Under the pieces are notes generated by a model. It was not told the origin of the DNA, did no database searches, and saw nothing but the letters and a program-made list of their open reading frames with translations. Shown here piece after piece: positions 1 to 42,120 of a stretch of DNA of 42,120 bases. Made by a program: the position numbers and the translations under genes. The DNA is taken from positions 1-42,120 of the forward strand of contig CASGAD010000027.1 in NCBI GenBank assembly GCA_949299335.1, given 5' to 3'. The first letter of the stretch is position 1, and each line of letters starts with the position of its first letter. This DNA is from an uncultured bacterium. GTDB lineage: Bacteria > Bacillota_I > Bacilli_A > RFN20 > CAG-826.

Positions 1-3
1 AAA

Positions 4-129
4 CTGTGGCCTGAATTACCTCGAAACAGTCGAACTGTAAATATGAAAATACAGGTACACAGCATAGTTAGATTATACCCGGGGAAAGGAAAAGTTATCT
101 AATCTCTAAATCCGGGTACGATTAGATAA
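4..129 (+). promoter_or_regulatory. Structured 5' leader before wzz, pseudoknot-like
   Basis: This stretch folds well by eye. Helix P1 pairs 4-13 with 52-62 (10 bp, bulged A57) and encloses a small hairpin 26-30/34-38. Then 76-82 (TACCCGG) pairs with 112-118 (CCGGGTA), while 95-104 (TTATCTAATC), inside that loop, pairs perfectly with 120-129 (GATTAGATAA). This gives an H-type pseudoknot ending 10 nt before the wzz start. Positions 97-103 could instead pair with 67-73, so two exclusive folds exist. No SD is visible at the start codon. Riboswitch or antiterminator-like control of the polysaccharide genes is inferred. The Bacillus EAR element of eps operons is a precedent, but I do not recognise this as that family. 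The 10-bp inverted repeat could also be a protein operator. Confidence 0.5.
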
Positions 130-138
130 TACGTAATT

Positions 139-861
139 ATGGAAGAAAAAGTAGTTGAACAAGAAGGCATAAGCCTTGCTGACATTTGGGCTATTATTAA
201 AAAATATTGGGTAGGTTTAGTTTGTATAACTGCTGGATGTATGCTTTTAGGAGTTTTAGGCGCATTTTTTGTTTTACCTAAAAGTTATACTGCAACTCAA
301 AGTGTAGTATACTTAGAAACATCTTCAGATAGTCAAGTCACTGAAGGGGAAATCTCAACTAGCCGTACAATTGTTCAAATTGCAGCTGAATTTATGGCTG
401 ATAAACCAGTTTATGTTGAGACATGTGATAAGTTAAAAACTAATTATAATATTGAAATTGATTATAAAGATTTAATGGATTCTTTAACTGTTACTAGAAG
501 CAGTGATTTAAAAATTTCTTTTACATATAAATCTAAAAATAAAGAAGAAATCCCTGATGTAATCAATACTTTTACAACTACAGCAGTTAATTTCGCTGAA
601 ACAAAACTCTTACTTGAACACTCTTTTAGTATTTTCTCTGATATCACTGATGATGACGTTGAAGATGAATCTACTTCTAAAGTCTTAGTAATTGGAGCTA
701 GTGTTGTTGTAGGTTTAGTCATCGGTATCTGCTATGAATTTATAATGAATTCATTAGACAAGACCATTAAAGATAGAAAATACATTGAAGAAGCATATAA
801 CGTTAAAGTTATTGGTTTAATTCCTGATTTATTAGAATCAAAGGATAGAAAGTCTTATTAA
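139..861 (+). CDS. Wzz/CpsC-type polysaccharide chain-length regulator (tyrosine kinase modulator)
   Basis: This 240-aa membrane protein has one transmembrane segment near residues 24-46, an extracellular domain, and a second segment near 183-205. A basic cytoplasmic tail follows, ending in the IGLIPDL-type sequence typical of the family. CpsC/YveK/EpsA-type proteins pair with a separate cytoplasmic tyrosine autokinase and set chain length or export of capsule or exopolysaccharide. The kinase gene follows after 15 nt, which supports the call. The ATG lies directly behind the structured leader with no SD-like purine run, so translation may depend on RNA folding or be nearly leaderless. No polysaccharide synthesis genes follow, so the main sugar-polymer locus may lie upstream of the window or elsewhere. 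Confidence 0.85.
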   Translation: MEEKVVEQEGISLADIWAIIKKYWVGLVCITAGCMLLGVLGAFFVLPKSYTATQSVVYLETSSDSQVTEGEISTSRTIVQIAAEFMADKPVYVETCDKLKTNYNIEIDYKDLMDSLTVTRSSDLKISFTYKSKNKEEIPDVINTFTTTAVNFAETKLLLEHSFSIFSDITDDDVEDESTSKVLVIGASVVVGLVIGICYEFIMNSLDKTIKDRKYIEEAYNVKVIGLIPDLLESKDRKSY

Positions 862-876
862 TGAGGGGCAAGTAAA

Positions 877-1560
877 ATGAGAAAGAAAAAAGAGGTAATT
901 GAAGAAAGAATCATCGTTGAAGACTTATCTTCTTACGCTGGTGAAGCATACCAAAAATTACAAGTTAATATAGATTTAGCTAATGTTGATAATAAGTATA
1001 AAGTAATTGGTGTTACTTCCTCATTAAAAAGTGAAGGTAAATCTACAACCTTAGTCAATTTAGCTAATATTTATGCAAAAAAAGGCAAAAAAGTCGTAAT
1101 TTGTGACTTTGACTTAAGAAGACCATCAATCCATTTTTATTTTAGAAAACCTAATGAACATGGAATTGTTGATTATTTACTTGGAGAAACTTCAAAAGAA
1201 GATTTAATTAAACATTCAACTGAAGGAATTGATTTTATTAATAGAGGTAAGGCAACCCCATTTCCAGCTGAGATTCTTGAAAGTCCTAAATTAGGAGCAA
1301 TATTAGAAGAACTAAGAAGAAATTATGATTTAGTCTTTATTGATTGCCCACCAATTTTAGTAGCTGCTGATACAACATTAATCTCGAAACATTTAGATGG
1401 AATTATCGTAGTTGTTAAAACAAATTATGCAACTAAAGAAATGGTTGGTGAAACATTTAGAACATTAAAAGACGGGAATGTAAATGTAATTGGTTGCGTT
1501 ATGACAGATGTTCCTAGTAAACGAGGATATTATAGTTATTACGACGGATATCATGATTAA
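877..1560 (+). CDS. CpsD/CapB-type bacterial tyrosine kinase
   Basis: This 227-aa cytoplasmic P-loop ATPase belongs to the MinD/ParA-like BY-kinase family. Walker A is SLKSEGKST near residues 49-57. Walker A' is VICDFDLRRP and Walker B is VFIDCPP, both with the usual aspartates. The C-terminus carries a tyrosine cluster (YYSYYDGY), the autophosphorylation site of this family. It is expected to cycle between phosphorylated and free states together with the Wzz-like partner just upstream and so control polysaccharide polymerisation or export. An SD (GAGGGG-like) precedes the ATG. The gene ends just before a strong terminator, so the two genes form the end of a transcription unit. Confidence 0.9.
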   Translation: MRKKKEVIEERIIVEDLSSYAGEAYQKLQVNIDLANVDNKYKVIGVTSSLKSEGKSTTLVNLANIYAKKGKKVVICDFDLRRPSIHFYFRKPNEHGIVDYLLGETSKEDLIKHSTEGIDFINRGKATPFPAEILESPKLGAILEELRRNYDLVFIDCPPILVAADTTLISKHLDGIIVVVKTNYATKEMVGETFRTLKDGNVNVIGCVMTDVPSKRGYYSYYDGYHD

Positions 1561-1561
1561 T

Positions 1562-1586
1562 AAGGAGCCTTCAAGGTTCCTTTTTT
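1562..1586 (+). terminator. Rho-independent terminator after cpsD-type kinase
   Basis: The stem GGAGCCTT/AAGGTTCC with a one-base loop is followed by six T. It lies 2 nt after the kinase stop and closes the wzz-kinase unit. Confidence 0.85.
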
Positions 1587-1597
1587 AGAGGTAGTAA

Positions 1598-2839
1598 ATG
1601 ATTTATAACCAATTTATTATTTTTTATAAAAAAAGAGGATTAGTTCCGACTTCAGTAGATTTATTAGATTTCATTAAAAGCTATAAATCTGAACATGATT
1701 TAAGTGATGAAGAAATCTATAAACTATTTGAAAAGGAATTTCATTTTTGTGATGACTATGAAAATGTAATTTGTCCAACTTTAACTTCTTTTTATCCTGA
1801 AAGTATCATTTTTAAGATTATCACTTTAGGTTTATCATCTGATTTATCTATTTATGAAAGATTATTTGTAATTGATAAAATCAATGAAGAATTTCATCAT
1901 AATTACCTTCTAAAGCATAAACGAATGACTAATGTCCTTCTATCAATTTATTTAGAATTTATTAGTGAATATTTATTATGCAACGAATATGATAAAGCTT
2001 TAGAAATTGCTAAAGAATTATTTTTAGATAGATTAGATTCTAATGATTTATACATTTTTGTCAGATATTATATAAACATTTTTGGAGGCCGTTACGACTC
2101 TAAAGAACTTGATTATTCTAAAGGATTTGTAAGAAATGAGCACATGTTCATTTTAAATTTTATATATTGTGTTCGTATTGAAGATTATCAAAAGGCTATC
2201 GAAGCTTTAGAGGACTTACGTGAAATTAGTCCTTTAAATTATTATTTATTAGGTTTTAGACATATCGATCCATTTATTCGAGACTATAAACAATTAAACT
2301 TAAAAATAGTAAATAAATTAGTCAGATATTATAAAGGAATGAAATTAAAAGAACCATTAATTAATACTGATTTATTCTTTTTTGTTGCAAAAGTCTTTGA
2401 AAATTTCATTTTTTGCTATCATGGGTGGGAAAAATTTAATGACTATAACCGTAATTATTTCTTAAGTAAATATGATATTTCTCAAGAAGATAAAATGGCA
2501 ATTTTAGGTATTGATAGTTATCTTAAGAATTTTAATGAACCTTGCTTAGTATATTTTAAATACTTATTAACTTATTTAAAAAACGATGAAAAAAATATAA
2601 ATGCAGCTAATAATGTAAACCCTAATGCAACTAGAGTATTTACAAGTAAATTCTTAGAGAAGGCCTTTAGAGAATTAGTTGCTTCTCATATTGTTGATGT
2701 AGTAGATGAAAGAACTAAGGTTTATGTGGCTAGAGACGAATTACATATATTAGCTGATTATTATTACCAAGAGATGTATATGGATACATATAACCTTGCT
2801 ACACCTTTTGATGAAAATAATTATAGAAAAGATAATTAA
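1598..2839 (+). CDS. Hypothetical protein, 413 aa, helical
   Basis: I do not recognise the family. The protein has no signal peptide or clear membrane span and is rich in Asp, Glu, Lys, Tyr and Phe. It reads as alternating amphipathic helices, for example residues 120-150 and 190-225 where EYDKALEIAKEL and DYQKAIEALEDL look like degenerate TPR repeats. A scaffold or TPR-like protein is therefore possible. The ATG follows an AGAGG site. The gene begins 11 nt after the upstream terminator, leaving almost no room for a promoter outside the T-tract, so it may rely on read-through or on a promoter inside the kinase gene. Codon use matches its neighbours. Confidence 0.6.
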   Translation: MIYNQFIIFYKKRGLVPTSVDLLDFIKSYKSEHDLSDEEIYKLFEKEFHFCDDYENVICPTLTSFYPESIIFKIITLGLSSDLSIYERLFVIDKINEEFHHNYLLKHKRMTNVLLSIYLEFISEYLLCNEYDKALEIAKELFLDRLDSNDLYIFVRYYINIFGGRYDSKELDYSKGFVRNEHMFILNFIYCVRIEDYQKAIEALEDLREISPLNYYLLGFRHIDPFIRDYKQLNLKIVNKLVRYYKGMKLKEPLINTDLFFFVAKVFENFIFCYHGWEKFNDYNRNYFLSKYDISQEDKMAILGIDSYLKNFNEPCLVYFKYLLTYLKNDEKNINAANNVNPNATRVFTSKFLEKAFRELVASHIVDVVDERTKVYVARDELHILADYYYQEMYMDTYNLATPFDENNYRKDN

Positions 2840-2886
2840 AAGCAGTTAATTAAGCCTAAATTTATTATAAAAGTAAAATAATTTGT

Positions 2887-2899
2887 TATAATTTAAACA
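2887..2899 (+). promoter_or_regulatory. TATAAT box giving a leaderless start
   Basis: A perfect TATAAT at 2887-2892 is preceded by TTG and ends 6 nt before the ATG at 2899. The expected transcription start then coincides with the A of the ATG. No SD precedes the gene. Confidence 0.6.
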
Positions 2900-3639
2900 T
2901 GAACGAAATTTATAAAAAAACTTTTACTTTAACTAATAATTTATATGATAGAACCGACACTCTTAAACCATCTAGCATTTTTGATTTATCACAAGAAATT
3001 AGTGGTAATCATGCTGATATTTTGGGGTGTGGTTTTATAGATTTTATTAATAAAGGATTGATTTGGGTTATAGTTAGAAATTATGTAGAATTTATTAAGC
3101 CAATTAGACATCATAGTAGTTTAAATTTAGAAACTTATTTATTAAAACCAAGATTTGTAGAATTTCCTCGAGAAGTTCGCTTTTATGATGAAAATAACGA
3201 TTTACTCGCTGTTTCTAAGTCTATTTGGATGATTTTAGATACTAAAAATTTTGATGTTATGACTCCTGATATATTCAATAATATTGATTATAGTGTTGTG
3301 CCAACTTATTTTAATAATAGATTAAAAAAGCTACCTCTTATTGACAAAGAAAAATTAAGCTTTAATAAAGAATTTTATGTAACTTATTCTATGCTTGACC
3401 ATAATGGACATTTAAATAATACCCATTATTTAGATTTCTTTTTGGATGTTTTTATGCCAAGTAAAGATATTAAGTCATTACAAATTGAATATGTTAAACA
3501 AGGATTTTTAGGCGATAAAATCGCTTTATTTACATATAAAGAAAATGGCAAAGATTATTTATATGGTTATAAAGATAAAGATTTAATTTTTTATATGGAA
3601 GTAAGCTATATGGAGGAAAAACAAAATGAAAATAAATAA
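2899..3639 (+). CDS. Acyl-ACP thioesterase (FatA/FatB-like)
   Basis: This 246-aa double hotdog-fold enzyme releases fatty acids from acyl carrier protein. The first hotdog contains the WVIVRNYVEF and EFPREVRFYDENN strands and the SIWMILD motif of bacterial acyl-ACP thioesterases. The second half carries DHNGHLNNTHY, matching the catalytic Asp-x-Asn-x-His-x-x-Asn signature. The length is normal. The start has no SD but sits exactly 7 nt after a TATAAT box, suggesting a leaderless message. The stop overlaps psuG by 14 nt, so the three genes 2899-5428 are one transcription unit, an odd pairing of lipid and nucleoside functions. Confidence 0.85.
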   Translation: MNEIYKKTFTLTNNLYDRTDTLKPSSIFDLSQEISGNHADILGCGFIDFINKGLIWVIVRNYVEFIKPIRHHSSLNLETYLLKPRFVEFPREVRFYDENNDLLAVSKSIWMILDTKNFDVMTPDIFNNIDYSVVPTYFNNRLKKLPLIDKEKLSFNKEFYVTYSMLDHNGHLNNTHYLDFFLDVFMPSKDIKSLQIEYVKQGFLGDKIALFTYKENGKDYLYGYKDKDLIFYMEVSYMEEKQNENK

Positions 3640-4534
3640 GGTAATTAGTGAAGCTTTAAAAGAAGGAAAACCTGTTGTTGCCTTGGAATCTACGATTATC
3701 TCTCATGGTATGCCTTATCCTAGAAATGTAGAATGTGCTTTGGCAGTTGAAAAAGTAATTAAAGAAAATGGTGCGATTCCAGCGACAATTGGAATTATTG
3801 ATGGAGAACCAATAATTGGTATGACCCCTGAAGAAATTGAGGAATTCGGAAAGAAAAAGGGAATTGCTAAATGTTCAAGAAGAGATTTACCTATTATTTT
3901 TGCTACAAAAAAGTGGGGAGCAACAACTGTTAGTGCGACAATGATTTTAGCCTCGTTAGCTGGCATAGAATTTTTTGTAACTGGCGGAATCGGTGGTGCT
4001 CATAGAAAAGCCAATGAAACCTTTGATGTTAGTGCGGATTTAGATGAATTAGGAAAAACAAACGTTAGTGTTATTTGTGCAGGTCCAAAAGCGATTTTAG
4101 ATTTACATTTAACAATGGAATATTTAGAGACTAAAGGTGTGCCTGTAATTGGCTATAATACAGATAATTTACCAGCTTTCTTTACCAGAACAAGCGAACT
4201 TAAAGTTGATTATAATGCTAAATCACCTTTAGAAATTGCAAAAATTATTAAGTGTAAAAGAGATTATAAACTTGATGGCGGAGTTTTAATTTGCGATCCG
4301 ATTCCTGAAGAATATTCAATGGATAGTAATTACATTAATCAAGAAATTGATAAAGCACTTAAAGAAATGGAAGAAAAACACGTTACAGGAAAAGACGAAA
4401 CCCCATTCTTGCTTTCTAAAATAGTAGAGCTAACTGGCGGAAAGAGTCTTGATACAAATATTCACTTGATTTTAAATAATGCCAAGTTAGGCGCTAAAAT
4501 CGCATGTGAATATGCTAAATTAAGAAAGGAATAA
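3626..4534 (+). CDS. psuG: Pseudouridine-5'-phosphate glycosidase
   Basis: PsuG splits the C-C glycosidic bond of pseudouridine 5'-phosphate to uracil and ribose 5-phosphate. The 302-aa protein has the family's N-terminal ALESTIISHGMPYPRN motif, the ATIGIIDGEP segment and the GGIGGAHR loop, so the call is secure. A GGAGG site lies inside the end of the thioesterase gene, upstream of the ATG. The pseudouridine kinase gene follows after 3 nt, giving the complete two-step salvage of pseudouridine from RNA turnover. Confidence 0.95.
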   Translation: MKINKVISEALKEGKPVVALESTIISHGMPYPRNVECALAVEKVIKENGAIPATIGIIDGEPIIGMTPEEIEEFGKKKGIAKCSRRDLPIIFATKKWGATTVSATMILASLAGIEFFVTGGIGGAHRKANETFDVSADLDELGKTNVSVICAGPKAILDLHLTMEYLETKGVPVIGYNTDNLPAFFTRTSELKVDYNAKSPLEIAKIIKCKRDYKLDGGVLICDPIPEEYSMDSNYINQEIDKALKEMEEKHVTGKDETPFLLSKIVELTGGKSLDTNIHLILNNAKLGAKIACEYAKLRKE

Positions 4535-4537
4535 TTT

Positions 4538-5428
4538 ATGCATAACTCGTTACTTTTAATTGGTGGTTCTAATATTGATTTTATTGCAACTTCAAAAGAA
4601 AAGCTTGCAAAAAAGACTTCAAATATCGGTTTTGTTTCGATAACTAATGGAGGGGTAATGAGAAATATTGCTGAAAATTTAGCAAGATTAGGCAATAAAA
4701 TTGACTTCATTACAGCAATCGGGAATGATCCGTTAGGAATGGCTTTAAAAGCTGAACTCGTTGAATTAGGAATTAATGTCTATGCTCCTAAAACTGATAA
4801 AAGCACTGGTTCATATATCGCCATCAATGATTCAAATCATGATTTAGTTGCTGGAGTTTGTGACAATAGAATTTATGATGATTTGACTATAGAGTTTTTA
4901 AAGGAGCATGAAGACTTAATTAATAAACATGAATATATTGGAATAGATACAAATTTGAATCAAGAAGTTATCGATTACTTATTTAAGAATTTCCCAAATA
5001 AGAAATTCATAATTGATGGTATATCTCCTGTTAAAGTCTTAAAAATTAAAGATTATTTAGATAATATTTTCCTAATTAAATGTAATATCTATGAAGCTAG
5101 AGCATTAATGGGAATTGATTTAATAGAAAGAGATTTAGTAAGTGGTTTACTTGCTAGAGGGGCTCAAAACGTAGTTGTTTCTCATGGTAGTAGTGATGTC
5201 TATTTTGGAAGTAATCATCGTAAAGTTGATTTAGTTCATGTTGATGAGGTCAAAGATTTTGTAAATACAACTGGTTGTGGAGATGCTTTAACAAGTGGCG
5301 TTATTGACCACTTCCTAGCCGGAACTAAATTAAAAGATGCAGTAGCTTTTGGAAATGAATTATCTAAAGTTACATTGATGAGTAGTGGCGCAACTTCTAA
5401 AGAAATTTCTAAATTTGCAAACAAGTAA
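4538..5428 (+). CDS. psuK: Pseudouridine kinase, PfkB family
   Basis: This 296-aa ribokinase-like (PfkB) enzyme would phosphorylate pseudouridine to the substrate of PsuG. The N-terminus has GGSNIDF and the GGVMRNIAENLARLG glycine region. The C-terminus has NTTGCGDALTSG, the PfkB signature 2 with the catalytic aspartate. Substrate assignment rests mainly on the adjacent psuG. The SD AAAGGA precedes the ATG. A large terminator follows within 6 nt. Confidence 0.9.
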   Translation: MHNSLLLIGGSNIDFIATSKEKLAKKTSNIGFVSITNGGVMRNIAENLARLGNKIDFITAIGNDPLGMALKAELVELGINVYAPKTDKSTGSYIAINDSNHDLVAGVCDNRIYDDLTIEFLKEHEDLINKHEYIGIDTNLNQEVIDYLFKNFPNKKFIIDGISPVKVLKIKDYLDNIFLIKCNIYEARALMGIDLIERDLVSGLLARGAQNVVVSHGSSDVYFGSNHRKVDLVHVDEVKDFVNTTGCGDALTSGVIDHFLAGTKLKDAVAFGNELSKVTLMSSGATSKEISKFANK

Positions 5429-5433
5429 ATAAA

Positions 5434-5487
5434 GGCACCAGATAAACTACTTTAATATTAAAGTTGTTTATTATGGTGCTTTTTTTC
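5434..5487 (+). terminator. Rho-independent terminator after psuK
   Basis: A long imperfect hairpin pairs GCACCA with TGGTGC at its base, continues with GATAAAC/GTTTATT and ACTTT/AAAGT, and is followed by seven T. The downstream galM promoter starts immediately after the T-tract. Confidence 0.85.
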
Positions 5488-5497
5488 TCAATCTTAA

Positions 5498-5507
5498 ATG
5501 TTATAAT
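5498..5507 (+). promoter_or_regulatory. Extended -10 promoter of the gal operon
   Basis: TGTTATAAT is an extended -10 element (TGN plus TATAAT). No good -35 is seen because that position is filled by the upstream terminator T-tract. It lies 29 nt before the galM start. No CRE-like site is visible here, unlike at mglB. Confidence 0.55.
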
Positions 5508-5535
5508 AAAATTGGCATATCGTGGAGGATATAAG

Positions 5536-6519
5536 ATGAAATACAATGTTGAAATGTATAAAGACAATATTGCTTTAATTCACGTAGATAATGAATTGAA
5601 TCTTAAAGCAACTTTAGTCTCTTTTGGTGCAGGTGTTTACGCCTTAAGTTTTAAGGACAAACCAGTAATTTTAACTCTTAGGGATATTGAAGACTATTTA
5701 TATTCAGCTCAATATTATGGAAAGACATTAGGCTCAGTTGCTGGTAGGCTTAAAAAAGATGGATTAATTGATGGAGTCGAATACCATTTAGTTCCTGAAA
5801 TTGGCAAAAATTTTGCTTTACATGGAGGAATGCTAAAGTCAATTTCTTATAAAAACTGGGATTATAAAATTAAAGAAACTAATAAAAAATTAGATGTGAC
5901 TTTTTCATTCTCAACAAGAAATAATGAGGGTGGTTATCCAGGTAAAACAAGAATTTATGTTACATATTCATTTTTAAAGAATAAAGATGAATTTAAATTA
6001 TTATTTAAAGCAACTACACCAAGTGATGCCGTATTTTGTAATCTCTCCAATCATATGTATTTTAATTTTAATACACATGATATAAGTGATTATTATCTAA
6101 AGATGAATGTTAACGAAGTTGCAGTGACCGAACCTAATTTATTAATTATTGATAAAACTGCTGTCCCTGCACATTTAGATTTTAATAAGGCTAGTAAATT
6201 AAATAAGAGAATGGAATACATCGAAAAACACGACTTTAAAAAGACAATCGATGATACATTCATCTTCTCTTCAATGCCAGGGAAAGTCACTTTAAGTAAT
6301 AATGAAGTTAAACTTGATATTACAACTGACTGTAGTTCAATGAATATCTATGTTGATAACTCATTAACTCCTGTTAAGTTTACTGCAAGAGATGATTACG
6401 ATATGAGACGTGGAATTGCTCTAGAGCCACAACGTTTCCTATTAAATAAAGATGAAATAATTTTACGTAAGGGTGATGTTTATAAGAACTATATAGATTA
6501 TAAATTTAAGGAACGTTAA
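5536..6519 (+). CDS. galM: Aldose 1-epimerase (galactose mutarotase)
   Basis: This protein interconverts alpha and beta anomers of galactose so that GalK can use the sugar. I chose the ATG at 5536 because GGAGGA precedes it; the in-frame upstream ATG at 5464 lies inside the terminator and before the promoter. The 327-aa protein carries the family landmarks GKTLGSVAGRLKKDG, LHGGM (catalytic His), NLSNHMYFN and a C-terminal ALEPQ with the catalytic Glu. It is the first gene of galM-galT-galK with gaps of 2 nt and then a 1-nt overlap. Confidence 0.92.
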   Translation: MKYNVEMYKDNIALIHVDNELNLKATLVSFGAGVYALSFKDKPVILTLRDIEDYLYSAQYYGKTLGSVAGRLKKDGLIDGVEYHLVPEIGKNFALHGGMLKSISYKNWDYKIKETNKKLDVTFSFSTRNNEGGYPGKTRIYVTYSFLKNKDEFKLLFKATTPSDAVFCNLSNHMYFNFNTHDISDYYLKMNVNEVAVTEPNLLIIDKTAVPAHLDFNKASKLNKRMEYIEKHDFKKTIDDTFIFSSMPGKVTLSNNEVKLDITTDCSSMNIYVDNSLTPVKFTARDDYDMRRGIALEPQRFLLNKDEIILRKGDVYKNYIDYKFKER

Positions 6520-6521
6520 AA

Positions 6522-8048
6522 ATGATTTTGGATACGATTGATAATTTAGTTTTATATGCAAAATATCATCTAGATTTAGATGATGAGTTAGATCAGATTT
6601 ATTTGCGTAATGCGTTATTAAACGAACTTAATTTGCCTCATCCAAATAATGAATTTAATTATAAAGATGAAGAGGAAATTAAAAAGAGTATTGTCCCAGA
6701 TAAATTAATCGATGAATTAAATTCCTATTTTATGAATGTACTAGGAATGAATGAAAAGGATGCAGAACTTAAATACACTAAAATCATGGGATTACTAACT
6801 AAGAGTCCTAGCGAAGTAAATAATAAGTTCCAAACTATCTACAAAAGTAAAGGCGATAAAGAAGCTTTAGAATATTTATACGATTTATCAATAAAAAATT
6901 ATTATTTCCAAAAAACTAAAGTTGATAAAAATATTGTTTGGAGTACACAATATCCTTCTAAAAATATCGAGGTTAGTATTAACCTTTCTAAACCAGAAAA
7001 AAGCAATAAAGATATTGCTAAATTATTAGTGAAACCTAGCCCAAGTGAAATTAAATATCCTAAATGTTTACTTTGCTTAGAAAATTTAGGTTTTGCAGGG
7101 AATTATTCTCATCCAGCTAGAGAAAATATTCGTGTAATTCCTTTATCATTAAATAATGAAGAGTGGTATTTGCAATATTCTCCTTATGGTTATTTTTATA
7201 AACATTGTATAGTTTTTTCAAAGAACCACTCTAACATGGTTATTAATAATGGTACCTTTAAAAAACTTTGTGACTTCGTTGATAAGTTCCCTTCATTTTT
7301 TATAGGATCCAACGCTGATTTGCCTATTGTTGGTGGCTCTATTTTAAATCACGAACATTATCAAGGCGGTGAACATTTATTACCAGTAATGAAAGCTAAA
7401 ACTAAAAAAGAGTATAAGTTAGCTAATTATAAAGAAACTAAACTATATAAGTTAGATTGGTATAATACATGTTTACTTTTAACATCTAAAAATAAAGATG
7501 AAATCGTAGAAATTGCTACAAAAATCTTAGAGGCATGGAGAGATTATGATGATGTTAATAACGATATCATTTCTCATAGTGGCGAAACTAGACACAACAC
7601 AATTACTCCATCAATTAGAAAAGAAAATGATACTTATTATCTATACTTAATTTTACGTAATAATAGATGCGATGAAAAATATCCTGATGGTATTTTCCAT
7701 GCTCATAAAGAGTATCATCATATTAAAAAAGAAGGTATAGGAATTATTGAAGCGATGGGTTTATTCATCCTTCCTGCTAGATTAATTAGACAAGAAAACG
7801 AAATTAAAGATGTACTTAATTTAGGTCTTACAAAAACTCAAATTTTAGAAAAATACCCTGATTTAGCAGACTTTTTAGGTATGATTAATGAATTGAAGAC
7901 TAATTATAATAAAGATACTATTGATAAAGACATTAATGCTTATATCGAAAATGTTTGTCAAAATATATTGATTAATACAGCAGTATTTAAAGATAATGAT
8001 ATCGGGATTAAAGGTCTTGATACATTCATAGGAGGTTTAAAACTATAA
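6522..8048 (+). CDS. galT: UDP-glucose--hexose-1-phosphate uridylyltransferase, Firmicutes type
   Basis: GalT transfers UMP from UDP-glucose to galactose 1-phosphate, the central step of the Leloir pathway. The 508-aa length and sequence match the Gram-positive GalT type, which is longer than the roughly 350-aa enterobacterial type. The catalytic region is GGSILNHEHYQGGEH, with the H-x-H nucleophile. Further landmarks are CLLCLENLGFAGNYSHPARENIR and the C-terminal FHAHKEYHHIKKEGIGIIEAMG region. The SD AAGGA lies in the end of galM. The enzyme needs UDP-glucose, which galU at 26059 can supply. No galE is present in this window. Confidence 0.93.
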   Translation: MILDTIDNLVLYAKYHLDLDDELDQIYLRNALLNELNLPHPNNEFNYKDEEEIKKSIVPDKLIDELNSYFMNVLGMNEKDAELKYTKIMGLLTKSPSEVNNKFQTIYKSKGDKEALEYLYDLSIKNYYFQKTKVDKNIVWSTQYPSKNIEVSINLSKPEKSNKDIAKLLVKPSPSEIKYPKCLLCLENLGFAGNYSHPARENIRVIPLSLNNEEWYLQYSPYGYFYKHCIVFSKNHSNMVINNGTFKKLCDFVDKFPSFFIGSNADLPIVGGSILNHEHYQGGEHLLPVMKAKTKKEYKLANYKETKLYKLDWYNTCLLLTSKNKDEIVEIATKILEAWRDYDDVNNDIISHSGETRHNTITPSIRKENDTYYLYLILRNNRCDEKYPDGIFHAHKEYHHIKKEGIGIIEAMGLFILPARLIRQENEIKDVLNLGLTKTQILEKYPDLADFLGMINELKTNYNKDTIDKDINAYIENVCQNILINTAVFKDNDIGIKGLDTFIGGLKL

Positions 8049-9208
8049 TGACAACCGAAGAAATGAAAAAAGAGTTTTTAAAACTTTATAAAGAAGAGCC
8101 ACATTATTATATCGATACAGGTGGAAGATTTGAAATTTGTGGCAACCATACAGACCATAATCATGGATTATGTTTAGTTGCTAATTGTTCTTTAAGAATT
8201 AAAGCTGTAGTAAATAAGAACCCTAATTTAGTAAGAGTATTAAGCAAAGGGTATAAGTACTTTGAATTTGATATTTCAGATTTGGCATATAAAAGCACCG
8301 ACTATCCAGCGACTATGGCTATTGCTAGAGGAATCTTATTTAAACTTAAAGATTTAGGTTATAAGATTGGTGGATTTGACGCTTATATTTCTAGTGAAAT
8401 TCCTGATGGAAGTGGCGTAAGTAGTAGCGCAGCAATTGAATCATTATTTGGGTATATTATTTCTTATTTATATAATGATAAGAAAATAACACCGTTAGTA
8501 GTTGCTAAGGTTGGTCAATTTAGTGAAAATAATTATTTCAAAAAACCTAGTGGGTTATTAGATCAAATTGGAACATCTTATGATAGTTCTAACTTTATTG
8601 ATTTTAAAAATATTGACGATCCAGTTATAGACACTTTGCCATTTGATTTACCTTTAACACTATATTTAATTAAAAGTGTTGGTGATCATGCAAATTTAAC
8701 TCCTTTATATGCTGCTATTCCAAATTCAATGTATAAAGTTGCAGGATTATTAGATAATCAAAAGTTCTTAAGAGATTGTAATGATGAGAATGTATTTACT
8801 AAAATTGATAATTTAAATGTTGACGATAGTGTAAAAAGAAAGGCAAAACATTTCTTTATTGAAAATGAAAATGTTAGACATGCTAAAAAAGCTATTGAAG
8901 CTAAAGATGTAGAAGGATTTTTAAAAGCAATTAGAGATTCTCAAAATTCAAGTAATGCAAATTTAGAAAATACGTTTGTTAGAGGCGAGTTTGAAGGTTC
9001 ACCTCAAGACATCATAGAAAATGTTTCTAATTTTATTAAAGGCCATGGCGCAATAAGAATACATGGTGGAGGATTTAAAGGAACTGTTCTTGCTTTCATC
9101 AAAAATGATTTCGTTAACGAGTTTGATGAGTTTGTAAAGGTTAATTATCCAGGTAAATATTATAAAGTTGTTATTTCACCTAAGGCTGTGAATTATAAAG
9201 AGTTCTAA
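8048..9208 (+). CDS. galK: Galactokinase
   Basis: GalK phosphorylates alpha-D-galactose at C1. This 386-aa GHMP kinase has the galactokinase signature GGRFEICGNHTDHNHG near residues 23-38, the ATP loop DGSGVSSSAAIE and the C-terminal GGGFKGTVLAF motif. Its ATG overlaps the galT stop by one base (TAATG) and AGGAGG lies upstream inside galT. It ends the gal operon at a strong bidirectional terminator. Confidence 0.95.
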   Translation: MTTEEMKKEFLKLYKEEPHYYIDTGGRFEICGNHTDHNHGLCLVANCSLRIKAVVNKNPNLVRVLSKGYKYFEFDISDLAYKSTDYPATMAIARGILFKLKDLGYKIGGFDAYISSEIPDGSGVSSSAAIESLFGYIISYLYNDKKITPLVVAKVGQFSENNYFKKPSGLLDQIGTSYDSSNFIDFKNIDDPVIDTLPFDLPLTLYLIKSVGDHANLTPLYAAIPNSMYKVAGLLDNQKFLRDCNDENVFTKIDNLNVDDSVKRKAKHFFIENENVRHAKKAIEAKDVEGFLKAIRDSQNSSNANLENTFVRGEFEGSPQDIIENVSNFIKGHGAIRIHGGGFKGTVLAFIKNDFVNEFDEFVKVNYPGKYYKVVISPKAVNYKEF

Positions 9209-9209
9209 G

Positions 9210-9243
9210 AAAAAAAGTATCGATAAATTCGATACTTTTTTAT
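9210..9243. terminator. Bidirectional terminator between galK and hpt
   Basis: The near-perfect palindrome AAAAAAGTATCGA/TCGATACTTTTTT, with a 5-nt loop, gives a hairpin with a T-run on both strands. It serves galK (+) and hpt (-), which converge here. Confidence 0.85.
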
Positions 9244-9821
9244 TATTTTAAAAAATACTTGTCATTATTTAATAACTTGTCCCATGTTTCAAGTTGCTTT
9301 TTGCTTGGGACAAAAATATAATCATAATTTCTTCCTAATTCATTATAGTCAAAGCCATAGCCAACTAAGAATTTATTTTGTGTTAAACTTACACCAACAA
9401 CATCAGCGGTTAAATCTACTTTTCTAAGTGGCTTTTTATCAATTAGACATACAATTGTGATTGATTTAGGTTGATAATTAAGTTGAATATATTGCTTTAA
9501 ATAATTAAGGGTTAAACCTGTGTCGATAATGTCTTCAACAATATAAACATCTTTTCCTTTAATATTTTCGCTTATATCTTTTTTTAAGTGAATAACTCCG
9601 GTTGATGAAGTGCCACTATAACTAGAAACTTGAATAAAATCAACTTTCATTTCAAATTTACACTTTTTAATTAAGTCATTGAAAAAAGGTTCAGCGCCCT
9701 TTAATACACTAATAAAAACAGGGATTGTAGTTTGATTTTCAAATCTTTTGTTTAACTTATTTGCAACTTCACTTGCAATTTCCTCAATTTGCTCTTTACT
9801 AAAAATAACCTCATTTGTCAT
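9243..9821 (-). CDS. hpt: Hypoxanthine(-guanine) phosphoribosyltransferase
   Basis: This 192-aa enzyme makes IMP or GMP from hypoxanthine or guanine and PRPP. It shows the PRPP-binding motif YIVEDIIDTGLTL near residues 90-102, the flexible-loop region VSSYSGTSST and FLVGYGFDYNELGRN near the C-terminus, all typical of hypoxanthine PRTases. Size is normal. It is a single-gene unit on the minus strand with a GAGGTAA SD before the ATG. It converges with galK and diverges from the mgl operon. Confidence 0.92.
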   Translation of the reverse strand: MTNEVIFSKEQIEEIASEVANKLNKRFENQTTIPVFISVLKGAEPFFNDLIKKCKFEMKVDFIQVSSYSGTSSTGVIHLKKDISENIKGKDVYIVEDIIDTGLTLNYLKQYIQLNYQPKSITIVCLIDKKPLRKVDLTADVVGVSLTQNKFLVGYGFDYNELGRNYDYIFVPSKKQLETWDKLLNNDKYFLK

Positions 9822-9939
9822 AAAATTACCTCAAAAAGTATCTTCTATCATATTGTTTTATTTTTTAAAAATCACGAAAAATAATCGATTAAGTCGAAAA
9901 ATTAATTTTGTTTTAATGCGATTTAAGGCATTTTAGGCC

Positions 9940-9960
9940 CTTATAAATATAATTTATAAG
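9940..9960. repeat. 21-bp perfect palindrome CTTATAAA-N5-TTTATAAG
   Basis: Arms at 9940-9947 and 9953-9960 are perfect inverted repeats with a 5-bp centre. No T-tract follows, so it looks more like a dimeric operator than a terminator. It lies about 120 bp 5' of the hpt start and 170 bp 5' of mglB. The regulator is unknown. Confidence 0.4.
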
Positions 9961-10002
9961 AGTCTTGTTTAAAATAGTGATATTTTGTTTCAAAGTAGAA
10001 AA

Positions 10003-10034
10003 TTTTACATTAAGTTTAGAGATTTTTACATTTA
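10003..10034. promoter_or_regulatory. Direct repeat, candidate AraC-type operator
   Basis: TTTTACATT plus A/T-A occurs at 10003 and again at 10024, exactly 21 bp apart, so both copies face the same side of the helix. Directly repeated half-sites two turns apart, just upstream of a promoter, are typical of AraC-family activators such as the YesN-type regulator at 18338. Assignment to that regulator is inference from proximity and function. Confidence 0.4.
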
Positions 10035-10040
10035 AATCAG

Positions 10041-10054
10041 TGTAAGCGCTTTCA
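10041..10054. promoter_or_regulatory. CRE site for CcpA upstream of mglB
   Basis: TGTAAGCGCTTTCA matches the catabolite response element consensus TGWNANCGNTNWCA at every position. It lies 74-87 bp before the mglB start, at or just upstream of the likely promoter, so carbon catabolite control by CcpA-HPr is expected. No ccpA is in the window. Confidence 0.85.
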
Positions 10055-10091
10055 TAAAATATTTATGTATTGAGAAGCAGTCTTTTGAACG

Positions 10092-10113
10092 CTTCCTAGG
10101 AATTATTAGGAGG
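10092..10113 (+). promoter_or_regulatory. Hairpin over the mglB ribosome binding site
   Basis: CTTCCTA (10092-10098) can pair with TAGGAGG (10107-10113) in a 7-bp stem with one G-T pair and an 8-nt loop. The 3' arm contains the only SD (AGGAGG), which is also unusually far (14 nt) from the ATG. Masking of the SD, or mRNA stabilisation, is possible. Confidence 0.35.
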
Positions 10114-10127
10114 AAAAATAAAAAATT

Positions 10128-11378
10128 ATGAAAAAGAAATTAATTCCAATGTTCGCACTCGGTTTATTCGGCATTTTAGCAACATCATGTTCACAAAAAA
10201 CATGGAATTGGGAAGATGCATCAAGTGACGGAGTCTTAAAGTATGCTCTTTTAATTGGCCAAATCGACCATAATGACTCAGCTGCTAGAACCGCTGGTAT
10301 TCGTGAAGCTTTAGGAACAAGACCTACAGAGCACAAAACAAATGCAAATACTGAAACAGCAGTTGAAGGAAAACTTACTTTAGGTGGAACACAATATACA
10401 GTAAAAGAAGTCGCTTCAGGTGAACAAAAATCAACAGCTGGTGCTACTTGGGATCAACAAACAGCAACAACTTCAACAGAAGCTTGGCTTAATGCTAATC
10501 CAGATATCGATTTCTTTGTATCAAACAATGATGGTATGGCTGAAGGCGCTATTGGTGCTAGTAACTGGGTAGAAGGAATGCCAATTTTCGGTTATGATTC
10601 TAACCAATCAACATTAAGCTATATTAAAGATGGCAAAATTATGGGTACAGTTAACCAAAACGCACCTGCACAAGCTGCAGCAATTTATATGGCAGCTAGA
10701 AACGCTATCGATGGTAAGACTGGCGCAGATGTTTACACTGAAGGATTTACAAAAGATTCAAGTGGTGGTTATGGTAAGATTGGTTCAACAGTTAACTATA
10801 ACTCAAAAGATCATTCATTATTAGTCGACAACGTCGCAGTTACAGCAGCAAACGTCGATTCATTTATGACAGATGATATTACATCATTAGCAGAAGCTGG
10901 TGTTAAAAAAGGTACTACACCAAAAGTTAAAGTATGGCAATCATACTATTCAGAAACAGATACCTTCTTAACAACTTCAATGCAACCATTATTTGAATAC
11001 TATAAAGGTTTATTCAATTTTGATGTTACAGTTGCTAAAGGTGATGGCAGTGATGATACAAAGAGCTTAGGTTTACTTGATACAGCATTAGGTTCAGGAG
11101 ATTACGAAGCTTACATTATCAACATGGTTAAGACAACAAGTACACAAAGTTACTTAGATAAGATTGCTGATTCATTAAAAGCAACAGAAACTAACCCAAC
11201 CGATGTCCCAATTATCTTCTGGAACAGACAAGGTACAAATGATGATGGCACAACCGATACAGTAAATATGGCTGATGCTAGATTCAAGACAATCTTATAC
11301 GTTGGATTCGACGCTATTCAAGGTGGCGAATTACAAGGTGAAATGATTGTAGATTACTTTGAAAATCTTGCTAAATAA
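10128..11378 (+). CDS. Galactose/glucose-binding lipoprotein, circularly permuted MglB
   Basis: This 416-aa substrate-binding lipoprotein belongs to the Mgl-type ABC transporter. The signal peptide ends in LATSC (Cys21). The parts of MglB are all present but in swapped order. Residues 30-200 match the second half of MglB: a DxSxDG calcium-loop-like start, YALLIGQIDHND, TTSTEAWL, FVSNNDGMAEG, PIFGYDS and MGTVNQNAPAQAA. Residues 265-416 match the first half: PKVKVWQSYYSETDTF, VPIIFWNRQG and YVGFDAIQGGELQG, the last near the very end. The homologue at 21622 has the normal order. It is followed by mglA and mglC with a hairpin between, and preceded by a CRE. Binding of galactose is inferred from the operon and from the gal genes next door. 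Confidence 0.85.
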   Translation: MKKKLIPMFALGLFGILATSCSQKTWNWEDASSDGVLKYALLIGQIDHNDSAARTAGIREALGTRPTEHKTNANTETAVEGKLTLGGTQYTVKEVASGEQKSTAGATWDQQTATTSTEAWLNANPDIDFFVSNNDGMAEGAIGASNWVEGMPIFGYDSNQSTLSYIKDGKIMGTVNQNAPAQAAAIYMAARNAIDGKTGADVYTEGFTKDSSGGYGKIGSTVNYNSKDHSLLVDNVAVTAANVDSFMTDDITSLAEAGVKKGTTPKVKVWQSYYSETDTFLTTSMQPLFEYYKGLFNFDVTVAKGDGSDDTKSLGLLDTALGSGDYEAYIINMVKTTSTQSYLDKIADSLKATETNPTDVPIIFWNRQGTNDDGTTDTVNMADARFKTILYVGFDAIQGGELQGEMIVDYFENLAK

Positions 11379-11395
11379 AATTTAAATTATACGTT

Positions 11396-11430
11396 TAAAC
11401 AAGTCCATTTGCTTAGCAATGGACTTGTTG
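11396..11430 (+). terminator. Intercistronic hairpin mglB-mglA
   Basis: AACAAGTCCATT and AATGGACTTGTT form a 12-bp stem with an 8-nt loop, followed by only a weak T-rich run (GCTTGTG). This is probably a partial terminator or mRNA-protecting hairpin that keeps the binding protein in excess over the transporter, as in many binding-protein operons. Confidence 0.6.
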
Positions 11431-11449
11431 CTTGTGAGAAGGAATTATT

Positions 11450-12949
11450 ATGGAGAACAAATACATACTAGAAATTGATGGATTATCAAAATCTTTCGGT
11501 AAGAATAGAGTTTTGAAAGATATACATCTTCATGTTAAACCAGGAGAAATCCTTGGATTAATGGGTGAAAATGGTGCTGGAAAATCTACAATGATGAAGT
11601 GTCTTTTTGGTATTTATTCTCGTGATAGTGGAACCATTAAGTTAAATGGAGAAACTATTTCATTTTCTGGACCTAAAGAAGCATTGGAAAAAGGTGTCGC
11701 AATGGTTCACCAAGAACTTAATCAATGTCTTGATAGAACTGTTTTAGACAATATGTTTTTAGGAAGATATCCTACTCGTGGCGGATTAATAGTCGATGAA
11801 AACATGATGTATGATAAGTGTATTAAATTATTTAATGAACTTGATATAAATCAAAGTCCAAAAACTATCATGCGTACTATGTCAGTCTCTCAAAGACAAA
11901 TGTGTGAAATAGCTAAAGCTGTTTCTTACAATTCAAAAGTTATTATTCTTGACGAGCCTACATCTTCTTTGTCAGAAAGAGAAGTCAAAAAGTTATTTCA
12001 AATTGTTAGAAAATTAAAAAGCAAGGGAATAAGTTTCGTATTTATTTCTCACAAAATGGATGAGATATTCGAATTATGTGATCAAGTCGTTATTTTACGT
12101 GATGGCGCAGTCACTTTAGATAAACCAGTTAAAGAAACAGATTTAAACGAATTAATCAAAGCAATGGTTGGTCGTTCTTTAGAATCACGTTTCCCGCCTC
12201 TAACAAATACTCCAGGTGAAACGGTTTTAACTGTTAAAAATCTTTGTACAAAATATCAACCTCGATTAGACAATGTTTCTTTCGACTTGAAAAAGGGCGA
12301 AATTTTAGGAATCTATGGCTTAGTTGGTGCTGGTAGAAGTGAATTATTAGAGTCACTTTTTGGTGCTAGAACAGTTTCTGAAGGTGAAATTATTTATAAT
12401 GGTAAAAGAATTTTATTTACTTCACCTAAAGAAGCTATGGATGAAAATTTTGCATTAGTTACTGAAGAAAGAAAAATTAATGGTATGTTTGGCAAAGAAG
12501 ATTTAGTTTATAACACATGTATTACTAACATTGATAAATACAAAACATTTGGTGTTATTTCTGAATTAAAAATGAAAAATGCTGCTGAAAAAGAAGCAAA
12601 AGCAATGCATGTCAAATGTACTTCAGTAAATGATAATATTTCCGCTTTGTCTGGTGGAAATCAACAAAAAGTTATTATTGGTAAATGGCTAGAAAGAAAT
12701 CCAGATGTATTCTTGATGGATGAACCTACAAGAGGTATCGATATTATGGCTAAATATCAAATTTACGAATTGATGATTGAACTCGCTAATAAAGGAAAGA
12801 GTATTATCATGGTTTCAAGTGAAATGCCAGAAATTCTAGGCGTCACAAATAGAATTGTAGTTATGTCAAACTACAAAGTAGCTGGCGTAGTTAACACAAA
12901 AGAAACAAATCAAGAAGATTTGCTTAGACTTTGTGCAAAATATTTATAG
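11450..12949 (+). CDS. mglA: Galactose/methylgalactoside ABC transporter, ATP-binding protein
   Basis: This 499-aa protein has two fused ABC domains, as usual for the sugar CUT2/Mgl class. Domain 1 has Walker A GENGAGKST near residues 39-47, a VSQRQ signature region, and Walker B VIILDEPTSSLS. Domain 2 has the family's degenerate Walker A YGLVGAGRSE, the signature LSGGNQQK and Walker B VFLMDEPTRGID. It energises uptake together with the permease 12 nt downstream. AAGGA precedes the ATG. Confidence 0.92.
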   Translation: MENKYILEIDGLSKSFGKNRVLKDIHLHVKPGEILGLMGENGAGKSTMMKCLFGIYSRDSGTIKLNGETISFSGPKEALEKGVAMVHQELNQCLDRTVLDNMFLGRYPTRGGLIVDENMMYDKCIKLFNELDINQSPKTIMRTMSVSQRQMCEIAKAVSYNSKVIILDEPTSSLSEREVKKLFQIVRKLKSKGISFVFISHKMDEIFELCDQVVILRDGAVTLDKPVKETDLNELIKAMVGRSLESRFPPLTNTPGETVLTVKNLCTKYQPRLDNVSFDLKKGEILGIYGLVGAGRSELLESLFGARTVSEGEIIYNGKRILFTSPKEAMDENFALVTEERKINGMFGKEDLVYNTCITNIDKYKTFGVISELKMKNAAEKEAKAMHVKCTSVNDNISALSGGNQQKVIIGKWLERNPDVFLMDEPTRGIDIMAKYQIYELMIELANKGKSIIMVSSEMPEILGVTNRIVVMSNYKVAGVVNTKETNQEDLLRLCAKYL

Positions 12950-12961
12950 AAAGGAACGTTT

Positions 12962-14653
12962 ATGGAAAATAATGAAACAAGTGGAAAAGTATTTCAAAAT
13001 CCATTTGAAACTAATCCTGACTTTAACGCTTATTTAGATGAACTTGCTAATTTACGAGCTGATGGAGAAACTAAATTAATTCAACTTCGTGAAGAAAATA
13101 GAGAAGTCAAATTAAATAAGCAACTTGAAAAAGAAGTCAAAAACAAAATTATTGCAAATAATAAAGAGTTGATGGTTGAAGCAACTCGTATTAAAAAAGA
13201 AAATAGTGCTAGAGTAAAAGAAATTGTTCTCGAAGCATGTGCTAAAGCTGAAGAAGAAGGTAATGTTTATTATAAAGAAGTAACTGAAGATGCTTTAGCA
13301 AGAAAATTAGAAGCTAAAGCTAAAACTAAAGCAAGAAAAGAAGAAATTATTGCTGAGCATAAAATTAAAGTTAATGAAATTACCGATTCTTACAATGAAA
13401 AAATCAAAAATGCTACAGATCCTGCTGAAAAGGGTAAGTTAAGAAAAGCAAAATTCATTGATCTTAAATCAGAAAATATTTCCTTCAAATCTAAAAAAGA
13501 AGAAAATAAATCTGAATATGAAACTGCTTATCAAGGCGTAAAAGATGATATCTATAATGCTTTCTTAGCTAAAGATAATTATCATGTCAAAGTTAGAAAT
13601 GGACATAGAGGAATTAAAGAATTCTTTGAAAATTACATTAGAACCTATTCTTATAATTTTAAATTAAGTAAATGGTTATTAAAGAACGCATTAAATATTA
13701 TTGTTGTATTATTCTTCTTATTCTCAATCTTCTATGCATTATCACTTGGTAAGAACTTATTTACTGGACCTAACATTCTTAATATCTTAGGACAATCCTC
13801 AGTTAAAGTATTCTTCTCACTTGGTGTTGCTGGATTAATTCTCTTGGCTGGTACCGACTTATCAATTGGTCGTATGACTGGATTAGGTGCTTCCTTCTTC
13901 AATATGATATTAGCTAAGACAACTTATGAATCATCTTTTGGCTTTACAATTGATGTTCTAAATTGGCCAGTTGGAGCAAAAATCTTCTTAGCATTCCTTA
14001 TACCAATCTTACTTTGTGTATTCTTCTCTGGAATTGCTGGATTCTTCTCAGCTAAATTCAAGATGCACCCATTCATCACAACATTATCAACTCAATTATT
14101 AATTTATGGCTTAATGATGTTAAGTTATGGACAACATTCGGCCTTCAATATGGATCAAACTTTAAAGAGAACCTTAGCAGGACAAAGTTATATAAATATC
14201 ATTCTCTTTGCGGTATTAACAATAGCAGTTGTCTGGTTTATCTGGAACAAAACAAAGTTTGGTAAAAACATGTACGCTGTTGGTGGAAACGCTGAAGCCG
14301 CTTCAGTAAGTGGAATTTCAGTATTTGGTACAACTTTTGCAGTCTTTATTATGGCAGGAGTCCTTTATGGATTAGGTGGCGCCGCAACTGCATTACAAGG
14401 AAGTGGTGCTAACGCTAACACTGGTTATGGTACAGAATTAGATGCTATTGCTGCTTGTGTTGTCGGTGGAATTTCCTTCTCGGGTGGTATTGGTAAAATC
14501 TCTGGTGCTGTTATCGGTACAATTATCTTCCAAGGTATGACATACTGTTTAACATTCTTAGGATTTGATGTTAACATTCAATACATCTTCAAAGGTATTA
14601 TCATTATGGCTGCTGTCTGCTTAGACTCAGTTAAATATCTTAAGAAGAAATAA
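12962..14653 (+). CDS. mglC: Galactose ABC transporter permease with long N-terminal extension
   Basis: The last 320 residues form a normal MglC permease: hydrophobic spans from about residue 242 on, GVAGLILLAGTDLSIGR, the coupling region WNKTKFGKNMYAVGGNAEAA, DAIAACVVGGISFSGG, and a final YLKKK. In front of it are about 240 extra residues that are highly charged, helical and rich in Lys, Glu and Ala (coiled-coil-like, residues 30-200), with no signal peptide, so they should lie in the cytoplasm. Ordinary MglC proteins are about 335 aa and lack this part. The extension is in frame, starts with a good SD (AAAGGAA) and has no internal SD-preceded start that would give the short form. Confidence 0.9.
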   Translation: MENNETSGKVFQNPFETNPDFNAYLDELANLRADGETKLIQLREENREVKLNKQLEKEVKNKIIANNKELMVEATRIKKENSARVKEIVLEACAKAEEEGNVYYKEVTEDALARKLEAKAKTKARKEEIIAEHKIKVNEITDSYNEKIKNATDPAEKGKLRKAKFIDLKSENISFKSKKEENKSEYETAYQGVKDDIYNAFLAKDNYHVKVRNGHRGIKEFFENYIRTYSYNFKLSKWLLKNALNIIVVLFFLFSIFYALSLGKNLFTGPNILNILGQSSVKVFFSLGVAGLILLAGTDLSIGRMTGLGASFFNMILAKTTYESSFGFTIDVLNWPVGAKIFLAFLIPILLCVFFSGIAGFFSAKFKMHPFITTLSTQLLIYGLMMLSYGQHSAFNMDQTLKRTLAGQSYINIILFAVLTIAVVWFIWNKTKFGKNMYAVGGNAEAASVSGISVFGTTFAVFIMAGVLYGLGGAATALQGSGANANTGYGTELDAIAACVVGGISFSGGIGKISGAVIGTIIFQGMTYCLTFLGFDVNIQYIFKGIIIMAAVCLDSVKYLKKK

Positions 14654-14679
14654 TTAATCGAAATTAAACTAAATAATAG

Positions 14680-14710
14680 GCCTAGTTCTGATAGTAGAAT
14701 TAGGCTTTTA
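14680..14710 (+). terminator. Terminator after mglC
   Basis: GCCTAGTTCT/AGAATTAGGC forms a 10-bp stem (one G-T pair) with a 6-nt loop and then TTTT. It closes the mglBAC operon. Confidence 0.75.
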
Positions 14711-14759
14711 TCTTAATGAAATATATAATTAATGTATAGAAAAAACAAAGGAAAAGAAT

Positions 14760-15056
14760 ATGATAAATGTTGGAATTGCAGTTAGTGTAGTAGTAATGGG
14801 ATTTCTACTTACATATTTATCTTTAATTGCTTATGTAAAAGGAATTAGAAACGACAAAAAAACTATGAAAGATATAGAGGTAATAATTATAGGAATCTTT
14901 TTTGGTGGGCCGATTTTGTTACTTGGCTATATGTTCCCTGAAGTTAGAATTGAAGATATTGATAAGCATAAAAGATGGTTAATTAGTGGAATTGTTTTAA
15001 CCATCCTTCAAATATTATTGATTGTTCTTTTATGTGTCTTTAAGGTTATAAAATAA
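14760..15056 (+). CDS. Small membrane protein, 98 aa, unknown
   Basis: I do not recognise this protein. It has three hydrophobic stretches at about residues 3-26, 43-60 and 74-95 joined by charged loops. The middle one contains IGIFFGGPILLLGYMFPE. The ATG follows AAAGGAAAAG. It is the only gene between the mgl terminator and the converging gene that ends one base later at 15057, so it has no terminator of its own. Confidence 0.55.
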   Translation: MINVGIAVSVVVMGFLLTYLSLIAYVKGIRNDKKTMKDIEVIIIGIFFGGPILLLGYMFPEVRIEDIDKHKRWLISGIVLTILQILLIVLLCVFKVIK

Positions 15057-15839
15057 TTATTTAGTTTGCAAATCAAAGATATTTTTAACAAATTGAGAAG
15101 TGACATTAATACCTTTAAGCATAGCATTAACATCAGCTTCATCGTTTAAAAATAAATAGACTTTATTACTTATAAATGAGATTTTAAAATCAAAAATAAA
15201 GTCAGAATACATTGTTCTTTCTTTGCGTTCTTTAGTAGGAGCGAAAAGTAGTTTACTCATTTTAGAGAAGGAGGAATCTGATTCCTTCTTTTTATTTTGG
15301 TTACTAAAAAAGTTCGAGATAGCTTTTAATGAATTCAAGAAATTAATAAAGTAAAATTCGTTAGTAAAAATAATTTCATAAGGATTAAGTAAAAATTCAT
15401 CAAGAGTTATTGTTCCTTTAAAATGAACATCATTTTTAATTGATTCGTTAATTTTACTTTCATCATTAGTTAGGTACTTAAAATCTTTATTAAATCTATT
15501 AATGAAATTAAAAAAATTAGAATAGTTCTCATCTTTTTGAACAAACACTAAAAACTTTAATTTATTTGCTTTAAAGACTAATGAGTAGTTATTGAATTTA
15601 TCTAAAGTATTTTCATTAGTTACATATCCATCATAAGAATCCACGATTTCCTCTAATTTAATGTCTTTAGAATCTAAAGTATTTATGTTTTTTGAGTAAT
15701 TCTTTAATAAAGCAATGTTTTTGTTTTGACCATATATATCAAGTTGAAGATCATTAAAATTTGAACTTGCTACTTTAATAGAAGTAGAAAAATCTAGTGA
15801 ATTTTTAATACTATCCATATCGAAAAGTAATTTATTCAT
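15057..15839 (-). CDS. Hypothetical 260-aa protein, paralogue of the upstream gene
   Basis: This cytoplasmic-looking protein has no signal peptide. It aligns without gaps at its N-terminus with the 260-aa product of the preceding gene (15853-16635): Ser10, IK at 21-22 and Gly37 coincide, and both have a strand-helix-strand opening with an 'IYG' or 'IIGG' turn. The opening strand-loop resembles the first part of PlsX or phosphotransacetylase folds, but the catalytic part is not recognisable, so function is open. An AAGGAG SD precedes the ATG. It follows its paralogue after 13 nt, so they are co-transcribed. Confidence 0.55.
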   Translation of the reverse strand: MNKLLFDMDSIKNSLDFSTSIKVASSNFNDLQLDIYGQNKNIALLKNYSKNINTLDSKDIKLEEIVDSYDGYVTNENTLDKFNNYSLVFKANKLKFLVFVQKDENYSNFFNFINRFNKDFKYLTNDESKINESIKNDVHFKGTITLDEFLLNPYEIIFTNEFYFINFLNSLKAISNFFSNQNKKKESDSSFSKMSKLLFAPTKERKERTMYSDFIFDFKISFISNKVYLFLNDEADVNAMLKGINVTSQFVKNIFDLQTK

Positions 15840-15852
15840 AGGTATGTCTCCT

Positions 15853-16635
15853 TTAGTTTTTAATTATATTTAACGTGTTAATAATATATGAAGAGGATAA
15901 GTCCTTAGAAATCAATAAGTCTAAAACTTTATTATTAATAACACATTTAGTCTCGTAAAAATGATTATTTATAAAAATTTTTTCTGTTTTTTGAAATTGA
16001 ACAGTCATTTTAGCAAAATATGAAGCTAATGATTTAGTATCTTGAGAAGTGTAATATGTTTGGCACGATAATAGGGTTTTTAAAATAATTGAAAGAACTC
16101 TATAGTCCACAATTAATAGTTCCTCATCGTTATCAAATAATTTATCTATATCTAAAATGCCATTATAAGATGGAATATCTTTTAAATTAAGTTTTTCATA
16201 TTCATCTACAAATTGAGTAGATCCAAGTAATTTAAAAGTATCCTTTTTAGATTTTTTTAGACATATTTTTTTATAATTCAATATTTTAGAAATAGAAGCG
16301 TTTAAATTAGTTTCTAAAGGATCTATTGAAGCTAATAAACATAAATTATTTTCTTTGTTTTCTAAAATATAAAATGAATCTTTTTCAATTTTAGTTACTT
16401 CCTCTTTTAAAAGGAAATAAATATTTACTCTTTGATTATTAGAAAGAGCTAATTCATTAACGTCTTTAATAAATGAAATATTTTTAAAGTTGCGTTTGGA
16501 CAAATCACTTATTAAAGTCTGTCCACCAATGATATAAATAGGATAAGATTCATTAGTTAAAGCAAATATTTTAATTGCCTCAATGACATTAGAGGTTAAA
16601 CATGTTGAATTTAAATTAAATATGAATTCTTGCAT
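15853..16635 (-). CDS. Hypothetical 260-aa protein, first of a tandem pair
   Basis: The N-terminus (FNLNS, AIKIFA, YIIGGQTLISDL) looks like the Rossmann-like opening of PlsX-type acyl-phosphate enzymes, and the length equals that of the next gene. Similarity to PlsX is weak and by eye only. There is no SD; a TATAAT box on the minus strand (16642-16647) ends 6 nt before the ATG, so the message is probably leaderless. The small-RNA terminator lies just upstream. The gene is low in Gly and rich in Lys, Asn and Ser, suggesting fast divergence. Confidence 0.55.
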   Translation of the reverse strand: MQEFIFNLNSTCLTSNVIEAIKIFALTNESYPIYIIGGQTLISDLSKRNFKNISFIKDVNELALSNNQRVNIYFLLKEEVTKIEKDSFYILENKENNLCLLASIDPLETNLNASISKILNYKKICLKKSKKDTFKLLGSTQFVDEYEKLNLKDIPSYNGILDIDKLFDNDEELLIVDYRVLSIILKTLLSCQTYYTSQDTKSLASYFAKMTVQFQKTEKIFINNHFYETKCVINNKVLDLLISKDLSSSYIINTLNIIKN

Positions 16636-16641
16636 ATAATA

Positions 16642-16647
16642 ATTATA
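16642..16647 (-). promoter_or_regulatory. TATAAT box, leaderless start of the 260-aa gene pair
   Basis: TATAAT on the minus strand lies 7 nt from the A of the ATG at 16635. Its -35 position falls in the T-tract of the upstream small-RNA terminator and is weak (TTTTTG). Confidence 0.5.
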
Positions 16648-16665
16648 AAGTTTTAAAGAAGAAAC

Positions 16666-16699
16666 AAAAAGACTTAACGTTTTAAGTTAAGTCCTTTTT
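16666..16699. terminator. Terminator of the small RNA
   Basis: GACTTAAC/GTTAAGTC with a 7-nt loop is flanked by A-runs and T-runs on both sides, so it can stop transcription on either strand. On the minus strand it ends the small RNA 31 nt before the next gene. Confidence 0.8.
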
Positions 16700-16852
16700 A
16701 TCAAGTAAAGAGATTAACATTAATTTACCACATTATTATCTTTTCCTCTTCTTCAAGAATTCAATACCTTATTCTTAGTTTTGATGATTATATTTTACTA
16801 TATCTCATCGAATTCTCTATAACATCAATCTCTTTAACTCTTCGATGTTTAC
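16667..16852 (-). ncRNA. Probable small RNA of about 185 nt, possibly 6S-like
   Basis: A complete minus-strand unit lies between serpin and the 260-aa pair. It has promoter TTGACA-N17-TAATAT (16859-16887), no open frame of note and a terminator at 16671-16693. Long-range helices are visible: 16820-16835 pairs with 16707-16722 (AAAGAGATT/AATCTCTTT core), and inside it 16807-16818 pairs with 16755-16765 (GAATTC core). The result is one long rod with an asymmetric internal loop of about 30 nt. Size and rod-with-bubble shape recall 6S RNA, but no sequence signature settles this. It could also be an unknown RNA. Confidence 0.55.
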
Positions 16853-16858
16853 ACCTTT

Positions 16859-16887
16859 ATATTATGTAAGGATATAATTTCTGTCAA
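16859..16887 (-). promoter_or_regulatory. Consensus promoter of the small RNA
   Basis: TTGACA (16882-16887) and TAATAT (16859-16864), separated by exactly 17 bp, read on the minus strand. This is one of the best sigma-70-type promoters in the window and it has no coding gene directly downstream. Confidence 0.75.
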
Positions 16888-16971
16888 TAGAACTAAAAGT
16901 AAGATTTTTCCCAATTTTAAAAATAAAGTTACTAATAATCGCTAAATAATGTATTTAAAGATTTAAAAATT

Positions 16972-18249
16972 TTAGTTTGAGAGATTTGTTAAAGTGCCTG
17001 CAAAGAGGAAATTGCCATAGCTATCTTTTAAAGTAAAGATGAATCCCTTAGTTACGTAATAATCAAAATAAATTTCTTTTTTAGGCTCTGTACTAGTTGC
17101 AGCGTCTTCAATTAATGTATAACTTGCTCCTTCAATACCTACTTCATCAACATTTAAAATATTAGAATGAACAATTTTAGTAACGCAAGTTGGTAAATCA
17201 TCAAAGATGGCGTTTTCGTATGAAGGTTTAAAGACTTCATTTAAGTTATATTTTGCCTTAAAAAAATCAATTAAATCATAAGTACCGCTAGAAGAAAAAC
17301 TTGGGAAATAGATGTTGGTATAATAGGATTCTGTCTCCGTTCCAAAAGAATAAGTAGAAGAAGAAAGAATCTCATTTATATTTGATAGATTAAATATATC
17401 TTCGACCTGGTATCCTTCACTAGGCACTATGAATTCTAAAGTTAAGCCACCATTTGTTTCAATGAAAAATTTAGAATAAATTTCTTCTTCGATTGGTCTT
17501 CCAGCAATTCTATTTTTAGTTAATAATTTTACTTTTTTAATTGAACCATCTTCATTATTAAAATCGAATGTCTCAGAAGTATATTTTAATTCATTATCAA
17601 TTAGCCAAATATCTTTAAGATATAAAGTATTTAATAGAATAAAAACTGTATCTGGATTAATATTTAAATTATCGCAATTTAATAAATTATTTGTAGCATC
17701 TTTTATATATTGACTAATTGTATCTCTTGATTTTTCTTTGTCGTTAAAATCTAATCCAAAAGAATTAGTATAATATGAATTAGCTAATTTATTTAATGTT
17801 TTTTCATTATAAGAATCTTCAAAAGTGCTATTTAACCAAACTGAATTTGAGGTTGCTATTTTGTTATTACCTCTAAAATTTCTATTTAGTAAGGAGTATA
17901 AGTTACTATAATTTGACTCTATATTAATCGAGGAATCATTAAGTATGGATAAAATCTCTTTTTGAGGCTTACTAGTTAATGAGCTTTGAAGCATATTTAA
18001 AGCACTTATAATTGATGTAGGAGAGATTAAAAAATCGCTTTTATTAAATTCATAAAAGTTAGAAATTAATTCACTTTCAACATTAATGAGATTTTTTTGA
18101 TATGCTTTATAACCATCGCCATTTAATATAGAATAGTTTAAATCTATGGCTTTTGCAGCGTTTTTAATTAAATATCCATTATAATTTGCGCCACACGAAA
18201 AAATAAATAAGCTTGCAATTATTGTAGGAAATAGGTTAATTCTTTTCAT
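16972..18249 (-). CDS. Serpin (serine protease inhibitor) lipoprotein
   Basis: This 425-aa protein has a lipobox signal peptide (FIFSC, Cys19) and the serpin fold: FLISPTSIISALNML near residues 72-86, SNSVWLNSTF, FILLNTLYLKDIWL, LEFIVPSEGY and the C-terminal FIFTLKDSYGNFLFAGTL. The reactive-loop hinge is degenerate, reading DEVGIEGASYT where inhibitory serpins have EEGTEAAAAT. Inhibitory activity is therefore uncertain. A lipid-anchored serpin on a gut bacterium would face host or rival proteases. The gene starts 10 nt after an extended -10 TGCTATAAT box and has no SD. Confidence 0.9.
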   Translation of the reverse strand: MKRINLFPTIIASLFIFSCGANYNGYLIKNAAKAIDLNYSILNGDGYKAYQKNLINVESELISNFYEFNKSDFLISPTSIISALNMLQSSLTSKPQKEILSILNDSSINIESNYSNLYSLLNRNFRGNNKIATSNSVWLNSTFEDSYNEKTLNKLANSYYTNSFGLDFNDKEKSRDTISQYIKDATNNLLNCDNLNINPDTVFILLNTLYLKDIWLIDNELKYTSETFDFNNEDGSIKKVKLLTKNRIAGRPIEEEIYSKFFIETNGGLTLEFIVPSEGYQVEDIFNLSNINEILSSSTYSFGTETESYYTNIYFPSFSSSGTYDLIDFFKAKYNLNEVFKPSYENAIFDDLPTCVTKIVHSNILNVDEVGIEGASYTLIEDAATSTEPKKEIYFDYYVTKGFIFTLKDSYGNFLFAGTLTNLSN

Positions 18250-18258
18250 ATTAATTTC

Positions 18259-18264
18259 ATTATA
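18259..18264 (-). promoter_or_regulatory. Extended -10 box of the serpin gene
   Basis: TGC-TATAAT on the minus strand ends 9 nt before the ATG, leaving a leader of only about 3 nt and no SD. Confidence 0.55.
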
Positions 18265-18322
18265 GCATAGGTTAAAAATAAAAATATACTTGCTCTTTTT
18301 TATAATAGAGATAATGATTATA

Positions 18323-18331
18323 TGTTAAAAT
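18323..18331 (+). promoter_or_regulatory. Extended -10 promoter, leaderless start of the yesN-type gene
   Basis: TGTTAAAAT ends 6 nt before the ATG at 18338, so transcription should begin at or next to the start codon. Confidence 0.5.
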
Positions 18332-18337
18332 ATAAAT

Positions 18338-19951
18338 ATGTATAAAGTAATAATAGTTGATGATGAAACTTCTGTTAGAGAACGTTTATTAAGTCTCATA
18401 AATAAAATTAAAGAAAGTTTTGAAGTAATAGGAGTCTATGAAAACGGATATGATGCATTAGAAAATGGCATCCCTTTAAATCCGGATTTGATAATAACTG
18501 ATATTAAAATGCCTTATGTTAATGGCATAGAGTTAATTAAAAGAGCAAAACTTGAACTTCCATTTGTTCAATCAATTATTATTAGTGGATTTGATAGTTT
18601 TGATTATGCTAAACAAGCAATTAGTCTTGGTGTTATTGGGTATATTTCTAAGCCAATTACTTTCGAAGAATTAAGCGAAACAATGGAAAAAGCTAAGATA
18701 GAAATAGATAATAAATTGCTTTTAAATACCAATATAAAAGATTTACAAACAAATAATGATGAAGCAATGCGCTTAATTAGAGATAGCAATCTTTCTAAAT
18801 TAGTAACATTAAAAAACGCTCCTAAAGTATTCAAAGAAAAGCTTATTCAAGATGAAATAAATCTTGATTATGAAAATATCCTTTTAGGTGTATTTGATAA
18901 CGATGAAGAAAGTGAAAAAATAACTTTTGAAGACACTGAACTAGTTTCTTATTATCTAGAAAACTATTTACGAGATGAGTTAAAAGAGGCTAATTTCAAA
19001 TATATCGTTTTTCGTAACGGAAGTGATTACAACATATTTTTGTTAAGCAATGATCATTTTGATATAGAAGATATTGAAGCTAGATTTTCTAGAATAATAA
19101 TTAAAATGAAAAAAGCTACTAAAATTTCTCTATCAATTGGCTTTAGCGATATTGGAGGAGGAATTGAAAGCGACACAAGTTTTAGAAAATTATATCGTCA
19201 TGCGTGTAGGGTATTAGAATATAGGACAATTATTGGCTCTAATATTGTTTTATTTTATGATGATGTAGATAAAGGGCAATCTTCTACTGGAAAAATTGAC
19301 GATAATGAATTTAAGTCTATTAGTTACGAAATTGTTTATGGAAAAATTGATAATGCAAAAGATAAAATACATCAAATTTTAAATAACATTACTTTAGATT
19401 CTTTTAAATCCACATACTTTTTCATTTTAAATAATTTGCTTGATTGTTTACTTAAATCATGTGTCAATTTAAAGATGTTATTTAATGACTATATGCCAAA
19501 TGTTGAACTTATTCAAAAAATGGTAAGTTTAAAAACTATTGATTCAGTCATGAGCTTTTTTGATGACGTGGTAGATACAATTGATAGAATTAATAAAGTT
19601 TCTAGACAAACTGGAGTGGATAATTCATTTTTACAAATTAAAAATTATATTGAAAACAATTATAAAAATTCTACGCTCTCATTAAAAGATGTTGCTAATG
19701 AACTTGGATTTAGTGTTAGTTATATAAGTGCAATTTTAAAGAAAAACGATGTGTCGTTTACTAAATATTTAACGAAAGTTAGAATGGAGAAAGCAAAAGT
19801 ATTATTAGCAAATGAATACTATAAAATAATAATGGTTGCTAATGAAGTTGGTTATGAAGATCCTTATTATTTTTCCCATTGCTTTAAAAAGTATACTGGA
19901 ATTTCACCATTAGAGTATAGGAATAATGAGAAAAAAGAGTCACTCGATTAG
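18338..19951 (+). CDS. YesN-type response regulator, REC plus AraC-family DNA-binding domain
   Basis: This 537-aa protein has three parts. The receiver domain (1-120) has acidic Asp8/Asp9, phospho-acceptor Asp55 in ITDIKMP and Lys in YISKPIT. The middle domain (130-400) is helical and unassigned. The C-terminal AraC-type double helix-turn-helix is near 430-530 (ENNYKNSTLSLKDVANELG, GYEDPYYFSHCFKKYTG). It is transcribed with a matching YesM-type kinase and a sugar-binding lipoprotein. Its likely target is the mgl promoter, where a 21-bp-spaced direct repeat is seen. The start is leaderless-looking, with TG-T-TAAAAT ending 6 nt before the ATG and no SD. Confidence 0.9.
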   Translation: MYKVIIVDDETSVRERLLSLINKIKESFEVIGVYENGYDALENGIPLNPDLIITDIKMPYVNGIELIKRAKLELPFVQSIIISGFDSFDYAKQAISLGVIGYISKPITFEELSETMEKAKIEIDNKLLLNTNIKDLQTNNDEAMRLIRDSNLSKLVTLKNAPKVFKEKLIQDEINLDYENILLGVFDNDEESEKITFEDTELVSYYLENYLRDELKEANFKYIVFRNGSDYNIFLLSNDHFDIEDIEARFSRIIIKMKKATKISLSIGFSDIGGGIESDTSFRKLYRHACRVLEYRTIIGSNIVLFYDDVDKGQSSTGKIDDNEFKSISYEIVYGKIDNAKDKIHQILNNITLDSFKSTYFFILNNLLDCLLKSCVNLKMLFNDYMPNVELIQKMVSLKTIDSVMSFFDDVVDTIDRINKVSRQTGVDNSFLQIKNYIENNYKNSTLSLKDVANELGFSVSYISAILKKNDVSFTKYLTKVRMEKAKVLLANEYYKIIMVANEVGYEDPYYFSHCFKKYTGISPLEYRNNEKKESLD

Positions 19952-21632
19952 AACTACATTGTTTATTACGACAACGGCTTTCTTTGGGCTATTTGTTCTT
20001 TTGACTGCGGTCTCAGTTATCAGCTTGTATGTTTTCTCTGTTGGTGAAATTTTAAACGAACAAATTAGTGAGTCATCTAAGCAAGTTATTAATAATTATG
20101 AAACTTATTTTAATAATGCAATTTTAGTTTCTGATTCTATTCAAAATAAAGTTAATAACTATGATATTCGACAAAATAAAGTGGCTTTTGCAGACTATTT
20201 AGATGATATAATGTCTTTAAGAACAGAGATAAATACATTAGCATTTTATGATGGTGATGGAAAATTAATCGCAAATGACAATAAATCTAATCCGATAGAA
20301 GATGCTTTGCTAGAGGATTTTTTCATTAAAGCAAATGAAGAGCCACTAATAAATAATTTCTCTAAGTTAAATATGAATGATAATAAGTATTACATCACAA
20401 TTTCTAAATATGCTGCTTTTAATAAAGGGCTAGAACATGGAGTAATAAGGATAGATTTTGATTTTTCAAAAATTGTTGAATCCATTGCTAATACCAATTT
20501 AGGCACTACAGGTCATATTGTTATTTTCGATAAAAATTATAAAGTAATTTACTCTTCATTTCCTTTAAATATTGATCAGGATATTGACGCTTTACAAAGT
20601 ATTGTTTTAGGCAATAAATCGGAAATCATTAATGGTGTAGACTATAATATCTACGTTTCAACGATTACAAATACTACTCGGAAAGTCGGTATTTTTACAA
20701 ATAGAGAAACTATTAGCAATGCGATTAGAACATTTATAGCAACATTTGTTTCGATAAGTGTAATTTTTGTTATTGGATTTATTATACTTACTTTATTTAT
20801 TAGCGCACGATTATCTAATCCTTTAAGATTACTTAAAAGTGAAATGACTAAAGTTGAAAGTTTGAATTATGATGTTCATACTTATACGACTACTAGAGGC
20901 AGCAAAGAAGTTGAGGAACTTGACGATTCTTTTAAGCAAATGATGTTAAGAATTAAAACTTTAACTGGAAAATTGATTGAAGAACAAGAAAATCAAAAGA
21001 AATCAGAGCTAAAAGCTTTACAAAATCAAATTAACCCTCACTTTTTATACAATACTTTAGATTCTATTATTTACATGATTGATTCAGGAAAAAGTGAAGT
21101 TGCTGAAAAAATGATTACTGCGTTATCTAAATTTTTTAGAATTTCAATTTCTAGAGGAAAAACAATTATTCCATTTAGAGATGAATTTGAACATGCTAAA
21201 AACTATTTATTGATTCAAAAATTAAGATTCGAGGATAAATTTGAATATTCTTTTACTATTGATGAGAGAATTTATGATTACTATACTATTAAGCTTATCC
21301 TTCAACCTATTATCGAAAATGCTATCGCTCATGGATTAAAAGAGTATCAAGGAGTCGGTAAAATTGAAATCATTGGTACAATAGAAAACAACTTAATACA
21401 TATAGCTATTAAAGATAATGGTTATGGGATGCTACAATCAAAAATTGATCAAATCTATGAATCATTTAAAGATCCTTCAATTCATGAAGGTGTAGGAATT
21501 AAAAATATTTATGAAAGATTAAAAATTTACTATGGTGAAGAAGCTAATGTAGTAATTGAATCAACATTAGATGTAGGTACAACAATTCATATATACATAC
21601 CTACAGAAGGAGCAAAACGTCATGAACCATAA
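19926..21632 (+). CDS. YesM/LytS-type sensor histidine kinase
   Basis: This 568-aa membrane kinase has transmembrane segments near residues 11-38 and 272-297 that bracket an extracellular sensor domain of about 230 residues (Cache-like). A HAMP linker (LSNPLRLLKSEM) follows, then the His_kinase domain with NQINPHFLYNTLD (His about 371), and an ATPase with N-box PIIENAIAHGL and G-boxes DNGYGM and GVGIKNI. The start overlaps the response-regulator gene by 26 nt and the end overlaps the binding-protein gene by 11 nt, so all three are translationally coupled. It probably takes its signal through that binding protein. Confidence 0.9.
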   Translation: MRKKSHSIRTTLFITTTAFFGLFVLLTAVSVISLYVFSVGEILNEQISESSKQVINNYETYFNNAILVSDSIQNKVNNYDIRQNKVAFADYLDDIMSLRTEINTLAFYDGDGKLIANDNKSNPIEDALLEDFFIKANEEPLINNFSKLNMNDNKYYITISKYAAFNKGLEHGVIRIDFDFSKIVESIANTNLGTTGHIVIFDKNYKVIYSSFPLNIDQDIDALQSIVLGNKSEIINGVDYNIYVSTITNTTRKVGIFTNRETISNAIRTFIATFVSISVIFVIGFIILTLFISARLSNPLRLLKSEMTKVESLNYDVHTYTTTRGSKEVEELDDSFKQMMLRIKTLTGKLIEEQENQKKSELKALQNQINPHFLYNTLDSIIYMIDSGKSEVAEKMITALSKFFRISISRGKTIIPFRDEFEHAKNYLLIQKLRFEDKFEYSFTIDERIYDYYTIKLILQPIIENAIAHGLKEYQGVGKIEIIGTIENNLIHIAIKDNGYGMLQSKIDQIYESFKDPSIHEGVGIKNIYERLKIYYGEEANVVIESTLDVGTTIHIYIPTEGAKRHEP

Positions 21633-22632
21633 AAAAAGAATGATATCGTTATTGTTTTCATCTTTATTAGTTACTTCGTGTGGTACTAAAGATTATAGTA
21701 TCTCCCTATTTATCTATGATTCGACAGATACTTTTATTTTGTCCTTAAAAGATAATATATTAGATGAATTTTCGGATTTTTATAATATAAATGAAATAAA
21801 ATACGCTGAGTATAATCAAACACTTCAAAATGAACAGATTGTTAAAAGCATAAACGAAGGCAGAGATTTACTTTTAGTTAATGTCGTAGATAGATTAGCG
21901 GCAAGTTCAATTATAGAAAAAGCTGAGACTAAAAATATCCCTGTAATTTTCTTTAATCGTGAGCCATTAAGTGAAGACTTAAAGAAAGCGAACAATTCTT
22001 ATTATGTAGGCACTAGCCCTATTAAAGAAGGTGAATTGCAAGGTTCATTAATTGATGAAACTTTTAGAGGAGCCAATAATTTTGCTAATTCAAATTACGA
22101 TAAAAATAAAGATGGAAAATTATCTTTAATCATTTTAAAAGGCTCTAATGGCCATCAAGATTCTGAATTAAGGACAGAGCATTGTATTTCAACATTAAAG
22201 TCTTTAGGCTACGATATTGATATAATTTCTACTATTTATTGTGATTGGTCAAAAGAAAAAGCTAAAAACGATTTTGAACAATTATATGAGCAAAATGCAG
22301 ACTTAATTGAATTAGTTATTTCGGCTAATGATGATATGGCATTAGGTGTTATTGAATATTTAAAAAGCTTGGAAACTTACGATAGCACAATAGAAATTAA
22401 AGATCAGTTTTTTCCAATTTTTGGAATAGATGCAACTATGGTTGGCAAATTTTCTGTTTCAGCAGGAGAATTGACAGGAACAGTTATTAATGATTCAAAA
22501 GCTCAAGCTCACGCGATTAAAATATTGTCTGAATATATTCTCATGGGTGAAAGCGCAAATCGGAAAGAATTTCCTTATGAGTTTGAAGATGGAAAATTTA
22601 TTCATTTAAATCCTGAAGTTTATCGAGAATAA
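21622..22632 (+). CDS. Galactose-binding-like lipoprotein, probable sensory partner of the kinase
   Basis: This 336-aa lipoprotein (VTSC, Cys20) is of the MglB/periplasmic-binding type 1 family in normal domain order. First lobe: SISLFIYDSTDTF, IPVIFFNRE and YVGTSPIKEGELQG. Calcium loop: DKNKDGKLS. Second lobe: LIILKGSNGHQDSE, VISANDDMALG, FFPIFGID and TGTVINDSKAQA. It is coupled to the two-component genes and no permease follows, so a sensing role is more likely than transport. It also serves as the in-window reference that shows the transporter's binding protein to be permuted. AAGGAG precedes the ATG. Confidence 0.85.
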   Translation: MNHKKRMISLLFSSLLVTSCGTKDYSISLFIYDSTDTFILSLKDNILDEFSDFYNINEIKYAEYNQTLQNEQIVKSINEGRDLLLVNVVDRLAASSIIEKAETKNIPVIFFNREPLSEDLKKANNSYYVGTSPIKEGELQGSLIDETFRGANNFANSNYDKNKDGKLSLIILKGSNGHQDSELRTEHCISTLKSLGYDIDIISTIYCDWSKEKAKNDFEQLYEQNADLIELVISANDDMALGVIEYLKSLETYDSTIEIKDQFFPIFGIDATMVGKFSVSAGELTGTVINDSKAQAHAIKILSEYILMGESANRKEFPYEFEDGKFIHLNPEVYRE

Positions 22633-22682
22633 TTTTAAAAACTTTGCAAAAATGATATATTATTAATGATTAGGAGAAAATT

Positions 22683-24827
22683 ATGGATATAATAAAAAGG
22701 TTGCATGAAGAGTTAAACTTGGAAACTAAAAGAATAGAAGCTGCTGTTAATCTTATTGATGAAGGTAACACCATTCCTTTCATTGCTCGTTATAGAAAAG
22801 AAGTAACAGGAAATTTAACTGATGTCGAATTAAGAAAATTAGAAGAAAGATTAAATTATTTACGTGGGTTAGAAGAAAGAATAGGGACTGTCTTAAAATC
22901 AATTGAAGAGCAAGGAAAGTTAACTGATGAATTAGCATCGGCAATTAATAATGTTAAAACATTAAGCGAACTTGAAGATTTATATAGACCTTATAAGCCT
23001 AAAAAGAAAACTAGAGGTAGTATCGCCAAAGAAAAAGGCTTGGAACCTTTAGCGGAATTTATATTAAATGAAGATACCAGTAAAGATTTATATGATTATG
23101 CTAAGACTTTTATCGATGAAGAAAAGAAAGTCTTGACTGTTGATGATGCTATTAATGGCGGTAAAGATATTGTTTGTGAAGTTATTAGTGATGATCCAAA
23201 TGTAAGAACATTTATTAAAGACTATTTAAATAAAGAAGGAATGATACATTCTTTAGAGATTAAGCAAGATGAGAAAAATACTTATGAAATGTATAAGGAT
23301 TATAAAGAAGCTATTAAATCGATTCCTCCTCATAGAATATTAGCTATTAATAGAGGCGAAAACGAAAAGTGTCTAAAAGTTAATTTAGAATATGATTTAG
23401 ACTTTATTAAGGTAGAAGTGAAAAGAAAATATAACATTAAAACTGCATATAATGCTTTATACGAGGAAATTGTTCTTGATTCCTTAAAACGCCTTATTAT
23501 GCCTAGTGTAGAAAATGAAATTAGAGGACAGTTATTTGATAAAGCTAGTGAAAAATCCTTAGAAGTATTTAAAAAGAATTTGAAGAGTTTATTAATGTAT
23601 CCTCCACTAAAGGATAAAGATATTTTAGGTTTTGACCCTGGTTTTAGAACCGGATGTAAATATGCTTTAATTGATAAATTAGCTAATCCTAATATGAAGG
23701 TAATTGGAGTTAGTTACATTACTTCAAGCAAGGAAAGCGAGGTAGAAAAAGCCAAACTCGATTTACTAAAAGTACTTAAAAATAATCATATTGACTATAT
23801 TGCTTTAGGAAATGGTACTGCTAGCAGAGAAAGTGAAGCAATTTTATCTAGCTTAATTAAGGAAAATAATTTACCAATTAAAATTTATATAGTAAATGAA
23901 AGTGGAGCTAGTGTTTATAGCGCCTCACCATTAGGAAAAGAAGAGTTTCCAGATTTGCCAGTAGAAAAAAGAAGTGCAATTTCTTTAGCTAGAAGATTAA
24001 TGGACCCTTTAAGTGAATTAGTTAAAATCGATCCTAAGGCAATAGGAGTGGGACAATATCAACATGATTTAGATCAAAAGAAATTAGAAGAAAACTTGTC
24101 TACTGTTATTGAAGATTGCGTTAATAATGTTGGTGTAAATTTAAATACTGCAAGTGTTTCTTTATTAAAATATGTAAGTGGAGTTAATAAAGGAATTGCA
24201 AAATCAATCTATGATTATAGAGCTAAAAATGGTGCTTTTAAAACTAGAGAAGATTTAAAGAAAGTTCCTAAGTTAGGTGATAAAGCATTTGAGCAATGTG
24301 CAGGATTTTTAAGAATTATTGATGGAAATGAGCCTCTTGATAAAACAGGTGTCCATCCAGAAAGTTATGTTGTTGCTAAAGAAATTATTAAAGAATGCAA
24401 AATTGATTTAGCAAATGATGATGAAGCAACGTTGGATTTGAAATTATCTTTATTTGATTTAAATAAATTTAAGCAAAAATATGATGTTGGTTTATTAACT
24501 TTAAGCGATATCGTTAAAGAACTTAAAAAACCAGGTAGAGACATCAGAGATGATGTAAAAATCGTTGTGTTAGACAATAATGTAAAATCAATCGAAGATC
24601 TCAAAGTAGGTATGATCTTAAACGGCACTGTTCGTAATATAAGTGATTTTGGTGTTTTTGTTGACATAAATGTGCATCAAGATGGACTAGTTCATATTAG
24701 CGAAATATCAAATAAATTTATAAAGCATCCAAGTGAAGTATTAGCAATTAATGACTTAGTGAAGGTAAAAGTAATTTCTGTGGATGTTGCCAAAAAACGT
24801 ATAGGTTTATCTATAAAACAATGTTAA
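22683..24827 (+). CDS. tex: Tex/YhgF-family RNA-binding transcription accessory protein
   Basis: This 714-aa cytoplasmic protein has the whole Tex layout: an N-terminal helical Tex domain (IPFIARYRKEVTG, LYRPYKPKKKTRG), a YqgF/RNase H-like domain (ILGFDPGFRTGCKYALID near 312-330), helix-hairpin-helix repeats (NTASVSLLKYVSG and FKTREDLKKVPKLG), and a C-terminal S1 domain (GTVRNISDFGVFVDI). Tex proteins bind RNA and affect transcription complexes; the exact role is not settled. It has an AGGAG SD and stands as its own unit. Confidence 0.93.
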   Translation: MDIIKRLHEELNLETKRIEAAVNLIDEGNTIPFIARYRKEVTGNLTDVELRKLEERLNYLRGLEERIGTVLKSIEEQGKLTDELASAINNVKTLSELEDLYRPYKPKKKTRGSIAKEKGLEPLAEFILNEDTSKDLYDYAKTFIDEEKKVLTVDDAINGGKDIVCEVISDDPNVRTFIKDYLNKEGMIHSLEIKQDEKNTYEMYKDYKEAIKSIPPHRILAINRGENEKCLKVNLEYDLDFIKVEVKRKYNIKTAYNALYEEIVLDSLKRLIMPSVENEIRGQLFDKASEKSLEVFKKNLKSLLMYPPLKDKDILGFDPGFRTGCKYALIDKLANPNMKVIGVSYITSSKESEVEKAKLDLLKVLKNNHIDYIALGNGTASRESEAILSSLIKENNLPIKIYIVNESGASVYSASPLGKEEFPDLPVEKRSAISLARRLMDPLSELVKIDPKAIGVGQYQHDLDQKKLEENLSTVIEDCVNNVGVNLNTASVSLLKYVSGVNKGIAKSIYDYRAKNGAFKTREDLKKVPKLGDKAFEQCAGFLRIIDGNEPLDKTGVHPESYVVAKEIIKECKIDLANDDEATLDLKLSLFDLNKFKQKYDVGLLTLSDIVKELKKPGRDIRDDVKIVVLDNNVKSIEDLKVGMILNGTVRNISDFGVFVDINVHQDGLVHISEISNKFIKHPSEVLAINDLVKVKVISVDVAKKRIGLSIKQC

Positions 24828-24850
24828 TGAAAATTTTTTGCGTTTAGTAC

Positions 24851-24879
24851 TTGCATTTATTAATATTATTATTTAAAAT
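24851..24879 (+). promoter_or_regulatory. Promoter of perR
   Basis: TTGCAT (24851-24856), a 17-bp spacer and TAAAAT (24874-24879). This fixes transcription start near 24886, so the in-frame ATG at 24851 cannot be the gene start. Confidence 0.65.
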
Positions 24880-24901
24880 TATTCGCAATAAGGGATATCA
24901 A

Positions 24902-25282
24902 ATGGAAAGAAACACAGTACAAAGAAAAGTTATATTAGATGGTGTATCAACATTGTGTCATGCAACTGTCGATGATATTTTCGAGTACTCAAAAAAATTT
25001 ATTCCAACCTTATCTTTTTCTACTGTATATAGAAATTTGGTCGTTCTTGAGGAAGAAAAATTAATTAGAAGAATTCCTAATAAAAAATGCAAAGATATTT
25101 ATGAATCTACTAATAAACCTCTTCATGATCATTTTGTTTGTATTAAATGTGGAAAATTTATTGATTACGAAAACGGGAAAAGACAACATAAAGTAATTGA
25201 TAAAATGGGTAATCTCGTTTGCGAAAGTACAAAAATTTCTTATGGTGTTTGTGAAGAATGCCTGAAGAAAGAAGCATTATAG
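24902..25282 (+). CDS. perR: Fur-family repressor, PerR-like
   Basis: This 126-aa Fur-type regulator starts at the ATG at 24902 (weak AAGGGA SD). The N-terminal winged helix contains ATVDDIFEYSKKFIP and LSFSTVYRNLVVLEEEKLIRR. The dimerisation domain has HDHFVCIKCGKFID and a second CxxC (VCEECLKK), the structural zinc site. It sits directly before a rubredoxin and a rubrerythrin gene, which points to peroxide sensing (PerR) rather than iron (Fur) or zinc (Zur) control. The stretch around 24868-24892 is AT-rich and Per-box-like, suggesting autoregulation, but the match is loose. Confidence 0.85.
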   Translation: MERNTVQRKVILDGVSTLCHATVDDIFEYSKKFIPTLSFSTVYRNLVVLEEEKLIRRIPNKKCKDIYESTNKPLHDHFVCIKCGKFIDYENGKRQHKVIDKMGNLVCESTKISYGVCEECLKKEAL

Positions 25283-25294
25283 TAGGAGGGATTT

Positions 25295-25414
25295 ATGAAG
25301 AAATACAAATGCTTATTATGCGGTATCGTTTTTGAAAGTGATGATGCAGAGCCAGTATGTCCAGTTTGTGGAGCTACAGGCGATGATTTAGAAGAAGTTA
25401 AGGAAGGAGAATAA
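25295..25414 (+). CDS. Small rubredoxin-like protein, 39 aa
   Basis: The product has two CxxC knuckles (CLLCG and CPVCG) spaced as in rubredoxins or the C-terminal rubredoxin-like part of rubrerythrins, with an acidic tail. It has an excellent GGAGG SD at proper distance and lies 12 nt after perR and one base before the rubrerythrin ATG. It should bind one iron and pass electrons to rubrerythrin for peroxide reduction. At 39 aa it is shorter than classic rubredoxins (about 52 aa) and lacks most of their aromatic core residues. Confidence 0.85.
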
Positions 25415-25415
25415 T

Positions 25416-25958
25416 ATGGCTAATAAATACGCTGGAACCAAGACATTCGAAAATTTACAAACTGCATTTGCTGGTGAAAGCCAAGCAAGAAATAAATATA
25501 CATATTTTGCAAGTGTTGCTAAAAAAGAAGGCTATGAACAAATCGCAGCTTTATTCTTAGAAACAGCAGACAATGAAAAAGAACACGCAAAAATGTGGTT
25601 CAAAGAGTTAGAAGGAATTGGCGATACAAAAGCTAATTTAAAGGCAGCTGCTGAAGGCGAAAACTATGAATGGACAAATATGTATAAGGAATTCGCTGAA
25701 GTTGCAGAAAAAGAAGGCTTTAAAGAGTTAGCTGTTAAATTTAGATTAGTCGCTGAAGTTGAAAAAACTCATGAAGAAAGATACAATACTTTGTTAAAAA
25801 ATGTTGAACTTTGCGAGGTTTTCAAAAAAGATACAGGCATTACAATCTGGAAATGTAGAAATTGTGGATACATTTTTGTTGGTAAAGAAGCACCAAATGT
25901 TTGCCCTTGCTGCAACCACCCACAATCATATTTTGAATTACAAGCTAAAAATTATTAA
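25416..25958 (+). CDS. rbr: Rubrerythrin
   Basis: This 180-aa non-haem iron peroxidase reduces hydrogen peroxide in anaerobes. The N-terminal ferritin-like di-iron domain has [26 protein letters not shown] and [10 protein letters not shown], which supply the Glu and His ligands. The C-terminal rubredoxin domain has CRNCGYIF and [12 protein letters not shown]. It is the last gene of perR-rubredoxin-rbr, an oxidative-stress operon expected to be under PerR control. It indicates an anaerobic organism that meets oxygen at times. Confidence 0.95.
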
Positions 25959-25977
25959 TAATTAGTCGGTAATTAGG

Positions 25978-26003
25978 CCACCCTTCAATGGGTGGTTTTG
26001 TTT
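25978..26003 (+). terminator. Terminator after rubrerythrin
   Basis: CCACCC/GGGTGG with a 6-nt loop is followed by TTTTGTTT. The galU promoter follows directly. Confidence 0.85.
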
Positions 26004-26005
26004 AA

Positions 26006-26034
26006 TTGAAAAGTATAACCTATTAAATTATAAT
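26006..26034 (+). promoter_or_regulatory. galU promoter
   Basis: TTGAAA (26006-26011), 17-bp spacer, TATAAT (26029-26034). The AGAGG SD and the ATG follow 25 nt later. Confidence 0.75.
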
Positions 26035-26058
26035 GTAAGCAAGAAATAGAGGTTTTTT

Positions 26059-26931
26059 ATGGAAGTTAAATATGCAGTCATTCCATGTGCTGGACATGGA
26101 ACTAGATTTTTACCTATCACAAAAGGTGTGCCAAAAGAAATGTGTCCTATCGTTGATAGACCAACACTTGATTATATTGTTGAAGAGTGTTTGGATGCCG
26201 GAATCACTGATATCGTTTTAATTGTCAGCGAAGGGAAAGATGATATTAAGAAGTACTACGATGTGGATTCAAAATACGAAGAAGAATTAAGAAAAAATGG
26301 CAAAGATGAATATGCTACTTTGATTCATAAAATTGCTACAAAAGCTAAATTTCATTATGTTACACAATATGAACTACTTGGATTAGGTCACGCAGTCTTA
26401 CAAGCTAAGGAAGTTGTTGGAAAAAATAACTTTGTTGTTTGCTGTGGTGATGACATTTGTACATACGAAGGAAGAAGTCCAGTTACTCAATTAGTTGAAA
26501 GTTTTATTAAAAATGGTGGCTTTACTGTTGTTGGTGGCCAAACTGTTGAACACAAAAATATTGTGAAATATGGATCAATGGATGTTAAAAGCAATGTTGC
26601 GCCAAGAACTTATGAATTAAAAGGAATTATTGAAAAACCAAAACTAGATGAAGCACCAAGTGATTTAGCTTCGTTAGGTAAATGGGTTTTTAATTATAAA
26701 ATTTTTGAAGAATTAGAAAATACACCTAGGGGAGCTGGCGGTGAAATTCAATTGACTGATGCTATTGCTAGACTTTTAGGTAAAGAGCCTGTTTATTTTT
26801 ATGATTTTGTTGGTAAAAGATATGATTGCGGAGACAAATTAGGGTATTTAACTGCAATTATTGATGTTGCTTTATCTAGAGATGAATTCAAAGAAGGTTT
26901 ATTAAATCATATTAAATCAATAGTTAAATAG
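26059..26931 (+). CDS. galU: UTP--glucose-1-phosphate uridylyltransferase
   Basis: This 290-aa enzyme makes UDP-glucose from glucose 1-phosphate and UTP. The N-terminal nucleotide motif is PCAGHGTRFLPITKGVPKEM with the usual Gly, Arg and Lys residues, followed by PTLDYIVEECLDAG, LGLGHAV, the CGDDI metal site, and GGEIQLTDAIARLL. UDP-glucose is the uridylyl donor for GalT and a precursor for glycolipids and envelope polysaccharide, so it ties the gal operon to the wzz-kinase pair. It is a single-gene unit. Confidence 0.95.
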   Translation: MEVKYAVIPCAGHGTRFLPITKGVPKEMCPIVDRPTLDYIVEECLDAGITDIVLIVSEGKDDIKKYYDVDSKYEEELRKNGKDEYATLIHKIATKAKFHYVTQYELLGLGHAVLQAKEVVGKNNFVVCCGDDICTYEGRSPVTQLVESFIKNGGFTVVGGQTVEHKNIVKYGSMDVKSNVAPRTYELKGIIEKPKLDEAPSDLASLGKWVFNYKIFEELENTPRGAGGEIQLTDAIARLLGKEPVYFYDFVGKRYDCGDKLGYLTAIIDVALSRDEFKEGLLNHIKSIVK

Positions 26932-26955
26932 TTTATATTTTATTTATAAAAGCAG

Positions 26956-27005
26956 AATCCTTTATTAAATTTAGGCTAATCCTATATATACTAAAGGATT
27001 TTTTT
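26956..27005 (+). terminator. Terminator after galU
   Basis: AATCCTTTA (26956-26964) pairs with TAAAGGATT (26992-27000), followed by TTTTT. The 27-nt loop can form a small inner TAGG/CCTA helix. Confidence 0.75.
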
Positions 27006-27046
27006 ATTTTAAATTGGACACAAACTATATTATATAAAATGACTAT

Positions 27047-27074
27047 TTTACATTTTCTTTACATTTCTTTACAT
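27047..27074. promoter_or_regulatory. Pho box upstream of pstS
   Basis: TTTACAT occurs three times, at 27047, 27058 and 27068, with 11- and 10-bp spacing. This is the helical-repeat layout of Gram-positive PhoP/PhoB binding sites (TTnACA repeats). It lies just upstream of the likely pstS -10 (TATTTT near 27083). The cognate regulator is probably the PhoB-type protein at 32024. Confidence 0.8.
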
Positions 27075-27140
27075 CAGTGTGGTATTTTAAAAAAATTATT
27101 TAATTTATAAATTTAGTGTAATTAGGAGAGGTTAAATTAC

Positions 27141-28103
27141 ATGAAATTTAGTAAATTATCAAAAATTGGCACATTAGCACTTGCATTTGTAGCTTCTGCT
27201 TGTAGTTCAGTAGGTTCAGAATTTGATTCAAGTAAGAACATTAAACTTTACTCAAGAGCAGCTGGCAGTGGAACTAGAGAGTGTTTTTTTGAAGGAATTG
27301 GTTATTCAGAAGTTAAAGCTGAAGATAAGTGGGAAAATGGTGTAACAGTCGCAAGCATTGAATCTAATGCTGACATTATGAATAATGTTGGTTCAGAAGA
27401 ATATGCAATTGGATATTGTTCTTTAGATAGTGTTTCTTCTGTAAACACAATTAAAGCCTTAAAATATGAAGGAGTTGAACCAACTAAAGAAAACGTCTTA
27501 AATGGAACTTACAAATTAAAACGTAATTTTAATTATGTATTAAGAGATTATTCAAATGCAACTGATGCTTCAAAAAAAGAAGCTGTTGAAGGATTCATAG
27601 ACTTTTTAACGAACACAACAGAAGGTCAGACAGTTATTTCAACTAACGGTGGAATTGTTGATTCAAGAAGTGATTTGGTAAGTTTTAGTCAAATATCTGA
27701 TAAATATGCAATATTTTCGAGCAGTGAAACTTTAAATATTGATTTTTGTGGATCAACTAGTGTTGAAAAGATTATTAAAGCCGCTGTAGAAAAACTTGCT
27801 ACTTTAATTACCAATAAAAATCTTACTTATACATTGAATCAATCAGGAAGTGGTGATGCTGTGACAGGTGTTACAACTGGCAAAAATGGGAAGATGTTTG
27901 GCATAGGTTTCCTTTCTAGAGAAATTAAAGATGATGAGAAAGAAAATTTAACAATTAAAAATACAAGTGGAGCATTTGCTATTGATGCTGTTGTTCCAAT
28001 TGTAAATGCTAAAAATACTTTATACGTAGAAACAACAGCAGAAGATTTAACAAAAATGTATAAAGGTGAATATAAAATCTGGAGTGATGTTATATCTAAA
28101 TAA
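27141..28103 (+). CDS. pstS: Phosphate-binding lipoprotein PstS, permuted domain order
   Basis: This 320-aa phosphate-binding lipoprotein has signal VASAC (Cys21). The domain order differs from classical PstS. Residues 34-172 contain what is normally the second lobe: SRAAGSGTRE, AIGYCSLDSV, TIKALKYEGVEPTKENVLNG and FIDFLTNTTEGQ. Residues 198-318 contain what is normally the first lobe: LNIDFCGSTSVEKI, LNQSGSGDAV, IGFLSREI, and the lobe-end motif YKIWSDV near the C-terminus. All phosphate-contacting loops (GST, SGSG, GSGTR) are present. A permuted PstS2 of this type exists, as I recall, in streptococci. It has a good SD and heads the pst operon behind a Pho box. Confidence 0.9.
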   Translation: MKFSKLSKIGTLALAFVASACSSVGSEFDSSKNIKLYSRAAGSGTRECFFEGIGYSEVKAEDKWENGVTVASIESNADIMNNVGSEEYAIGYCSLDSVSSVNTIKALKYEGVEPTKENVLNGTYKLKRNFNYVLRDYSNATDASKKEAVEGFIDFLTNTTEGQTVISTNGGIVDSRSDLVSFSQISDKYAIFSSSETLNIDFCGSTSVEKIIKAAVEKLATLITNKNLTYTLNQSGSGDAVTGVTTGKNGKMFGIGFLSREIKDDEKENLTIKNTSGAFAIDAVVPIVNAKNTLYVETTAEDLTKMYKGEYKIWSDVISK

Positions 28104-28105
28104 AG

Positions 28106-29140
28106 ATGGAAGATAATCATTTTCAGATAGATATTTTAAAGAAAGCTAAATTCAAAACGAAAATTGACTTAATAGTTAAGTTGATTTTCGCTTTTTTAGC
28201 GATTGTCTGTTCCTGTGTTGTTATTTTTATTGTCATTTTTATCTTTATAAAGGGAATTGAACCATTTATTGTTCCAGATGGAAATGGAGCAACTCAAGAC
28301 ATAGGTTTATTCTTTTCTAACCCGAATTGGCTTTATGATGGTACAGGCGGAATGGCCTATATGCTATTAGCCACTATATTTATTACTTTTTTAAGTTTAA
28401 TAATTAGTATTCCAACTTCGATATTTTGCAGCTTATTTATTGTTAAAATATGCCCTAGATTTCTCAAAGAAATTTTTAAAACAGGAGTTCAAATTTTAGC
28501 TAGCATCCCAAGTGTTGTTTTTGGATTGTTTGGAATGGGTGTTTTAAAACCTATTGTTAAAGAAATTGCTTCATTATTTAATATGCAAACTTTTGGAGGA
28601 AGCAGCGTTTTAACTGGTGTCTTGGTTTTAGCATTTATGTCTATCCCGACTATTACATTAGTTTCAATAACATCTATAGAGGCTGTTGATAATAATTTAT
28701 CTAAGGCAAGTTTAGCTTTAGGCGCTTCTAATCAACAAACAAATTATAAAATTGTTTTAAAAGCCGCAGAAAGTGGGATATTTGCTGGCGCTATTTTAGG
28801 TATAGGAAGAGCCCTAGGAGAAGCAACCGCCATTCAAATGGTTATTGGTAATGGTGGTGTAGGATTTGATTTTTTAAATATTTTTAATATATACAGGACA
28901 TTAACAACAACGATGCTTACGGGTATAGGGGAAGCGACTGGCATAAAATATAACATTCGTTTTTCTTTAGGGATAGTTCTTATTGTTTTAATAGTAATAA
29001 CTAACTTACTTTTAAATGCACTTAAAAACTATATGACAAGAGTTGAAACCCCTGTTAAGAAAAATAGAAGAAACTATTTTAAAGATTTAAAAATTTATTT
29101 TGAGGCTTATATCAATGCAAGGAAAAATAATAAAGCTTAA
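28106..29140 (+). CDS. pstC: Phosphate ABC transporter permease PstC
   Basis: This 344-aa inner-membrane permease has a long first transmembrane segment (27-52), an extracellular loop (about 53-85), then the core with ILASIPSVVFGLFGMGVL and the coupling loop [21 protein letters not shown]-type sequence, IGRALGEATA and a last hydrophobic span (about 285-308). A basic C-terminal tail of about 35 residues (KKNRRNYFKDLKI) is longer than usual. Only 2 nt separate it from pstS and no SD is visible, so translation is probably coupled. Confidence 0.9.
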   Translation: MEDNHFQIDILKKAKFKTKIDLIVKLIFAFLAIVCSCVVIFIVIFIFIKGIEPFIVPDGNGATQDIGLFFSNPNWLYDGTGGMAYMLLATIFITFLSLIISIPTSIFCSLFIVKICPRFLKEIFKTGVQILASIPSVVFGLFGMGVLKPIVKEIASLFNMQTFGGSSVLTGVLVLAFMSIPTITLVSITSIEAVDNNLSKASLALGASNQQTNYKIVLKAAESGIFAGAILGIGRALGEATAIQMVIGNGGVGFDFLNIFNIYRTLTTTMLTGIGEATGIKYNIRFSLGIVLIVLIVITNLLLNALKNYMTRVETPVKKNRRNYFKDLKIYFEAYINARKNNKA

Positions 29141-30593
29141 GCATAAAATAGTTGAATCTGTTAATTTGCTTAAAGATGTTTTTAAAGAAGACAAAACTTC
29201 TAAATTTTATAAAGATAAAATTAAAGAAACAAAAATAAAATATAAAAAAAGTGGCTTTTGGCATAGTTTATCATTTAAAAATAACAGAACTTTAGAATTA
29301 AAAACTCAATATAATAAGGAGATTAAATTAATTAAAAAGGAGTTTAAAGAGTATAAAAATTCTTTTGAATATCATAAAAGTAAAAACTTAAAACTCCGAA
29401 TATTAAAAGACTTTTTAAGAGCCTTAAATTCTTCGATTTTTGCTTTTTTAGTTTTAGGATTATTAACTTGGATAATCATATACATTTTTATGACTGGAAG
29501 CGGCAAATTAACGCTAGATAAAATTCTAGGTAATTATAAAACCGAAACATACACATTAAGAAGTAAAGATAATATTGATCTTAATTTAACGTATGATGAT
29601 TTAGATTTAAATAATCCAAATGTATCTAAAAGGCGGGGAGTGGAATTTACTTTATTAAAAGTTGATGATAAAGAATATGTCGCTATAAATAAAGTAAGTG
29701 AGGAATCTCCATTTAATTATTTAATTAATAGCGTAAATAATGAAATATACACCAGTGGTTTTAATAATTTATATATTTCTTCTATAAGTTTAGTTGATGA
29801 AAATAATTTTATGATTATTGTACCTGGAGAAAACGATATTAAAACTTTTATAAATGAAATAGATCAAGGTATAAAGATAGTTGATTCAACATTTCTTGGT
29901 GAGGGTGGTGGATTTAGGGGTTCATTATTAAATACTTTGTCATTAATTGGTTTATCTTTAGTTTTTGCTTTTCCTTTAGGAGTAGGGGCTGCAATTTATT
30001 TAGGAGTATATGCTAAAAAAACTAAATTTACAGAAATAATAAGATCTTTAATTGATATGATTAGCGGAATTCCATCGATTATTTTTGGATTGGCAGGGGC
30101 TTTAATTTTTATTCCAATAGCTTCTTTAATTCCTGGTACTAATGGTGGAAATTTAATAAGTGGAGCTTTAACAATGTGCATGATTTTATTGCCTACAATT
30201 GTTAAAACTGTTGAAGAAAGTATTAAAGTAATCCCAAATAGTTTAAAAGAAGCTTCTTTAGCTTTAGGAGCAAGTAAAAGTGAGACGGTATTTAAAATAG
30301 TAATTCCCAATGCTTTTCCTGGTATGTTAACGAGTTTACTCCTTTCTATTGGAAGAATTATTGGAGAAAGTGCTGCTTTAGTATTTGCAATGGGAACTAC
30401 TATAGCTGAATACGCTAATTTAAATGGGAGTAATGCTACTTTAGCTGTACATATATGGGTAATACTTGGTGGAGATCATCCTTCTTATGACAATGCTTGT
30501 GCGATTGCAATAGTGATTATAATCATAGTTTTAATTCTGACAATTTTAATTAAATTAATTTCTTTTAAAATGAATAAATTTAAATCAAGATAG
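29115..30593 (+). CDS. pstA: Phosphate ABC transporter permease PstA with extra domains
   Basis: This is a 492-aa permease where about 290 aa is usual. The ATG at 29115 (GAGG upstream) is preferred to the TTG at 29100. The first 100 residues are strongly basic and helical, then transmembrane 1 (about 104-126). About 140 extra residues on the outer side follow (130-265, acidic and hydrophilic), then the normal core: [48 protein letters not shown] and [10 protein letters not shown]. The gene overlaps pstC by 26 nt. The extra outer domain could contact PstS or phosphate, by inference only. Confidence 0.88.
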
Positions 30594-30604
30594 AAGGTTT
30601 GTGT

Positions 30605-31375
30605 ATGGATAACAATAATAATGAAATAGTCTTTGAAGTAAAAAATGTTAATTTATATTACGATAATGGTGCAAAACAGGCTTTAAAAAATATAAATCTT
30701 AATATATATAAAAATAAAGTAACTGCTTTTATTGGCCCATCAGGATGTGGAAAATCAACTTTATTAAAATGCTTTGATAGGATGAATGAATTAATCGATA
30801 ATTCCTATAGAGATGGAGTAATAAATTATAATAAAGAAGATATAAGTGAAATTAATTCGATTTATTTAAGAACTAGAGTTGGGATGGTATTCCAACAACC
30901 TAATCCTTTCCCGATGACTATAAAGGAAAATATTTTTTATGGTCCAAAGTGCCAAGGGGTAAAAGATAAAAAAATATTAAATGATATATTAATTAATTCT
31001 TTAAAAGGTGCTGCGTTATATGATGAAGTCAAAGATATTCTAAGTAAAAGCGCCTTTAGTTTGAGTGGAGGCCAACAGCAAAGATTATGTATTGCTAGAA
31101 CTTTAGCGATGTCTCCAGATGTGATATTAATGGATGAACCAACTAGTGCTCTTGACCCTATTGCTACATTAAAAATTGAAGAATTAATTAATGAATTAAA
31201 AAAGAATTACACAATAATTATTGTGACTCATAATATGCAACAAGCTGCAAGAATTAGCGATTATACCGCATTTTTTATGTTAGGAGAATTAGTTGAGTTT
31301 AATAAAACAGAAGATTTTTTCTCACATCCTAAAGATAAAAGAAGTGAAGATTATATTACAGGGAGGTTTGGATAA
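30605..31375 (+). CDS. pstB: Phosphate ABC transporter ATPase PstB
   Basis: This 256-aa ATPase drives the Pst transporter. It has Walker [10 protein letters not shown] near residues 41-49, [18 protein letters not shown] (Q-loop, typical of PstB), signature LSGGQQQR, Walker [14 protein letters not shown] and the switch His in IVTHNMQQA. The ATG at 30605 (AAGG upstream) is preferred to a TTG two codons earlier. Its stop overlaps the phoU start by one base. Confidence 0.95.
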
Positions 31376-32019
31376 TGGATATTCAAAATAAAATTAATGA
31401 AGTCTTTTTAAAAACTATTAAAATGTTTAATTTAACAATCACATTTTTAAATGAAGCTTTTCAATACTTCTTAAATAGTGATTTATCTCAAAATACTACT
31501 ATTAATGATGACTTGATAGATAAGTCATTAATTGAAATAGAAAAAGATTCATTAAATATAATTTTAAGAGAAAGGCCTTTTGCCATCGACTTAAGAAAGA
31601 TTACAGGAATTTTTAAGTTGGTCGATGATATAGAAAGATTAAGTGATCATAGCGAAGATATTAATTGGTGTATTGATAATTTAAAAAAATCACCTCATCC
31701 AATTGTTAGATTAAAGTATTTAAACGAAATGATTGAACTTAGTTTAGGGATGGTAAGGGATGCATATATTGGACTAGTCAATAACGATGAAAAGTTATCA
31801 AATTCAGTCTTAAAGTGCGATGATAATGTAGACAAGTTATATTTAAAAGTTCTTCAAGAACTATCAATTTTAAAAGAAAAACTTGCAAATAATGACTATT
31901 TTATTTATATGACATTGATTGCTAAATACGTTGAAAGAATTGCTGATCATGCTTCAAATATTGCTGAATGGGCAATTTATATTCATAGTGGTTATTATAA
32001 GGATGAAATGATAATATAG
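31375..32019 (+). CDS. phoU: Phosphate transport/signalling regulator PhoU
   Basis: This 214-aa all-helical protein has two PhoU repeats. Metal-binding signatures are in the LVDDIERLSDHSEDI (first) and KYVERIADHASNIAEW (second) E/DxxxD segments. PhoU connects the Pst transporter to the PhoR kinase so that the Pho response is off when phosphate is plentiful. Its position between pstB and phoB fits. GGAGG lies in the end of pstB. Confidence 0.93.
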   Translation: MDIQNKINEVFLKTIKMFNLTITFLNEAFQYFLNSDLSQNTTINDDLIDKSLIEIEKDSLNIILRERPFAIDLRKITGIFKLVDDIERLSDHSEDINWCIDNLKKSPHPIVRLKYLNEMIELSLGMVRDAYIGLVNNDEKLSNSVLKCDDNVDKLYLKVLQELSILKEKLANNDYFIYMTLIAKYVERIADHASNIAEWAIYIHSGYYKDEMII

Positions 32020-32023
32020 TTTT

Positions 32024-32710
32024 ATGAATTTTGAGTATTTAATTTATTCTTTAGAAGATGACAAAAATATATCACATGTGATTAATCTTGTATTAACTAA
32101 AAATGGTTATATTGTTAAGAGCTTTTTTGATTATAACTCATTTAGAGAAGCTTTTTTAAAGAAAAAGCCCAATATGATTTTGCTTGACTTGATGTTGCCA
32201 GAAATTAGTGGAGAAGATATTCTAAAAGACATTAGAAAAGATGACAAAAACGATGATATTGAGATAATTATTATTAGTGCTAAAAATCAAATTATTAATA
32301 AAATTGATGGGTTGGATTTAGGTGCAGACGATTATATTACTAAGCCATTTGATGTATTAGAACTTATTAGTAGAGTAAATGCGCATAGTAGAAGAAGTTT
32401 AAAAAAGTTTAATGAAAATATAATGGTTGGTGAAATGAATCTTAACTTAGCGAAAAGAGAATTAAAAGTTAATGAAGAAGTAATTAAATTAACAAACAGT
32501 GAATACTTGATTCTAGAATATTTATTTAAAAATAAAGAGAGAATTGTTCATAGGGATGAACTTTTTGAATTATTATGGGGTAAATCAGAATCATATGAGA
32601 CAAGAATTCTTGATGTTCATATAAACCAAATCAGAAAAAAAGTTGGTGAAAATAGTTCTAGATTCATAGAAACAATTTATGGAGTTGGCTATAGAATAAA
32701 AAATGAATAA
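32024..32710 (+). CDS. phoB: PhoB/PhoP-type response regulator
   Basis: This 228-aa OmpR-family regulator has a receiver domain with Asp12/Asp13 (LEDD), phospho-acceptor Asp55 in LLDLMLP and Lys in YITKPFD. The C-terminal winged helix (about 130-225) includes LTNSEYLILEYLFKNK and the TRILDVHINQIRKK recognition helix. It is expected to bind the Pho box before pstS. It starts 4 nt after phoU without a clear SD. Confidence 0.92.
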   Translation: MNFEYLIYSLEDDKNISHVINLVLTKNGYIVKSFFDYNSFREAFLKKKPNMILLDLMLPEISGEDILKDIRKDDKNDDIEIIIISAKNQIINKIDGLDLGADDYITKPFDVLELISRVNAHSRRSLKKFNENIMVGEMNLNLAKRELKVNEEVIKLTNSEYLILEYLFKNKERIVHRDELFELLWGKSESYETRILDVHINQIRKKVGENSSRFIETIYGVGYRIKNE

Positions 32711-34382
32711 AAGAAGCGTAATTTTAGAGATTCTATTTGTTTTCTTAATTAGTATAATAACTTTGCTTTCTTCTTTTTTAACATCTTATTTTGTTTCTTA
32801 CAATGAAGCTAAAAGTGAATTAAAAGAGTATGGAAGTGAAATAGCGTTAGTTTTCAATTCAACTGACGATGAAAACAAAATTAAGGAGTCTTATGGGAAT
32901 ATTATAAATATAAGAATTACAATACTAAATCTAAAAGATGGAAACCCTGTAATGGATATAAATCCACTAGACAACACTTTATCAAACGAAAATAGACTCG
33001 AAGAGTTAAAAGATAATTTAAACTCATTTTATTCAAAGACTAGTTTAACAACTAATTATGAGACACTATATTATGTGACAAGCAATTCTAATTATTATAT
33101 TAGAGTTGGATTACCAATAAGTTCGATAGTTGACATATCTTTTTATATATTGATTTATGGAAGCATAGCCTTAGTTATAATCAATCTAAGCTATGGATTT
33201 ATTAAAATTTATATTTATAAAAAGCAAATCAAGAATTTAGTACAATCAATTAATGGTTTACAAAATATAGTTTCTTTACCATTAATTGAATCTAGTAATA
33301 ATGGAATTGAAATTATTAATAATGCTTTAGAAAAGGTTAAGGATGAATTTAAAATTAAAATTGAAGATTTAGAAAAAGAGAAAAATGAAAAAGAGTTTAT
33401 TTTAGATTCTGTTGGAGAAGGATTTATTGTTATTGATAAAAATAAGAATGTGGTTTTAATTAATAAATTTGCACTGAATGCTTTAAAAATTTATAAAAAC
33501 GATGTTCTTAATAAAAATTATTTATATTTATTATTAAGTAATGAAATTAATGATTTAATAGAAGATGATAAATTAAGTGAATTAAAGTCGTTAGACTATA
33601 AACTAAATGGTAGAACTTATTTATTTTTTATTAATAGATTGAAAGAAGAAAGTTTAAAATTTGCATGCTCTTCATTTATCTGTCTTACTTTCATTGATGT
33701 TACAGATATTAGACTTAGTGAGAAAATGAAAAAAGAATTTTTTCAAAACGCAAGCCATGAGCTTAAGACCCCTTTAACAACTATCATTGGCTTTGAAGGA
33801 ATGATCATAAACAATTTAATTGATGATGAAAAAGAAGTTGACAACGCTAACAAAGTAATTTTAAAAGAAGCAAATAGAATGAAAAGTGTAATTGATGATA
33901 TGTTAATGATTGCTCAACTTGAAAGTGAAGTTAAGACTTTAAGCGATTATGAACTAATTGATTTAGACAATGAAATTGTATCTATATTAGATTCATTTTC
34001 ACTATTAATTAAATCAAAAAACCTGCAAATATCAACTATATTACAAAAGAAAAGAATACAAATGGACCATTTAGATTTTGATAGGCTTTTTAGAAATTTA
34101 TTATCTAATGCTATTAAATACAATAAAGAAAAAGGGAAAATAATAATTACTTTAACTCAAAAGTATTTAATAATTGAAGATACAGGAATAGGAATTTCAG
34201 AGAAGGATATTCCAAGAATCTTTGAAAGATTTTACATGGTCGATAAGAGTCATAGTCGTGAAGTTGGGGGAACAGGATTAGGCTTATCAATAGTTAAACA
34301 TATAATAAAAAAATACAATTTTAAAATAGAAGTAAGTTCTAAACTTAATCAGGGCACAAGCTTTATTATTTTTTTCAATTAG
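32703..34382 (+). CDS. phoR: PhoR-type sensor histidine kinase
   Basis: This 559-aa membrane kinase has transmembrane segments near residues 7-30 and 145-172 around a short outer domain, then a PAS domain (about 230-335). The HisKA box is ASHELKTPLTT (His about 353). The ATPase domain carries NLLSNAIKYN, EDTGIGI and GTGLGLSIV. It overlaps phoB by 8 nt and is the last gene of the pst-pho unit. Phosphate status is read through PhoU and Pst rather than by direct ligand binding. Confidence 0.92.
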   Translation: MNKRSVILEILFVFLISIITLLSSFLTSYFVSYNEAKSELKEYGSEIALVFNSTDDENKIKESYGNIINIRITILNLKDGNPVMDINPLDNTLSNENRLEELKDNLNSFYSKTSLTTNYETLYYVTSNSNYYIRVGLPISSIVDISFYILIYGSIALVIINLSYGFIKIYIYKKQIKNLVQSINGLQNIVSLPLIESSNNGIEIINNALEKVKDEFKIKIEDLEKEKNEKEFILDSVGEGFIVIDKNKNVVLINKFALNALKIYKNDVLNKNYLYLLLSNEINDLIEDDKLSELKSLDYKLNGRTYLFFINRLKEESLKFACSSFICLTFIDVTDIRLSEKMKKEFFQNASHELKTPLTTIIGFEGMIINNLIDDEKEVDNANKVILKEANRMKSVIDDMLMIAQLESEVKTLSDYELIDLDNEIVSILDSFSLLIKSKNLQISTILQKKRIQMDHLDFDRLFRNLLSNAIKYNKEKGKIIITLTQKYLIIEDTGIGISEKDIPRIFERFYMVDKSHSREVGGTGLGLSIVKHIIKKYNFKIEVSSKLNQGTSFIIFFN

Positions 34383-34404
34383 CTTAGTTACCGATTTATT
34401 TAAG

Positions 34405-34451
34405 ACCCTTTTAGTGCTTCAAAATTATATATGATAAAGCATTTAAAAGGG
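34405..34451 (+). repeat. Long hairpin after phoR, without T-tract
   Basis: ACCCTTTTA at 34405 pairs with TTAAAAGGGT ending at 34451, and an inner TGCTT/AAAGCA helix extends the stem. No T-run follows, so termination is unclear. The right arm contains the purine-rich AAAAGGG in front of the former glycosyltransferase start. Confidence 0.45.
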
Positions 34452-34456
34452 TAGTA

Positions 34457-35302
34457 ATGATGTGGTATGAAACTTTGTATAATATTTAAATTCTATCAAT
34501 ACAGTGGTATTAACACTTATTGGTATCCCATTTTTTCAACTTTTGTATATGCTTTTATTTCGGATGCCAAAAAGAATTTTCCCGTTAGTGAGAAAAAGCA
34601 CAAATTGCAATTCTGATTTCAGCATTTAATTTAGAAAATGTTATTTATGATACGGTAAAAAGTATTAAGGATAAGCAAAATTATCCTTCTGAATTAATTG
34701 ATATTTATGTTGTACGCCATAATTGTATTGATAGAACGGCAGAGTTAGCTAAAAAAAGCAGGCGCAACGGAAATTATTAAAAAGAATGGGTGGTTTTCCT
34801 CTAAGATCAGTTTCAGAAGATACTGAACTTACAAGCAATGTTAATGGAGAAGAAAATATTTGGACATTTTGTTGAAGATGCAGTAATTTATGAAGATTTT
34901 CCATCAACATTTAAAGATACTTACAAGCGTAATAAGAGAATTGGTAGTGGTGTATCAAGGTTAATTTTTGGTAAACTTGGAAAATTATTTTTAGTTTTTA
35001 CTATAAATTGAAATTTTCATATGTAGAGCTATTCCTAAGTTGCTCCTTAGTTGCAATTAGCGTTTTACTTCGCACTTGGATATCGTTTTTTTGTTTATGA
35101 TTTAATTTTTTAGGACTTTCCGGCTATGGAATTATACCAGCAACTTTAGGGGCTGATGCCTATTTATTGATGTTTGATCTAACATGGCAAATCATGTTAA
35201 TTGCAGTTGGAATATTATTTGTGTTTTGTAGGTATTGCCAAGCGGTTTTTACTTATTGCACTCGATTATGAAAAATGGGCGTTAAAAGAAGAAGAGATTT
35301 AA
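34457..35302 (+). pseudogene. Decayed family-2 glycosyltransferase
   Basis: Pieces of a membrane GT2 enzyme (poly-sugar synthase or BcsA-like) appear in order but in different frames: MPKRIFP after an N-terminal hydrophobic segment, ISAFNLENVIYDTVKSIKDK, the donor-site part HNCIDRTAELAKK, then SVSEDTEL (the usual LTED motif), EDAVIYEDFPSTF, KRNKRIGSG in place of QRxRW, and C-terminal membrane spans (GLSGYGIIPATLGADAYL) ending in YEKWALKEEEI. Several one-base indels and in-frame stops break it, and about 100 residues with the catalytic DxD region are missing between ATEIIKK and SVSED. It cannot be functional. Confidence 0.8.
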
Positions 35303-35454
35303 TTTAGGGTGGATTTTATCCCTATTTTTAGTGTATTTATATTATTACAATCGCTAAAGGAGCTGTTTCTAAACCCTCATGGATTATGATAGAAAGAAAC
35401 GTTGAAAATAGAGAAGAAGATGCAAAAAATATTGTCAAAGAAGCAATAAATATC
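35303..35454 (+). other. Non-coding remnant, possible second gene fragment
   Basis: A short open stretch reads IAKGAVSKPSWIMIERNV and EDAKNIVKEAIN near 35349-35450, without a start or SD. It looks like a gene scrap of unknown origin between the glycosyltransferase remnant and the rplM promoter. Confidence 0.3.
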
Positions 35455-35483
35455 TTGACATATATATTGAAAATATATATTTT
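35455..35483 (+). promoter_or_regulatory. rplM-rpsI promoter
   Basis: TTGACA (35455-35460), 17-bp spacer, TATTTT (35478-35483). The spacer and -10 form an AT palindrome. Confidence 0.65.
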
Positions 35484-35494
35484 ATTAAAGACAC

Positions 35495-35527
35495 TAATCT
35501 TAAAAAAATTAAAGTCCCGGTAAGATT
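35495..35527 (+). promoter_or_regulatory. Candidate ribosomal-protein leader hairpin before rplM
   Basis: AATCTTA (35496-35502) pairs with TAAGATT (35521-35527) around an 18-nt loop containing GTCCCGG. It lies in the 5' leader of rplM. Leaders for L13 autoregulation are known in Firmicutes; this one is proposed from position only. Confidence 0.35.
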
Positions 35528-35550
35528 TTAAGAAGTTGGAGGATAGTGAA

Positions 35551-36009
35551 ATGTATAAACAAACTACAAGTTTAAAGAAAGAAGAAATCTCACGTAAGTG
35601 GTATGTCGTTGATGCAACCGATAAACCTTTAGGAAGATTAGCAAGTGAAATTGCTGTTTACTTAATGGGTAAGGAAAAACCATCATGGACACCTAACCAA
35701 GATTGTGGAGACTACATTATTGTTATTAATTGTGAAAAGGTAAGTGTTAGTGGTACACACAAACCAATCAACAAAAAATACTACAATGTTAGTGGATACA
35801 ATGGTGGTATGAGAATTAGAACTCTCAAGGAAATGTTAGAAAAATATCCTGAAGAATTATTTGAGAGAGTCGTATGGGGCATGCTCCCAAAAGGAAGACT
35901 TGGTAGACAAGTGTACAAAAAGTTATTTGTTTACAAAGGTGCTGAACATAAACACTCAGCTCAAAATCCAGAAGTCTTAACTTTTAAGAGTTTAGGAGGA
36001 AATAACTAA
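35551..36009 (+). CDS. rplM: 50S ribosomal protein L13
   Basis: L13 is an early-assembly protein of the large subunit. The ATG at 35551 with GGAGGA SD gives 152 aa, close to the usual 142-147. Landmarks are [34 protein letters not shown], and [16 protein letters not shown]. Its stop overlaps the rpsI ATG by one base, the standard L13-S9 pairing. Codon use is more biased than in the neighbours, as expected for a highly expressed gene. Confidence 0.97.
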
Positions 36010-36401
36010 TGGCTAGCGCAAAAACATTTTATGGAACTGGAAGAAGAAAATCCAGTGTCGCAAGAGTTTATGTTAAAGCTGGAAAGGGCAACATTACAGT
36101 CAATGAAAGAGATGTAAGAGCTTATTTCCCACACGAAACATTAGTTCTTGATTTAAAGCAACCTCTTACAATTCTTGGTGTTGATGGAAAGTACGATATC
36201 ACAGTATTCGTTAATGGTGGTGGATATACTGGTCAAGCAGGTGCTGTTAGACTTGGTATTGCACGTGCATTATTAGAAGCTGGAGAAGATAGAAGTGCTT
36301 TAAAAGTTAATGGAATGTTAACAAGAAACCCAAGAGCAAAAGAAAGAAAGAAATACGGTCTCAAAAAAGCAAGAAGAGCTCCACAATTCTCAAAACGTTA
36401 A
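36009..36401 (+). CDS. rpsI: 30S ribosomal protein S9
   Basis: This 130-aa protein of the small-subunit head contacts P-site tRNA through its C-terminal tail. Landmarks are [14 protein letters not shown], the [19 protein letters not shown] core and the conserved C-terminal [10 protein letters not shown] with the final Lys-Arg. The SD GGAGG lies in the end of rplM. A strong terminator follows. Confidence 0.97.
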
Positions 36402-36429
36402 TCTTATTAACTATAGTGAGTTGTATACT

Positions 36430-36460
36430 AAAACGTTTGGCTTGGTCCAAACGTTTTTTT
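36430..36460. terminator. Terminator after rpsI
   Basis: AAAACGTTTGG/CCAAACGTTTT is a perfect 11-bp stem with a 6-nt loop, followed by further T. Confidence 0.9.
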
Positions 36461-36482
36461 ATGAACTTAAAAGTAAAAATGT

Positions 36483-36488
36483 TATAAT
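36483..36488 (+). promoter_or_regulatory. TATAAT box, leaderless start
   Basis: TATAAT ends 6 nt before the ATG at 36495, the same geometry and same flanking GT/TT as at 2887. No SD is present. Confidence 0.55.
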
Positions 36489-36494
36489 TTTTAT

Positions 36495-36824
36495 ATGGAA
36501 CTTTTTGTTACAGTTTGCTGGATAATTCTTGGAATGGTCGTAATTTCGATTTTCGGAAGTATTTTAAGATTTATTTCTAGATTATTAAAGCCAACACCAA
36601 AATCTAATCGAAATGCTAGTGGTAACTATAAATCTAAAAATACTGTTTCAAAAGGGAAGAGCATTATTTGTTTTTATTGCGGACAAGAAAATGAATATGG
36701 TGAAATCTATTGTTCTAAATGTGGGCAAAAATTAGATTATTCCAAGAAATGTAAAAAGTGCAATGGCTTAAATGAACCTAATGCAACACACTGTACATAT
36801 TGTGGCGAGAAATTTGATGAATAA
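36495..36824 (+). CDS. Membrane-anchored double zinc-ribbon protein
   Basis: This 109-aa protein has an N-terminal transmembrane segment (4-28), a basic linker, and two zinc ribbons of the DZR type: CFYCG/CSKCG (about 57-76) and CKKCN/CTYCG (about 86-104). It is a small membrane adaptor of unknown role. It overlaps the following gene by 8 nt, so the two products are made together and may interact. Start chosen because the TATAAT box fixes it. Confidence 0.8.
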   Translation: MELFVTVCWIILGMVVISIFGSILRFISRLLKPTPKSNRNASGNYKSKNTVSKGKSIICFYCGQENEYGEIYCSKCGQKLDYSKKCKKCNGLNEPNATHCTYCGEKFDE

Positions 36825-37533
36825 TAACGAAGAATTTATAAGACTTTACAATGAATTAGACTCTTTTATAGAAGAAAAATATGATAGATACGAAGAAGAC
36901 TCTAGTATTTATTTTTTAATTAATAAATATAGAAAATCAAATATTCCAATTGAAAAGGACTACTCAAAAAAATTAGATTCGATTAGAAAAATCAGAAATT
37001 TGTATGTTCATGAGAGTGGAATAATTGATGATTTATTTAATGTATCGGATGAAGTTATTAGCACTTTAGTAAACATTATTGATTATGTAAAAAATCCTTT
37101 AAGAGCTAAAGATATAATGACTCCTTTTGAATCTTTAAAATGCGCATATGATGATACAAACGTTTTTTCTTTAATATCAATAATATATAAAGAAGGAATT
37201 AGTAATATTCCATACATAAACGAAAAGCATATAGTAAAGGGTGTTTTTAATAGCGATGTTCTATTAAATTTGCGTTTCCATAATATAGAAATTGCTAGTG
37301 AAACAACAATACAAAATATTTCAGAATATTTGACTTTTGCAGCGAATTTTAATTCAAGATTTATATTTGTTAATGAGAGATATGAAATAGATGTATTGAA
37401 CGAATATTTTAATAATTCTAAAGAACTTTATAAAAAAAGATTACCGATTATTTTTGTAACATCTAATGGAAAAAGTGATGGTATTTTAAAAGGGATTATT
37501 TCCCCAATTGACTTAATTAAAGATAGAAAATAA
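36817..37533 (+). CDS. HEPN-like plus CBS-domain protein
   Basis: This is a 238-aa soluble protein from the ATG at 36817; an earlier in-frame start would lie within the zinc-ribbon gene. The N-terminal helical part (1-85) carries IRKIRNLYVHESG with R60-N61-x3-H65, an R-x4-H motif as in HEPN RNase or HEPN-like domains. The C-terminal part (about 90-238) has two CBS-like repeats beginning ARAKDIMTPFESL and ending GIISPIDLI; such modules usually bind adenine nucleotides. A nucleotide-gated helper or RNase is a guess. The partner is probably the zinc-ribbon membrane protein upstream. Confidence 0.65.
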   Translation: MNNNEEFIRLYNELDSFIEEKYDRYEEDSSIYFLINKYRKSNIPIEKDYSKKLDSIRKIRNLYVHESGIIDDLFNVSDEVISTLVNIIDYVKNPLRAKDIMTPFESLKCAYDDTNVFSLISIIYKEGISNIPYINEKHIVKGVFNSDVLLNLRFHNIEIASETTIQNISEYLTFAANFNSRFIFVNERYEIDVLNEYFNNSKELYKKRLPIIFVTSNGKSDGILKGIISPIDLIKDRK

Positions 37534-37535
37534 TA

Positions 37536-39266
37536 TTACCAGGAATAACCATTATAACTAATGACATTTGTTGTGCTTTCGTTTTTGACTGTGACAGTGT
37601 ACATATTTGAACTACTAGGCGTATCTGCTATGCCTAGATTTTTTGTATATTCATAGTTATTAAAAATGTTAATTTTATTTAATATATCATTTCGCTTTTC
37701 CAATAAAGTAGAAGCCGAAACGTTATGCACTAGGCTAGCATCTAGAGATAGCGTAACAGCTTCTAGACCAAGCACTTTTACATCAAATAACATGGTAAGC
37801 TTATTTAACTGATATCCGTTGGTTGGATCATAAAAAATATTTATTTTTCCGTCTAACGGACTCATAGAAGCCCCTACTTCAAAATTGTTGTTTTCTGAAT
37901 TACTTGTTAAATAAGTAATTATATCTAAAGGCTTTATTTCTTGGTTACTTATGTCAGCTGCATCATATATTGTTTGATTATTTAAAATGAAGAGTAGTAA
38001 CCATTCTGCGATATTTTCTGTAAAGAGATTGCTTTCTGTTTTTAGATAGGAAAATTCTGTTTTATCATAGAAACATCCAAAAATTAAATAATAATTTTTA
38101 ACATAACGTTTTATATAAAGATCGCCTTTATCAATTAGAATCTCTGATGAGGTTATAGTAAAAGATTTTGTACTTAAGCCAGATGTTGGAATACTTGTTT
38201 GATCATTTATTTTAATGGAGCAAAGAACGTCGTTTACTTTATATATACTTTGAGATTCCAATATTTCGACATAAACTGTGACATTGTAAATTCTTGATGC
38301 TAAGTCAGACGAAAAGTGGCCAAGAAAATCACCCATTATATTTAAGTTAAGCGTTCCTTCAATGCAATATTTCATTGATTTAGTAGTAGTAATTCCTAAT
38401 TGTATAAGAATAGGTAAATCACGTAAATCAACATAAAGATCATTTTGCAGATCTGAAATAAGATTAGAAAAATCACCGATTTTTAAATTATTTTCTTTTA
38501 TTGAATTGGTCTCTTTATCGTATCCATCAATAAGAGAAATAGAAAAATTGCCATATTGTTCATTAATTTTTATATTTTCAATGTTGATTGTAAATAAGCA
38601 GTTCGCGTTTGTAGTATCGTTAAAATTTAATACAACTGTAAAAGGTTCGTCAAGTTCAGGAACAAACTGGGTTAAATCAAGTTTGAGTCTAATTGTGTTT
38701 GTAGCAGGGAATGAACTACCTCCATTTAATTGGAAATTATCTTCAACTAAATCGTAATCATCATCAAAACTTATAATTCCAAGTAATTTATTAAGATTAC
38801 TAAAAACAGCCTCTTTAGCATCATCCTTAGAAAAAGTTGATCCTAAAGTAGTTGTTCCAACTAAAAGTTGCAAAATAGTTTGGATTTGCGAGACATATTC
38901 ATATAAAACATGTGAATTATTTGCTTCATTTGATCCAAATTCTTCTAAAATTTTTAAGGAACTCATTATGCTTTTATCTTTGTATGTATAAGCCTTTAAA
39001 GTTCCAAGTTCGGAATCTTCATAGCAAAAATTAAGGCCAATATCATCTATATCAGGGTGGTCTTCTAATCTTATTGAAACTTGTTGAGTTTTATTAGCGT
39101 TATCTTGTATAGAAAAAGTTGCAGCCCCTAATCCCTGATTAATAGTTGATTGATCCCAAAACTCTCCATCAGTGAAGCCTATAGATACGGCCCCATTAAT
39201 TAAATATTCGTAATCGTCCGGACTAGAGACATTACATCCTGGGGGATTGCCTCTTGTTAGAGACAA
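37536..39266 (-). pseudogene. 3' part of a large surface protein, out of frame with its 5' part
   Basis: This reading frame of about 575 codons continues the gene 39232-41922. It has no ATG, and the only early start is a TTG 2 nt after AGGAGG, which is too close. Its opening (YEYLINGAVSIGF) matches the start of a repeat module in the 5' part, so it is the third module of the same protein. It is rich in Asn, Ser, Asp and Thr, with beta-strand patterns throughout and no LPXTG or membrane anchor at its end (NGYSW). Removing one C from the CCCCC run at 39241-39245 would join both parts. Sequencing error, true mutation and +1 frameshifting are all possible. Confidence 0.65.
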
Positions 39267-41922
39267 ATCCTCCTATTTTAAATGAGTTTAAAAAGTCACC
39301 AGTTAAAATATCTAAAATAGCATTTACAGTGGTGTCGCTTTGTTTATATTTATTAACGATACTTTCATCTAAACCAACGGATTTAATAGTGAAATCAGTG
39401 AAGTTAAAGGCAAATGAGACGGTGTCACTTGTATTTGGTATTGTAAAATCAAGGTCAATAGCTGCATAAGAATCTTTTTCACTTAAAGTTAAGTTTATAG
39501 CACCATTAACTAAAGAAGAATCAAATAAGCTTAAATCAGATTTGATGTTTAAATATCCAGATGAAGTATTTGTAATAGCAACTTTATCATCAGGCAATTC
39601 TTTATTTAGAATATTCCAAATGTCACCATTTAAGAAGTCAGTAAAACTATTTAATGTTTCACTGATATTGCCAAAAATATTTGTGTTTATTAAAGACACA
39701 TCATTAGAATTTCCTGTACTGCCATTCGAATTTGCAATTAAAGTTGAAATTGAATCAAACATTGATGACATCGTTTCGGTATTTAAACTTAATCTTGTTC
39801 TATAATTAGGATTATTTGAATAGTAATCAAAATACAATGTTTGGTCACCGTTTGATTTATTTGGCAAATAGTCTAATTGAATATTATGGCTAATACTATT
39901 AACAATAGAACGAGCTGTTAATCTATATTCACCATAATTTTTATCATCTAATGAAGAGTCAAATTGAGCATTTGTTAAATCAGCAGCAATTTCTCCATCA
40001 AATGCAAAGTCACCATATTCATTAGAATTATATGTTAGATAATATTCGCTATTAAATTTCTTTTCTTGAACTATATTTGAAATTGTTTGGAATAGTGGGA
40101 TAGTGGCTTTATAGTCAACATAATCTCCTAATTTATCATTTGTTACTAAATCAATAACATTTTGTCCAATAGAAGTGCCATCTAAATTCAATTTTAAAGA
40201 TGCTGTATCTAAATAATCGACACTTTTATCTCCCTCTAATCTAGAGACTTTTCTTATTGGAATATTTTTAATCTCAACATAATTAATTAGATTATTGCCG
40301 TTATCAGTGAGTGCGGAATAGTTAAGGTTTATTTCAACTGGTGTTGCTTCAAAGGCAAAAGGAATATTTAGGTTAAGACCTCCTAGAGTGACACTAATTT
40401 TTAAGGTTACTGTGTCATTCTCATCATTAACTAATTCAATTTTATTTAAAATATCCTTATAGCGATACCAATGTCCATTGATTATGTCGCCAATAACTGA
40501 ATCATTTAAAATATCATTTGCGCCACTAAAGGCATCCTCAATTTCAGTTGAGTCAGTAACATTATTAAAGCAACTAAATAAATCATTTATACTGCCATCA
40601 CTTAAATATGCTTTAGTTCTGTTATTTAAGTTAATAAAAATGCCTTTTGCAGAGTTTTCATTTGAATTTGCTTGATATTGTACGTTGATACTATTGTTAA
40701 AATTATTGTTTTTAGCAATATTAAAAGCGTAATTTCCTTTATCAAATCCATCATTAAAATCACCTGCGATGGATCCTTCAAATTTATGAGAGGCAGAATC
40801 ATTTTTTGCACCTAACTTATCATCATAGAAGGAAGTATTTGTATTGTAAGTATATTCATCAAAAGCTAATTCATAGTTAAACTTAAAAGCTTTCTCATTC
40901 ATCATTTTACCAACTGTATAAATAAGGTTAGGGGTAGAATCTAAATCATTAGTATAATACTCTTCAATTGATGTATTTCCTCCAAGACCAATTTTGTATC
41001 CATCAAGTTCACTATCTATGTCTCCGGAGTTTATCCCTTGCATTTCAATAGAATCGGTTTTCATAGAAATATAAAGAGTTTTTCCTTCAACAGGAACGCC
41101 AAATCTTTCTAAACTTAAATTAATTAATTCACCATTACTATTTGCATCTAAATTAATTGTTAAATCAACACTTAATGATTCATCAATTAAATTTCCAGGA
41201 ATTGAGATAGTGTATCGTTTTCCTCCGCTTTCTAAATTTGAGCTTTCAGAAACTAACGATCCGCCAATTGTTCCTACCATAGGTAAAATTGTTAAAATAT
41301 CAATTTGTTGAATTTTTTCGAGAAGTTCGTTTAATGATTTATTTTGCTCATCACTTAAAAATATAGTTATAGCTTTTAAGGCATTTGTTATAAATTTTCC
41401 ACTTACTTTATAGCCTGTGGAATTCCAATCGAAATAAATAGTACCTTCTCCAGAGGTATAGATATTAAGATCTTCGTTTAACATTACTGGATCATTTCCT
41501 AAAGAAGTGTCTTTCAATGTTAAGTTTGCTTTTCCACCAAATTTAGCTGTTACATCATCCACATTTACAGATAAATTATTCGTTTCATTTTTCATAAATG
41601 ATAAATAATTAGCGCCACCAGTAAAGCTTAAATCTAAACTTGATGTATCGTTTAATAAGCCTTCAACACTAATATTAAGATTATTAATGTTCATATTAGC
41701 AGCAGTTAAGTTTTCAAATAATTTATTTTTTACTAAGTCGATTTCTTCGTTGTTTGAATCATTGTTTTCACTATCGTTAAAGCTTCCTTCATTTCCACTT
41801 TGTGTTTGCATAAATAGAACGGTAGTTGAAGCGGAAGCGAGTGTTATTGCTCCAAATAAAGAGAATACAAGTAAGCTTTTTGAATTTTTTGTTAAGTGAA
41901 TCTTTTTAAATAAGTTTTTCAT
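39232..41922 (-). CDS. Large repetitive surface/secreted protein, 5' part
   Basis: The first 896 residues are encoded from the ATG at 41922, which has a GAGGGGAC SD. The N-terminus has basic residues and a hydrophobic segment (about 17-38, LLVFSLFGAITLASASTTVLF) that acts as signal or anchor; no lipobox Cys is present. The rest is hydrophilic, beta-rich and low in Cys. At least two modules of about 300 residues repeat: FEGSIAGDF...NGHWYRYKDILNK and FDGEIAADL...NGDIWNILNKE, each followed by LNLN/LTLS strands. The repeats resemble no family I can name. The frame closes at TAA 39232 just after the shift site. Confidence 0.7.
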   Translation of the reverse strand: MKNLFKKIHLTKNSKSLLVFSLFGAITLASASTTVLFMQTQSGNEGSFNDSENNDSNNEEIDLVKNKLFENLTAANMNINNLNISVEGLLNDTSSLDLSFTGGANYLSFMKNETNNLSVNVDDVTAKFGGKANLTLKDTSLGNDPVMLNEDLNIYTSGEGTIYFDWNSTGYKVSGKFITNALKAITIFLSDEQNKSLNELLEKIQQIDILTILPMVGTIGGSLVSESSNLESGGKRYTISIPGNLIDESLSVDLTINLDANSNGELINLSLERFGVPVEGKTLYISMKTDSIEMQGINSGDIDSELDGYKIGLGGNTSIEEYYTNDLDSTPNLIYTVGKMMNEKAFKFNYELAFDEYTYNTNTSFYDDKLGAKNDSASHKFEGSIAGDFNDGFDKGNYAFNIAKNNNFNNSINVQYQANSNENSAKGIFINLNNRTKAYLSDGSINDLFSCFNNVTDSTEIEDAFSGANDILNDSVIGDIINGHWYRYKDILNKIELVNDENDTVTLKISVTLGGLNLNIPFAFEATPVEINLNYSALTDNGNNLINYVEIKNIPIRKVSRLEGDKSVDYLDTASLKLNLDGTSIGQNVIDLVTNDKLGDYVDYKATIPLFQTISNIVQEKKFNSEYYLTYNSNEYGDFAFDGEIAADLTNAQFDSSLDDKNYGEYRLTARSIVNSISHNIQLDYLPNKSNGDQTLYFDYYSNNPNYRTRLSLNTETMSSMFDSISTLIANSNGSTGNSNDVSLINTNIFGNISETLNSFTDFLNGDIWNILNKELPDDKVAITNTSSGYLNIKSDLSLFDSSLVNGAINLTLSEKDSYAAIDLDFTIPNTSDTVSFAFNFTDFTIKSVGLDESIVNKYKQSDTTVNAILDILTGDFLNSFKIGGFVSNKRQSPRM

Positions 41923-41965
41923 ATTGTCCCCTCGATAATGACAAGTAGAATCATCAGCAAAAATA

Positions 41966-41994
41966 ATTTTATTAGCCGTTCTTGTATATGTCAA
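41966..41994 (-). promoter_or_regulatory. Promoter of the surface-protein gene
   Basis: TTGACA (41989-41994) and TAAAAT (41966-41971) on the minus strand with a 17-bp spacer. The leader is about 37 nt. The upstream in-frame TTG at 41994 is this -35 box and cannot be the gene start. Confidence 0.75.
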
Positions 41995-42048
41995 TATAAA
42001 TAATCAACATTTACATTAAAAGTGTTGAATAACTCTAAAAAACGCCAA

Positions 42049-42099
42049 CTGACAAACTAAATGCAGGTTCATAAGCAAATGCGGCTTTTAGTCTGTCAG
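42049..42099. repeat. 13-bp inverted repeat upstream of the surface-protein gene
   Basis: CTGACAAACTAAA (42049-42061) and TTTAGTCTGTCAG (42087-42099) are inverted repeats with one mismatch (a G-U pair in RNA) and a 25-nt loop. T-runs follow within 6-7 nt on both strands. A TATAAT and a GGAGG lie just beyond it on the minus strand (42100-42118). It is either a terminator of a gene outside the window or an attenuator-like leader. Confidence 0.5.
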
Positions 42100-42120
42100 A
42101 CCTCCTTTTTGTATTATATA

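Follow-up and report, generated by a model that had tools for sequence, protein, structure and literature searches.

In the 42,120-nucleotide stretch of DNA analyzed here (hereafter the window; contig CASGAD010000027.1 of assembly GCA_949299335.1, from an uncultured bacterium), the gene for the binding protein of an Mgl sugar importer, followed by mglA and then mglC, encodes a product whose landmarks stand in a rotated order. The question is whether this product is a true circular permutant of MglB and, if so, how it is related to the permuted MglB already described. The frame is intact and single, with an ATG start, 416 residues, and one lipobox (Table 1). The landmark motifs on which the original prediction was built were all confirmed, namely YALLIGQIDHND (residues 39–50) and FVSNNDGMAEG (130–140) in the first part of the protein, and VPIIFWNRQ (360–368) and YVGFDAIQGGELQG (391–404) in the last. 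The cut lies directly before the calcium loop, as had been proposed; the accompanying description of a second lobe placed first and a first lobe placed last holds for the rotated order and fails for the position of the cut, which does not separate the two lobes but falls within lobe 2, whose first strand and helix are also part of the C-terminal block. Pfam profile PF13407 reports the same rotation, with residues 37–197 matching profile positions 122–257 (i.e., the profile's second half). The MglB equivalog PRK15395 of NCBIfam matches residues 90–201 with 81.6 bits, below its curated cut-off of 420, and standard annotation thus scores the permuted protein poorly.

Table 1. Features in and around the permuted mglB gene of the window (aa, residues of its product).
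Feature	Position	Strand	Score or basis
galM, galT, galK, Leloir pathway, upstream of mglB	5464..9208	+	
cre-like palindromic site ATGAAAGCGCTTACA, upstream of mglB	10041..10055	-	0.4 expected by chance in window
Permuted MglB lipoprotein, order A-B-C-D-E-F-G (canonical E-F-G-A-B-C-D)	10128..11378	+	
Signal peptide and lipobox (LATSC, Cys21)	10128..10190	+	sequence
Leader WNWEDASSDGVLK, new N-terminus, with degenerate calcium loop DASSDG (aa 30–35)	10191..10241	+	
Modules A-B-C (aa 36–200), lobe 2 body, second half in canonical order	10233..10727	+	
Module D and linker (aa 201–262), old C-terminus fused to old N-terminus	10728..10913	+	
Modules E-F (aa 263–350), N-terminal part of lobe 1 in canonical order	10914..11177	+	PF18610 at aa 268–338
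Module G (aa 354–416), mid-protein in canonical order, N-terminal in Tp0684; its end is the first lobe 2 helix	11187..11375	+	
mglA, ATPase of the same transporter	11450..12949	+	PRK10982, 668.6 bits, below cut-off 828
mglC, permease, with N-terminal extension of about 230 aa	12962..14653	+	
MglB paralogue in canonical order, next to a two-component system	21622..22632	+	

The product is a true circular permutant of MglB, and both of its halves are recognizable in canonical relatives. A profile of the window clade was cut in two (residues 27–252 and 262–416), and each part was searched separately; both parts match canonical MglB in swapped positions, which bears out the predicted rotation. Residues 27–252 match canonical residues 211–307 (E 3e-24), with an additional weak piece at 166–203, and residues 262–416 match canonical residues 31–156 (E 4e-7), as well as residues 22–146 of the lipoprotein at 21622 (E 5e-9) and the canonical Bacilli MglB L025 (E 1.6e-24). 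The 21622 lipoprotein had been put forward as a normal-order control, and its canonical order was confirmed; it belongs to the MglB family and to the same genome as the permuted protein, but its neighbor is a two-component system, and mglA and mglC do not follow it. The MglB proteins of E. coli and Salmonella (2gbp, 1gca) and of Pasteurellaceae are likewise homologous in both halves, share the contact residues, and are encoded in an mglBAC operon, differing in their canonical order.

An AlphaFold2 model built with 16 window-type sequences predicts a two-lobed fold with confidence (mean pLDDT 89.2, pTM 0.87, block G at 90–97). Its best structural match is Tp0684 of Treponema pallidum (6bgc_B; Z 33.0, rmsd 2.5 over 309 residues), and the match is collinear only for model residues 27–347 against chain residues 66–377, ending at the moved block. 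Permutation leaves such a pattern, and the structural case rests on the point at which the collinear match stops. E. coli MglB (2gbp) gives a partial collinear alignment with the model (about 220 columns, TMq 0.36). Ribose-binding proteins and LacI also gave collinear Foldseek/VIA matches (Z about 15–16, about 250 residues), which were read as two-lobe pseudo-symmetry rather than as canonical order. Thus, neither a collinear MglB topology nor a second half closer to some other protein, the two outcomes that had been named as contrary to permutation, was encountered.

The further claim that no permuted MglB had been described is refuted by Tp0684 itself (MglB-2; PDB 5jx2, 6bgc, 6bgd), which was crystallized and found to have an "unusual, circularly permuted topology" (Brautigam et al., 2016; PMC4990184). 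Tp0684 was reported to bind D-glucose with ligand-induced closure and became the founder of a subclass of binding proteins, "Type Ic / Cluster Bc", whose other members come from treponemes and from Gram-positive bacteria of the gut (PMC4990184). It is the closest solved relative of the window protein (E 3.6e-65; about 37% identity over 309 aligned residues), and the two have in common a permuted MglB chain with joined old termini, a bilobed lipoprotein form, and the same sugar contacts. In their alignment, Tp0684 residues 80–385 correspond to window residues 30–346 and Tp0684 residues 20–73 to window residues 358–412, so that block G (VPIIFWNRQ ... GELQGEMIVDYF; about 60 residues) opens the chain in Tp0684 and ends it in the window protein. 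The ends of Tp0684 precede the VPIIFWNRQ strand in lobe 1, whereas those of the window protein precede the calcium loop in lobe 2, and the calcium site is kept in Tp0684 but unconserved in the window clade. Judged by sequence, the window protein shares with Type Ic its permutation relative to canonical MglB, descends from that subclass, and would work like it, but it is not a member by order, its termini being those of A-B-C-D-E-F-G and not of G-A-B-C-D-E-F.

Seven module profiles were used to order family members in the fetched loci: A (calcium loop and DHND), B (W..SNNDG), C (IFGYD..GTVNQN), D (linker), E (YYSETDTFL), F (INMVKTT), and G (FWNRQ..GFDA). Canonical proteins (T0), in many of which modules E, F, and D are too diverged for scoring, are joined by Tp0684-like proteins (T1) from Lachnospiraceae, Coriobacteria, one Erysipelotrichaceae genome, and others, and by proteins of the window order, which form the window-like group T2a and a distant group of mostly shorter proteins, T2b. 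In T3 (L015), start and end both fall inside module C, and T4 (L024, whose gene starts 328 bp from a contig end) begins at B and ends with A, the cut lying between the two. T3 and T4 are each known from one metagenome-assembled genome, as is L009, a protein of T1 order. The T2b, T3, T4, and L009 genes inspected in their operons each lie directly before mglA and mglC (loci L183, L180, L181, and L182, respectively). Several orders can be found within one genus: T0, T1, T2a, and T2b in the window genus (g1); T1, T2a, T2b, and L009 in g51; and T0 (G059, G071) and T4 (G080) in g35. All cuts, placed by sequence alignment, fall between secondary-structure elements of the model, that is, between helix 396–415 and strand 36–43 for the window protein, helix 336–350 and strand 362–365 for Tp0684, helix 160–167 and strand 173–176 for L015, and helix 49–62 and strand 88–99 for L024 (model numbering throughout).

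A search of related genomes, which the original prediction had suggested, recovered the window order in many separately assembled species; no full-length example was found outside the window's own taxonomic order among 395 class-level and 392 phylum-level genomes. The cut point of the window protein is new, being additional to that of Tp0684, and it is absent from the Tp0684 paper because the search for relatives reported there accepted only matching N-termini (PMC4990184). The wider series of permutations appears to be undescribed in the literature searched, a body that leaves most subscription journals outside its coverage. Two genomes (G021 and G003) also carry a second window-order paralogue (L212 in G003, L211 in G021) of about 510 aa, whose N-terminus carries an additional domain of about 150 aa.

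For tree building, all MglB proteins were rotated into one register. In the resulting tree, T2a lies inside T1 as the sister of the T1 proteins L011–L014 (support 96/90, and 97/93 after pruning of long branches), L009 lies inside T2a beside L005 (100/90) despite its T1 order, L015 lies inside T1, L024 is sister to the canonical proteins L025–L027 (100/98), and T2b stands apart. The tree of the neighboring, unpermuted MglA gives the same placement for L009 (99/96), L015 (98/84), and L024 (100/96). A single clade for all T1 proteins including L009 was rejected (p 2e-72), and a T1 clade without L009 was only borderline rejected (p 0.057), although both careful MglB trees nest T2a in T1. The data also reject T2a and T2b as one clade, and with it one common origin for the window-like order (p 0.0015, or p 0.026 with the longest branches removed). 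Some branches are long, and L135 and L136 group with T2b in the MglB tree and with T2a in the MglA tree. A quick first tree with T2b at its base had suggested that the window order might be ancestral; the careful trees and the intact calcium loop of T1 oppose this. The minimum number of order changes on the MglB tree is six, and we infer, as a conservative count, that the family has undergone five to six permutations.

Two independent fossils record this history, and the first is the calcium loop. Its D-x-N/D-x-D-G pattern is intact in every canonical, T1 (except L009), T3, and T4 protein examined, where the loop is internal, and degenerate in T2a, in the core and most of T2b, and in L009. In T2a and the T2b core, the degenerate loop is the one that the cut adjoins; L135 and L136 keep their loop and have a longer leader ahead of it. 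The original prediction held that the loop survives at the new N-terminus of the window protein. In its favor, the four calcium side-chain positions (D30, S32, D34, and D128) all carry oxygen-bearing residues, but these positions vary freely within the window protein's own clade, and survival of the site is doubtful. The second fossil is found in L009, which has no intact calcium loop despite its Tp0684 order and which contains, now internally between G and A, a window-type leader (NTDWWQHAIEDGKLTY; compare WNWEDASSDGVLKY); both would be expected had the terminal block G of a window-type protein returned to the front.

The window protein is very probably the binding protein of an Mgl importer from a lineage permuted twice, within a family that has probably seen five to six such events. 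In a first step, the canonical order would have become that of Tp0684, a linker joining the old C- and N-termini (compare the fourth crossover reported for Tp0684; PMC4990184) and new ends opening before the VPIIFWNRQ strand; in a second step, confined to the window clade, the ends would have moved one block further, coming to lie immediately ahead of the calcium loop and bringing the lipid anchor onto lobe 2. Probably, the gene was duplicated in tandem and the copies fused and then trimmed, with the signal peptide retained in front. Derived forms have no signal peptide at the old internal junction and one at the new N-terminus (commonly MKKxLIP...SCG), and tandem pairs of window-type mglB genes occur at L037/L119, L041, L042, L129, and L132; both features fit the permutation-by-duplication model (PMC3320104). 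That model was proposed for DNA methyltransferases, in which several natural permutants and intermediates are known within one family (PMC3320104); the MglB series resembles them in having permuted orders and intermediates within a family and in the proposed duplication route, and differs in concerning a solute-binding protein, in including a return to an earlier order, and in being visible inside single genera. The duplication route is put forward only as probable because no fused tandem intermediate was found; a direct-repeat scan of positions 9800–11600 for a DNA remnant of duplication gave only short, chance-like repeats. Some of the tandem window-order pairs carry long insertions, with open frames of up to 620 aa. 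Overall, mglB is likely to be permutation-prone in this gut Bacilli lineage, with four non-canonical cut points, five to six events, and one return to an earlier order, each within mglBAC.

Three other accounts of the rotated orders were considered, and each is highly improbable. That the window protein is a plain member of the described Type Ic, with nothing new about it, is suggested by its closeness to Tp0684 in sequence and structure and by the nesting of its clade inside Tp0684-type proteins; however, the end-to-end order differs by a block of about 60 residues that has changed ends, the search for relatives in the Tp0684 paper admitted only proteins with a matching N-terminus, and block G has no room upstream, where the open frame (418 aa in all) starts only two codons ahead of the ATG. 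A chimera, in which a part taken from a different gene imitates the MglB N-terminal lobe, is no more credible, although Brautigam et al. considered such an origin for the moved part of Tp0684 (PMC4990184), which is only 13% identical to E. coli MglB over about 100 residues. The moved-part profile matches canonical N-termini, both that of L025 (see above) and those of Pasteurellaceae MglB (E 4e-6 to 2e-7), and the two half-protein trees give the same result for the window clade and for the grouping of L024 with L025–L027 (the E-F-G half tree, in which the Pasteurellaceae rows lack that part, was not rooted on them). When the seven modules were compared one by one, those of L009 were without exception nearest to T2a, those of L015 to T1, and those of L024 to canonical proteins (by a narrow margin for module C); because each permutant resembles one parent clade throughout, these proteins are whole-protein rotations and not chimeras. 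Together, the split-profile matches, half trees, and module comparison rule out a foreign origin of the second half. Assembly errors, or recombination between tandem copies in metagenome assemblies, might be suspected where the T2–T4 examples are, as far as named, metagenome-assembled and where tandem mglB copies are present in some genomes, but this account is very hard to sustain: window-type genes recur in numerous species that were assembled separately, every permutant has a signal peptide only at its new N-terminus and each module once, and the inspected operons place the permuted gene directly before mglA. For the window gene itself, the single frame and the recurrence of its order in independent assemblies exclude an assembly join, as had been argued, and likewise a frameshift.

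Repeated permutation of mglB is compatible with a further proposal, that displaced termini were selected for a better placement of the lipid anchor, which is an adaptive version of a suggestion made for Tp0684 (Brautigam et al., 2016; PMC4990184). The forms are lipoproteins, and several distinct anchor positions arose, yet these are spread across both lobes, one lineage (L009) is back at the Tp0684 position, and canonical and permuted forms coexist in one genus (G059/G071 versus G080). Selection of this kind is therefore unlikely, and near-neutral drift of the ends fits the scatter, the return, and the coexistence better.

Natural circular permutants are mostly known as isolated pairs. The MglB family offers close relatives with differing ends in the same operon, some of them in one genus, together with a re-permuted relative (L009) that keeps a fossil of its former N-terminus, and such a series allows direct tests of whether the ends moved by duplication and trimming, of how well a binding protein tolerates displaced ends, and of what the position of the lipid anchor contributes. 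The bridging canonical sequences also address the doubt raised over Tp0684, as they show its moved part to be homologous to the MglB N-terminus rather than borrowed. If this history is correct, natural circular permutation is here recurrent and traceable stepwise, rather than a rare, ancient accident.

As for function, sugar contacts of E. coli MglB and Tp0684 were mapped from Table 2 of Brautigam et al. (PMC4990184). All ten positions are kept in the window protein (D278, F280, N366, H48, D50, R54, W108, N134, D157, and Q177), and each is occupied by the residue found in either E. coli MglB or Tp0684 (e.g., at position D14 the protein shares D with E. coli, and at N256 it has the Q of Tp0684). 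We infer that the protein is a galactose- or glucose-binding lipoprotein that would close on its sugar by the ordinary Venus-flytrap mechanism and dock on MglC, passing the sugar to MglA/MglC; the upstream galM, galT, and galK support galactose as the substrate. The calcium-loop end lies about 30 Å from the cleft in Tp0684 (PMC4990184), and the N-terminus of the window protein should lie in lobe 2 near that end, which would place the lipid anchor on the lobe opposite that used by canonical MglB, in agreement with the original prediction.

The surroundings of the operon add several observations. The extension of MglC, ahead of the permease domain, is charged and coiled-coil-like, and the mgl operons of L180–L183 also have long MglC forms (545–667 aa). 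Two adjacent 260-aa open reading frames, for which no Pfam match was found, lie beside the mgl operon on the minus strand (15057–16635), and frames similar in size and style adjoin mgl in L182 and L183. A lipoprotein-like serpin follows on the minus strand (16972–18249; Pfam PF00079, E 2.5e-34). At 18338–22632, an AraC-type regulator and a sensor kinase precede the canonical-order MglB-like lipoprotein, which is probably the sugar sensor of this adjoining two-component system. In L180, the corresponding cassette (108–4447), again with a canonical-order MglB-like lipoprotein, stands directly ahead of the permuted mglB.
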